A DNA stretch of 47,227 bases from NCBI RefSeq assembly GCF_027587195.1, contig NZ_JAPDDP010000061.1, forward strand, positions 1 to 47,227. The letters are read 5' to 3'. The notes under the pieces were generated by a model. It was not told where the DNA came from, searched no databases, and saw only the letters and a program-made list of their open reading frames with translations. The stretch comes from Solirubrobacter phytolaccae. GTDB lineage: Bacteria > Actinomycetota > Thermoleophilia > Solirubrobacterales > Solirubrobacteraceae. A program made the translations under genes and the position numbers. Shown here piece after piece: positions 1-47,227 of the stretch (position 1 is the first letter of the stretch; every line of letters begins with the position of its first letter).

Positions 1-421
1 CGCGCAGCTCGGTCGGGCGCAGCTCCAGCGCGACGACCGCGTGCGGGGCGACGCGGACGCGCGCCGCGGCCGAGCCGACGCGGCGGCCGCGGGCGAAGGC
101 GACGACGCGCAGCGGCCACTCGGCGGCCTTGATCTCCGCGGCGTGCGGGACGTGGACGGAGACGTCGGCCTCGCGCTGCTCGCCTGCGGGCACCTGGACG
201 GTGCGGGGGAAGACCTCGGCCCAGCCGGCGGGCATGCCCTCGACGGTGAGCTCGAGCAGCTCGGCGCTGTCAGAGCGGTTGTCGACGCGGACGACCAGAC
301 GCGCGTCGGCCGCGGGATCGGCGACGGTCTCGGGCACGTCGGCGCCGTACTCGCCCCCGGGCACGCGAACCGCTACGCCGATGGCGTGTCGATGCCGTCC
401 TGTCGTGCCTTCTCGGAACAC
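1..421 (-). CDS. Partial beta-sandwich protein resembling actinobacterial COG1470 'hydrolytic protein'; runs off the left edge
   Basis: Reading the minus strand from about 421 to the edge gives an open frame of about 140 codons with coherent protein character. It shows alternating hydrophobic strands, a 'VRVDNRSDSAELLELTVEG' stretch followed by 'GWAEVFP', and a 'VPAGEQREADVSV' strand. This is the pattern of NEW3/Ig-like beta-sandwich repeats that open actinobacterial COG1470-type membrane proteins. The resemblance is from memory of the family, not a search. I place the start at a GTG (419-421), but no convincing ribosome site precedes it and GTG codons further in are possible. It is divergent from the enolase-superfamily gene, and the LacI-type operator lies between the two. 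Function unknown. Confidence 0.5.
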   Translation of the reverse strand, partial: MFREGTTGRHRHAIGVAVRVPGGEYGADVPETVADPAADARLVVRVDNRSDSAELLELTVEGMPAGWAEVFPRTVQVPAGEQREADVSVHVPHAAEIKAAEWPLRVVAFARGRRVGSAAARVRVAPHAVVALELRPTELR

Positions 422-470
422 TGAAACCGATCGTAGGTCCGCAGCCTTAAGGGTTGTGCAAACGGTTTCA
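422..470. promoter_or_regulatory. LacI-family operator (457-470) with a second weaker site (422-435)
   Basis: Positions 457-470 read TGCAAACGGTTTCA, which fits the LacI/GalR-family operator pattern TGNAANCGNTTNCA at every fixed position. A second sequence at 422-435 (TGAAACCGATCGTA) fits the left half and the central CG but not the right half. Its first eight bases are also the exact inverse of 463-470. The strong site ends 8 bp before the GTG of the enolase-superfamily gene, where a bound repressor would block initiation. No LacI-family gene is in the window. Confidence 0.6.
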
Positions 471-478
471 CCAGTAGC

Positions 479-1579
479 GTGCGGGCGGTGAGGATCGCAC
501 GCGTCGAGGCATTCGGCTACGAGCTGCGCTATGCGCATGGGGAGTACGTGATGTCGGGCGGGCGCAGCGTGGCGGCGCTGCCCAGCACGCTCGTGCGCGT
601 CACGACCGACGACGGCGTCGAGGGCTGGGGCGAGACGTGCCCGCTCGGCGCGACCTATCTGGAGGCCCACGCGGACGGAGCGCGAGCGGCGCTGCGCCAG
701 CTCGCGCCCGCGCTCGTCGGCGTCGACCCGACCAACCTCGGCGCCGTCCACACCGCGATGGACGGCGCCCTGCGCGGCCACGGCTACGCCAAGTCCGCGC
801 TGGACATCGCCTGCTGGGACGTGCTCGGCCGCGCGCTCGGCGTCCCGGTCAGCACGCTCCTCGGCGGCGTCCGCTCGTCCGACTTCCCGCTCTACGTCGC
901 GATCCCGCTCGGCCCGGCCGAGGCGATGGTCGAGCACGTCCGCGCCCGCCGCGCCGAGGGCGTGCGCCACTTCCAGCTCAAGCTCGGCGCCGACCCGCGC
1001 GAGGACGCGGCGCGCGTACGCGCCGTGTTGGAGGAGGACCTCGACGTCGTCGTCGCCGACGCGAACGGCGGCTGGCGGCTGCAGGACGCCGTGATCGCGG
1101 CCCGCGCGCTGGAAGGCCTGGACCGCGTGCTGTTCGAGCAGCCGTGCCCGACGCTGGAGGAGTGCCAAGTCGTCCGCGAGCGGACGACGCTGCCGATGGT
1201 GCTCGACGAGGTGATCACCGACGCGCAGTCGCTCCTCCGCGCCTACGGCGTGATGGAGGGCATCAACCTGAAGGTCGGGCGCGTCGGCGGGCTCGCCAAG
1301 GCCCGGCTGCTCCGCGACCTCGGCACCGAGCTCGGCCTGCGCTTCACGATCGAGGACAGCTGGGGCGGCGACGTCACGACCGCGGCGGTCAGCCACCTCG
1401 CGGCGTCCACCGCGCCGGACCAGCTCCTGATGGCCTCGTTCATGAACGACTGGACGCTGGACCACGTGGCGGGCTACGCGCCGCGCAGCGTGAACGGCCG
1501 CGGCGCCGCGCCCACCGCCCCCGGGCTCGGGATCGACGTGGACACGGCGTCCCTTGGCGCGCCGCTCTTCACCACGTAG
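479..1579 (+). CDS. Enolase-superfamily (mandelate racemase/muconate lactonizing) enzyme, possibly a cis-3-hydroxyproline dehydratase or betaine epimerase type
   Basis: This 366-aa protein has the two-domain layout of the family: an N-terminal capping domain (about 1-130, with 'DDGVEGWGE') and a TIM barrel. Visible active-site residues are Lys168 in 'FQLKLG', metal ligands Asp194 ('DANGGW'), Glu220 ('FEQP') and Asp243 ('LDEVI'), and Lys265 opposite in 'NLKVGRVGGL'. The first lysine of the usual KxK pair is Gln, so 'QLK' may mark a specific subgroup. The 'MSGGRS' segment and overall style recall cis-3-hydroxy-L-proline dehydratases and hydroxyproline-betaine epimerases, but substrate cannot be fixed from sequence. 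The start is GTG at 479, with an in-frame GTG at 488 as the alternative. It sits directly behind a LacI-type operator and 11 bp before an MBL-fold hydrolase, so a small regulated catabolic operon is likely. Confidence 0.85.
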   Translation: MRAVRIARVEAFGYELRYAHGEYVMSGGRSVAALPSTLVRVTTDDGVEGWGETCPLGATYLEAHADGARAALRQLAPALVGVDPTNLGAVHTAMDGALRGHGYAKSALDIACWDVLGRALGVPVSTLLGGVRSSDFPLYVAIPLGPAEAMVEHVRARRAEGVRHFQLKLGADPREDAARVRAVLEEDLDVVVADANGGWRLQDAVIAARALEGLDRVLFEQPCPTLEECQVVRERTTLPMVLDEVITDAQSLLRAYGVMEGINLKVGRVGGLAKARLLRDLGTELGLRFTIEDSWGGDVTTAAVSHLAASTAPDQLLMASFMNDWTLDHVAGYAPRSVNGRGAAPTAPGLGIDVDTASLGAPLFTT

Positions 1580-1590
1580 ATTCCGGCAAA

Positions 1591-2361
1591 GTGGTCACCC
1601 TCACGCACATCGGCGGCCCCACCGCCCTGGTCGAGTTCGCCGGCTGGCGGATCCTGACCGACCCCACGTTCGATCCCGCCGGCGGGAAGTACAAGTTCGG
1701 CTGGGGCACCGGCTCGACGAAGACGACCGGCCCGGCGATCGACCCCGCCGACCTCGGCCCGATCGACGCCGTCCTGCTCACGCACGACCACCACGAGGAC
1801 AACCTGGACGCCGCCGGGCGCGCGTTCCTCCCCCAGGTCGACACGGTGGTCACGACGGCCGCGGGCGCCGAGCGGCTCGGTGGCGCGACGCGCGGACTGA
1901 AGGACTGGGAGACGACGACGCTGACCAAGGCCGGCTCCCCGGACATCACCATCACCGCTACCCCGTGCCGCCACGGCCCGCCGCTCAGCCACCCGATCGT
2001 CGGCGACGTGATCGGCTTCGCGCTCGAATGGGGCGAGGGCGTGCTGTGGTTCAGCGGGGACACGGTCCTCTACGACGGCGTGAAGTCGGTCGCGCAGCGC
2101 CTGCGGGTCGAGATCGCGGTGCTGCACGTCGGCGGCGTCCAGTTCCCGGTCACCGGCCCCGCCCGCTACACGATGACCGGCCCGGACGCGGTCGAGCTCA
2201 CGAAGCTGATCGAGCCGCGCGTCGCGATCCCGATCCACTACGAGGGCTGGAAGCACTTCCGGGACGGCAAGGCCGGTGTCGAGCGCGCGGTCGCCGCCGC
2301 GCCGTCCGACGTGCAGGCGCGATTCCGGTGGCTCACGATCGGCGAGCCGGTCGAGGTCTAG
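1591..2361 (+). CDS. MBL-fold metallo-hydrolase (UlaG-like)
   Basis: This 256-aa protein has the compact single-domain MBL fold: an N-terminal 'THIGGPTALVEF' strand pair, a metal-binding 'THDHHEDN' around residues 64-71, a 'CRHGPP' histidine, 'WFSGDT', and a C-terminal 'PIHYEGW' histidine. This arrangement matches the UlaG-like branch, which includes lactonases, rather than beta-lactamases. The start is the GTG at 1591, 11 bp after the preceding stop; an upstream continuation in this frame would overlap the enolase gene and is not supported. Co-transcription suggests the two enzymes act on linked substrates, for example a dehydratase product and a lactone, but that is inference. The 3' end overlaps the convergent secreted protein gene by 4 bp. 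Confidence 0.85.
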   Translation: MVTLTHIGGPTALVEFAGWRILTDPTFDPAGGKYKFGWGTGSTKTTGPAIDPADLGPIDAVLLTHDHHEDNLDAAGRAFLPQVDTVVTTAAGAERLGGATRGLKDWETTTLTKAGSPDITITATPCRHGPPLSHPIVGDVIGFALEWGEGVLWFSGDTVLYDGVKSVAQRLRVEIAVLHVGGVQFPVTGPARYTMTGPDAVELTKLIEPRVAIPIHYEGWKHFRDGKAGVERAVAAAPSDVQARFRWLTIGEPVEV

Positions 2362-3158
2362 CTCGACGCGCAGCGCTTCGGCTGCTTCGCCCCCGGCTCG
2401 ACGCACAGCGTCTTCATCGTCGGGAACCGGTTGCGCACGATCGGCAGGCGCATGACCTTGCCGATCGTCCGCGGCGCGGTGACCCACACCTCGACTTTGG
2501 CGCCCGGCTTGGCGGAGAACCGCTTCGCCGACGCGCGCGCCTTGCGGACCTTCAGCACGCGCCGCTTGAACGGGCAGGAGCGACCGGAGCAGCGCAGCTC
2601 CACCTTCGCGCCGGCCGTGATGCCGGTGACCACGAAGCTGCGGAACGTCGTCTTGGTGGCCGTCGCGTCGCCGCCCGCGGTCAGCACCGCGGCCGCGCGC
2701 GGGAACGGTGCGAGCACGCCGTCGCAGTTCTCGTCGACCTGGTTGCCCGCCACCTCCAGCGCGCCCGGGTAGATGTGCGCGGCGTGGTCGTTGCAGTCCA
2801 GCGACTCCGGGAACCGGTCATGGTCGGCGTCGACGAGCATCACGAACGTGGCCATGGCGGGCGTCGGGTCGGTGTGGCCGAAGTCGTCGACGGCCGCGAC
2901 CGCGAACGTGTGCACGCCGCCGGGCAGCGGCGGTGTGGTGTACGGCGACGCGCACCGCACCGGCCTCGCGCCGTCGACGCTGCACGCGAACGTCACGTGG
3001 GGCTCGTCCGCGACGAACGCGAACGTCGGCGGGGCGGTCACGGTCGTGCCGTTGGGTCCGCTCGTGATCGTCGTCTCGGGCGGAGTGCGCTGGTCGGCCT
3101 GCGCGGTGGCGGGAAGCGCGCAGGCGACGATGAGGAGAATGCTGGGGAGGAGTCTCAC
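2358..3158 (-). CDS. Secreted protein with Ig-like domain, MopE-type metal-binding motif and Cys-rich beta tail
   Basis: This 266-aa protein begins with a signal peptide (about 1-21, ending 'ATAQA'). An Ig-like/HYR-type domain follows (about 28-125, 'PPETTITSGPNGTTVTAPP', 'FACSVDG'). Next is a calcium/copper-type motif with 'DADHDRFPESLDCND' and 'DENCDG' (about 130-175), typical of the MopE-derived metal-binding family. The C-terminal third ('LRCSGRSCPFKRR' to the end, closing with Cys pairs) is a tail that I associate with secreted proteins of Solirubrobacterales. The start is GTG at 3158. It lies 54 bp downstream of def, separated by an imperfect hairpin. Role unknown; probably extracellular or envelope-bound. 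Confidence 0.75.
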   Translation of the reverse strand: MRLLPSILLIVACALPATAQADQRTPPETTITSGPNGTTVTAPPTFAFVADEPHVTFACSVDGARPVRCASPYTTPPLPGGVHTFAVAAVDDFGHTDPTPAMATFVMLVDADHDRFPESLDCNDHAAHIYPGALEVAGNQVDENCDGVLAPFPRAAAVLTAGGDATATKTTFRSFVVTGITAGAKVELRCSGRSCPFKRRVLKVRKARASAKRFSAKPGAKVEVWVTAPRTIGKVMRLPIVRNRFPTMKTLCVEPGAKQPKRCASS

Positions 3159-3179
3159 CCAGCGATCCCACCAGCCTTC

Positions 3180-3205
3180 GCGCGTCCCGACAATCGGGGG
3201 CGCGC
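3180..3205 (-). terminator. Imperfect GC hairpin just after def
   Basis: Arms GCGCG (3180-3184) plus CCCGA (3186-3190) pair with TCGGG (3194-3198) plus CGCGC (3201-3205), interrupted by a small bulge. It begins 7 bp after the def stop. There is no T-run, so it could be a weak terminator or an attenuator between def and the secreted-protein gene. Confidence 0.4.
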
Positions 3206-3212
3206 CCTGAAG

Positions 3213-3782
3213 TTAGACGTCGATCTCGGCTTCGCCGTCCGCCGGCTCGGGGCTGAACGACTCGCCCGCGTTGAGCGCGCGCACGGCGCCGCGCTTGTGC
3301 TCGGGCGTCGTGCGGTCCAGCATCAGCACGCCGTTCAGGTGGTCGGTCTCGTGCTGGATGATGCGGGCGTGCAGGCCGCTGACCTCGAGCCGAAGCGGCT
3401 CGCCGTGCGCATCCTGCGCCTCGAGCACGATGTCCACCGGGCGCTCGACCTCGACGTGCACGCGCGCGCGTCCGAGCGACAGGCAGCCCTCGAGCGCGGC
3501 GTCGACCGCCTCGCCGCTCTCGACGATCGTCGGGTTCACGATGACCCGCGCGGGCGCGTCGTCCTCGTCGTCCGGGAGGCGGTAGACGAACACGCGTCGC
3601 AGCGACCCGACCTGGGTCGCGGCGAGGCCGGCGCCGTCGGCCTCGCGCATGATCTCCTCGAGCTCGGAGACGTGCTGGGCGAAGGACTCGTCGAACGCCT
3701 CGACCGGGCGTGCGCGCTCACGCAGCACGGGGTCTCCCCACTGGCGGATGAGCGCGAACGCGCGTTCCTTGGACTCGGACAC
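3213..3782 (-). CDS. def: Peptide deformylase
   Basis: This 189-aa enzyme removes the formyl group from the N-terminal methionine of new proteins. All three family motifs are present: 'GAGLAATQ' (50-57), 'EGCLS' with metal ligand Cys100, and 'QHETDHLNG' with ligands His144 and His148 and catalytic Glu145. Length is normal for the family. The start is GTG (3782), 14 bp after the stop of the upstream dipeptidase-like gene, so the two are probably co-transcribed. The acidic C-terminal tail after residue 170 is slightly longer than usual. Whether this is the only deformylase of the cell cannot be judged; the absence of fmt nearby suggests it may be an additional copy. Confidence 0.93.
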   Translation of the reverse strand: MSESKERAFALIRQWGDPVLRERARPVEAFDESFAQHVSELEEIMREADGAGLAATQVGSLRRVFVYRLPDDEDDAPARVIVNPTIVESGEAVDAALEGCLSLGRARVHVEVERPVDIVLEAQDAHGEPLRLEVSGLHARIIQHETDHLNGVLMLDRTTPEHKRGAVRALNAGESFSPEPADGEAEIDV

Positions 3783-3796
3783 GGCCGCGAGAATAG

Positions 3797-6142
3797 CTAG
3801 GCGCCGATGAGCTTGCAGAGGAGTGTCAGCGCGGCGTCATCTACCGGATTTCCGCTGCCCGCGAGCGTCCTTCCGGTCGGTGCCGTCGCCGCGTTCGCAC
3901 CGGCCACGAACGCCGGCTTGGCCTGCGTCGCGCGTGCGGCACTCACGTCGCGGAGCGCCTTGCGCAGCGCGCTCCGGTCGCGCGCGAACGCTTTCGTGGC
4001 CACGCCGACCGCGCGCACCTTGCCGCCGCGGACCTCGTAGGCGGAGCGGCCGGAGATCACGATCCGCGCCTTCCCGCCGGCGCGCTGGCCGACACGCACG
4101 CCCGCCGTCCTGCGGCCCTGCGCGGTGGAGCCGACGAGCGCCACGCGGCCGTCGTCGCCGAACACCGCCACGTCGGCCGCGCGCGGGTTGCCGGAGCCCT
4201 TCACGCACCAGCTCCACGCGCGATCGCGCTGCTGGGGCTGGCCGGCGCCGCGGAGGATTCCCGTCCAGCTCACGCCGAGCTTGAGCGTCTTCGTCAGGCC
4301 CTGGGTGCGCGGGGCGCACGCGGTGGTGGGCACGCCGTCGGCGCGCTCCCACATCTGCAGGTAGGCCTCGGCGCCGTCCCACAGGTCGTCGGCGAGCGCG
4401 CTGCCGCCGACCCGCTTGAGGTCGGCGAGCCAGTCCGCGTACTGGCCGTAGGTGGCGACGCCCTCGGCGGCGTAGTCGAACGTGCGCTGTCCGGTGGTCT
4501 GACGGTCGAACGTGACCGTGCCGTCGAGCGACTTGAACGGGTAGCTGAGCCCGCCCTTGCCGGGCTGCGTGGAGAGCCCGCCGAGGTCGGCGCCGAAGCC
4601 CCAGCCGAGCTCGTACGGCGTCGACTTCGGCCGGTACTGCTGCCACTCCTTGACGTACTGCGCGGCGTCCGAGTGGCCCGGGAACGCAAGCCCGCCGAGC
4701 TTCCACAGCCGCGGCCAGTTGCCCGGGTCCATCCAGCCGTGCGGGGAGATCACGCCCGAGTAGCCGCGCTTCTCCAGCAGGCTGAGCGTCGCGTCCACCC
4801 CGGCCTGGCTCATGTGGTCGGGGTTGACGATCATCTTGCGGTCCATCATCGAGTTCACGACGTGCGCGCCGAGGTCGGTCAGCCCGCGCGTGTTGCAGTG
4901 CGGCGTCTTCGGATACAGCGGCGGGGGCGGGAGCGTGATCCCGAGCAGGCCGCTCAGCCCGGTCAGCAGGCCGGGGTCGGCGGTGGCGATCGGGTTGTCG
5001 CGCAGCGGGCCGGTGCAGGTCTTCGCGCTCCAGAACGACCCCGCGCTCGCGAGGTTGCCGACGTTGATCAGCACGCCCTGGGCGCCGCTGTCGAAGCGCA
5101 CGCCGGTGAGCGGGTTGTCGTACTTGTTCAGCAGCAGCGCCGAGCGCACGCCGCGCTTGTAGAGATCCTCCAGCTCGCGGTCGATCTGGGCCTTGTCGCA
5201 CGAGGGCGCGCTCCAGCCGCGGCAGCCGAACGGCTCGGAGATCTCGATCTCGAGCACGACCGCCATCCGGCCGGAGTTGATCACGCGCCGCGCGTCGTAC
5301 GGGTTGGTGACGATCTGGAAGAAGCCCTTGCCGGGCCCGCCGGCCTGCGCGTCGACGTAGTTCTGCAGGTTGCGCACCGCGTCGAGGCCGCGGCGCACGG
5401 TGCCCATCTCGTCGCAGTCGGTGACCTTGACGGGCTGCAACGTGCAGAGGACGCGGTTCTCGTTGACGCCCATGACCATCAGCCGCAGGCCGGCCATCCA
5501 CGCGCGCTGGACCCAGCGCCAGTACGTCCCCTCACGCGTGAGGTTGGTGGCCTTGGTCTCGGTCAAGAACGGGTAGCCGCGCGTGTCGTGCGGCTGCGCG
5601 GGGTTGCCGTAGTTGAGGAAGTTCTGGAAGACGGCGGCGGTGCCCGTCGGGCCTTCGATCGCCGCGCAGTCGGGCAGGGCGAACGTGATCCCGTACGGAT
5701 CCCACGGCTTGCCGCAGTGGAAGCGCCCGCCGAAGTACTCGTAGGTCATCCAGTGCATGTGGCCGTCGATCACGCCGCCGACGCGACCGAACTCGGTCGC
5801 GCCCTTCGAGGGCGTGCCGGTCGCGTTCAGCGGCGCCTCGGGGAACTCGGCGCAGCCCGTCGCGGGCGTGATCGTGACCGGGGTGCCGTTCAACGAGGCG
5901 CCGTCGGAGCCCATCGCCCAGTCGGCGGGGCTCGCGCTGATGCCCGTCGGCGTGACGTACGTGCCGTCGGGCCGGTAGAGCAGGTAGCGGCCCAGCGCGG
6001 TGGCCTGCATGCGCACCTGCTCGGCGCCGGCGAGGCCGCCGACGGCGTAGCAGCCGCCGGCGTACGCGTAACGGTCGGCCGCGCCCGCGGGCGCGGCCAG
6101 CAGGAGCGACAACGCGAGCACGACCAGACCCGTTCTGAGCAT
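3797..6142 (-). CDS. Secreted metallohydrolase with dipeptidase (M19)-like metal site
   Basis: This 781-aa protein starts with a signal peptide (about 1-21, 'LLLAAPAGA'). A lead domain of about 100 residues precedes a TIM-barrel metallohydrolase. Candidate ligands are HxH in 'DGHMHW' (about 127-132), Glu in 'VLEIEISEP', His in 'NPDHMSQ' (about 442), His in 'ISPHGWM' (about 468) and Asp in 'GFGADLGG' (about 517). The order H-x-H/D, E, H, H, D is that of membrane dipeptidases (peptidase M19), though spacing is stretched and the barrel carries large insertions with several Cys. The C-terminal about 200 residues are a beta-rich, Lys/Arg-rich extension of unknown role. Likely extracellular; substrate unknown. 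It is followed 14 bp on by def. Confidence 0.6.
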   Translation of the reverse strand: MLRTGLVVLALSLLLAAPAGAADRYAYAGGCYAVGGLAGAEQVRMQATALGRYLLYRPDGTYVTPTGISASPADWAMGSDGASLNGTPVTITPATGCAEFPEAPLNATGTPSKGATEFGRVGGVIDGHMHWMTYEYFGGRFHCGKPWDPYGITFALPDCAAIEGPTGTAAVFQNFLNYGNPAQPHDTRGYPFLTETKATNLTREGTYWRWVQRAWMAGLRLMVMGVNENRVLCTLQPVKVTDCDEMGTVRRGLDAVRNLQNYVDAQAGGPGKGFFQIVTNPYDARRVINSGRMAVVLEIEISEPFGCRGWSAPSCDKAQIDRELEDLYKRGVRSALLLNKYDNPLTGVRFDSGAQGVLINVGNLASAGSFWSAKTCTGPLRDNPIATADPGLLTGLSGLLGITLPPPPLYPKTPHCNTRGLTDLGAHVVNSMMDRKMIVNPDHMSQAGVDATLSLLEKRGYSGVISPHGWMDPGNWPRLWKLGGLAFPGHSDAAQYVKEWQQYRPKSTPYELGWGFGADLGGLSTQPGKGGLSYPFKSLDGTVTFDRQTTGQRTFDYAAEGVATYGQYADWLADLKRVGGSALADDLWDGAEAYLQMWERADGVPTTACAPRTQGLTKTLKLGVSWTGILRGAGQPQQRDRAWSWCVKGSGNPRAADVAVFGDDGRVALVGSTAQGRRTAGVRVGQRAGGKARIVISGRSAYEVRGGKVRAVGVATKAFARDRSALRKALRDVSAARATQAKPAFVAGANAATAPTGRTLAGSGNPVDDAALTLLCKLIGA

Positions 6143-6166
6143 GGCCGCGGACGTTACGCCTCCGCG

Positions 6167-6895
6167 TCAGCGCGCGACGAAGTCCGCGAACCGCCGCTTC
6201 CCGATCCAGGCGCCCTCGCCCGCGACGAGCGACGTGTCGTCGACGTCGGCGCCGAAGTAGCCGGCGTCGGGGTCGCTCACCACGTCGGCGTCGGGGACCG
6301 CCTGGCGCACGGCCTCGTCGATGCCGAGCTTGTCCGGCCCGGCGATCTCGATCGCGCCCGCCGGCTCGCCCAGCGCGGCGCGCACGACGGCGTCGGCCAC
6401 GTCGTCGGCGGCGATCGGCTGGAACAGGTGCGGCGAGACACGCACCTTGCCGTCCTCACCCGTGGACGCCTGCGCGATCCACGGCACGAACTCGAAGAAC
6501 TGCGTCGCGTGGATGATCGTGTACGGGATCGGCCCGGCGATGATCAGGTCCTCCTGGGCGATCTTCGCGTCCATGTAGCCGCTGCCGGCCATCTTGCGCG
6601 AGCCGACGATCGACACGGCGACGTGGTGGCGCACGCCCGCCTCGGCCTCGGCGGCGAGCTGGTTGCGCGTCGAGGTGGTGAAGAAGTTCAGGACGGCCTC
6701 GGTCTCCCACGAGGGCGCGTTGGTGACGTCGACGACGACCTGCGCACCGGCGAGCGCCTCGCTGAGGCCCTCCCCCGTGAGCGTGTTGACGCCGGTCTGC
6801 GGTGAGGCGGCGACGGCTTCGTGGCCCTGAGCGGTGAGCCGCTCGATGACCTTCGTGCCGATCTGCCCGGTGCCTCCGATGATGACGATCTTCAT
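6167..6895 (-). CDS. NmrA/SDR-type NAD(P)-binding oxidoreductase, partner of the ECF41 sigma factor
   Basis: This 242-aa protein opens with the dinucleotide motif 'IIGGTGQIG' (5-13) and has the atypical-SDR layout of the NmrA/NAD(P)H-binding group: 'VVVDVTNAPS', 'HHVAVSIVGS', and 'PYTIIHATQFFEF', which resembles the substrate-loop region. The usual YxxxK catalytic pair is reduced to a 'YMDAKIAQE' segment. It lies 23 bp downstream of the ECF41-type sigma gene. ECF41 sigma factors are known to be paired with carboxymuconolactone decarboxylases, oxidoreductases or epimerases, so this is probably the regulated partner. A promoter-like sequence for that sigma class sits immediately before its ATG. 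Confidence 0.82.
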   Translation of the reverse strand: MKIVIIGGTGQIGTKVIERLTAQGHEAVAASPQTGVNTLTGEGLSEALAGAQVVVDVTNAPSWETEAVLNFFTTSTRNQLAAEAEAGVRHHVAVSIVGSRKMAGSGYMDAKIAQEDLIIAGPIPYTIIHATQFFEFVPWIAQASTGEDGKVRVSPHLFQPIAADDVADAVVRAALGEPAGAIEIAGPDKLGIDEAVRQAVPDADVVSDPDAGYFGADVDDTSLVAGEGAWIGKRRFADFVAR

Positions 6896-6904
6896 GTCAG
6901 CTCA

Positions 6905-6931
6905 GACCGGAGACCCGGTCAGGGCGTGACA
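6905..6931 (-). promoter_or_regulatory. ECF41-type promoter-like site before the oxidoreductase gene
   Basis: On the minus strand TGTCACG (6931-6925), 16 bases and GGTC (6908-6905) precede the ATG at 6895. The published ECF41 pattern, as I recall it, is TGTCACA-N16-CGTC, so spacing is exact and 9 of 11 bases match. The -35 element overlaps the last codons of the sigma gene. Transcription from it would start within a few bases of the ATG, giving a nearly leaderless mRNA. A hairpin (GACCGG-loop-CCGGTC, 6905-6920) overlaps the same stretch. Confidence 0.45.
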
Positions 6932-7785
6932 GGAAATTGCAACTTCTCCGGATTGACGACGAACAGGAGCTGCTCGACGCCCGCCTCGGAGGCCGTGATC
7001 GTCGCGAACGTGATGATCTCGCCGTCGCGCTCAATCAGCAGCCCGGGCTGCCCGTTGGCGTCCACGGCGGTCGCGGTCGCGCCCGTCCAGTACTTGCGCG
7101 CGAACCCGAGCAGGGCCTTGAGCACGCGGTCCCGACCGTGCAGCGGCTTGCGCGCGGCGTGCACGACGCCGCCGCCGTCGGAGTAGGTCACGACGTCCTC
7201 GGCCAGCATCCGCTCCAGCGCCTGGACGTCACCGGCCTGCGCGGCGGCGACGATCGCGTCCAGCAGCCGCCGGTGCGCTTCCGCGTCCGCCTTCGCGCGC
7301 CGTCCGCCCTCGAGCTTCCCGCGCGCACGTGAGGCGAGCTGCCGCGCGTTGGCCTCACCGACCTGGAGCACGCCCGCGATGTCGCCGTACGAGTAGTCGA
7401 ACGCCTCGCGCAGCACGTACGTCGCCCGCTCGGTCGGCGTGAGCTTCTCCAGCAGCATCAGCACCGCCACCTCGAGCGCCTCCCCACGTTCGGCGCCGAG
7501 CAGCGGGTCCTCCGCGGTGTCCACGGGCTCGGGCAGCCACGGCCCGATGTACGTCTCGCGCCGCGCCCGCGCCGACTGCGAGGCGTTGATCGCCAGCCGC
7601 GTGGTCGCGGTCGCGAGGAACGCCTCGGGCTCGCGGACCGCCGCGCGGTCCGTGCCCTGCCAGCGCAGCCAGGTCTCCTGCACGAGCTCCTCCGCCTCGT
7701 GCCGGCTGCCGAGCATCCGGTAGGCGATGCCGAACAGCCGTGGCCGCGCCGCCTCGAAGACGTCGATGTCGGCGGCGGAGACCAC
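6919..7785 (-). CDS. sigJ: ECF41-type RNA polymerase sigma factor (SigJ family) with fused SnoaL-like domain
   Basis: This 288-aa sigma factor has region 2 at about 9-75 ('RLFGIAYRMLGSRHEAEELVQ', then 'ETWLRW') and region 4 at about 110-165 ('LTPTERATYVLREAFDYSY'). The linker carries 'WLPEP' (about 88-92). The C-terminal SnoaL-like domain (about 175-288) contains 'NPEKL' near the end. These are the hallmarks of the ECF41 group, in which the C-terminal extension replaces a separate anti-sigma factor. The start is GTG at 7785. It is 41 bp from, and divergent to, the NACHT gene, and 23 bp upstream of its oxidoreductase partner. It probably directs transcription of that partner. Confidence 0.9.
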   Translation of the reverse strand: MVSAADIDVFEAARPRLFGIAYRMLGSRHEAEELVQETWLRWQGTDRAAVREPEAFLATATTRLAINASQSARARRETYIGPWLPEPVDTAEDPLLGAERGEALEVAVLMLLEKLTPTERATYVLREAFDYSYGDIAGVLQVGEANARQLASRARGKLEGGRRAKADAEAHRRLLDAIVAAAQAGDVQALERMLAEDVVTYSDGGGVVHAARKPLHGRDRVLKALLGFARKYWTGATATAVDANGQPGLLIERDGEIITFATITASEAGVEQLLFVVNPEKLQFPVTP

Positions 7786-7826
7786 GCTTCGATGGTACGG
7801 GCCACCGACACGTAGTCTCTTGCCTC

Positions 7827-10800
7827 GTGTCAGACCCGCTCGACAGCCAGATCCTCGTCGGACTGTTCGTCAACGCGCTGCATGACGTGATCAAGAGCGC
7901 GCTCAAGAGCTCACGCGATCTCGAACTCCCACAGGACCTCGAGACCCGGATCGCCGACGATGTCAAGGCAGCGGCGAAGGAGTTGACGGACGTCCAGATC
8001 TCACCTGAGCTGGGCGGAGATCGACTCCTCCAGTTCATCCGCAGCGCGGAAGTCGCGGCGGTGATCCAGCAGCTCTTCGCAACCGGTCTCACAGAGAGTC
8101 TGAGTGTCGAGCAGGCCCGGCAGGAGTTCGTGCTGTTGATGCAGCTCCGAGTCGGTGTTCCGGACGACATCGCCGCGACGCATGGGGGCCGGATATTCGA
8201 CAGCTTCGTCCTGGCCACGTCGCGGATCCTGCAGCGTCATCTCACCACAGAGACGCTTGCACAACACGCGCTGATGCACATCGACCTCGCCCGTCTCGAG
8301 TCCCGGCTGATGAACCTCGAGCGCAACATCGCGCTCCTGCGGGCGCAGACGACCGCATCGATGGACGCGATCTTGAGCTTCGAACGCCAGCTCCGGTCAC
8401 AGATTCACCAACGCGACTCGGTGGTGATCCCTCCAAGTCTCGATAGGAACGTGCGTGTCAATGTCGACACGCTTTACGTCTCACCGCTGTTGCGCAGTCC
8501 CGCCGGCGAGGATCTGCCCCTAGAGACGTACGGCGAGTTCGCTGCGCGCTTTCACCGTGCGGTCGTGCTGGGGGACCCCGGGGGTGGAAAGTCGACGCTC
8601 ACGACCAAGCTCACCTCCGATCTGTCCAAGTCGCAGCTCGAGTCCGCGAGCGACACGCCGGTCGACCCACCCACCGCAACCCCACTCCGCGTCGTCCTGC
8701 GTGACTACGGCGTGGAGAGAAAACAAGATGGGCATTCCATCTTCCAACATCTCCAGCGCCTGCTGAACACGCGCTACCAGTTCGCCGAGACCCCTCCCGG
8801 CGCCCTCGAGTATCTGCTCCGCAACGGCCGAGCGATCCTGATCTTCGACGGCCTCGACGAGCTGTTGGACACACACCAACGTCAAGAGATCAGCGCCGAC
8901 GTCGAGAGCTTCGCCAACCTCTTCCCGACGTGTCGCATCCTCGTGACGTCGCGAGCAGTGGGATACGAGGAGGCGCCGCTCAACCCAAGCGAATTTCCGG
9001 TCTGGAGACTCGTGGGGTTCGATGACGAGCGGGTGCGCGCCTACGCCACCAAGTGGTTCGCTTACGACGGATCGTCCGGCGGCGACCTCGAGGACCAGGT
9101 GGATGCGTTCGTGTCGGAGACCGAGGTCGTGCCCGATCTCCGCACCAACCCACTACTCGTCGGCCTGATGGCGAACATCTATCGCGGGGAGGGCGACATC
9201 CCCGCCAACCGGCCCGCGATCTACAAGAAGTGCGCGCTGATGCTGTTCGATCGTTGGGACAAACGACGCGGGATCGCCGCGCCGCTGCCTTTTCAGTCGC
9301 TGCTCAGACCGACCATGCAGTTCTTGGCACATTGGATCTACACACACTCACCCTTGCACGGTGGAGTCACAGAACAAGCACTCGTCGACCGGACGACCGA
9401 GTATCTGCACCCTCGCCGGTACCCCACTGACGATCAAGCCCGTGAGAAGGCAGTCGAGTTCGTAGACCTGTGCAAGGGCCGAGCGTGGGTTTTCAGTGAC
9501 ACAGGACTCACCGAGAGCGACGAGCCGCTTTTCCACTTCACCCATGCGACGTTCCTCGAGTTCTTCACGGCCGAGTATCTCGTACGCACCCACGAGGGCC
9601 CGCGCGATCTCGCCCAAGCGCTCATCCCGAGAATCGCCAAGCAGGAATGGGACATGGTGGCTCAGCTGGCGGCGCAGATCCAGGAAGACAGCGCCGAGGA
9701 CGCGGCCGATCGCTTCCTCGAGACCTTGTTGGATTGGGCGGAGTCAGAAGGCCCCACCGCCGGAGGCCGCAACGTCGTGTCGTTCGTCGCGCGAAGCCTT
9801 GCGTTCTTCGTGCCCAGTCCAGCCGTCGCCGATCGGGCCGCGGACCGTGTAGTCCGACTGACGTTGGAGGGCGACCGAGGGGACGATCTCCGGGCGTGGG
9901 AAGCCACCTCGGCCGCCGACCCGCAGCGTCTGAACCGCCGCGAGCATCTAGACGTCTCCGAGCCGACGAGCATCGCGCTCATTGAGGACCTCAGGGCGAC
10001 GAGCAGCGAGGCGGCGCCGATGGTCGCGACCGCGCTCCGCGACGCGATCGCGCGAGCGATCGCAGACTCGGAGTCGCGACGCACCGCCGCACGGTTGGCG
10101 TTCGACCTTCGCCATCTGCATGTGGTGCCGCAGTTCAGGTCTGGAGGTCTGAGCCCTCAGCTGCTCTATGAAGTACTAGCCGAAGTACTTGTTCCTCAGA
10201 TCGACCAACTCGCCGTTGACGATCTCTACGTCGCCGCGAAGGCCACGACCCACGGCGAGCTGGACGTCTCACGGGCCATTGAGTTGTTTGGGCACGCGTG
10301 GCTGCTCCAACCGATCGGGTTCCACTTCGCCAGCGGTCCGAGCTGGCACTCGCCCGTGGGGATGAAGTTGATCTGGGGCCGAGCCAGTGACAGCGCGCCA
10401 TCGGCGTCACTTGCATGGTTGGGGGTACGCTTGCGGAACGCCGAGCCGCCGTATTTCGCGCGACCGTTCGACGGGGTGCATGGGGGCTTGCTCCAGTGGA
10501 TGCAGCACTCGAGCCAATCAGTCGCGCTTCCCGCGTCGATCGACGGCGACGAGCGGTTTGCCGCGACGATGCTGGTGGCGTCGATGGTCGAGACCGACTC
10601 GCTCTCCGAGGCAGCGGGAGTTCCGGATCGAGCAGCCATGTCCCGCCTCGCGGACACCCTCGGAGTGGAAGCGGCCGAGGTCGTTGAGCGCCGTCTCGCA
10701 ACGCTCGTCGACACACGCGACGCACGAGTTGCCCCCGACCGGGCGGTTGACGTGTCAAGCCTGTCGGATCTCATGGCCGCCTGGGCCAACCACGAGCTGG

Positions 10801-10850
10801 ACTTCACGCATGCGCCGACCAACACTGAGTCGAGCAGCCGAAGGCGCTGA
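7827..10850 (+). CDS. NACHT-domain NTPase, candidate antiphage (bNACHT-like) protein
   Basis: This 1007-aa protein has a helical N-terminal region (1-240) with a predicted coiled coil at about 152-197. The NTPase core follows with Walker A 'GDPGGGKST' (249-257) and Walker B 'LIFDGLDEL' (338-346), whose extra Asp and Glu are typical of NACHT proteins. 'VTSR' (sensor) and 'FTHATFLEFFTAEYL' (about 570-585), the conserved segment after the winged helix, come next. The C-terminal about 400 residues are mostly helical with no recognisable repeat or nuclease. Bacterial NACHT proteins of this size can act alone as phage sensors that trigger abortive infection. Base composition is clearly more AT-rich than the flanks, suggesting transfer. 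The GTG start at 7827 is chosen because upstream codons overlap the divergent sigma gene. Defence role is inferred from the family. Confidence 0.85.
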   Translation: MSDPLDSQILVGLFVNALHDVIKSALKSSRDLELPQDLETRIADDVKAAAKELTDVQISPELGGDRLLQFIRSAEVAAVIQQLFATGLTESLSVEQARQEFVLLMQLRVGVPDDIAATHGGRIFDSFVLATSRILQRHLTTETLAQHALMHIDLARLESRLMNLERNIALLRAQTTASMDAILSFERQLRSQIHQRDSVVIPPSLDRNVRVNVDTLYVSPLLRSPAGEDLPLETYGEFAARFHRAVVLGDPGGGKSTLTTKLTSDLSKSQLESASDTPVDPPTATPLRVVLRDYGVERKQDGHSIFQHLQRLLNTRYQFAETPPGALEYLLRNGRAILIFDGLDELLDTHQRQEISADVESFANLFPTCRILVTSRAVGYEEAPLNPSEFPVWRLVGFDDERVRAYATKWFAYDGSSGGDLEDQVDAFVSETEVVPDLRTNPLLVGLMANIYRGEGDIPANRPAIYKKCALMLFDRWDKRRGIAAPLPFQSLLRPTMQFLAHWIYTHSPLHGGVTEQALVDRTTEYLHPRRYPTDDQAREKAVEFVDLCKGRAWVFSDTGLTESDEPLFHFTHATFLEFFTAEYLVRTHEGPRDLAQALIPRIAKQEWDMVAQLAAQIQEDSAEDAADRFLETLLDWAESEGPTAGGRNVVSFVARSLAFFVPSPAVADRAADRVVRLTLEGDRGDDLRAWEATSAADPQRLNRREHLDVSEPTSIALIEDLRATSSEAAPMVATALRDAIARAIADSESRRTAARLAFDLRHLHVVPQFRSGGLSPQLLYEVLAEVLVPQIDQLAVDDLYVAAKATTHGELDVSRAIELFGHAWLLQPIGFHFASGPSWHSPVGMKLIWGRASDSAPSASLAWLGVRLRNAEPPYFARPFDGVHGGLLQWMQHSSQSVALPASIDGDERFAATMLVASMVETDSLSEAAGVPDRAAMSRLADTLGVEAAEVVERRLATLVDTRDARVAPDRAVDVSSLSDLMAAWANHELDFTHAPTNTESSSRRR

Positions 10851-10876
10851 GGCGCCGGCTCAGGCGAGCCGGCGCC
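10851..10876. terminator. Bidirectional hairpin terminator
   Basis: A perfect 10-bp stem (GGCGCCGGCT / AGCCGGCGCC) with a 6-base loop begins directly after the NACHT stop. It lies 9 bp before the stop of the convergent giant-protein gene, so it can serve both transcripts. No T-run, as usual in this GC class. Confidence 0.75.
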
Positions 10877-10885
10877 CCCAATGCC

Positions 10886-13800
10886 CTACGGCGTGGTGGT
10901 GCTCAGCGTGAAGGTGAGCGTCTGGCTGTAGGCGCCGGTGCGGAGCGCGTCGTTCGCCCCGATCAGCTGCTTGAACGTGACCGGCACGTCCTCGTTGGAG
11001 ACCGGGCCCGTCCAGGACGAACGGCCCAGCTCCACCCGCAACGGCTGCGGCAGCGAGAACGCGCTGTTGGTCAGGTGGCCCGGCTCGCTCACGCTCAACG
11101 CCGCGTCACCCGCGGTGCTGATCACGGTGGCCTTCGTGGACGCCGTGTACTCGCGCTCGACACCCGGCGTGAACGCGCCGAACGTCGCCGGAGTACCCAG
11201 CGTCAACGACAACGTGGCCGGCACCGAGCCGCCCGCGCCGGCCTCGACGTCGGTCTCCACCGCGACCGGAACGCTGACCGCCGCCGACTGGGAGACGCTC
11301 GAGCGCGTCTCGTCGGACGGCACGTACTTCGCCACGAGCGAGTGCACGCCAGCCGGCAGGCCGCTCACGTCGATCGTCGCCTCACCGGCGATGACCGGCA
11401 CGAGGCCGAGCGAGACGTCGCCGTCGAACAGCTCGACCGAGCCGAACACGTCACGCTCGGGCAGCTGGCCGGCGGACGTCGGCACGATCTTGACGGTTGC
11501 CGTGCGGGCCGCCCCGACCCGATCGTCACCGGCGACGGTGAGCGTCGTGGCCGTGGTCGTCGCCGGCGGGAACGGCAGCTGGACCGTGTCCCGCAGGAGC
11601 GGGACGGCCAGCGACACGGCCGAGATCGTCGTGTCGCGGTCGGCGGTCGGCTCGAAGCGCGCGTGGATCTGGCGCAGGTTCGTCGTCAGCGTCGTGGTGA
11701 GCGTCGCGACGCCGTTGACCACCGGGACCGGCGTGCCGATCGCCGTGCCGTTGCCGAACCCGAACTGCACCGTGCCGGCCAGCGTTGGGTCGGACACGCG
11801 GGCGGTGAACGTGAGGGCCTGCGAGACGATCCGCGGGCCGGACACCGTCACGTGCACGTACGGCGTCTTCAGCGCCGGAGCGGCCGCGGCCGGCGACCCC
11901 GCCGGCGCGAGCTCGACCGGCACCTCGGACGTCAGCACCGGCGTGTAGCCCGCGTTGAAGTTCGGGACCTCGGCGGAGACGCGGTGCTTGCCGGCCGCCA
12001 GCGCGGTCGTGACGAACGTCGCCTCGCCGTTCTCGTCGAAGTACGCGGAGCTCGAGCCCGCCGTGTCGGCGAACAGCGTCACCGCCGCGGCGTTGTTGAC
12101 GCGCGTGCGCATCTGCGCGAACAGCCGCTGCCCCGGATACAGGACGGACGGCTTGGCGCCGCGCAGCTTGAGCTTGATCGTCTGCGGCGCGCCCGCGACG
12201 CGGTCACCCGTGATCGAGACGATCTCGACGAACGGGACGCGCGGCTTGTACTCGACGAGACCCGTGATCGGGGTCGTCGTCGCCGACGACAGGAAGTTCT
12301 CGGCGTTGGCAGTGGTGAAGCGCGCCGAGAAGTTCACCGCGCCGCCGCTGAAGCGGTTGGTCAGGTCGATCTCGGCCTTGCCGTTGACGACCGGGAACGC
12401 GCGGCGGGTCTGGAAGCACTCGCATCCCGGCACCGGCTCGCTCGCGAACGAGTCCTGCAGGATCGTGGTGCCGTTGAGGAACTCGACCTTGCCCTGCGCA
12501 TTCGGGTCCGACACCGTCGCGATCAGCTTGTGCGTCTCCATGCCGACCTTCGTGCCGACCCACTCGAGCGAGACCGTCGTCGCCGTGCGGGCGCCCTGCG
12601 TCGGCGTGGCCTTGAGCACCGTGCCGGCGGCCGACCGGGAGGCCACGTTCTGCGCGCGCACCGTCACGGTGTGCTCCGTGCCGGCCGTGAGGCCGACGAA
12701 CGACGCCGACGTGCCGGTGACGATCGCCGGCGAGCCCAGCGCGTGCTGGCCGTTGGGGAGCTTGACGGTGACGTAGTAGGCCGTGGCGCCGGGCGTCGCG
12801 TCCCAGTTGACGGCGAGCTCGCCCGGCTTGGCCGTGGCGGTGACGCCGGTGGTGACGGCCGGGGCGGCGACCGGCTCGCCGATCGTCACGTACTGGCCGT
12901 AGGACTTGCCCAGGCCGGTGTCACCCGAGTCGGCGAGCAGCAGCGTCTTGGCGCCGGCGACGAGCGGGTTCGGCACCTCGGCGATGCCCTCCCACGCGCC
13001 GATGCGCCCCTCGTCGGTCGGGAGCTCGTTGACGAACTTCGGGTCGTGCGCCGGGTTGCCGTCCCACGTGTACAGCGCCCAGTTCTTGAGCGAGTCGTCC
13101 GTGTCACCCGTGCCGGCGGTGATCAGGTACTCATCGCGCGCGTTCTTGTTGATGTCGCGGATCGAGCGGCCACCGAGGTCGAGGAAGATCGGCGCGCCGA
13201 ACTGCGCGTTGACCGACTCCGACGTGAGCTTGTCGATGTTGGTGACCGGCAGGATGAGCGCGCGCTCGATGCCGTCGGCGCCCGTGATCGTCGGGGCACG
13301 CATGCCGAACCAGGCGACGGACGAGGAGCCCGGCGCCATCGTCAGGCCCTCGACGTTGAAGCCGTTCGGCGCGTTCGGGAGCAGGCCCGCGACGGTCGCC
13401 GTGTTGAACTTCAGGTAGTTCGCGCCCAAGCCGTGGCCGTTGGCCGCGTCCCACGCCTTCCACTGGTTCCACAGGCCCGTGTAGGAGTGCGACCACTCCA
13501 GGTCGACCTTGTCGCCCGAGCCCGTGATCTTCTGGAACGCCAGGAAGCGGCGCTCAGGACGCGCGCTGCCGGAGCGGTTGTTGCCGTGCGAGCCCGACCA
13601 CACGAGCATGTCGCCGAAGCGTGTCACGCCCTCGAAGTCGGTCTCGCCGCCCGGGAACCCGTCGCTCCAGGAAGCGAGCGGACGGCCCGAGACGCCCTTC
13701 TTGTACAGGTGGATCGTGTTGACCTCGTCCGACACGCCGAGGAAGTGGTCGCCGCCGACGTCGACCGCCGCCGACAGGTCGACCGCGCCGCTGTAGTAGT

Positions 13801-15199
13801 GCGAGCCCGGGTAGGGCGCCGCGGCGGTCGTGGCCAGCGAGACGGTGACCGTGGCCGTCTCGTCATCCGAGCGGGCGGTGAAGGTGACGGCGGTCGAGCC
13901 CGTCGTGATCGGGTTCAGCGTGGCCGTGCGCTTGCTGCCCGTACCCGTGATGGTGATGTTCGCGTTCGGCAGGATCGCCTGATTGGCGGACGTGGCCGTG
14001 ACGGTGACGTCGGTCGTGTTCGGGTCGAAGACCTCGAGGTCGACGCTCGCCTTCGGGGCGGCACCGATGTGCGTGTCGACCGCGGTCGCCGAGGCCGTGA
14101 TCACCGGCGGCGTGGCCGGATACGGCGTGCCGTCGGCCGGGAAGCCGGAGCCGGGAGCGAACGCGAGGCCGGTGAAGCGAGCCGTCCCCGGCGCGTAGGC
14201 CAGCGTCGTCGCGCCGGTCGACTTGAAGTCGGCACCGATCTCGGCCGTGTCGACGAGCTTGACCAGCTTCGCCGTGTTGTACGTGGTGGCGTAGAGCTCG
14301 ACGGCACCCGAGACGGCGCGCGCCGCGACGTAGTTGTAGTCGCCGCTGACGCTGCCGCGCGGCTTCCACGTGCCGTTGTCGAGGGCGAACTTCCACAGGC
14401 CACGGCCGAAGCGGACGACGTACGCCGTGTCCGCGCCTGCCGTGCCGTCCGTGTCGACGAAGACGGCGTCGAGCGCCCCGGGCGCGGAGATGAACAGCTG
14501 CGGCGGCGTCGTCGTGTCCAGCGCGGTCGGGAGCCCGCCGGGCAGGCGGTGGACACCGGACGTGTTGGTCGTGACCAGGCTGCCGTCCACGAGGTCGATG
14601 CTGGTCGGCCCCGGCGTGCTCGTCGGGAAGCCGCTGACCTGCGTCATCACCGTGTCGCCCTCGGCGAGCGTCGCGATCGGCTTGGCGTTGTGGGTGACGC
14701 CGATCCACTTGCGCGTGCCGTCGACCGTGACGATGCCCGCCGGCGAGTGGGCGATCGAGGTCATGAAGCCCGAGCCGAGCCGCTGGTCGGTCCAGGTGCC
14801 GTCGGCCTTGACCGTCACCGCGGTGCCGTTGGTTCCTTCCTGGTACGTCAGACCGGCGGCGGCGCGGATCGCGCTGAAGGTCAGGAAGCGACCGTCGGCC
14901 GAGCGGCGCAGCGCGGCCGCGCGCACGGCCTGCCCGGCCGGCTGGTTGGACTTCGTCAGCGTGTCGGTCGGAAACTGGACCCGGCCCTTGTAGGCGCCGT
15001 CCGCCGTGGACAGGCGGTGCAGTGCGACGTGGTCGGTCTTGGACTGGCCGAGCGGCAGGCCGGAGCCGCCGATGGCGATCACGGCCAGCTCGTCGGGCGT
15101 GGCCGGACCGGCGACGACGGGGTTGGCCGCCGCGGGTGCGGCCGCGGCGAGGAACGCGGCCAGCGCGAGCGCCAGCGCACGTCGGGACAACGGGGGCAA
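10886..15199 (-). CDS. Giant secreted surface protein, copy C of the tandem triplet (propeller-like, DUF3616-like, FN3, Ig repeats, C-terminal module)
   Basis: This 1437-aa protein has a signal peptide (about 1-25, 'AAAAPAAA'). A propeller-like N-terminal region (about 26-360) follows, with 'LRRSADGRFLTF' and 'GVHRLPGGLPT'. An Ig/cadherin-like domain spans about 370-460. A DUF3616-like domain (about 465-775) carries 'ETDFEG', 'GSHGNNRSG' and 'RPERRFLAFQ'. An FN3 domain lies at about 776-866, several Ig-like (Big_3 type) repeats at about 870-1320, and the shared C-terminal module at about 1322-1437. There is no LPXTG or membrane segment at the end. The start is TTG with a strong AGGAGG 7 bp upstream. 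It is last in the minus-strand order A-B-C, after a hairpin, so it may be expressed at a different level. Function unknown; surface adhesin or polymer-binding protein is plausible. Confidence 0.85.
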   Translation of the reverse strand: MPPLSRRALALALAAFLAAAAPAAANPVVAGPATPDELAVIAIGGSGLPLGQSKTDHVALHRLSTADGAYKGRVQFPTDTLTKSNQPAGQAVRAAALRRSADGRFLTFSAIRAAAGLTYQEGTNGTAVTVKADGTWTDQRLGSGFMTSIAHSPAGIVTVDGTRKWIGVTHNAKPIATLAEGDTVMTQVSGFPTSTPGPTSIDLVDGSLVTTNTSGVHRLPGGLPTALDTTTPPQLFISAPGALDAVFVDTDGTAGADTAYVVRFGRGLWKFALDNGTWKPRGSVSGDYNYVAARAVSGAVELYATTYNTAKLVKLVDTAEIGADFKSTGATTLAYAPGTARFTGLAFAPGSGFPADGTPYPATPPVITASATAVDTHIGAAPKASVDLEVFDPNTTDVTVTATSANQAILPNANITITGTGSKRTATLNPITTGSTAVTFTARSDDETATVTVSLATTAAAPYPGSHYYSGAVDLSAAVDVGGDHFLGVSDEVNTIHLYKKGVSGRPLASWSDGFPGGETDFEGVTRFGDMLVWSGSHGNNRSGSARPERRFLAFQKITGSGDKVDLEWSHSYTGLWNQWKAWDAANGHGLGANYLKFNTATVAGLLPNAPNGFNVEGLTMAPGSSSVAWFGMRAPTITGADGIERALILPVTNIDKLTSESVNAQFGAPIFLDLGGRSIRDINKNARDEYLITAGTGDTDDSLKNWALYTWDGNPAHDPKFVNELPTDEGRIGAWEGIAEVPNPLVAGAKTLLLADSGDTGLGKSYGQYVTIGEPVAAPAVTTGVTATAKPGELAVNWDATPGATAYYVTVKLPNGQHALGSPAIVTGTSASFVGLTAGTEHTVTVRAQNVASRSAAGTVLKATPTQGARTATTVSLEWVGTKVGMETHKLIATVSDPNAQGKVEFLNGTTILQDSFASEPVPGCECFQTRRAFPVVNGKAEIDLTNRFSGGAVNFSARFTTANAENFLSSATTTPITGLVEYKPRVPFVEIVSITGDRVAGAPQTIKLKLRGAKPSVLYPGQRLFAQMRTRVNNAAAVTLFADTAGSSSAYFDENGEATFVTTALAAGKHRVSAEVPNFNAGYTPVLTSEVPVELAPAGSPAAAAPALKTPYVHVTVSGPRIVSQALTFTARVSDPTLAGTVQFGFGNGTAIGTPVPVVNGVATLTTTLTTNLRQIHARFEPTADRDTTISAVSLAVPLLRDTVQLPFPPATTTATTLTVAGDDRVGAARTATVKIVPTSAGQLPERDVFGSVELFDGDVSLGLVPVIAGEATIDVSGLPAGVHSLVAKYVPSDETRSSVSQSAAVSVPVAVETDVEAGAGGSVPATLSLTLGTPATFGAFTPGVEREYTASTKATVISTAGDAALSVSEPGHLTNSAFSLPQPLRVELGRSSWTGPVSNEDVPVTFKQLIGANDALRTGAYSQTLTFTLSTTTP

Positions 15200-15206
15200 G
15201 GGGACT

Positions 15207-15212
15207 CCTCCT
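15207..15212 (-). promoter_or_regulatory. Strong ribosome-binding site deciding a TTG start
   Basis: AGGAGG on the minus strand lies exactly 7 bases before the TTG at 15199, followed at once by a signal peptide. This fixes the unusual TTG as the start of copy C. Confidence 0.75.
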
Positions 15213-15229
15213 ACAGGGATGAACGAGAA

Positions 15230-15259
15230 GCGGGGGCGCCGATCGCTCGGCGCCCCCGC
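15230..15259 (-). terminator. 12-bp-stem hairpin between copies B and C
   Basis: Perfect 12-bp stem GCGGGGGCGCCG / CGGCGCCCCCGC with loop ATCGCT, starting 18 bp after the stop of copy B and ending 17 bp before the ribosome site of copy C. It may be a terminator, or a partial terminator/mRNA stabiliser that sets a step in expression along the operon. Confidence 0.65.
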
Positions 15260-15277
15260 GGGGACCTACTGGCGGTC

Positions 15278-18200
15278 TTAGGGCTGCGTGGTGCTGAGCG
15301 TGAAGGTCAGCGTCTTGCTGTAGGCACCGGTGCGGAGCGCGTCATTGGCCCCGATCGCCTGCTTGAACGTGACCGGCACGTCCTCGTTGGCAGTCGGGCC
15401 CGACCAGGCCGAGCGGCCCAGCTCCACCCGCAGCGGCTGCGGCAGCGAGAACGCGCCGTTGGTCAGGTGGCCCGGCTCGCTCACGCTCAACGCCGCATCA
15501 CCCGCCGTGCTGATCACCGTCGCCTTGGTCGTCGCCGTGTACTCGCGCTCGACACCCGGCGTGAACGCGCCGAACGTCGCCGGAGCGCCCAGCGTCAGCG
15601 ACAACGTGGCCGGCACCGAGCCGCCGACCGGCGCCGGGGCGTCGGTCTGGACGATCTCCGAGCTCAGGCTGCGCGTCTCGTCGGAGGACACGTAGCGGGC
15701 GCGCAGCGTGTGCGGGCCCGCCCCGAGGCTGGACAGGTCGATCGTCGCGACGCCGACGCGGGTCGGGGCGAACCCGACCACGCGCTCGCCCTCAAGGATC
15801 TCGGCGTAGCCGTAGACGTCACGGATCGCGAACGCGTCGCCGCCGACCGGCGACACCGTCACCGTGCCCGTGGATCCGGAGACCGCGAGCGTCGTCTTCG
15901 TGGCCACCGTGCCCGAACGCGGCAGGTCGGTCGCCGCCCGCAGCAGCGGCACCGCCTGGGACGTCGCGCCGGCCGTGGTCGTGCGCTCGGCCACCACCGG
16001 GTCGAAGCGGGCGTAGATGCCCAGCTGCGGGCTCGTGTTGGTGACGGAGGTCGTCGCGACGCCGTTGACGACCGGGACCGCGGTGCCGAGCGCCGTGCTG
16101 TAGTTGAAGAACGTCACCGTGCCCGTGAGGGTCGGATCGGACAGCTTCGCCGTCAGCGTCAGCGCCTGACCGGTGCGCGTGACGCCGGGGCCGGACAGCT
16201 TGACGGCGATGGCCGGACGCTTGATCGGCTTGACCTCGGGCGCGGGCGAGCCGGCGGGCGCGATCGTGACCGGGATCTCGTCGGTCCACTGCGTCACGTA
16301 GCCCGTGGAGTAGCCGGGGACCTGGACGCTGATGCGGTGATCGCCGGCGGCGAGCGCGGTGGTGTAGATCGTCGCGAGTCCATCCTCGTTCAGGGCCGCG
16401 TAGCCGCTGGAGGTCTCCTGCGTGTCGCCGACCAGGCGCGTGCGGTTGACCGCGCCGTTCAGGCGCGTGTTGAACTCCGTGCGGATGACCTCACGCCACA
16501 GCTCCGACGGCTTGTAGCCCCCGAGCTTGACCGTGATGGCGATCCGGCTGCCGACGACGCGATCGCCGGTGATCGAGACGATCTCCGCCCAGGGCTGCTT
16601 CGGGCGGTACTCGAACAGCGTCGGCGCCACGGCGGACTCCGACGAGAGGTAGTTCTCGGCGTTGGCGGTGGTGAACTTCGCCTGCAGGTCCGTCATGCCG
16701 GCCCCACGTGCGTCGGTGATGTCGATCACGGCCTTGCCGTTGACGACGGGGAACGTGTGGGTGTAGACGTTGGCGCCCACGCTCGGGTCGAAGCCGGTCG
16801 CGAACGAGTCTTGGAGCCGCTGGCCGCTCCCGAAGAACTGGATCGTGCCGCGCGCGTTCGGGTCCGAGACCGTGGCGACGAGCTTCTGCACCTCGCCGAG
16901 GATGTTCGAGCCCTGGAACTCCAACGTCGTCGTGGTCGCGACGCGGGCGCCCTGGGTGGGCGTGGCCGTCGCGGGCGTTCCCGGGACGGCGCGCGTGGCG
17001 ACGTTCTGCGGGCGCACCTGAACCGTGTACTCCGTGCCGGCGGTGAGGCCCTCGAACGAGGCGCTCGTGCCGGTGACGAACTTCGGCGAGCCGGGGGCGT
17101 GGGCGCCCGCGGCGGTCTTGACCGTCACGTAGTACTGCGTGGCGCGGTCGGCCGCGTTCCAGCTGGCGTCGAGCGCGCCCGGCTTGCCCGTGGCGGTGAT
17201 GCCCGTGACCGCGGCCGGGCCGGCGATCGGCTCACCGATGGTCACGTACTGGCCGTAGGACTTGCCGAGGCCGGTGTCACCGGAGTCGGCGAGCATCAGG
17301 ACGCGGCTGCCGGCGACCAGGTCGGTCGGCAGCTCCGCGATGCCCTCCCACGCGCCGATCCGCGCCTCGTCGGTCGGGAGCTCCTTGACCATCTGCGGCT
17401 GGTGGTCGACGTTGCCGTCCCACGTGTACAGCGCCCAGTTCTTGAGGCTGTCGTCCGTGTCGCCGGTGCCCGCGCTGATCAGGTACTGGTCCTTCGCGTT
17501 CTTGCTGATGTCGCGGATGCTGCGACCACCGAGGTCGAGGAAGATCGGCGCGCCGAACTCCGCGTTCACGCTGTCGCTCGTCAGCTTGTCGAGGTTGTTG
17601 ACCGGCAGGATCACGGCGCGCTCGATGCCGTCGGCGCCCGTGATCGTCGGGGCGCGCATGCCGAACCAGGCAACGCTCGAGGAGCCCGGCGCCATCGTCA
17701 GGCCCTCGACGTTGAAGCCGTTCGGCGCGTTCGGGAGCAGGCCCGGCACCGTCGCGGTGTTGAACTTGAGCTTGTTCGCGCCGAGGCCGTGGCCGTTGCT
17801 CGCGTCCCAGTCCTTCCACTGCTGCCACAGGCGCGTGTAGCTGTTGCGCCACTCCAGGCCGACGGTCGCGCCGGAGCCGCTGATCGTCTGGAACGCGAGG
17901 AACCGGCGCTCCGGACGGGCCGAGCCCGAGCGGTTGTTGCCGTGCGAGCCGCTCCACACGATCGTGTTCCCGAAGCGCGTCGCGCCCTCGAAGTCGGTCT
18001 CGCCGCCCGGGAAGCCCTGGTTCCACTGCGCGAGCGACCCACCGCTCACGCCCTTCTTGAACAGGTGGACGGTGTTGACCTCGTCCGAGATGCCGAGGAA
18101 GTAGTCGCCGCCGACGTCGATCGCCGCCGACAGGTCGACCGGGCCCGAGTAGTAGTGCCCGCCTGGATCGGCGACCGCGGGCGAGACCTTCAGCGTGAGG

Positions 18201-19549
18201 GTCGCCGTCACGGCGTCGTCGCCGGAGCGCGCCGTGAACGTGACGGTCGCCGTGCCGGTCGCGATCGGGTCGAACGTCGCCGTGCGCACCGCGCCCGTGC
18301 CGCTGATGGCGATCTTGTCGTTGGGCAGGATCGTCTGGTTCGACGACGTCGCCGTCACCGTGACGTCGGCCGAGTTCGGGTCGAAGACCTCGAGCGTGAC
18401 GCTGCCCTTGGTCGTGGCACCGATGTGCGTGTCGACCGTCGTGGCCGAGGCGGTCATCGCGGGCGCCGTCGCCGGGTACGCGGTGCCGTCGGCCGGGAAG
18501 CCGCCGGTCGGCGTGAAGGCGAGGCCGGTGTAGCGGGCGCGCGCCGGCGCGTAGGCCAGCGTGCTCACGCCCGTGGTCTTGACGTCGCCGCCGACCTCCG
18601 CCGTGTCGACGAACTTGACGAGCTTGGCCGTGTTGGCCGTGGTGAGGTAGACCTCGATCGCGCCCGCGACGGCGCGCGCGGCGACGTAGCCGTAGCTGCC
18701 GCCGACGACGCCGCGGCTCTTCCACGTGCCGGCGTCGAGGGCGAACTTCCACACGCCGCGCCCGTCACGGACGACGTAGGCCGTGTCCGCGCCGGCGACG
18801 CCGTCGGTGTCGAGGAACGTCGCGTCGAGGGCGATCGGCGCCGCGATGAACTCCTGCGGCGGGGTCGTCGTGTTCTGCGCCGTCGGCAGGCCGCCGGGCA
18901 GGCGCGAGACACCCGTGATGCCCGTGACGACGAGGCTGCCGTCGACGAGGTCGATGCTGGTCACCGGGACCGTCGGCGTCGGGAACGCGCCGACCTGCGT
19001 CAGCTCCGTCTCACCCTCGGCGATCGTCGCGATCGGCTTGGTGTTGTGGTTGATGCCGAGCCACTTGCGCGTGCCGTCGAGCGAGACGGTGCCGACCGGG
19101 CCCTCGCCCGTCGTCATGTACGCGGTGCCGAGCCGCTGGTCGGTCCAGGTGCCGTCCGCCGCGACGCGCACGGTCGTGGCGTTGAGGATGTCCTGGTTGC
19201 TGGTCCCGGCCGCGCCGCGCCCGCCGTTGAACAGCAGGAAGCGACCGTCCGCCGAGCGCCGCAGCCCGGCGTTGCGGATCGGCGCGTTGAGCGAGTTGCT
19301 CGACTTCGTCAGCGTGTCCGACGGGAACAGGATCCGGCCCTTGTAGGCGCCGTCCGTCGTGGACAGGCGATGGAGCGCGACCTGATCCGCGCGGCGCGCG
19401 GCGTGCGTGGTGTTCACGCCGCCGACGGCGAGCACGGCCAACTCGTCAGGTGTCGCCGGGCCGGCGATCACCGGGTCGGCCGAAGCCGGCGCCGCAGCGC
19501 CGGCCAGGGTCACGAGCGCCAGTGCCAGCGCCCGTCGGGTGTTGTTCAT
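15278..19549 (-). CDS. Giant secreted surface protein, copy B of the tandem triplet
   Basis: This 1423-aa protein has the same domain order as its neighbours: signal peptide (about 1-25, 'GAAAPASA'), propeller-like region, Ig-like domain, DUF3616-like domain (about 465-775, 'GSHGNNRSG'), FN3 (about 776-866), divergent Ig-like repeats (to about 1300) and the C-terminal module (about 1306-1423, ending 'YSKTLTFTLSTTQP'). The DUF3616-like core and the C-terminal module are nearly identical to copy C, while the Ig repeats match only moderately. ATG start, 12 bp after the stop of copy A, so A and B are surely co-transcribed. No catalytic motif is visible. Role unknown; probably exported and bound to the cell surface or its polymers. 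Confidence 0.85.
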   Translation of the reverse strand: MNNTRRALALALVTLAGAAAPASADPVIAGPATPDELAVLAVGGVNTTHAARRADQVALHRLSTTDGAYKGRILFPSDTLTKSSNSLNAPIRNAGLRRSADGRFLLFNGGRGAAGTSNQDILNATTVRVAADGTWTDQRLGTAYMTTGEGPVGTVSLDGTRKWLGINHNTKPIATIAEGETELTQVGAFPTPTVPVTSIDLVDGSLVVTGITGVSRLPGGLPTAQNTTTPPQEFIAAPIALDATFLDTDGVAGADTAYVVRDGRGVWKFALDAGTWKSRGVVGGSYGYVAARAVAGAIEVYLTTANTAKLVKFVDTAEVGGDVKTTGVSTLAYAPARARYTGLAFTPTGGFPADGTAYPATAPAMTASATTVDTHIGATTKGSVTLEVFDPNSADVTVTATSSNQTILPNDKIAISGTGAVRTATFDPIATGTATVTFTARSGDDAVTATLTLKVSPAVADPGGHYYSGPVDLSAAIDVGGDYFLGISDEVNTVHLFKKGVSGGSLAQWNQGFPGGETDFEGATRFGNTIVWSGSHGNNRSGSARPERRFLAFQTISGSGATVGLEWRNSYTRLWQQWKDWDASNGHGLGANKLKFNTATVPGLLPNAPNGFNVEGLTMAPGSSSVAWFGMRAPTITGADGIERAVILPVNNLDKLTSDSVNAEFGAPIFLDLGGRSIRDISKNAKDQYLISAGTGDTDDSLKNWALYTWDGNVDHQPQMVKELPTDEARIGAWEGIAELPTDLVAGSRVLMLADSGDTGLGKSYGQYVTIGEPIAGPAAVTGITATGKPGALDASWNAADRATQYYVTVKTAAGAHAPGSPKFVTGTSASFEGLTAGTEYTVQVRPQNVATRAVPGTPATATPTQGARVATTTTLEFQGSNILGEVQKLVATVSDPNARGTIQFFGSGQRLQDSFATGFDPSVGANVYTHTFPVVNGKAVIDITDARGAGMTDLQAKFTTANAENYLSSESAVAPTLFEYRPKQPWAEIVSITGDRVVGSRIAITVKLGGYKPSELWREVIRTEFNTRLNGAVNRTRLVGDTQETSSGYAALNEDGLATIYTTALAAGDHRISVQVPGYSTGYVTQWTDEIPVTIAPAGSPAPEVKPIKRPAIAVKLSGPGVTRTGQALTLTAKLSDPTLTGTVTFFNYSTALGTAVPVVNGVATTSVTNTSPQLGIYARFDPVVAERTTTAGATSQAVPLLRAATDLPRSGTVATKTTLAVSGSTGTVTVSPVGGDAFAIRDVYGYAEILEGERVVGFAPTRVGVATIDLSSLGAGPHTLRARYVSSDETRSLSSEIVQTDAPAPVGGSVPATLSLTLGAPATFGAFTPGVEREYTATTKATVISTAGDAALSVSEPGHLTNGAFSLPQPLRVELGRSAWSGPTANEDVPVTFKQAIGANDALRTGAYSKTLTFTLSTTQP

Positions 19550-19561
19550 CCTTGAGGTTCC

Positions 19562-22500
19562 TTACGGGTTCGTGGTGCTGAGCGTGAAGGTCAGGGTCTT
19601 GCTGTACGCGCCCGTGCGCAGCGCGTCGGTCGTGGCGATCGACTGCTTGAACGTGATCGCCACGTCCTCGTTCGAGACCGGGCCGGTCCACGTCGAACGG
19701 CCCAGTTCGACCCGCAGGGGCTGTGGCAGCGAAAACGCGCCGTTGGCCAGATGGCCGGGCTCGCTCACGCTCAGCGCCGCGTCACCCGCGGTGCTGAGCA
19801 CGGTTGCCTTCGTGGTCGCCGTGTACTCCTTCTCCACACCCGGCGTGAACGCGCCGAACGTCGCGGGCGTGCCGAGCGTGAGCGCGAGGGTCGCCGGGAC
19901 GGAGCCGCCGACCGGCGCCTCCGCCTTGGTCTGCACCGCGATCGCCACGTCCTGCGCCGCCGACTCGGAGCCCTTCGAGCGCTCCGCGTTGGACGTCAGG
20001 TAGCGGGCACGCAGCGCGTGGACGCCGGCGCCGAGGCCGCCGACGTCGAACGTCGCCACACCGCGGAGCGCCGGCGCGAAGCCGACCACGCGGTCGCCGT
20101 CGAGCAGCTCGACGCCGCCGTTGACGTCACGGTCGGCGAACGCGTCGCCGCCGACCGGGGCGACCGTCACCTTCGCCGTCAGCGGCTCCCCCACCACGCG
20201 TGCGCCCGAGACCTCGAGCTGCGTCGTCGTCGCCCACGCGGGCGGGAACGGCAGCGTCGTCGCCACGCGGTACATCGGCACGAGCTGCGACACCGACGAC
20301 GCGTTCGTGTCGCGGTCGGCGGCCGGCTCGAAGCGTGCGGCGACGAACAGCAGCTGGGTCGTGTTGGTCACGCTCGCCGTCGCGACGCCGTTGACCACCG
20401 GGACCGCCGTGCCGAGGTTGGCGCTCAGGTTGGGGTTGAAGAACTGCACGGTGCCGGTGAGCGTCGGGTCCGCGAGCCGCGCCGTCATCGTCAGCGGCTG
20501 GTTCGTGGTCCGGACGCCCGGCCCGGACACGGACGTGACGACCGTCGTCGTCTTGACCGGCTTGACCTCCGGCGCCGGCGAGCCGGCGGGCGCGATCGTC
20601 ACCGGGACCTCGTCCGAGCCCGTCGGCAGGAAGGTCCCGTCGGACAGCAGCCCGGCGCTGACGCGGTGTGAGCCGGCGGCGAGCGTCGTGTAGAGCGTGG
20701 CGGTCCCGTCCTCGGCGAACGCGGGCTCGCCGGTCAGGTTCGTCTGCGCCGCGGAGCCGTTCAGGCGGACCCGGAACCGCGTGCGCAGGCCCTCCGGCAC
20801 GAGCTGCGTCGGCGTGTAGCCGTGCACCTTGATCGTGATCCCGATCTGGCTGCCCGCCACACGGTCACCCGTGATCGAGACGAGCTCGACCCGCGGCTGG
20901 CGCGGCCGGTAGTCGATGAGGAACGGGACGACCGGAGACTCCGACGAGAGGAACTCCTCCGGGTTGCTGCTCGTGTACTTGGCCTGCAGGCTCAGCACGG
21001 ACTGCAGGTAGGAGACGTCCAGCGTGGCCTTGCCGCCGACGACGGGGACCGGGACGCCGATCACCAAGACGCCCTGAAAGAACTGCACCGTGCCCTGGGC
21101 GTTCGGGTCCGAGATGGTGGCCACGAGCTTCTGGCCGCGCTCGCCGCTGATCTGCCCGCCCTCGAACGTGAGCGTCGTCGTGGTCGCGACGCGCGCGCCC
21201 TGGGTCGGGGTGACCTTGACCGCGGTGGAGTTGGCCGTGCGCGTGGCGGGGTTCTCCGCGCGCACGTGGACGGTGTACTCCGTGCCGCCGGTCGCGCCCG
21301 CGAACGAGGTCGAGGTGCCGGTGACGAACTTGGGCGAGCCCGGCGCGTGCTGGCCCGCGGCGTTCGTCGCGGACACGCGGTACCGCGTGGTCCGCTCGGC
21401 CGCGGTCCAGCTGACGTCGAACGCGCCGGTCTTCGCCGTCGCGGTGACGCCCGTGACGACGGACGGGCCGGCGACCGCCTCGCCGATGGTCACGTACTGG
21501 CCGTAGGACTTGCCGAGGCCGGTGTCACCGGAGTCGGCGGTCAGCAGCGCCTTCGCGCCGGCGACGAGCGGGTTCGGCACCTCGGCGATGCCCTCCCACG
21601 CGCCGATCACCGTCGCGTTGGTGACGAGCTCGTTGACGAACTTCGGATCGTGGGCCGGGTTGCCGTCCCACGTGTACAGCGCCCAGTTCTGAAGGCTGTC
21701 GTCCGTGTCGCCGGGGCCGGCGGTGATCAGGTACTCGTCGGCCGCGTTCTTGTTGATGTCGCGGATCGAGCGGCCGCCGAGGTCCAGGAAGATCGGCGCG
21801 CCGAACTGCGCGTCGACGGCGTTGGACGTGAGCTTGTCGATGTTGGTGACCGGCAGGATGAGCGCGCGCTCGATCCCGTCCGCACCCGTGATGGTCGGGG
21901 CGCGCATGCCGAACCACGCGGTGGTCTGCGAACCCGGTGCCATCGTCAGGCCTTCGACGTTGAAGCCGAACGGCGCGTTCGGGAGCAGGTTCGGCACCGT
22001 CGCGGTGTCGAACTTGAGCTTGTTCGCGCCAAGGCCGTGGCCGTTGGCCGCGTCCCACGCCTTCCACTGGTCCCACAGGCGCGTGTACGAGTGCGACCAC
22101 TCGAGCTCGGTGGTCGCGCCGAAGCCTGTGATCTTCTGGAACGCGAGGAACCGGCGCTCGGGACGGACCGCGCCGCTGCGGTTGTTGCCGTGCGAGCCCG
22201 TCCACACGAGCGTGTCGCCGAAGCGGGTCGCGCCCTCGAAGTCGGTCTCGCCGCCCGGGAAGCCCTGATTCCACGACTTCACCGGACGACCGGTGACGCC
22301 CTTCTTGAACAGGTGGATCGTGTTGACCTCGTCCGAGACGCCGAGGAAGTAGCCGTCGCCGACGTCGATCGCCGCCGACAGGTCGACCGGGCCGCTGTAG
22401 TAGTGCGCGGTCGGGTCCGGCGCGGGGCCGCTGGCGTTGAAGGGGAGCGTCGCGGTCACGGTGTCGCCCTCCGCGCTGGCCGTGAACGTGAGGCCCGCGC

Positions 22501-23773
22501 TGCCCGCGCTGACCGGGTCGAACGTGACCGTGCGGGTCGCGCCCGTACCCGTGACGGTGATCCTGTCGTTCGGCAGGACCGCCTGGTTCGACGAGCTGGC
22601 GGTGACCGTGATGTCGGTCGTGTTCGCGTCGGTGACCTCGAGCTCGATGCTCGCCTTGGGCGTCACGCCGACGTGCGTCTGGACCCCGGTCAACGGGGCG
22701 GTGAGGACCGGCGGCGCCGCCGGGTACGGCGTCGCGTCGGCCGGGAAGCCCGTGCCCGGGGCGAACGCGAGCCCTCCGAAGAAGACGCGGCCCGGGGCGT
22801 ACGCGAGCGTGGTCGCACCGGTGGTCGTCAGCTGCGCGCCGATCTCGGCGGTGTCGAGGAGCTTGACGACCTTCGTGTTGTCGAACGCGGTGAGGTAGAC
22901 CTCGACCGCACCGGCGACGGCACGCGCGGCGACGTAGCGGAAGGCGCCGCTGAGCGTGCCGCGCGGGGCCCACGTGCCGCCCGACAGCACGTACTTGCTC
23001 ACGCCGAAGCCGTTGCGCGTGACGTACGCCGTGTCGGCACCGGGGATGCCGTCCGTGTCGACGAAGGTGCTGTCGTACGCGAACGTCGCCGGGAGGAAGA
23101 GCTGCAGCGGCGTCGTCGTGTTCAGCGTCGTGGGCAGACCGCCCGGGAGGCGGTGCACGCCGGTGTTGCTGGTCATGACGAGGCTGCCGTCGACCAGGTC
23201 GGTGCTCTGCGCGGGGAGCCCGCCGTTCGCCACCTGCGTCAGCGCGGTCTCGCCGGGCGCGATCGTCCCGAACGGCTTCGTGGTCCGGGTGCCGACCCAG
23301 GTCCGGGAGCCGTCCACGGTGAGCGCGCCGACCGCGTTGTTGAACTCCGTGATGAAGCCCGAGCCGAGCCGCTGGTCGGTCCACGTGCCATCGGCGGCGA
23401 CGCGGACCGCCGTTGCGTTCTCGGCGTCCTGGTACTGCGCGCCGACGGGCGCGCGGTTGGCCGTGAACGTCAGGAAGCGTCCGTCGGCGGAACGCCGTAG
23501 GACGGTGAACTCCATGACGTTCTGCGGCCGGGTCAGCGTGTCCGACGGGAACAGGATGCGACCGCGGTAGGCGCCGCCCGCCGTGGCTACGCGGTGCAGC
23601 GCGACCTGGTCGGCCTGCTGCGAGTTGATCGTCGCCAGCGGGCCGACCGCGAGCAGGGCGAGCTCGTCGGGCGTGGCCGGCCCGGCGACCACCGGATCGG
23701 CGCTTGCGGGTGCGGCCGCGGCCAGCAGCGCCGCACAGCCGGCGGTGACCGCCCGCCGGAAAGTCTTCGACAC
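19562..23773 (-). CDS. Giant secreted surface protein, copy A of the tandem triplet (operon-leading)
   Basis: This 1403-aa protein is the first gene of the operon. It has a signal peptide (about 1-26, 'LLAAAAPASA'), a propeller-like N-terminal region, an Ig-like domain (about 365-450), a DUF3616-like domain (about 456-765, 'ETDFEGATRFG', 'GSHGNNRSG'), FN3 (about 768-858), Ig-like repeats with 'GTAVPVVNGVAT'-type strands, and the C-terminal module (about 1286-1403, ending 'YSKTLTFTLSTTNP'). The start is GTG with GAGGAG 6 bp upstream. Its promoter must lie in the 222-bp region shared with the divergent LysR gene, which contains a perfect 12-bp inverted repeat. It is the most diverged copy in the Ig repeats. 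Confidence 0.85.
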   Translation of the reverse strand: MSKTFRRAVTAGCAALLAAAAPASADPVVAGPATPDELALLAVGPLATINSQQADQVALHRVATAGGAYRGRILFPSDTLTRPQNVMEFTVLRRSADGRFLTFTANRAPVGAQYQDAENATAVRVAADGTWTDQRLGSGFITEFNNAVGALTVDGSRTWVGTRTTKPFGTIAPGETALTQVANGGLPAQSTDLVDGSLVMTSNTGVHRLPGGLPTTLNTTTPLQLFLPATFAYDSTFVDTDGIPGADTAYVTRNGFGVSKYVLSGGTWAPRGTLSGAFRYVAARAVAGAVEVYLTAFDNTKVVKLLDTAEIGAQLTTTGATTLAYAPGRVFFGGLAFAPGTGFPADATPYPAAPPVLTAPLTGVQTHVGVTPKASIELEVTDANTTDITVTASSSNQAVLPNDRITVTGTGATRTVTFDPVSAGSAGLTFTASAEGDTVTATLPFNASGPAPDPTAHYYSGPVDLSAAIDVGDGYFLGVSDEVNTIHLFKKGVTGRPVKSWNQGFPGGETDFEGATRFGDTLVWTGSHGNNRSGAVRPERRFLAFQKITGFGATTELEWSHSYTRLWDQWKAWDAANGHGLGANKLKFDTATVPNLLPNAPFGFNVEGLTMAPGSQTTAWFGMRAPTITGADGIERALILPVTNIDKLTSNAVDAQFGAPIFLDLGGRSIRDINKNAADEYLITAGPGDTDDSLQNWALYTWDGNPAHDPKFVNELVTNATVIGAWEGIAEVPNPLVAGAKALLTADSGDTGLGKSYGQYVTIGEAVAGPSVVTGVTATAKTGAFDVSWTAAERTTRYRVSATNAAGQHAPGSPKFVTGTSTSFAGATGGTEYTVHVRAENPATRTANSTAVKVTPTQGARVATTTTLTFEGGQISGERGQKLVATISDPNAQGTVQFFQGVLVIGVPVPVVGGKATLDVSYLQSVLSLQAKYTSSNPEEFLSSESPVVPFLIDYRPRQPRVELVSITGDRVAGSQIGITIKVHGYTPTQLVPEGLRTRFRVRLNGSAAQTNLTGEPAFAEDGTATLYTTLAAGSHRVSAGLLSDGTFLPTGSDEVPVTIAPAGSPAPEVKPVKTTTVVTSVSGPGVRTTNQPLTMTARLADPTLTGTVQFFNPNLSANLGTAVPVVNGVATASVTNTTQLLFVAARFEPAADRDTNASSVSQLVPMYRVATTLPFPPAWATTTQLEVSGARVVGEPLTAKVTVAPVGGDAFADRDVNGGVELLDGDRVVGFAPALRGVATFDVGGLGAGVHALRARYLTSNAERSKGSESAAQDVAIAVQTKAEAPVGGSVPATLALTLGTPATFGAFTPGVEKEYTATTKATVLSTAGDAALSVSEPGHLANGAFSLPQPLRVELGRSTWTGPVSNEDVAITFKQSIATTDALRTGAYSKTLTFTLSTTNP

Positions 23774-23995
23774 AGGGAGCTCCTCGATCGATCGCCCGAG
23801 CCGGCCTCATGCCAGCTTCACGGCAGCGTCTGAACCCTTTCGAGTCACCAGCACACGGGTGTGACCAATGCGTTGTGGATTGGTCACACCGCTGAACCGT
23901 TTGGGTGCACTGGAGGACCAATCGACCGCACGTGTTGCGCACACGTGAACCGTTGGCTTTCTGACGGGTGCGGTACCGGTAGGTTCAACGGCCCC
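23774..23995. promoter_or_regulatory. Shared divergent control region between the giant-protein operon and the LysR gene
   Basis: This 222-bp region holds several ordered sites. GGTGTGACCAAT (23858-23869) and ATTGGTCACACC (23879-23890) form a perfect 12-bp inverted repeat with a 9-bp spacer. The core GACCAAT recurs at 23916-23922. CACGTGT (23929-23935) and ACACGTG (23941-23947) form a second inverted repeat. The sequence TGAACC(C/G)TT occurs at 23831, 23893 and 23946. A LysR-type regulator usually binds such a site between itself and a divergent target, which makes the giant-protein operon its likely target. Confidence 0.6.
23858..23890. repeat. Perfect 12-bp inverted repeat, candidate LysR operator
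   Basis: Arms GGTGTGACCAAT and ATTGGTCACACC, spacer of 9 bp. Arm-centre spacing is about two helical turns, suitable for a dimer of dimers or a tetrameric LysR-type regulator. The AT-rich arms stand out in this GC-rich DNA. Confidence 0.7.
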
Positions 23996-24871
23996 GTGAG
24001 CCCACTGTCCTCGTGGGGCCTGATGGTGGCGTTCCTCACGCTGGCCGAGGAGCGGCACGTCGGCCGGACCGCTGTCCGCCTTGGCGTCTCGCGCCAGACG
24101 GTCTCGCGACGCGTGGCGCGGCTGGAGGAGCTGCTCGGCGAGTCACTCGTCACGCGCTCCACGCGTCGGGTCGAGCTGACCGAGGTCGGCGCACTGCTGC
24201 GTGACGAGGCCGGGCCCGCGCTGCGCGCGATGGACGAGGCGCTGCAGCGGATCCGCCTCGGTGTGGGACGGCGGCTCTCGATCGCGATCAGCACCGACCT
24301 CGGACACCGATGGGAGGCGCGCGTGCAGGACTGGATCGTGCGGCGCGGCACGCCGGTCCTGCTCGAGCAGCGCGCGCCCGACGACGCGATCGCGCTGCTG
24401 CGCGCCGACAAGCTCGACCTCGCCCTGCTCACCGCCGAGCTGCAGGACCTGCCGTGCGTCACGGTCGCGCACGAGCCGACCGTCGCGCTCGTGCCCGCCG
24501 AGCATCCCGCGGCGACGCAGCGGTGCCTGCGCCCCGGCGACGCGCGCGACCTGCTCGTCGCCGTCACCGACGCGGGCGCCCCGGCCCACCACCGCGCCAC
24601 CGTCGCGCTGCTGCACGGCGACCCCGACCTGCCGTACGTCGTCGCGCCGCGGGTCGGCACGATCTTCGCGGGCCTCGTGCAGGTCGCCCGCACGCACCGC
24701 GCGGCCGCGCTCGTGCTGCGCCACAACTTCGAGGAGGTCGACGTCGACGGGCTCGTCGGGCTCCCGCTCGAACCGCCCTACGCGTTCCCGGTCACGCTCG
24801 CCGCGCGCCCGGGGCTCGGCCGGGAGCCGTTCGACGCGCTCGCGGAGCACCTCCGACGTCCGGGGCAATAA
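23996..24871 (+). CDS. LysR-family transcriptional regulator
   Basis: This 291-aa regulator has an N-terminal winged helix (about 5-65: 'VAFLTLAEERHVGRTAVRLG', then 'VSRQTVSRRVARLEELLGESL') followed by a substrate-binding domain (about 90-290) typical of the family. The start is the GTG at 23996, which places the helix-turn-helix at the correct distance; an upstream extension would run through the operator-like repeats. It is divergent from the giant-protein operon and probably controls it and itself. The effector is unknown. A long-stem hairpin follows about 125 bp downstream. Confidence 0.88.
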   Translation: MSPLSSWGLMVAFLTLAEERHVGRTAVRLGVSRQTVSRRVARLEELLGESLVTRSTRRVELTEVGALLRDEAGPALRAMDEALQRIRLGVGRRLSIAISTDLGHRWEARVQDWIVRRGTPVLLEQRAPDDAIALLRADKLDLALLTAELQDLPCVTVAHEPTVALVPAEHPAATQRCLRPGDARDLLVAVTDAGAPAHHRATVALLHGDPDLPYVVAPRVGTIFAGLVQVARTHRAAALVLRHNFEEVDVDGLVGLPLEPPYAFPVTLAARPGLGREPFDALAEHLRRPGQ

Positions 24872-24995
24872 GCGGTCAAAGCGTTAGTGCCGGTGTGCCA
24901 AGACCGGACAGATGTCCAAGCGGGTCAAGCGGTCCACTTACATGCCGACTACCGGAGCAACCCGCTAGGCGTGACAGCTTGAGGGGGTCAGGCCA

Positions 24996-25030
24996 CCGCG
25001 ATCGGCGCCGGGCGAGGGCGCCGATCGCGG
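24996..25030 (+). terminator. 14-bp-stem hairpin between the LysR and LuxR genes
   Basis: Perfect 14-bp stem (CCGCGATCGGCGCC / GGCGCCGATCGCGG), loop of 7 bases, ending 30 bp before the LuxR start. It may terminate the lysR transcript or act in the luxR leader. The rest of 24872-25060 shows repeated 'AAGCGG' and 'GGTCAA' words but no gene. Confidence 0.6.
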
Positions 25031-25060
25031 ACTGGCCGCGTTCCTGATTAGATCGCCGCC

Positions 25061-27274
25061 GTGTCCGTGCTGGTCGCCACCAAGCTGCACGCGCCCGACC
25101 TCGAGCGCGGCCACGTGCCACGCGACGTGCTCGTCGTGCGGCTCGCGGGTGGCGTGAAGGGGCGGCTCGCGCTCGTGTGCGCCCCGGCCGGCTGGGGCAA
25201 GACGACGCTGCTCTCGCAGTGGCGGATCGCGGAGCGCAAGCACCGGCCGTTCGCGTGGGTGTCGCTCGACGCCGCCGACGACGACCCGGTGCGGTTCTGG
25301 AGCTACGTGGTCGGCGCGGTGCGGACCGTCGTCCCCGGCTTCGGCGGCGGGACGCTGGCCGCGTTGCCGAACGCGGGTCCGGCGCTGATCGACGTGGTCC
25401 TGCCGCGGCTCATCAACGAGCTCGCGGAACTGGAGACACCGGTCGTGCTCGTGCTCGACGACTACCACGTGATCCGCGACGAGCTGGTGCACGCGTCGCT
25501 CGCGTACCTGCTCCAGCACACGCCGCGCACGCTGCAGCTCGCGATCGCCAGCCGGACCGAGCCGCCGCTCTCACTTCCGAAGCTGCGGGCCGCCTCCCAG
25601 CTCGTGGAGATCCGCGCCGACGACCTGCGCTTCGACGACGCCGAGGCCCTCTCGCTGCTCAACGGCTCGCTCGCACTCGGGTTGGCCGAGGAGGACGTCG
25701 CGCGGCTGCAGGAGCGCACGGAGGGCTGGCCGGCCGGCCTGCAGCTCGCCGCGCTGTCGCTGCGCACGCGCACGGACCGCGGCGCGTACGTGCGTGAGCT
25801 GTCGGGCGACGACCGGCAGATCGGCGACTTCCTCGGCGAGGTGATCGACGCCGCGCCGGAGCGCCTGCGCGAGTTCCTGCTGCGCACCGCGGTGCTCGAG
25901 CGGATGTGCGCGCCGCTATGCGAGGCGGTCGTCGGCGACCCCGAGGCCGGCGCGCTGCTGGACGAGGCGTACCGCTCGAACCTGTTCGTGGTCGCGCTCG
26001 ACGAGCGCGGGCACTGGTTCCGCTACCACCACCTGCTGCGCGATCTGCTGCGCAGCGAGCTGCACCGGCGCGAGGGTGAGGCCGTGCGCGACCTGCACGC
26101 CCGCGCCTCGGCCTGGCACTGGCGGGCCGGGGACGTCGACGACGCGATCGTGCACGCGATCGCCGCCGGCGAGGTCGAGACCGCGAGCGACATGATCGCC
26201 GCGCACTGGCACCCGTTCCTGCAGACCGGCCCGCGCACGGTCGAGCGCTGGCTCGACGGGCTCGGCGAGGAGGTGGTGGAGGTCGACGCGCGGCTGTGCG
26301 TCGCGCGCGCGTGGACGCTGATGCTGTCCGGCCGCTTCGACGCCGCCGAGGCCGTGCTCGACGCGGCCGAGCAGCACCCACGACGCGGCGTCGCGCCCGA
26401 CACGCTGGGCACGCTCGAGGGCAAGGTCACGCTGACCCGCGCCTCGCTCGCCTACATGCGCGGGGACGTCGGTCGCACCGCCGCGCTCGCGGGCTCCGCG
26501 CTGGGCGAGGAGGCCCCGGCGGCGAAGGCCCTCGCGATGATGCTGCTCGGCGCGGCGCGCTGTTTCGGCGGCGACGTCGCGGGCGCGATCGAGGTGCTCG
26601 AGCCGCTGCGCCGGATGCTCGAAGGCGCGCCCGCGCCGCAGATGCGCTTGACGACGCTCGGCACGCTCGCCGCGGTGCGGCTCGAGGCCGGCGAGCCGGA
26701 AGTCGCCGCGCTGCTGATCGCTGACGCCGAGCGGCTGGTCGACGAGTCCGGCTTCGCGGAGTCGCCGACGTCCTCGCTGATCTGCACCGGCGCGGGGCGC
26801 CTGAGCGAGGCGCGCGGGGAGCTCGACGACGCCGAGCGCTCGTACGCGCGGGCGGCGGAGCTCGCCGGCCGCGCCCGCTGGCCCCTCGACGGCGCCCATG
26901 CGCTGCTCGCCCACGCCGCGCTCAAGCGCCGCCGCCGCGACGTGGCCGGCGCCCGCGCGCTCGTCCGCGACGCGCGCGCCGCGCTCGCCACGGCACCCGA
27001 TCCCGGCGCGCTCACCGACCGCCTCGCGGCGCTCGAGCGTACCCTCCAGCTCGCGGCTCCCGGGCCGCGCGAGCGCGTGGACGGCGACTTGAGCGAGCGC
27101 GAGCTGGCGGTGCTGCGCATGCTCGCCACCGACCTCTCCCAGCGCGAGATCGGCGCCGAGCTGTTCGTCTCCTTCAACACCGTCAAGACGCACACGAAGA
27201 CGGTGTTCCGCAAGCTCGGCGTCTCCAGCCGCGCCGACGCGGTCGCGCGCGGCCGTGAACTGGGCTTGATCTGA
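25061..27274 (+). CDS. MalT-like LuxR-family regulator (LAL/STAND ATPase)
   Basis: This 737-aa protein has an N-terminal STAND ATPase with Walker A 'APAGWGKTT' (about 41-49) and Walker B 'VVLVLDDYH' (about 128-136). A winged-helix segment with 'RTEGWPAGLQLAALSL' follows. TPR-like helical repeats span about 340-660, and a C-terminal LuxR helix-turn-helix lies at about 675-735 ('LSERELAVLRMLATDLSQRE' and 'FNTVKTHTKTVFRKLGVSSR'). This is the layout of MalT and the actinobacterial LAL regulators, which bind an inducer and ATP, assemble, and activate promoters. The start is GTG at 25061. It stands alone, 58 bp before a secreted glycine-rich protein that may be its target. Confidence 0.9.
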   Translation: MSVLVATKLHAPDLERGHVPRDVLVVRLAGGVKGRLALVCAPAGWGKTTLLSQWRIAERKHRPFAWVSLDAADDDPVRFWSYVVGAVRTVVPGFGGGTLAALPNAGPALIDVVLPRLINELAELETPVVLVLDDYHVIRDELVHASLAYLLQHTPRTLQLAIASRTEPPLSLPKLRAASQLVEIRADDLRFDDAEALSLLNGSLALGLAEEDVARLQERTEGWPAGLQLAALSLRTRTDRGAYVRELSGDDRQIGDFLGEVIDAAPERLREFLLRTAVLERMCAPLCEAVVGDPEAGALLDEAYRSNLFVVALDERGHWFRYHHLLRDLLRSELHRREGEAVRDLHARASAWHWRAGDVDDAIVHAIAAGEVETASDMIAAHWHPFLQTGPRTVERWLDGLGEEVVEVDARLCVARAWTLMLSGRFDAAEAVLDAAEQHPRRGVAPDTLGTLEGKVTLTRASLAYMRGDVGRTAALAGSALGEEAPAAKALAMMLLGAARCFGGDVAGAIEVLEPLRRMLEGAPAPQMRLTTLGTLAAVRLEAGEPEVAALLIADAERLVDESGFAESPTSSLICTGAGRLSEARGELDDAERSYARAAELAGRARWPLDGAHALLAHAALKRRRRDVAGARALVRDARAALATAPDPGALTDRLAALERTLQLAAPGPRERVDGDLSERELAVLRMLATDLSQREIGAELFVSFNTVKTHTKTVFRKLGVSSRADAVARGRELGLI

Positions 27275-27332
27275 TTGCGTTGAGGATCGAGCAGTAGTTC
27301 AAGTCACACGGTGCACGGTCGAAGACCCGGCT

Positions 27333-29321
27333 ATGCACCGTCTCGTCGCCGTAGCCGCCGCGACCCTCGTCGCCGCCGCCCCCGCGCAGGCCTCGACCAC
27401 CACCAACACCTACACGACGGTGGGCTGCGGGTTCATCTTCCCCGCGAACACGTTCGTCGTCCCCGCCGGGGTGACGAGCGTCGACCTCGAAGTCAACGGA
27501 GCGCGCGGCGGAGGCGGCGGCAACGGCGGGTACGGCGCCACGCTCACCCGCACGAACGTCAGCGTGACCCCTGGTGAGTCGCTGTACGCGTGCGTCGGCT
27601 TCGGCCCCGGCACGGGTGGCGGCAGCGGTGCGCAGAAGGGCGGCGACGGCGGAGGCGGCAGCCTCGTCACGCGCTGGACGAACATGGGCGGTTCGCTCGT
27701 GACCGCGGGCGGCGGCGGCGGGGGCACCGCGACCATTCTCGGCGGCGACGCCGGCACCACCTTCTTCGCCGGGTTCGCCGGGCACGGCAGCGTAACCGCC
27801 CCCGGCGGTCTCGGCGGCGACCCGACCACCTTCGGCACCGGTGGCACGAGCCTGCTCGACCCGCTGCTCAGTGGCAGTGATGGCGACATGTTCGGCGGCG
27901 GCAACGGCGGCTGGACCTGGGGCTACCTGGGTGGCGGCGGAGGCGGCGGCGGTGCCTACGGCGGCGGCGGTGGCGCCGGCGGGGACCCGGCCGACGACGG
28001 CGGCGGGGGTGGAGGCGGCTCGAGCAGCTGCTCGATCGGCTCTTGCACGGGCGCGTTGAACCCCGGTGGCGCCTCGGTCCGGATCAGCTACGTCAACCCG
28101 CCCGTGCCGACGACGACCGTGCTCAGCGCGCCCAACGCCCGTGTGGGCGAGACGGTGACCTGGAAGGCGGTCGTCGCCCCGGCGCCGAGCGGCGGCACGG
28201 TCGACTTCACGTCCGGCGGCAGCCCGCTCTGCACCGGCGTGCTGGTCGACACGACGACCGGCGTTGCGGAGTGCCTAGCGCCCGCGCCTTCCCAGGGCGG
28301 CGCGTGGTCGGTGCAGGCGGCGTTCTCCGGCTCCGGCGACTTCGTGACGTCGAACACCACGAAGGCGATCCAGATGACCGCGCCGAGCACGGTCCGCGTG
28401 ACGGCGAGCCCGGTCGTGCGCGGAGCTGACCTCGTCCTGAAGGCGCAGGTCACGCCGGCCTCAGCGAGCGGGACCGTGACGTTCGCGGTGGACGGCGCGA
28501 CCGCGTGCGCCGATGTCGCCGTCGACGGCGACGGCGCGGCGAGCTGCAACGCCGGCCCGCGCGCGAGCGGCACGCACAAGGTCAGCGCGTCGTACTCGGG
28601 CGGCGCGGGTCACGACCCGGCTTCGGACTCGAGCACGGCGTCCGTGCTCGAGGGACGGCTCGCGCTCTCCGCCGCCGACTTCGACACGGTCCTGATCGGA
28701 GACTCTGCCACACGCGCGCTCACGCTCCAGAACACGGGCGACGTGCCGCTGACGATCGCGAGCGTCCGCGCCGACGGGCCGTTCGTCGCGACGGCCGGCA
28801 CCTGCGCGACGCTCGCCCCGGGCGCCACGTGCGCGCTGTCCGTGAGGTTCACGCCGGCCGCGGAGCCGATGGTCTCCGGGACGGTGACGGTCGCCGCCGA
28901 CCACGGCGTCGCGGTGACCGCCGGCCTGAGCGGGCTTGGCATCAAGGCCCCGAAACCGGCTGTCCTGGCACCGCTCACCGGCAAGACGACCACGATCATC
29001 AAGGGCCGCGTCGCCGTGACGACGACCTGCCCCGAAGGCGGCGGGGCGTGCAAGGTCACGACCTCGATCGCGCTCAACAAGGGCGAGATCAAGGGCGTCG
29101 CCGCCAAGGTGAGCCGCCGCTACCTCGGCAAGGTCAAGGACGTGGTGATCGCGCCCGGCACGAGCAAGACGGTGACGATCAAGGTCACCAAGCGGTTCCT
29201 GCGCTCGGCCAAGCGCCACGGCACGACCAAGTTCACGGCGACCTACCGGCTCGTCACGACGCTCCCGTCCGGCGAGCGGCTCGTCAGCACGCAACAGGTC
29301 AAGCTCAAGCTCGTTCCCTAG
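27333..29321 (+). CDS. Secreted glycine-rich protein with Ig-like and choice-of-anchor domains
   Basis: This 662-aa protein has a signal peptide (about 1-21, 'AAAPAQA'). A glycine-rich domain (about 25-250) follows, with runs of Gly, a few aromatic residues and four Cys near its end ('SSSCSIGSCTG' among them). Two Ig-like repeats of the Big_3 type span about 255-340 and 350-430. A choice-of-anchor D-like domain (about 435-530) has 'LTLQNTGDVPLTIASV' and 'CALSVRFTP'. A basic beta-rich tail (about 545-662) closes the protein. No enzyme motif. It is probably a cell-wall or matrix protein. The 3' end overlaps the convergent azoreductase gene by 4 bp. Confidence 0.8.
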   Translation: MHRLVAVAAATLVAAAPAQASTTTNTYTTVGCGFIFPANTFVVPAGVTSVDLEVNGARGGGGGNGGYGATLTRTNVSVTPGESLYACVGFGPGTGGGSGAQKGGDGGGGSLVTRWTNMGGSLVTAGGGGGGTATILGGDAGTTFFAGFAGHGSVTAPGGLGGDPTTFGTGGTSLLDPLLSGSDGDMFGGGNGGWTWGYLGGGGGGGGAYGGGGGAGGDPADDGGGGGGGSSSCSIGSCTGALNPGGASVRISYVNPPVPTTTVLSAPNARVGETVTWKAVVAPAPSGGTVDFTSGGSPLCTGVLVDTTTGVAECLAPAPSQGGAWSVQAAFSGSGDFVTSNTTKAIQMTAPSTVRVTASPVVRGADLVLKAQVTPASASGTVTFAVDGATACADVAVDGDGAASCNAGPRASGTHKVSASYSGGAGHDPASDSSTASVLEGRLALSAADFDTVLIGDSATRALTLQNTGDVPLTIASVRADGPFVATAGTCATLAPGATCALSVRFTPAAEPMVSGTVTVAADHGVAVTAGLSGLGIKAPKPAVLAPLTGKTTTIIKGRVAVTTTCPEGGGACKVTTSIALNKGEIKGVAAKVSRRYLGKVKDVVIAPGTSKTVTIKVTKRFLRSAKRHGTTKFTATYRLVTTLPSGERLVSTQQVKLKLVP

Positions 29322-29911
29322 GCGGGCACGGGGATCGGCGTCCACAGCGCGTCGATCTCCGCTTCCGCGGCAGCCAGGCTCTGCTCGGCGAGCGGGACCA
29401 GCTCCGCCATCGCGGGCGTGACCGGCGCGAGCGTCAGCTCCGCGGTGATGAAGCGCGGCTCCAGCCCCGTAAGGCTGATGCCGTGCGGGAGCCAGGTCTC
29501 GGCGTGGTCCCAGCCCTCGCGGGGCGTGCCCGCCGCGTAGCCGCCGCCGCGCGAGGCGAGCACGATGAAGTCCTTGCCCGTGAGGAACGGCTCGCGCGTC
29601 TCGGCGTGGAAGGACTCGCCGGCGAGGATCAGATGATCGACCCAGGCCTTGACCGTGCTCGGCGCGCCGAAGTTGTAGAGCGGCAGGCCGAGCAGGACGG
29701 TGTCCGCGCGCTTGATCTCGTCGATCAGCGCGGCGCTGCGCGCCGGGCCGTCTTCGAGCGTGTAGTGCGGCAGCGGGTCGGCGTGGAAGTCGCGGTAGCT
29801 GACCGTGCCGTCGGGGTGCACGGACCGCCAGCGCTCGGCGGCGCGCGCGCTGAGCCGGCGGCTGACGGAGCGGTCGCCCTGGAAGGAGGAGTCGAGGTGG
29901 AGGAGATGCAT
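29318..29911 (-). CDS. azoR: FMN-dependent NADH-azoreductase
   Basis: This 197-aa flavoprotein reduces azo and quinone compounds with NAD(P)H. Family features seen: N-terminal 'LLHLDSSFQGDRSVSRRL' (FMN phosphate loop), 'LPLYNFGAPSTVKAWVDHL' (FMN and dimer contacts) and 'LASRGGGY' in the region of the second flavin loop. The start is the ATG at 29911, with AAGGA 6 bp upstream. An extension to 29956 is possible but would ignore that site. It is divergent from a MarR-family gene, the usual arrangement for quinone- or azo-responsive repression. Confidence 0.9.
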   Translation of the reverse strand: MHLLHLDSSFQGDRSVSRRLSARAAERWRSVHPDGTVSYRDFHADPLPHYTLEDGPARSAALIDEIKRADTVLLGLPLYNFGAPSTVKAWVDHLILAGESFHAETREPFLTGKDFIVLASRGGGYAAGTPREGWDHAETWLPHGISLTGLEPRFITAELTLAPVTPAMAELVPLAEQSLAAAEAEIDALWTPIPVPA

Positions 29912-29968
29912 GCTTGATCCTTCTAAGATCGTTTGTGTTGCATCAACTATATACACACCACAAGTGGT
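29912..29968. promoter_or_regulatory. azoR/MarR divergent promoter region with candidate MarR site
   Basis: This short AT-richer stretch contains TATATA (29949-29954) and the near-palindrome ACCACAAGTGGT (29957-29968). MarR repressors often bind a palindrome overlapping divergent promoters. The azoR ribosome site (29918-29922) is on its left edge. Confidence 0.4.
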
Positions 29969-30438
29969 TGCCGCCCGGGCCTAGACTTGAAGACATCAGC
30001 GCGCTTCCGGTCGTCAACCAGCCTCCGCCCCGTGTCGGGGCCCTGCTCGACCAGATCGGACGGCAGCTGCGCGGGCACTCGGAGCCGGTGCTCGAAGCGC
30101 TCGGGATGCGCCCCCGGCACCTGCTGACGCTGACGGTGCTGCGCGACCTCGACGGCAGCTCGCAGACCGACCTCGCGGACACGCTCCGGATCGACCGCAC
30201 GAACCTCGTCGGGCTGTTGAACGAGCTCGAGGCGGAAGGCTGGATCGAGCGGCGCCGCTCACCCGAGGACCGGCGACGGCACGTCGTCGAGCTCACGAAG
30301 GACGGGCGCGAGGCCCTCAGCCGCGCCGAGTTCGCGCTCGCGGCGGTCGAGGATCACGTGCTCGGCGCGCTCGACGACACCGAGCGCCGGAGCCTGCACG
30401 CGCTCCTGGCGCGGGCCGTCGGCGTCACCGGCTGCTAG
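29968..30438 (+). CDS. MarR-family transcriptional regulator
   Basis: This regulator of about 156 aa has the winged helix-turn-helix of the family: 'LTLTVLRDLDGSSQTDLADT', then 'RIDRTNLVGLLNELEAEGWI' and the wing 'RRRSPEDRRRHVVELT'. Dimerisation helices flank it. Start choice is uncertain: the TTG at 29968 gives a normal family length, while GTG 29935 or TTG 29914 would add 11 or 18 residues and run across the operator-like sequence. It probably represses azoR and itself. The 3' end overlaps the convergent histidine kinase gene by 14 bp. Confidence 0.8.
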   Translation: MPPGPRLEDISALPVVNQPPPRVGALLDQIGRQLRGHSEPVLEALGMRPRHLLTLTVLRDLDGSSQTDLADTLRIDRTNLVGLLNELEAEGWIERRRSPEDRRRHVVELTKDGREALSRAEFALAAVEDHVLGALDDTERRSLHALLARAVGVTGC

Positions 30439-32101
30439 CGACCGACGCGTCGCAGGGCAGCTCGGCGTGCAGCCGCGTGCCGCCGCCGGGCGGGCTCGTG
30501 ACGCGCAGCCGGCCGCCGAAGGCCTCGACCCGGTCGGCGAGGCCGCGCAGGCCGCTGCCGTGCGCGCCGTCCGCGCCGCCGATGCCGTCGTCGGCGACCT
30601 CGATGACCACGACGTCCCCGGCGCGGGTGACGTGGATCTCGGCCTCGTGGGCCTGCGCGTACTTGGCGACGTTCGCCAACCCCTCGGACGCCACGAAGTA
30701 GAGCGCGAGCTCGACCGCCTCGGGCAGTGGCTCGTCGAGCTCGACGGTCACGCGCGCCGGCGTCGGCGACCGGACGGCGAGCGAGTTCAGCGCGGTCGCG
30801 AGGCCGTGCTCGAGCACCGCCGGGTGGATGCCGCGGGCGAGCTCGCGCAGCTCCTCCAGCGACGCCTTCAGCTCCTCCCGGGCCGCGGCGACGAGCGAAG
30901 CAGCCGCGTCCGGGTCCTCCTTGAGCCGGTCCTCGGTCAGCCGCAGCGCGATCGCGAGCGACACGAGCCGCTGCTGCGCGCCGTCGTGCAGGTCGCGCTC
31001 GATCTTGCGGCGCGCCTCGTCCCCCGCCTCGACCAGCCGCACGCGCGAGCGGGTCAGCTCCTGCACGAGCCGCGTGTGCGCGAGCGCGACGTCCGCCGCC
31101 GCGCACACGAGCGCGAGCAGCTCGGGCTCGTAGGTGAGCGCGGCGTCGTGGACGAGCGCCGCGACCGGCTCGCCGTCGTGCTCGATCGGTGTCAGCACGC
31201 GGCCGTCCGCGGGCGGCGGGCACGGCCGGCCGTCCTCGTCGATGTAGGTCTCGAAGCCGGGCAGCCAGTAGACGAGCTCGAGCGACGGGTCGCGCAGCGT
31301 GCGGGCGAGCACCGCGCCGAGCTGCTGCGTGTCGGGCGCGCGCTGCAGCGCGACGATGAGGTCGGCCATCCCGGCGCGAGCCAGCTGGGCGCGCAGCATG
31401 CCGACCAGGAACGCCAGCGGGACCAGGAACAGCACGAACGCGGTGAGCTCCTGCGTGGGGCGCATGAACTCGCCCGTGATCAGCCGGTAGTAGGACTGCA
31501 CGGCGAGGACGATCACCGCCGCCACGCCGGCCAGCAGCGGGAGCAGGAGCTGCCGCAGCGCCGGCGCGGCGCGCAGCCAGCGGTGGATGCCGACGACCGC
31601 GACGGTCGCGCCGACCGTGGTGTTGAACGTGCGCTGGGCGGTGTCGATCGTGTCCGCGAGCTCCGCATCGGGCCAGACCGCCAGCACGTTCTCGTCGCCC
31701 GGCAGGAACAGCATCCAGACGAGCTGCCAGACGAGCGTGCCGAAGATCCACGCGCCCACGAGCACGCGGTCGAAGCCCACGAGCCGCCCGCTCGGGTAGC
31801 CGAGCACGACCGCGCCGAAGGCCGCGAGCCAGACGACCGCGAACGCCTCGCCGACCGTGTGCGCCGGCGGCCAGTCGAGCGCTCCCAGCACCTGGCCGCC
31901 GAGGTAGAGGAAGCCGGTCAGCGTCATCAGCGCGCCGGTGCGGGTGTCCGGCCGGTGCTGCCAGACGATGAGGCCGCAGACGATGAACGAGCCGCCGACC
32001 GCGCGGTTGACCACGGTCGTCAGCGTGGGGTCCTCGAGCAGCGCGAAGCCGAGCGGGATGCTGATCGCGGCGAGCACCCAGAGCAGGCGACGCCCGGTCA
32101 T
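30425..32101 (-). CDS. NarL-type sensor histidine kinase
   Basis: This 558-aa membrane kinase has about seven predicted membrane segments in residues 5-240, then a GAF-like region (about 255-345). The HisKA_3 dimerisation domain carries the phosphorylated His in 'ERDLHDGAQQRL' (about 363-375). The ATPase domain has 'ALYFVASEGLANVAKYAQAH' (N box), 'VADDGIGG' and 'GSGLRGLADRV'. The start ATG overlaps the stop of the response regulator (ATGA, 32098-32101), so the pair is translationally coupled. The signal is probably membrane-related, given the many segments and the divergent MMPL exporter, but it is unknown. Confidence 0.9.
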   Translation of the reverse strand: MTGRRLLWVLAAISIPLGFALLEDPTLTTVVNRAVGGSFIVCGLIVWQHRPDTRTGALMTLTGFLYLGGQVLGALDWPPAHTVGEAFAVVWLAAFGAVVLGYPSGRLVGFDRVLVGAWIFGTLVWQLVWMLFLPGDENVLAVWPDAELADTIDTAQRTFNTTVGATVAVVGIHRWLRAAPALRQLLLPLLAGVAAVIVLAVQSYYRLITGEFMRPTQELTAFVLFLVPLAFLVGMLRAQLARAGMADLIVALQRAPDTQQLGAVLARTLRDPSLELVYWLPGFETYIDEDGRPCPPPADGRVLTPIEHDGEPVAALVHDAALTYEPELLALVCAAADVALAHTRLVQELTRSRVRLVEAGDEARRKIERDLHDGAQQRLVSLAIALRLTEDRLKEDPDAAASLVAAAREELKASLEELRELARGIHPAVLEHGLATALNSLAVRSPTPARVTVELDEPLPEAVELALYFVASEGLANVAKYAQAHEAEIHVTRAGDVVVIEVADDGIGGADGAHGSGLRGLADRVEAFGGRLRVTSPPGGGTRLHAELPCDASVASSR

Positions 32102-32754
32102 CGCCGACCGTCCGGCGACAGGTACGTCAGGACGGCGAGCACGCGGCGGTGCGCGTCGTCCCCGGTCGCGAGCCCGAGCTTCGTGAACACGGCGCGCACG
32201 TGCTTCTGCACGCCGCCCTCGGTGATGTCCAGCCGCTCGCCGATCGCCCGGTTGGAGAGCCCTTCGGCGACGAGCGCGAGCACCTCACGCTCACGAGCGG
32301 AGAGCGCGCCGAGCGGCCCGTCGTCACGCTGCGCGGCGAGCAGGCGCTCGAACACCTTCGGGTCCAGCGCCGAGCCGCCGCCGGCGACGCGCCGCAGGCT
32401 CGCGGCGAACTCCTCGATCTCCGTGACGCGGTCCTTGAGCAGGTAGCCGAGCCGCTGCGGGGTCTCGGCGAGCAGGCGCATCGCGATCCCGGCCTCGACG
32501 TGCTGGGAGAGGATCACGATCGCCACGTCCGGGTGGCGCGCGCGGATCGCGTGCGCGGCGCGCAGGCCCTCGTCGGTGTGGGTGGGCGGCATCCGGATGT
32601 CGACGATCGCGATGTCCGGCATGTGCGCGTCGACGAGCGCGACCGCTTCGTCGCCGTCCGCCGCCTCGGCCACGACGTCGAACCCCGCGCGGCGCAGCAG
32701 CGAGGCGATCCCCTCCCGGACGAGCAGGCTGTCGTCGGCGATCACGACCCGCAC
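32098..32754 (-). CDS. NarL/FixJ-type response regulator
   Basis: This 218-aa regulator has a receiver domain ('VVIADDSLLVREGIASLL', phospho-acceptor Asp in 'AIVDIRMPP' near 52, conserved Lys in 'YLLKDRV') and a C-terminal LuxR helix-turn-helix ('LSAREREVLALVAEGLSNRA', then 'GVQKHVRAVFTKLGL'). The start is GTG at 32754; longer frames upstream would run into the MMPL coding region on the other strand. It is coupled to the kinase by a 4-bp overlap and lies 180 bp from, and divergent to, the MMPL transporter, its likely target. Confidence 0.92.
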   Translation of the reverse strand: MRVVIADDSLLVREGIASLLRRAGFDVVAEAADGDEAVALVDAHMPDIAIVDIRMPPTHTDEGLRAAHAIRARHPDVAIVILSQHVEAGIAMRLLAETPQRLGYLLKDRVTEIEEFAASLRRVAGGGSALDPKVFERLLAAQRDDGPLGALSAREREVLALVAEGLSNRAIGERLDITEGGVQKHVRAVFTKLGLATGDDAHRRVLAVLTYLSPDGRR

Positions 32755-32834
32755 GGACCGACTCTGCTCTCCCGCGTGCCCTTCGTCAAGCCGTATCGGG
32801 AGGGTGGAGCTGCCCGCACCCGGGGGGTCCTGAT

Positions 32835-32855
32835 CCAGGCGTCGGGGACGCCTGG
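32835..32855. promoter_or_regulatory. Perfect dyad between the two-component system and the MMPL gene
   Basis: CCAGGCGTC (32835-32843) and GACGCCTGG (32847-32855) are exact inverses separated by GGG. The site lies between the divergent response regulator and MMPL genes, where a NarL-type dimer would bind. It could also form an RNA hairpin in the transporter leader. The rest of 32755-32934 shows nothing clear. Confidence 0.5.
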
Positions 32856-32934
32856 TCCCCCGCATGGGCGGCGGGCCCTCCCGTTGGGACGCTGCTCGCG
32901 TCAGATGAACCCCCTCCCCGGAGTCGAACCCCAC

Positions 32935-35130
32935 ATGCAATCCCGCAACCTCGCGGCGCGCGCAGGCCGATGGAGCGCGCAGCACCGCAAGACCGCCATC
33001 TTCGGATGGTTGCTGTTCGTGGTCCTCGCGACCGTGATCGGCGGTTCGGTCGGCCAACGCACGCTCGAGTCCTCGAAGATGGGCAACGGCGAGTCCAAGC
33101 GCCACGACCTGCTCGTCGACGGCGCCGGCTTCCCGAAGGACGTCGGCGAGCGCGTCCTGGTCCAGGGTCGCGACGGCGCGCTCCGGGCCGACAGCCCGCA
33201 GGTCACCGCCGCGGTGAAGGACGTCACCACGCGCCTCGATCAACTCCCCGGCGTACGCGAAGTCGAGGCACCGATCACCTCCAAGGACGGGCGCTCCGTG
33301 CTCGTCACGTTCTCCCTGCCCGGCAGCGAGAAGGACAACGACACGGCCCACCTGGAGGAGATCGCCGGCGCGCCGATGGCCGCCGTCGCCGCGGTCCAGA
33401 AGGCCCACCCCGAGCTGCGCGTGGAGCAGCACGGCGGCGCGTCCGAGCAGAAGGCGCTCGGCAAGCAGCGCAAGGCCGAAGAGGCGCGCGAGCAGCAGCT
33501 CTCGATGGGCGGCACGCTGCTCATCCTCGCGCTGACGTTCGGCGCGCTGGTCGCGGCGGGTGTGCCGCTGCTGCTCGGCATCACGTCGATCGCGGCCACG
33601 ATCGGGCTGCTCGGCCCGCTCAGCCAGCTCTCCCCGCTGCACGGCGCCGTCCAGCAGGTCGTGCTGCTGATCGGCCTGGCCGTCGGCGTCGACTACGCGA
33701 TGTTCTACCTGCGCCGGATGACGCAGGAGCAGGACCGTGGGCGCTCACCTGAGGACGCGCTGGAGGTGGCCGCGGCGACGTCCGGCCGCGCCGTGCTGAT
33801 CTCCGGCTTCACCGTGATGGCCGCGATGGCCGGCATGTTCCTGTCGGGCAACGCGATCTTCTCCTCGTTCGGCGTCGGCACGATCCTCGTGGTCGCCGTC
33901 GCGATGCTCGGCTCGCTCACGTTCCTCCCCGCCGTGCTGTCCTACCTCGGCCAGAAGGGGTGGCTCGAGAAGGGCCGGCTGCCGTTCATCCTCAAGCGCC
34001 GCCATCGCTCGAACGGCGAGTCGCGCGTGTGGAACGCCGTCCTCTCGCGCGTGCTGGCCCGTCCGGTCGTGTCCGTGATCGTCGCCGGCGGCGCGCTCGT
34101 CGCCCTGTCCGTGCCCGCGCTCGGCATGCACTTCAAGGAGCCCGGGCTCGAGGGCATGTCCCGCAGCGAGCCGATCATCCAGACGCTCGACCGGATCGAC
34201 GCCGCGTTCCCGGGTGACACGCTCGCCGCGAGCGTCGTCGTCAAGGCCGAGGACGTGACGGCCGCGCCGGTGCGGCAGGCGATCGACGAGCTGCAGGCGC
34301 AGGCGCTCGCCACGGGCAAGCTGAACGAGCCGTTCCGCACGGAGGTCAGCCCCGACAGGACAGTGGCCATCGTCTCGATGGCGATCGACGGCAAGGGCAC
34401 GGACGCCGCGTCCGCGGCCTCGCTCGACGCGCTGCGCGACGACGTCGTGCCCGCGACGGTCGGCCGGCTGCCCGGCGCGGAGGTCGCGGTCGGTGGCATG
34501 ACGGCGTGGTCGAAGGACTTCCTCGACGTCATGCAGGCGCGTCTGCCGCTGGTGTTCGGGTTCGTGCTCACGCTGGCCTTCGTGCTGCTGCTCGTCACGT
34601 TCCGCTCGATCGTCGTGCCGCTGAAGGCGATCGTGCTCAACCTGCTGTCGGTCGGCGCCGCGTACGGCGTGCTCACGCTGGTCTTTCAGGACGGTCACGG
34701 CGAGTCGCTGCTCGGCTTCACGTCGGTCGGCGGGATCACGCCGTGGCTGCCGCTGTTCCTGTTCGTCGTGCTCTTCGGCCTGTCGATGGACTACCACGTG
34801 TTCGTCCTGAGCAAGGTCCGTGAGCTGGTGGACCGCGGCCGCACGACCGAGCAGGCCGTGGCCGAGGGCATCAAGTCCACGGCGAGCGTGATTACGAGCG
34901 CCGCGGCCGTCATGGTCGTCACGTTCGCCGCGTTCGCGACGGGCTCCGACCAGACGATGAAGCAGCTCGGCGTCGGCCTCGCGGCCGCCGTCCTGATCGA
35001 CGCGACGATCGTCCGCGCGGTGCTGCTGCCCGCGACGATGAAGCTGCTGGGCGAGCGCAACTGGTGGCTCCCCCGGCGCCTCGGCTGGCTCCCGAAGTTC
35101 GAGCACGAGCCGGCGGTCGCGCCCGCGTAG
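32935..35130 (+). CDS. MMPL/RND-family membrane transporter
   Basis: This 731-aa integral membrane protein has the two-fold repeat of the MMPL family: one membrane segment, an extracytoplasmic loop (about 45-180), five segments, a cytoplasmic link, then the same again. Family motifs seen are 'GVDYAMFYLRRM' in the first half and 'GLSMDYHVFVLSKVRE' in the second, containing the proton-relay Asp and Tyr residues. Such proteins export lipids, siderophores or drugs by proton-motive force. ATG 32935 is chosen because a CGGAG lies upstream and the sequence 'SRNLAARAGRWSAQHRK' is the typical beginning; ATG 32905 is in frame. A strong terminator follows. Confidence 0.9.
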   Translation: MQSRNLAARAGRWSAQHRKTAIFGWLLFVVLATVIGGSVGQRTLESSKMGNGESKRHDLLVDGAGFPKDVGERVLVQGRDGALRADSPQVTAAVKDVTTRLDQLPGVREVEAPITSKDGRSVLVTFSLPGSEKDNDTAHLEEIAGAPMAAVAAVQKAHPELRVEQHGGASEQKALGKQRKAEEAREQQLSMGGTLLILALTFGALVAAGVPLLLGITSIAATIGLLGPLSQLSPLHGAVQQVVLLIGLAVGVDYAMFYLRRMTQEQDRGRSPEDALEVAAATSGRAVLISGFTVMAAMAGMFLSGNAIFSSFGVGTILVVAVAMLGSLTFLPAVLSYLGQKGWLEKGRLPFILKRRHRSNGESRVWNAVLSRVLARPVVSVIVAGGALVALSVPALGMHFKEPGLEGMSRSEPIIQTLDRIDAAFPGDTLAASVVVKAEDVTAAPVRQAIDELQAQALATGKLNEPFRTEVSPDRTVAIVSMAIDGKGTDAASAASLDALRDDVVPATVGRLPGAEVAVGGMTAWSKDFLDVMQARLPLVFGFVLTLAFVLLLVTFRSIVVPLKAIVLNLLSVGAAYGVLTLVFQDGHGESLLGFTSVGGITPWLPLFLFVVLFGLSMDYHVFVLSKVRELVDRGRTTEQAVAEGIKSTASVITSAAAVMVVTFAAFATGSDQTMKQLGVGLAAAVLIDATIVRAVLLPATMKLLGERNWWLPRRLGWLPKFEHEPAVAPA

Positions 35131-35148
35131 GAGGCTTGAAGACCGGAT

Positions 35149-35176
35149 CGAACGCCCCGCTCCTGCGGGGCGTTCG
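35149..35176 (+). terminator. Strong hairpin terminator after the MMPL gene
   Basis: Perfect 12-bp stem (CGAACGCCCCGC / GCGGGGCGTTCG) with a 4-base loop, 18 bp after the transporter stop and 44 bp before the next start. Confidence 0.8.
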
Positions 35177-35220
35177 GCGTTCCGGTAGCGTCGCTCGCAC
35201 CAACCGAGAGGGTGACGGCA

Positions 35221-36918
35221 ATGACGCTGCGAGCCGGTGGTCGGAGCACCAAGCGCACACGTTTGGTGGGGTCAACCGCGACGGTCCTCCTGGGAGGTGT
35301 CCTCGCCGGTGCGGCGCCGGTTGCGGCGGCCGAGTACCCCGTCGGCCACGACGTGCAGCGGATCGTCGTGCCCGGGTCGGCGCAGGGCGAGCCGCGCCAG
35401 GTGGACGTGCACCTCTGGTACCCCGCGACCGCTTCGACGCTCCCCAAGACCGTCTACACGTCCGCGCTGCACGGTGTTCCCGTTCCGGCCCCGTTCGCGC
35501 CGCTCGGGTGGACGGTCGAGGCCGAGCTGGCGCAGGAGGACGCGCCGGTGGCGGCGACCGGGAAGCCGTTCGGCGTGATCGTCTTCTCGCACGGCAACAC
35601 GAACGACCCCATGGACTACGCACACACCCTGGAGCGGATCGCGGCCGGCGGGTTCGTGGTCGCCGCGCCCTCGCACACCAACAACACGCAGGAGGACGCG
35701 CGGATCGACGCCTACAACGCGCTGGCGGGAGCGACGCCGCGGCCGTGCAACGACGGGCGCGCCGGGCCGTGCTCACGCGCCAGCGTCCCGTTCAGCATGG
35801 CCGACCGCACGCGCGACGTCTCGAAGGTCCTCGACGCGCTGCCCGGCTGGTTCGGGTCGCGGATCGACGTCGCCCAGGCCGGGCTGCTCGGGCACTCCCG
35901 CGGCACGCTGACCGCGCTCGCGACCGCCGGCGGCAGCGCGCCGCCGGTGCCCGCCAACCCGACGTGCTCCGGCGACCCGGCCCGCTGCTGGCCGCTGACC
36001 GCGGACCCGCGCGTCGTGGCCGTGATGGGCATGGCGATCGGCCAGCAGCCGATCTCGCTCGGCGTCGACTACAAGGCGATCAAGGTGCCGACGCTGCTGG
36101 TCTCCGCCGCGAAGGACCTGATGTCCCCGCCGCTGGTGAGCCAGAACGCATACGCCGCGATCACGAGCGCCGACAAGCGCCTCGTGTCGATCCCCAACGG
36201 GGTCCATCGCAGCTTCGACTCGACCTACTGCGACCAGATGCAGGCGGCGGGACGGCGCGTCGCCGCCAACGCCGACGCGGCGCTCGACCGGCACACGTTC
36301 GAGCGGATCGTGACCAGCCTCAACTCGGGCTGGGGCACCGACTTCTGCTCGTTCGCGAGCTTCGCGGGCATCGAGGAGCTCACGCGGATCGCGACCGGCG
36401 GCTTCACGCCGACCGCGACGAACGTGCCCGTCACCGGGCTGGACACGGACGCGGTCAAGGAGCAGATGGCGGCGCTGGCGGTCGACTTCTTCGGCACCCG
36501 GCTGGCGCGCGTCGCGAGCGGCGGGGTGAGCGGCACCGTCCCGGCGACGCTCGCGCTCACGCTCGGCACGCCGGCGTCGTTCGGCGCGTTCGTCCCGGGC
36601 GTCGACCGCACCTACGACGCGAGCACGAGGGCGACCGTCACCTCGACGGCCGGCAGCGCACAGCTCTCGGTCGGCGACCCGAGCGCCACGGCCACCGGCC
36701 GGCTGGTCAACGGCAACTTCGCCCTCGACCAGCCGCTGCAGGTGCGCGCGAACGGCGCGCCCTCGGCCCCGCTCGGCGCCCTACGTGACTACGCGGGCCC
36801 GGTCAGCAACGACGTGTCCACGGTCGACTTCCGGCAGACGATCGCGCGCACGCAGCCGCTCAGGACCGGCGTGTACAGCAAGACGCTCACGTTCACGCTG
36901 TCGACGACGGCGCCGTGA
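35221..36918 (+). CDS. Secreted alpha/beta hydrolase (PAF-acetylhydrolase/lipase-like) carrying the shared C-terminal module
   Basis: This 565-aa exported enzyme has a signal peptide (about 1-38). The alpha/beta-hydrolase domain (about 45-400) shows the oxyanion segment 'VFSHGN', the nucleophile elbow 'GHSRG' (Ser about 225), a likely Asp in 'SAAKDLMSPP' (about 300) and His in 'NGVHRSF' (about 330). The layout resembles PAF-acetylhydrolase and dienelactone-hydrolase-like esterases. From about 436 to the last residue it carries the same module as the three giant surface proteins ('LGTPASFGAFVPGV', 'FRQTIARTQPLRTG', ending 'YSKTLTFTLSTTAP'), with small insertions. ATG 35221 has a purine-rich site upstream; GTG 35212 is the alternative. 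The shared end suggests the same surface destination. Confidence 0.85.
   Translation: MTLRAGGRSTKRTRLVGSTATVLLGGVLAGAAPVAAAEYPVGHDVQRIVVPGSAQGEPRQVDVHLWYPATASTLPKTVYTSALHGVPVPAPFAPLGWTVEAELAQEDAPVAATGKPFGVIVFSHGNTNDPMDYAHTLERIAAGGFVVAAPSHTNNTQEDARIDAYNALAGATPRPCNDGRAGPCSRASVPFSMADRTRDVSKVLDALPGWFGSRIDVAQAGLLGHSRGTLTALATAGGSAPPVPANPTCSGDPARCWPLTADPRVVAVMGMAIGQQPISLGVDYKAIKVPTLLVSAAKDLMSPPLVSQNAYAAITSADKRLVSIPNGVHRSFDSTYCDQMQAAGRRVAANADAALDRHTFERIVTSLNSGWGTDFCSFASFAGIEELTRIATGGFTPTATNVPVTGLDTDAVKEQMAALAVDFFGTRLARVASGGVSGTVPATLALTLGTPASFGAFVPGVDRTYDASTRATVTSTAGSAQLSVGDPSATATGRLVNGNFALDQPLQVRANGAPSAPLGALRDYAGPVSNDVSTVDFRQTIARTQPLRTGVYSKTLTFTLSTTAP
36526..36918 (+). other. Region encoding the shared C-terminal module (hydrolase copy)
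   Basis: Codes for about 130 residues homologous to the last 115-118 residues of the proteins ending at 10886, 15278 and 19562. Conserved points are 'VPATL.LTLG', 'FGAF.PGV', 'STAG.A.LSV', 'GPVSN', 'LRTG.YS' and a stop right after 'TLTFTLSTT.P'. Confidence 0.8.
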
Positions 36919-36924
36919 GGTGGC

Positions 36925-37125
36925 TCAGCAGCCCATGTGACGGATCGGGTCGCAGACCCCGCCGTCGCGCATGATGATCCCCTGCGTCGTCGCCGACGGC
37001 GCGGGGGCGGCGGTGACGACACGAGGCGTGCTGGTGGTCGCGGCGGAGGCCGGCGCGACCACCGTGACGACGGCGAGCGTCGGGATGGCGAACAGGGCGA
37101 GCGTGCGGCGGAGAGCGGTGAACAC
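36925..37125 (-). CDS. Small secreted peptide (66 aa) with two C-terminal cysteines
   Basis: The frame opens with GTG at 37125, 8 bp after an AAAGGA ribosome site. A clear signal peptide (about 1-28, 'VVTVVAPASA') leads to a mature peptide of about 38 residues ending 'GGVCDPIRHMGC'. The two cysteines could form one disulfide. No family recognised. It lies downstream of the region-4-less sigma factor on the same strand, and converges with the secreted hydrolase (6 bp between stops). The ribosome site plus signal peptide make it a likely real gene. Confidence 0.6.
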   Translation of the reverse strand: MFTALRRTLALFAIPTLAVVTVVAPASAATTSTPRVVTAAPAPSATTQGIIMRDGGVCDPIRHMGC

Positions 37126-37220
37126 GGGTGAGTCCTTTCAGACGTGTGCGGGGTCCGCTCACCCTCCCGGCCGCGCCGCCCGGCAACTATGGGGGAAACC
37201 CCTTGACCTGACCCGGGGGA

Positions 37221-37787
37221 TCAAGCCGCGAGCACCAGGTCGCCCAGCGTGCGCGAGCCGTCACCGACCGGGCAGTCGAGCGAGGCGGGCTCGCGGCACA
37301 CCTCCAGCAACAGGTCGACCGTCTCCCGTGGCAGCTCGGCCTCCGCCATCAGCTCGTCGATCGACGGCGGGCGGCCGAGGTCGTCCTCGAGCCGGCGTTC
37401 GGCGGTGGCGAGCCGGCGCGCGGCGCGGTTCATGTGCGCGGGAATCCGGATCGCGCGGCCGGTCTTCTCGAGCCCGCGGTAGATCGACTGGCGGATCCAC
37501 AGCGTCGCGTAGGTCGAGAAGCGCGTTCCCGCCCGCCAGTCGTACTTCTCGGTGGCGCGGATCAGCCCGAGCATGCCCTCCTGCACGAGGTCGGGCAGCG
37601 TCAGCCCGTGCCCCTGGTAGTGGCGGGCGATCGAGACCACGAGCCGGATGTTGGAGACGACGAGCCGCTCCTTGGCGGCCAGGTCGCCGCGTTCGATGCG
37701 GCGCGCGAGGGCGCGCTCCTCGGCCCGGGTCAGCAGCGGGTGCGCATCGGTGTGGGAGAGCAGCAGGGTGAGCGGTTCGGGGATCAC
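37221..37787 (-). CDS. Sigma-70-type factor lacking region 4
   Basis: This 188-aa protein has region 1.2 ('HPLLTRAEERALARRIERGD'), region 2 ('RLVVSNIRLVVSIARHYQGH', 'LPDLVQEGMLGLIRATEKYD', 'TRFSTYATLWIRQSIYRG') and region 3 ('IPAHMNRAARRLATAERRLE', ending 'PVGDGSRTLGDLV'). In a SigA-like protein 'LGD' would be followed by an acidic linker and region 4, but here a stop comes four codons later. The 95 bp beyond encode no region 4 in any frame, so it is not a simple frameshift. The start is GTG at 37787 with AAAGG upstream. Without region 4 it cannot contact a -35 element or the beta-flap in the normal way. It may use extended -10 promoters or act as a regulator. Confidence 0.85.
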   Translation of the reverse strand: MIPEPLTLLLSHTDAHPLLTRAEERALARRIERGDLAAKERLVVSNIRLVVSIARHYQGHGLTLPDLVQEGMLGLIRATEKYDWRAGTRFSTYATLWIRQSIYRGLEKTGRAIRIPAHMNRAARRLATAERRLEDDLGRPPSIDELMAEAELPRETVDLLLEVCREPASLDCPVGDGSRTLGDLVLAA

Positions 37788-37817
37788 GTGCGAGGCCTTT
37801 CTGGGATCGAAGTGGGA

Positions 37818-37859
37818 CGCCGGCCGGGCGGCCGCGAGGAGGAGGCCGCCCGGCCGGCG
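37818..37859 (-). terminator. 16-bp-stem hairpin between the 74-aa gene and the sigma gene
   Basis: Perfect 16-bp stem (CGCCGGCCGGGCGGCC / GGCCGCCCGGCCGGCG) with a 10-base loop, 7 bp after the stop of the small gene and 30 bp before the sigma start. It likely separates the two transcripts, or sits in the sigma leader as a control element. Confidence 0.7.
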
Positions 37860-37866
37860 CTGGGGG

Positions 37867-38091
37867 TCAGGTGGTCGCGGGACTGGGCACGGCGGCGTGC
37901 GCGAGTGCCCAGTCGAGTGCGAAGTCGGCCACGGACTCCCAGCCGTCCCGCCCGAGTGCTGCGTCGGTCTGGGCGGGGAGCGCCTTGTATTCGGTGATCG
38001 CGGCACCGCGGTAGAAGCGCTTGGTCGCCACCGCGGCCAGTGACGCGGGCGCGAGGTGGTCGATCAGCACCACGGTGTCGGTCGTCTCCAT
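37867..38091 (-). CDS. Small hypothetical protein (74 aa)
   Basis: ATG at 38091 gives 'METTDTVVLIDHLAPASLAA' and a mixed hydrophobic/charged sequence with 'KRFYRGAAITEYKALP'. There is no signal peptide, membrane segment or known motif. The ribosome site is weak. Support comes from normal codon-position GC, a following strong hairpin and its place at the head of a minus-strand group. A longer frame to 38232 is less likely, as its extra residues look non-coding. Confidence 0.5.
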   Translation of the reverse strand: METTDTVVLIDHLAPASLAAVATKRFYRGAAITEYKALPAQTDAALGRDGWESVADFALDWALAHAAVPSPATT

Positions 38092-38134
38092 GGCCGGAAC
38101 GCTCGCAGCGGGGCCACCCCGCTCGCATCGGTGA

Positions 38135-38211
38135 CGGTCCCTGGTCGTGCCACTGGGGTGTCCCGCGCCTGGGTACTGGGGCCACTCACCAGGGATCCAC
38201 ACCAGGGACCG
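38135..38211. repeat. Three copies of an ACCAGGGA(T/C)C motif in a divergent promoter region
   Basis: CGGTCCCTGGT (38135-38145) is the exact inverse of ACCAGGGACCG (38201-38211). ACCAGGGATCC (38188-38198) lies 2 bp before that copy as a direct repeat. The region (38092-38285) separates a small minus-strand gene from the esterase operon, so these are candidate operator sites. Confidence 0.55.
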
Positions 38212-38285
38212 ACACGGACGCGAGCCGGGCACGTCGCCGGAAGAGTGCTCGGCGCATGCTCCATTCGACCGAAAGGGTCCCCACC

Positions 38286-39005
38286 ATGCGTCCCACTGTC
38301 GTGCTCGTCCACGGCGCGTTCGCCGAGTCCTCGAGCTGGAACGGCGTCCTCGCCCGGCTCAGCGAGGCCGGCCTCCCCGCCGTCGCGTTCGCCAACCCGT
38401 TGCGCTCGGTCGCCGCCGACGCCGAGGCGCTCTCGGATCGTCTGCGCACGATCGACGGCCCCGTCGTGCTCGTCGGCCACTCCTACGGCGGCATGGTCAT
38501 CACCAACGTCGACCAGAGCGCCGCGGAGATCGTGGCCGCGGTCTACGTGTGCGCGTTCGCGCCCGACCTCGGCGAGTCGGCCAACGAGCTCGCCGCCAAG
38601 TTCCCCGGCAGCACGCTGGCCGAGGCGCTGGAGCCGGTCGCGCGCGGCGACGCCGGCGAGACCGACCTGTACATCACCAAGGCGCGCTTCCACTCGCAGT
38701 TCTGCGCCGACGTGAACGGGGACACGGCAGCGCGCATGTACGAGACCCAGCGCCCGATCACGCTCGAGGCGCTCCAGGAGCCTTCCAGCGACGAGCGCTG
38801 CCTGTGGAAGGACGTGCCGACGTACTCCGTGGTCGGCGCCGAGGACCGCAACATCCCGGCCGAGACGCAGCGCTTCATGGCGGGGCGTGCCGGCGCGCGT
38901 CGCACGCTGGAGCTGGCCGACGGCTCGCACGCCGTGGCCGTCGCGCAGCCCGGCCCGATCGTCGAGGTCGTCCTGGAAGCCGCGGCCGCCCCGGTGGCGA
39001 GCTGA
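38286..39005 (+). CDS. Alpha/beta hydrolase (esterase), first of a coupled trio
   Basis: This 239-aa cytoplasmic hydrolase has the compact fold of plant-MeSalicylate/RsbQ-like esterases: 'VLVHGAFAESSSW' (8-19, oxyanion region), nucleophile elbow 'VGHSYGG' with Ser66, likely Asp187 in 'GAEDRNIP' and His215 in 'ADGSHAV'. ATG 38286 is preceded by AAAGGG. Its stop overlaps the next start by 1 bp (TGATG), so translation is coupled to the second esterase. Substrate unknown. Control is probably through the ACCAGGGA repeats upstream. Confidence 0.88.
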   Translation: MRPTVVLVHGAFAESSSWNGVLARLSEAGLPAVAFANPLRSVAADAEALSDRLRTIDGPVVLVGHSYGGMVITNVDQSAAEIVAAVYVCAFAPDLGESANELAAKFPGSTLAEALEPVARGDAGETDLYITKARFHSQFCADVNGDTAARMYETQRPITLEALQEPSSDERCLWKDVPTYSVVGAEDRNIPAETQRFMAGRAGARRTLELADGSHAVAVAQPGPIVEVVLEAAAAPVAS

Positions 39006-39973
39006 TGTCCGTCACGCCCACGCACGCGCCCGTCGTGCTCGAGCCCGAGTCGCAGGCGTTCGTCGAGGCCACCGCGAACCCGCCCTACCTGTACGAGCTC
39101 ACCCCGGACGAGGCCCGCAAGGTCCTCGACGACGTGCAGGCCGCGCCGATCGACAAGCTGCCGGTCGACGAGCAGTGGATCACCGTCTCCGCCGCGGTCG
39201 GCGACGTGCGCGTGCGGATCGTCCGCCCCGCCGGCGCGACCGGCACGCTCCCGGTGATCCTCTACATGCACGGCGGCGGCTGGGTGCTCGGCAACGCCGG
39301 CACGCACGACCGGCTCGTGCGCGAGCTGGCCGTCGGGGCGCACGCCGCGCTGGCGTTCGTCGAGTACGACCGCTCGCCCGAGGCGCGCTACCCCGTCGCG
39401 ATCGAGCAGGGCTACGCGACCGCGCGCTGGATCACGGCCGAGGGCGCCGCACACGGACTCGACGCGACCCGGATGGCCGTGGCGGGCGACTCCGTCGGAG
39501 GCGGCATGACCGCCGCCCTCGCGCTGATGGCCCACGACCGCGGCGACGTGCGGTTCGTCCAGCAGTCGATGTTCTACCCCGTCACCGACGGCGCGCAGGA
39601 CACCGGCTCCTACGCCGAGTTCGCCGAGGGCTACTTCCTCCTGGCCAAGTCGATGGCGTGGTTCTGGGACTGCTACTGCCCGGACGCCGAGCAGCGCCTC
39701 GAGCCGTACGCGTCCCCGCTGCGCGCGAGCGACGAGCAGCTCGCCGGGCTCCCGCCTGCGCTCGTGATCGTCGACGAGGCCGACGTGCTCCGAGACGAGG
39801 GCGAGGCGTACGGCGCGCGACTGCGCGCGGCGGGCGTGCCGGTCACGACCGTCCGCTACGACGGCATCACGCACGACTTCATGATGCTGACGCCGCTGGC
39901 GAACACGCACGCCACGCGGGGCGCCGTCGCCCAGGCCATCACCTTCCTGCGCGCGGCGCTGCACGGATCATGA
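39005..39973 (+). CDS. HSL-family alpha/beta hydrolase (carboxylesterase)
   Basis: This 322-aa enzyme belongs to the hormone-sensitive-lipase group: oxyanion motif 'HGGGW' (89-93), nucleophile elbow 'GDSVGGG' with Ser163, Asp260 in 'VDEADVLRDEG' and His290 in 'GITHDF'. Such enzymes hydrolyse short acyl esters or lactones. The start ATG overlaps the stop of the first esterase, and its own stop overlaps the next ATG (ATGA, 39970-39973). Two esterases of different subfamilies in one coupled operon suggest successive steps on one compound. Confidence 0.9.
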   Translation: MSVTPTHAPVVLEPESQAFVEATANPPYLYELTPDEARKVLDDVQAAPIDKLPVDEQWITVSAAVGDVRVRIVRPAGATGTLPVILYMHGGGWVLGNAGTHDRLVRELAVGAHAALAFVEYDRSPEARYPVAIEQGYATARWITAEGAAHGLDATRMAVAGDSVGGGMTAALALMAHDRGDVRFVQQSMFYPVTDGAQDTGSYAEFAEGYFLLAKSMAWFWDCYCPDAEQRLEPYASPLRASDEQLAGLPPALVIVDEADVLRDEGEAYGARLRAAGVPVTTVRYDGITHDFMMLTPLANTHATRGAVAQAITFLRAALHGS

Positions 39974-40188
39974 CGCTCATCCACGTCGTGCTCACCGGGC
40001 CCGAGGAGGCCTACGACAACCACGTCGAGCTGTGGTGCGGTCACGACCAGCTCGGCGTGACCGTCCTGCACGAGGGACGGCTGCACCTGCGGATCGACCC
40101 ACGGCCGGACGGGCAGCCGTGGCTCGTGGACACCACGAGCCTGGCTGCCGGCCTGACCGAGACCGCCGAGCGGATCGCCGCCTACTGA
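39970..40188 (+). CDS. Small protein (72 aa) coupled to the esterase genes
   Basis: ATG 39970 overlaps the stop of the second esterase by 4 bp. The 72-aa product ('MTLIHVVLTGPEEAYDNHVE', then 'LWCGHDQLGVTVLHEGRLHL') has short beta strands and a helix near the end, with no signal peptide or known motif. Coupling and codon-position GC support a real gene. Role unknown, perhaps an accessory to the esterases. The 3' end overlaps the convergent rhamnosidase by 7 bp. Confidence 0.7.
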   Translation: MTLIHVVLTGPEEAYDNHVELWCGHDQLGVTVLHEGRLHLRIDPRPDGQPWLVDTTSLAAGLTETAERIAAY

Positions 40189-43100
40189 GCTGAGTACGTC
40201 CAGACGTCGGCGATCGACGGGTCGTAGAACGCCGGGTCGTCCTGGTTCTCGAACTTGATCCGGACCTTGGCGGAGGTGGCGAGGGTGGCCGGGACCACGT
40301 ACTCGTAGGTCTCGGTCCCGCCGCCGCCCTTCGAGAAGGTCCGCAGGAAGGCCTCCTTGCCGTCGACGTAGACCTTGTAGCGCTTGGTCTGCGCGCGGTC
40401 GTAGGTCTCGATGACGCGCAGCACGAACGGCTGGTTCGGGACGACCGTGGCGTCGAACTCGAACCACGAGAACGGCGTCAGGTGGCCGGCGTAGCGGCGC
40501 GTGAGGCCGGCCTCGGGGCTCGTGCCCGAGGAGGGCGCGGCGGTGAGGCCGTGCGCCTGCTCGGACGCGCTGTTGCCGAGATCGATCCGGTCGTACGGGG
40601 TGGTCGGGAGCGGGGCGAGCTCGACCCGGGCCGTGGTCGAGCCGGTCGCGAGGTCACCGCCGAACGTGCTCGTGAGCGTGACGGTGGTGGTGGATTGATC
40701 GGCGTTGCGCGGGACGGCGACGGTGGTGGTCACGGTGAGGTCGCCGGTGGCCGGGATCGTGACCGTCTGCGCGGCGGGGGCCGTCCAGCCGGCGGGGACG
40801 TCGACCTGCAGCGCGCCGGTCGCCGGGGTGCGGCCCGCGTTGCGCAGGGTCGTGGTCACGGTGAGGGTGCCGCCGGGGCGGACCGGTGTGGGTGCGGCGG
40901 TGACCGAGGCGATCTCGATCGCCGAGACGACCTCGACCTCGATGGGCGCGGCGACCGTGACCGTCGCGCGGTCGAACACGTAGGACACGCGAGCGGTGCC
41001 CTTGACCGTGCCCGGGCGCTGGTCGGCGGGGACGGTGAGGCTGAAGCGGCCGGTGCCGGTCGCGCGCGGACGCAGTTGCGAGGCGATCCGGGCTTCGGCG
41101 GGACGTGGCGTCCACGTGTCGAGGCCGGTGAGCTTCGCGCGCACGTCGCCCACGGTGGCGCGAGGTCCGTTGGCGACGGTGACGGTCGCGGTGAGCTCGT
41201 CGCCCGGCCGCACGGGCGCCGCGGTGGCGTCGCCAGTGGGCGTCGTCGTCGCCGGCTCCAGCGTCGCCGTCGCGCGCACGTCCAGCGCGTCGGAGATCGC
41301 GACGCCAAGGGCGTCGCGCACCGTCGTGAGCTCGCCGCGCACGTCCTCCAGCTCGCGCAGGGCGTCGGCGAGGCGTTCCGCCGCATCCGTGATGTCGCCG
41401 GAGCGCAACTCCTTCAGCGCTTTGAAGGCGTCGTCGCGCGCGTCCTGCAACGCACGGCGGTCGCGGCCGGTGGCGGTGGTGAGCGCGGCGTCGATCGCCT
41501 CGATCGCCGTGCCGACCAGGGCCTGGCGCTCGTCCGCGACGAACGTGTAGCGGCCGGAGCCGACGGTCACGTCCACGGTTCCTTCCCGCTTGATCGCGGA
41601 CACCGGATCGCCGCTCTCGGTGACCGCGTAGACGTTGGCCGCGGGCACCTTGACGGTGGCGGTCGAGCCCACGGGCACGTCCACGCGCAGCTCGAGCGCG
41701 CGGCCGCGCGTGCGCCAGTCGCTCTTGACCGGGCCGTACGGGGTCTGCGTGCTCACGCGCGCCCACTCGAGGTCGCCGGTCACGGCGGGCGCGATCGTGA
41801 CGTCGCGGTAGCCGGTCGTCTGGGAGGCCGTGATGCCGCCGACGTGGTGGAAGAACCAGTCGTCAACCGTGCCGAGGAAGTAGTGGCCGCGCGAGCGCGC
41901 TTCGAGCGCCCAGTGCTCCCACATGCTCGTCGCCCCGTTCTCGATCATGTAGCCCCAGCTCGGGTAGTTCGTCTGGGTCGCGAGGGTGAGCGCGAGGTCG
42001 GCGTGGCCGTGCTCGGTCAGGACGGGCAGCAGGTACTTGGTGCCGAGCACGCCCGTGTTGAGGGTGTCGCCCTTGGCGCGCACATCGGCGGCGATGCTGT
42101 CCACGACGCGCTGCACCTGGTCGGTGGGCGCGAGGCCGAAGGCCACGGCGAGGACGTTGTGCGTCTGCCGGTAGCCGCGGTCGCCGGAGCCGCGATAGAA
42201 GCCTGCCGTCGCGTCGAGGAACCGTGCGTTGAACGCGGCCTTGACGGTCTCCGCGCGGGCCGCGAAGTGGGCGACGTCGGCGGGCTTGTTCAGCTGCTGC
42301 GCGCTGCGCTCCAGGCTCCGCAGCATCGCGTACAGGTACGCGGTCGCGGAGACGCGGAGGTCCTCCGGCGCGTTCCCGCCCGCCGGGCTCGCCTCCGGGC
42401 TCACCCAGTCACCGAGGCGGGCGTTGTTGACGATGCCGCCGGTGGAGGTGTCGAACTCGAGGTCGACGTACTTGCGCATGCCGTCGTAGAGCTCCGTGAG
42501 CGGACGCTTGTCGCCGCCGTACTGGTTCAGCCACTCGGGGATGAAGACGTAGGCCGAGTGCCACGGCGGCGCGATGCCCCACACGCCCCAGTTCCCGGAG
42601 CTCGGCGCGATCACGAGCGGGCGGCCGTTGGGCTCGCGCGTCTCGTGCACGTCGCGCATCCACTTCGCGAACAGCTCGTGGACGTCGAAGTTCAGCGTGA
42701 ACATCTCGGCGCCGACCGCCGCATCGCCGGTCCAGCCGTTCTTCTCGAACATCGGCGTGTCGGTCGGGATGCCGTGGAGGTTGTTGAGCATCGTGTCCAC
42801 GACGGCCTTGTGGGTGCGGTTCATCAGCTCGCTCGAGCTGGTGAACTGGCCCGTGGTCGGGACGTCGCTGTGAACGGCCTTGGCGGTGAACGCGGACAGC
42901 GGCGGAGGTGTCGCGCCCGGCCAACCCGTGACCTCGATGTACTGGAAGCCCTTGTAGGAGAACCGCGGCGCCCAGCGTTCGGGCTTGCCGGTGCCCGCGA
43001 GGATGAAGCGGTCGGTCTGGAAGCCCGACTGGAAGCCGCCGTTGTTGGAGAAGTCCGGGCGGCCGTTGGCGAGCAGCTTCTCGCCGTGCTGGGCGCGGAT

Positions 43101-44681
43101 CGTCGTGCCCGCCGGCCCCGTGACCGTGTACTCGACCCAGCCCGCGAGCACGCGCGGGAACTTGACGACGTAGACGCCGGGTGCCGGCGTGGTGATCTCG
43201 GTCGCGGGGAGGGATTCGGTGACGCGGATCGGCTGCTGGCGCTGGTTGACCAGCACGCCCTTCGGGCCGGGGGCTTCGGTGGCGGGGCGCCAGGTGGGCG
43301 AGGTGGCGGCGACGCGCGCGTCGTAGGTCTCGCCCGCGTAGAGGTCGTCGAACACGGTCGGGCCGTCGGCGATCTGCCAGTTCTTGTCGGTGATGACGTC
43401 CTGGGTCTTGCCGTTCTCGTATTCGATCCGGAGGCGGGCCTTGACGACGGGCTCGTCGTGCCACGGCGGGGATTCCCAACGCCAGACGTTCCCGCCGGTC
43501 ATGCCGTAGAAGCCACGGCCGAGCTGGGCGCCGAGGTTGTTCGTCCCCTGCTTGAGGGCCTTCGTGAGGTCGGCCGTCGCGTACTGGACGGTGTCGTCGT
43601 AGTCGGTGAAGCCGGGGCTCAGGACATCCTGGCTCGCGGGTTTGCCGTTGACGCTGAAGTCGGCGTAGCCGCCCGCGGCGTAGAACAGGGTCGCGTTGCG
43701 GATGCGGCCGTTGACGGTGAAGTCGCGGCGGAGCAGCGGCGCGGGACGGGCGGCGTCACGCGGGGTGCGGACGTTGCGGCCCCACGGACCCGAGCCGTAC
43801 GCGGCCTGGGTGACCGCGTTGCCCCACGCGCTGTCGTCGAAGGCCGGGTTCGCGAAGTCGTCCGGGAAGGTCTTCGCGGCCTTCCACGTGGTGTCGGTGG
43901 TGAACGTCTCGGTGCTGCCGTCCGCGTACGTGACCTTGATCGTCGCGAGCAGGCCGGCGGGTGAGTTCGGACCGTTGTTCGTGCGGATCGCGATCACGTT
44001 GCGGGTCGGCTCGAGGCTCGTGAAGAAGCGGCGCGCCTGCTGCCACTCGTTCTCGGCGCCGGTCGTGCTGCCGAGCTCGCGGCCGTTGACCGAGAGGCGG
44101 TACAGGTCGTCGGCGGTGATCGCGATCTCGGCGGAGACGGCCGTCTTGGTCGACGTGAGCGTCTTGCGGAACGCGCGCGGCTCGGCGGGGGCGACGGGGG
44201 TGGTGGCCTCGGGCGTCCAGATCCACTGCGCGCCGTCGAACGAGGGCGGCGCGGACGGGCGCTCGTTGCCGATCCACTTGCTCTGCGCCCAGTCCGCGTC
44301 CGTGTACAGGCCGGTGCGGAAGGACGATTCCTCGGACGCGCTGCCCCGGTTGGTGAGCACGTCGACGCGCCACTCGTAGCGCGTCGCCGCGGTCAGCTTC
44401 GGGCCGGTGTACTCGATGTCGTGGGAGGCGTCCGAGCGCTGGAGGCCGCTGTCCCAGACCGTGCGGTGCCCGCTGGTCAGGCGGACCCGGTACGCCTTCT
44501 GCTCGACGTCACGCGCGTCGGACTCGATCACCCACGAGAACCGTGGGCGCTCGACGTCGATCCCGACCGGTTTGGCCTTGCGCTCGACCTCGAGATCGTC
44601 GAGGCCGACGCGGTTGTGCGCACTCGCGGGCGCAGCGATCCAGAGCATCGCGACGAGCGCGACCATGACGTACCTGTGCAT
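40182..44681 (-). CDS. Secreted alpha-L-rhamnosidase (GH78) with long C-terminal extension
   Basis: This 1499-aa exported enzyme cleaves terminal alpha-L-rhamnose from glycosides or polysaccharides. After a signal peptide (about 1-22), a FN3-like domain (about 25-130, 'ERPRFSWVIES') and N-terminal beta domains (about 140-500) come the catalytic six-hairpin barrel (about 590-930). It shows 'GIPTDTPMFEKNGWTGD' (acid and substrate residues, about 636-652) and 'ATSMWEHW' (Glu about 920). A beta domain follows (to about 1015). Beyond the normal family end lie a helical, coiled-coil-like segment (about 1030-1110), two NEW3/Ig-like domains (about 1115-1340) and a terminal beta domain (about 1360-1499, 'WFEFDATVV', 'YKVYVDG'). 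ATG 44681 has GGGGGAG just upstream. Confidence 0.92.
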   Translation of the reverse strand: MHRYVMVALVAMLWIAAPASAHNRVGLDDLEVERKAKPVGIDVERPRFSWVIESDARDVEQKAYRVRLTSGHRTVWDSGLQRSDASHDIEYTGPKLTAATRYEWRVDVLTNRGSASEESSFRTGLYTDADWAQSKWIGNERPSAPPSFDGAQWIWTPEATTPVAPAEPRAFRKTLTSTKTAVSAEIAITADDLYRLSVNGRELGSTTGAENEWQQARRFFTSLEPTRNVIAIRTNNGPNSPAGLLATIKVTYADGSTETFTTDTTWKAAKTFPDDFANPAFDDSAWGNAVTQAAYGSGPWGRNVRTPRDAARPAPLLRRDFTVNGRIRNATLFYAAGGYADFSVNGKPASQDVLSPGFTDYDDTVQYATADLTKALKQGTNNLGAQLGRGFYGMTGGNVWRWESPPWHDEPVVKARLRIEYENGKTQDVITDKNWQIADGPTVFDDLYAGETYDARVAATSPTWRPATEAPGPKGVLVNQRQQPIRVTESLPATEITTPAPGVYVVKFPRVLAGWVEYTVTGPAGTTIRAQHGEKLLANGRPDFSNNGGFQSGFQTDRFILAGTGKPERWAPRFSYKGFQYIEVTGWPGATPPPLSAFTAKAVHSDVPTTGQFTSSSELMNRTHKAVVDTMLNNLHGIPTDTPMFEKNGWTGDAAVGAEMFTLNFDVHELFAKWMRDVHETREPNGRPLVIAPSSGNWGVWGIAPPWHSAYVFIPEWLNQYGGDKRPLTELYDGMRKYVDLEFDTSTGGIVNNARLGDWVSPEASPAGGNAPEDLRVSATAYLYAMLRSLERSAQQLNKPADVAHFAARAETVKAAFNARFLDATAGFYRGSGDRGYRQTHNVLAVAFGLAPTDQVQRVVDSIAADVRAKGDTLNTGVLGTKYLLPVLTEHGHADLALTLATQTNYPSWGYMIENGATSMWEHWALEARSRGHYFLGTVDDWFFHHVGGITASQTTGYRDVTIAPAVTGDLEWARVSTQTPYGPVKSDWRTRGRALELRVDVPVGSTATVKVPAANVYAVTESGDPVSAIKREGTVDVTVGSGRYTFVADERQALVGTAIEAIDAALTTATGRDRRALQDARDDAFKALKELRSGDITDAAERLADALRELEDVRGELTTVRDALGVAISDALDVRATATLEPATTTPTGDATAAPVRPGDELTATVTVANGPRATVGDVRAKLTGLDTWTPRPAEARIASQLRPRATGTGRFSLTVPADQRPGTVKGTARVSYVFDRATVTVAAPIEVEVVSAIEIASVTAAPTPVRPGGTLTVTTTLRNAGRTPATGALQVDVPAGWTAPAAQTVTIPATGDLTVTTTVAVPRNADQSTTTVTLTSTFGGDLATGSTTARVELAPLPTTPYDRIDLGNSASEQAHGLTAAPSSGTSPEAGLTRRYAGHLTPFSWFEFDATVVPNQPFVLRVIETYDRAQTKRYKVYVDGKEAFLRTFSKGGGGTETYEYVVPATLATSAKVRIKFENQDDPAFYDPSIADVWTYSAQ

Positions 44682-44730
44682 TCTCTCCCCCTGCACCCGT
44701 CAAACGATCAGTACCGCGCGGAAGGTACCA

Positions 44731-45582
44731 CTACTTCGGACTAGATGTGCGCAGAACGTCCGTGATCAGCTGCGGGTCGGACTCCGCCATCCAGTGGCCG
44801 GAGGTGACGGTGCGGTGGTCGAGGTCCGGCGCCCACGCGCTCCAGAGCGCGACGGCGTCGTAGCCGAGCGCGGCGCCCCAGTCCTGCTGGACGACGGTGA
44901 CGGGCATGTCGAGGGTGACGTTGTTGTCGCGGTCGTGTTGGTCATGCTCGATGTCGATCGTCGCGGAAGCCCGGTAGTCGGCGACGATCGACGGGATCGC
45001 GTTGCGGCTCGCCTCGAGGTAGGCATCCCGGATGTGCGGCGCGAACGGCGCCGTGCCCCAGGCGTCGAGGAAGTACGCGAAGAACGCGTCGGGCGCGCCG
45101 GCGATCAGCGTCTCGGGCAGGCCGGGCGGCTGCGCCATCAGGTACAGGTGGAACGCGACGGCGGCATTCGCGCCGTGCAGGACGTCCCACATGTCGAGCG
45201 TGGGCAGCACGTCGAGGATGGTCAGCCGCGTGATCCGGTCGGGATGGTCCAGGCCGGCCCGGAAGGCGACGAGCGCGCCGCGGTCGTGGCCGGCGAGCTC
45301 GAACTCGTCGTGGCCGAGCGCCTGCGCGAGGTTGACGATGTCCTGCGCCATCGTGCGCTTGCTGTAGCCGTCGGCGGGCTGGCTGGAAGCCCCGTACCCG
45401 CGCAGGTCGGGGCAGATCACCGTGTGCGTCTTCGCCAGCGCGGGCGCGACAGCGCGCCACATCAGGTGCGTCTGCGGGAACCCGTGCAGCAGCAGGAGCG
45501 CGGGCCCGCTGCCACCGATCGCCGTGTGCAGGTGGACGTTCTCGGCGACGCGGACGTCGCGATATTCGAAGCCGTCGATCAT
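44731..45582 (-). CDS. Alpha/beta hydrolase of the haloacetate dehalogenase/epoxide hydrolase type
   Basis: This 283-aa enzyme has 'HGFPQTHLMWR' (oxyanion region), 'PDLRGYGAS', nucleophile elbow 'GHDRGA' with Asp100, acid Asp124 in 'ILDVLPT' and His about 268 in 'SGHWMAE'. An Asp nucleophile is typical of dehalogenases and epoxide hydrolases. However, the second carboxylate-binding Arg of fluoroacetate dehalogenases (four residues after the Asp) is Leu104, and the His-Trp pair of the halide site reads His145-Leu146. Fluoroacetate cleavage is therefore unlikely, and an epoxide or other ester substrate fits better. ATG start. It lies 49 bp upstream of the rhamnosidase on the same strand and 55 bp from the divergent BTAD regulator. 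Confidence 0.82.
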   Translation of the reverse strand: MIDGFEYRDVRVAENVHLHTAIGGSGPALLLLHGFPQTHLMWRAVAPALAKTHTVICPDLRGYGASSQPADGYSKRTMAQDIVNLAQALGHDEFELAGHDRGALVAFRAGLDHPDRITRLTILDVLPTLDMWDVLHGANAAVAFHLYLMAQPPGLPETLIAGAPDAFFAYFLDAWGTAPFAPHIRDAYLEASRNAIPSIVADYRASATIDIEHDQHDRDNNVTLDMPVTVVQQDWGAALGYDAVALWSAWAPDLDHRTVTSGHWMAESDPQLITDVLRTSSPK

Positions 45583-45637
45583 GCGCCGCAGGCTGGCGCC
45601 AGGCGATCAACATCCGATCAGCAAGACTGAGAGTTCA

Positions 45638-47227
45638 ATGCCGGTCGAGTTCGGAGTGCTGGGGCCGGTCGTGGCGTGGAACGACGCGGGCGAACGCGTG
45701 GCGCTCAAAGGCCCGCGGCACCGCGCGGTGCTCGCGCGGCTGATCGTGGCGCGCGGCGCGGTCGTGCCGGTCGAGCGGATCGTCGCCGACCTGTGGCCCG
45801 CGGACCCCCCGCCCCGAGCGGTCGGCGCGGTGCGCACGTTCGTCAGCGACCTTCGCCGCGCACTGGGCGAAGACCGCGCCGTGCTCGTCACGGACGGCCC
45901 CGGGTACGCCCTGCGCCCGACGAGTGGCGCGAGTGGCGCGGCCGGCCCCTGGCGCTTCGAGGCGGCGGTCGGCGCCGTCGACGCGTGGCGGTTCGAGGCC
46001 GCCGTCGTCGCGGCGGCCGACTTGCCGAGCGAGGCGCGGTTGGCGCGGCTCCTCGAGGCCGTCGGCGCGTGGCGCGGGCCGGCGTTCGCCGAGCTCGACG
46101 ACTTCGACTGGGCGCGGGTCGAGCGCGCGCGGCTCGCGGAGTTGCGGCTGCATGCCGTCGAGTCGGTCGCCGACGCGCGACTGCGGCTGGGTCTCGCGGC
46201 GGACGCGGTGCCCGACCTCGACGCGCACGTCGCCGCGCATCCCTGGCGCGAGGAGGGCTGGCGGCTGCTCGCGCTCGCGCTCGCCGGGAGCGGTCGGCGC
46301 GGTGACGCGCTGTCCGTGCTGCGCCGCGCGCACGTGCAGCTCGTCGAGCAGCTCGGCGTCGAACCCGGGGAGCCGCTGCGGAACCTGCAACAGGAGCTGC
46401 TGGCCGGCGCGGAACCACCGACCGCGGGGGTGGACGCGGTGTGGGCGCGCGCGGCCGCGGCCTACGACCGTGAGGTCGGTGCGCGAGCGCGGGTGCGGCT
46501 GGAGTCGACGGTCGGGCTGCTGCGCACGCTCGCGGTGACGGGCGGAGGCGGCTTGGCCGAGGCGCGCACGCACCGGCTCGCGGCGATCGCCGCCGCCGAG
46601 GAGCTGGGCGATCCGCTCCTGACCGCGCGGGTGATCGGCGCCTACGACGTGCCGGCGATCTGGACGCGCTCCGACGACCCGATGCACGCGGCCGCGATCG
46701 TCGCCGCCGCCCGGCGCGCGCTGCTCGCCGAGGTGCCGGACGCGGTGCGCGCGCCGCTGCTGGCGACGATCGCGCTCGAGTCGCGCGGAACCGGCGACGC
46801 GTCGGCCGAGGCCCGCGAAGCCGAACGGCTGGCCCGCGCGCTCGACGATCCCGCGCTGCTCGCGTTCGCCCTCAACGGCGTGTGGATGCAGTCGTTCGAC
46901 CGCTGCGGCCTCGCCCCGCGCCGCGACGCGATCGGCGCCGAGCTGCTCACGCTCGCGACCCGCCACGACCTCCCCTCGGTCGAGGTCCTCGGCCACCTCA
47001 TCCGCATGCAGGCCCGCGGCGCGCTCGGCGACTTCACCGGCGCCGACGAGCACGCCGCGGCCGCCGACCGCCTGGACGCACGCCACGACCGTCCGCTCGT
47101 CGCCGTGTTCACCACCTGGTACCGCGCGATGCGCACGGCCGCAGCCGCGCCGCCCGCCACGCTCTCGGCCGCCGCGTCCCCGGACGGGGCGCCGCCGCCC
47201 GTCGCGTCGCCCGCCACGCCGCCACCC
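45638..47227 (+). CDS. SARP/BTAD-family transcriptional regulator, cut by the window edge
   Basis: The frame from ATG 45638 stays open to the edge (530 codons). The N-terminus is an OmpR-like winged helix (about 1-90: 'VEFGVLGPVVAWNDAGERVA', 'VERIVADLWPADPPPRAVGA', 'VRTFVSDLRRALGED'). A bacterial transcriptional activation domain of TPR-like helices spans about 100-255 ('HPWREEGWRLLALALAGSGR', 'LVEQLGVEPGEPLRNLQQEL'). A further helical region starts near 265. No ATPase motif appears before the cut. It is divergent from the dehalogenase-like hydrolase, with the palindrome TGGCGCCA (45594-45601) between, and probably controls that hydrolase, the rhamnosidase, or both. The last 30 residues are low-complexity Ala/Pro. 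Confidence 0.88.
   Translation, partial: MPVEFGVLGPVVAWNDAGERVALKGPRHRAVLARLIVARGAVVPVERIVADLWPADPPPRAVGAVRTFVSDLRRALGEDRAVLVTDGPGYALRPTSGASGAAGPWRFEAAVGAVDAWRFEAAVVAAADLPSEARLARLLEAVGAWRGPAFAELDDFDWARVERARLAELRLHAVESVADARLRLGLAADAVPDLDAHVAAHPWREEGWRLLALALAGSGRRGDALSVLRRAHVQLVEQLGVEPGEPLRNLQQELLAGAEPPTAGVDAVWARAAAAYDREVGARARVRLESTVGLLRTLAVTGGGGLAEARTHRLAAIAAAEELGDPLLTARVIGAYDVPAIWTRSDDPMHAAAIVAAARRALLAEVPDAVRAPLLATIALESRGTGDASAEAREAERLARALDDPALLAFALNGVWMQSFDRCGLAPRRDAIGAELLTLATRHDLPSVEVLGHLIRMQARGALGDFTGADEHAAAADRLDARHDRPLVAVFTTWYRAMRTAAAAPPATLSAAASPDGAPPPVASPATPPP
45950..46006 (+). repeat. 36-bp in-frame tandem duplication within the BTAD regulator
   Basis: The codons for WRFEAAV occur at 45950 and again at 45986, with synonymous differences, giving a 12-residue repeat just before the BTAD domain. 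It looks like a short in-frame duplication at the domain linker. Confidence 0.6.

Follow-up and report, generated by a model that had tools for sequence, protein, structure and literature searches.

The C-terminal module shared by an exported hydrolase and three giant exported proteins of Solirubrobacter phytolaccae is a genus-level expansion, and is probably a WxL-like domain for cell-surface attachment, in which both Trp-x-Leu motifs have been lost and which serves as a general tag for exported proteins. All four proteins are encoded within the 47,227-nucleotide stretch of DNA that we analysed (contig NZ_JAPDDP010000061.1; hereafter, "the window"). On present evidence the module probably works like the WxL anchors of gut bacteria, and we infer that it attaches its carriers to the cell surface.

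The original prediction placed a module at 36526-36918, at the end of the hydrolase, and considered it homologous to the ends of the three giants. The span is correct, with the module starting at about 36520 (Table 1). By BLASTP, residues 439-568 of the hydrolase match residues 1288-1403 of giant 3 with 58% identity (E 5e-35); this is the sole significant match between the two proteins, and hydrolase sequence outside the module gives only chance-level scores. Thus, the hydrolase and the giants do share homologous ends, and all four copies in the window reach the stop codon. The N terminus of the hydrolase, read from the translation, is signal-peptide-like. The giants had been described as unrelated. 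The remainder of the hydrolase is indeed unlike giant 3, but the giants are paralogues arranged in tandem: P0002 and P0003 share 66% identity, and P0004 has an identical Pfam architecture. Hence, the window shows two independent module contexts, not four. Among 31 genomes of the family, homologues of the window hydrolase occur only in G000 and G157; both copies have the module, so no comparison of the enzyme with and without it is possible.

Table 1. Module carriers and their C-terminal modules in the window.
Feature	Coordinates	Strand	Evidence
Exported alpha/beta hydrolase (Hydrolase_4/PETase-like), module carrier	35221..36918	+	Pfam PF12146 E 5e-9
Alternative GTG start of hydrolase	35212	+	
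Hydrolase C-terminal module, long form, stop codon included	36520..36918	+	E 5e-35 vs giant 3 end
Giant exported protein 1 (DUF3616-like, fn3, Big_3_5)	10886..15199	-	
Giant 1 C-terminal module, short form, stop codon included	10886..11242	-	
Giant exported protein 2, giant 1 paralogue (66% identity)	15278..19549	-	
Giant 2 C-terminal module, short form, stop codon included	15278..15634	-	
Giant exported protein 3, Pfam architecture as giants 1 and 2	19562..23773	-	
Giant 3 C-terminal module, short form, stop codon included	19562..19918	-	AF2 mean pLDDT 83.4, all beta

The homologous tails recognised in the window are real, but the module is not limited to four copies. A module search of the S. 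phytolaccae genome showed that it forms the last 115-140 residues of at least 145 proteins. For this count, 150 of 185 candidates were scored, 149 matches were listed and 145 were kept; we left out three matches at E 0.097, 0.152 and 2.04, and the second piece of a match that was split. A profile search of the same genome yielded at least 147 matches at E <= 0.001 (150 of 223 candidates scored). With 145 carriers, about 2% of S. phytolaccae genes end in the module, if the total is taken as ~7,400 from a density of one gene per 1050 bases. As originally predicted, it always ends the protein exactly: the stop codon is reached in 145 of 145 copies, in 144 by a single match and in one by the second piece of a split match, and no internal copy was found among them. 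All 145 copies end in Pro, and four other residues (two Tyr, a Gln and a Gly) do not vary either. Most copies end in S-T-T-x-P with no hydrophobic tail, and a V-G-G-x-V-P stretch that precedes the first strand is strongly conserved. The invariant final Pro suggests that the C terminus itself may be read; chaperones read the ends of pilins. Median pairwise identity among the copies is 59%, which points to an old expansion and disfavours a recent burst of DNA copying. In a FastTree phylogeny of 155 modules, copies C80 and C66 of the S. phytolaccae genome group with small proteins of G157 and G203 (support 1.0); we kept only this grouping from a tree that does not place the root and includes one mis-framed row (G202small).

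In being shared by over 100 exported proteins of unrelated type, and always at their very ends, the module behaves as type IX C-terminal domains (CTDs) do, and a sortase is encoded in each of the seven Solirubrobacter genomes. The module might accordingly be a signal for sorting, which a dedicated machine of the secretion or sortase-like kind would cleave or process, in the style of type IX CTDs, LPXTG or PEP-CTERM. We consider this highly improbable: the module is a folded domain of 115-140 residues and, read from its sequence, has neither a hydrophobic segment nor a basic end, while LPxTG occurs within the last 200 residues of 1 of the 145 carriers.

The proteins that carry the module are diverse. 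A simple heuristic detected a signal-peptide-like start in 133 of 145 carriers, and at least one of the 12 that fail (C80_45140) does so through a wrong choice of start codon. Lipobox-like motifs are present in six carriers and internal TM-like stretches in two. With the module removed, the carriers fall into 60 groups (BLASTP E < 1e-10, single linkage), or 73 when 60% cover is required. Hence, the expectation that many unrelated exported proteins would have the module only at the C terminus holds for the 145 carriers. We scanned 29 of 72 group representatives against Pfam, hand-picked rather than drawn at random; 25 of the 29 match a family (E <= 1e-4), 21 of these 25 are hydrolases, and the remaining four representatives match nothing. 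The peptidases belong to families M1, M6, M14, M28, M64, S8 and S15, and the other hydrolases include an amidase, alkaline phosphatase, glycerophosphodiesterase, GH78 rhamnosidase, polysaccharide deacetylase, esterases, a nucleoside hydrolase and nuclease-like proteins; PKD, CBM6, fn3 and FG-GAP parts are also found in carriers. The tail is not on every exported protein, since the GH78 rhamnosidase of the window (40182-44696) lacks it; another GH78 protein encoded in the genome has it.

The preponderance of hydrolases among the Pfam-matched representatives would fit a module that acts as a folding, secretion or stability cap, or that binds substrate or exopolysaccharide, on secreted enzymes that are not attached to the cell. 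C-terminal beta-sandwich accessory domains are common on secreted enzymes, and structural similarity scores as middling as the VIA-align Z values reported below are expected for many models. Nevertheless, this explanation is unlikely to be correct, given that the non-enzymatic giants have the same module, that binding does not need an invariant final Pro or an exact end, and that in several genera DUF916-like genes and stand-alone small versions adjoin module genes or their relatives.

The module is nearly confined to one genus. All seven Solirubrobacter genomes have it, with at least 147, 107, 107, 109, 69, at least 150 and at least 149 matches in profile searches, the largest counts being capped at 150 scored candidates. 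Of 199 genomes of the class, six have the module; two of these are from the genus, and each of the other matching genomes (4 of 197) has a single copy. Thus, the proposal that the family would be found mostly in Thermoleophilia at large was too broad. A second draw from the class, with two small relatives of the module as the query, gave matches in 11 of 299 genomes, three of them from the genus, and added G494 and G545, which are of the same family; weak matches in G117, G475, G485 and G568, and the third match of G494, have no DUF916-like or module-profile neighbour and were left unused. At the level of the phylum, 5 of 396 genomes match: S. phytolaccae itself, three genomes of its family, and G248, whose match (E 9e-4) we rejected as junk, being a 32-residue frame with six stops. 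Complete copies in further loci are all terminal, with 0-2 residues remaining (L178, cut by the end of the locus, is not counted). A search of viral contigs with one window module gave 36 pattern hits, none of which was confirmed, and a search of plasmids with the small WxL-like protein of S. phytolaccae gave one chance hit only.

The beta pattern of the module had been likened to that of WxL domains. Independent support for this hunch comes from DUF916-like genes, the kind that partners WxL domains and encodes WxL-interacting proteins (WxLIP), which are located beside module genes both in Solirubrobacter and in other genera. A DUF916-like hit is present in all seven Solirubrobacter genomes and lies beside a module gene in six; for the seventh, G199, we infer adjacency from the spacing of its DUF916-like pair. 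In six genomes of other genera, a DUF916-like gene adjoins a module gene or a small relative of the module. These calls come mostly from profiles built here, with only L158 scoring above the Pfam PF06030 cut-off, and the neighbourhoods surveyed are those of a minority of carriers. Within the S. phytolaccae genome, four of five DUF916-like hits adjoin a module gene, an association with a chance probability of ~1e-5, or 2e-4 if the trio described below is counted once (assuming one gene per 1050 bases). DUF916-like genes L232, L237, L238 and L239 have no module gene within 2.4-3.2 kb on each side. The window rhamnosidase gives a weak hit to the DUF916 profile (40602-40883, E 0.0017); since Pfam places NPCBM_assoc in the C-terminal region of this rhamnosidase, we did not count it among the partners.

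One locus in Solirubrobacter encodes a small module protein (168-169 residues) flanked by two DUF916-like proteins, of 256-289 and 265-266 residues, respectively. We examined five genomes for this trio (G000, G157, G200, G202 and G203), and each has it; in G000 the two flanking genes lie at C80:44148-44924 and C80:45588-46385. G199 has a DUF916-like pair with the same spacing, whereas we found no such pair in G201. The DUF916-like proteins of the trio have no C-terminal TM segment and score above the cut-off of no WxLIP model; six trio proteins scanned from three genomes gave no PF06030 hit. In five of the seven genomes of the genus, a phosphoesterase-like carrier (assigned by eye) is followed 4-95 bases downstream by a DUF916-like gene whose product has a C-terminal TM-like segment (also by eye); in G000 this TM-anchored partner lies at C95:38557-39423. 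The L158 partner in this operon scores above the cut-off of PF06030 (30.3 vs 27.3 bits), the Pfam model for the peptidoglycan-binding domain of WxLIP, and the DUF916-like neighbour genes L159, L160, L161 and L166 score below it. This gene pair recalls the metallophosphatases and DUF916 genes that are among the neighbours of a metal-binding domain, according to PMC12537917. The TM-anchored partner gene is absent from G199 and G200, which have 107 module copies each; taken with the negative result for the trio in G201, this means that no single partner is universal.

Other genera have related arrangements. In G047 and G124, a small secreted relative of the module (166-173 residues), with W-T-L where the module has A-x-L, directly precedes a large DUF916-like protein with a C-terminal TM-like segment, and in G494 two small W-T-L relatives precede one DUF916-like TM protein. 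In G011, G017 and G545, the gene order is a large module protein, a secreted protein of 438-469 residues (identified by eye in G011), a small protein and a DUF916-like protein. The small protein of G545 is clearly similar to the module (E 1.4e-6), whereas that of G011 is weakly so (E 0.002) and that of G017 marginally, its E-value being 7e-4, 0.02 or 0.34 depending on the profile. Each of the three outscores all of its 300 shuffled versions under one or more of the profiles. None of the partners in these six genomes scores above a WxLIP model cut-off. In Solirubrobacter, by contrast with such clusters, the small module protein sits with the DUF916-like genes and the large carriers are encoded elsewhere. 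The S. phytolaccae genome also encodes a small WxL-like protein (C136:96135; PF13731 E 2e-4 to 9.4e-4, below cut-off) that has its own DUF916-like neighbour (C136:95063-96485). In the phylum, we detected WxL proteins in 10 of 296 genomes, four of them above cut-off; DUF916 genes adjoin them, and four of five neighbours scanned pass the PF06030 cut-off.

In Pfam and NCBIfam, we found no match of the module to a known domain of another role. Pfam gave no match above cut-off among 56 modules or the modules of the window proteins; stray hits to 12 families each occurred in 1 of the 56 modules, with a best E of 0.002. A search of NCBIfam with one module and the four window proteins likewise gave only stray hits (best E 0.04). 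The WxL model itself, PF13731, matched none of the 56 modules or the window proteins. Consistent with the earlier failure to see a WxL motif, 0 of 145 copies have Trp at either aligned position: the first WxL position is A in 137 copies and the second is F in 129, with the Leu residues of the two motifs kept in 144 and 143 copies, respectively. Direct alignment of the module with actinobacterial WxL proteins was not significant (hhalign ~2%). Because the motif, the Pfam model and the direct alignment all failed, we do not file the module as a true WxL domain.

A possible connection to WxL runs through small proteins related to the module; the hhalign E-values that follow are single comparisons of small alignments. 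The module aligns with the four small W-T-L relatives at 98.4% (E 1e-14), and these four, which were picked as a bridge after the fact, align with actinobacterial WxL proteins at 76% (E 2e-5) over 53 columns only. With only two small relatives, the link to the module is 97.3% and that to WxL 36.5%. The small proteins of the core locus (the trio) align with the module at 99.8% (E 6e-29) and with WxL at 18.6%; for a mixed set of 12, the WxL link is 68.5%. The WxL set comprises 11 sequences; the ones contributed by L186, L187 and L166 do not reach the Pfam cut-off. For the partners, the trio DUF916-like proteins align with the TM proteins of G047, G124 and G494 at 99.2% (E 8e-20) and with PF06030-type proteins of other Actinomycetota at 97.4% (E 1e-11). 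These PF06030-type proteins are also aligned by the TM-anchored partners from the phosphoesterase operon (99.4%, E 4e-21) and by the TM proteins of G047, G124 and G494 (96.8%). A mixed DUF916-like profile finds EfmWxLIP1 (9i25, 9i1y) in the PDB at E 2e-8, and does not find PapD; part of this signal is carried by the PF06030 proteins of other Actinomycetota that the profile includes, and the trio proteins alone gave no EfmWxLIP1 match in the PDB.

AF2 predicts an all-beta fold for the short-form module of giant 3 (mean pLDDT 83.4) and for the last 150 residues of the hydrolase (mean pLDDT 77.8, with the first 23 residues <50). The final strand reaches the second-last residue in both models. The best Foldseek match in the PDB is CfaB (4y2l) for each model (E 4.5e-3 and 2.0e-3, prob 1.00), with no match at E <= 0.001, and chaperone-usher pilins account for 33 and 38 of the best 50 matches. 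VIA-align ranks CsuA/B (6fqa) first for one model (Z 8.5, 105 residues, 2.6 A), and for the other gives 7zl4 (Z 9.8, 116 residues, 2.5 A) and 6fqa (Z 9.7, 120 residues, 2.8 A); pilins are 44 and 49 of the best 50. These Z values are moderate, and a common arrangement could account for them. There are no WxL structures among the best 50 VIA-align matches of either model, which excludes nothing. A search of PDB sequences with the module profile gave no match.

That the closest solved folds are chaperone-usher pilins raises the idea of a fibre building block, in which strand exchange would join the modules of carriers and the small module proteins into polymers, and the DUF916-like proteins would be the chaperones. 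The conserved V-G-G-x-V-P stretch falls in the least confident block of the short-form model (residues 1-10, mean pLDDT 52), and the core locus, with its small module protein between two DUF916-like genes, would suit such a system. A single terminal module per carrier, however, would permit capping rather than chain growth, and we regard polymerisation as very unlikely. A related scheme, which we consider quite unlikely, is a pilin-like display without an usher: the DUF916-like proteins would be strand-donating chaperones or sockets for the small module protein, into which more than 100 exoproteins would plug. If true, this would amount to an enzyme-studded surface with a cellulosome-like logic, built on strand complementation and recognition of the exact C terminus.

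The explanation that we favour remains a WxL-like attachment domain. Carriers would be exported by the Sec route, and the module would be a pilin-like all-beta domain with its last strand running to the C terminus of the protein. It may dock on a component of the envelope, for which the likeliest candidates are a DUF916-like partner, the stand-alone small module protein and the wall itself, and such docking would keep enzymes and Ig-rich proteins at the cell surface. More tentatively, the partner might lend a strand that completes the sandwich of the module. Strand lending of this kind is predicted by AlphaFold2 for WxL with WxLIP from Enterococcus, and the authors of that study suggest that WxLIP anchors WxL on peptidoglycan (PMC10599100). 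WxL domains are always C-terminal and were concluded to anchor large proteins, as stated in PMC9772566. Since the module has its position, the type of its neighbouring genes and a pilin-like fold in common with WxL, the same way of working is the most likely. The ancestral cluster likely encoded a large carrier together with a small module-like protein and a DUF916-like protein, one of each; in Solirubrobacter, the small module protein and DUF916-like genes would have become a separate core locus, and the tail would have been copied onto ~70 to at least 150 different exported proteins.

Among the papers searched, we found none linking Solirubrobacter with WxL and nothing on surface proteins of Thermoleophilia; there are papers on C-terminal domains in Solirubrobacter, none of which concerns the module as judged by title and the start of the abstract. 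Our analysis now gives a likely role and candidate partners for a domain that Pfam and NCBIfam do not recognise. A role in attachment would explain how, without LPXTG, a soil genus retains its secreted enzymes close to the cell, and would mean that a WxL-like system with a single carrier in each cluster has expanded into a general tag. Should it act in this way, the tail could also be a ready handle for enzyme display on Gram-positive cells.

Several known systems resemble the module in part. Like the CTD of type IX secretion in Bacteroidota, it is one terminal domain on many unrelated exported proteins; the type IX system requires an outer membrane and a dedicated apparatus. Like the signal for LPXTG-sortase anchoring, it would be a C-terminal tag for attachment to a Gram-positive wall, but unlike LPXTG substrates it has no LPXTG, hydrophobic segment or basic tail. 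Its best structural matches are the Csu/SCPU chaperone-usher pilins (CsuA/B 6fqa, 7zl4) and CfaB (4y2l), and as in these pilins its final strand stops one residue short of the C terminus; unlike pilins, the module has no PDB sequence match, is fused to the C termini of enzymes and occurs in a Gram-positive phylum. The closest known system is that of WxL (PF13731) and WxLIP (DUF916 PF06030 / DUF3324 PF11797) in the Csc clusters of Firmicutes. The module differs from WxL in lacking both Trp residues, a Pfam match and a significant direct profile match, in having 69 to at least 150 scattered carriers per genome, and in having core partners with no C-terminal TM segment. As in the WxL system, a terminal beta domain is found on exported proteins in both small stand-alone and large versions, and DUF916-like genes adjoin; the end pattern G-x-Y-x-x-T-x-T is that of actinobacterial WxL proteins, and the small relatives of the module keep the first W-x-L.

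The three giant proteins of the window are a tandem amplification, and the first two share 66% identity. A cluster of regulators is also found in the window. In addition to the module, the C-terminal tail of exported proteins, S. phytolaccae encodes a small WxL-like protein (PF13731, below the cut-off); a module gene lies ~70 bases from this protein and its DUF916-like TM protein, in the opposite orientation.

Features of the window and of loci (L) elsewhere, in local coordinates
Feature	Position	Strand	Description or basis
Three giants in tandem	window 10886-23773	-	~1400 residues each; DUF3616-like, fn3, Big_3_5
MalT-like LuxR regulator	within window 25061-33642		Pfam
Histidine-kinase-like protein	within window 25061-33642, after MalT-like regulator		by eye
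LuxR-type response regulator	within window 25061-33642, after MalT-like regulator		by eye
Small WxL-like protein and own DUF916-like TM protein	L240:2564-4256 (contig C136)		PF13731 match below cut-off
Secreted protein	L242:5176-6489; L172:4402-5808		438-469 residues; genomes G017 and G545

In G017 and G545, genomes of other genera, a secreted protein for which we detected no Pfam match is placed between the large module carrier and the small protein; a comparable secreted protein was recognised by eye in G011. An SmpB-like gene, identified by eye, lies near the W-T-L protein, a small module relative, and its partner in G494 (L195, L204) and G047 (L132), a position that is possibly conserved between the two genera.

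The window also encodes an exported GH78 rhamnosidase (40182-44696, reverse strand) that lacks the tail, whereas another GH78 of the same genome (L074) carries it. The two form a natural tail-less and tailed pair for probing the role of the tail.
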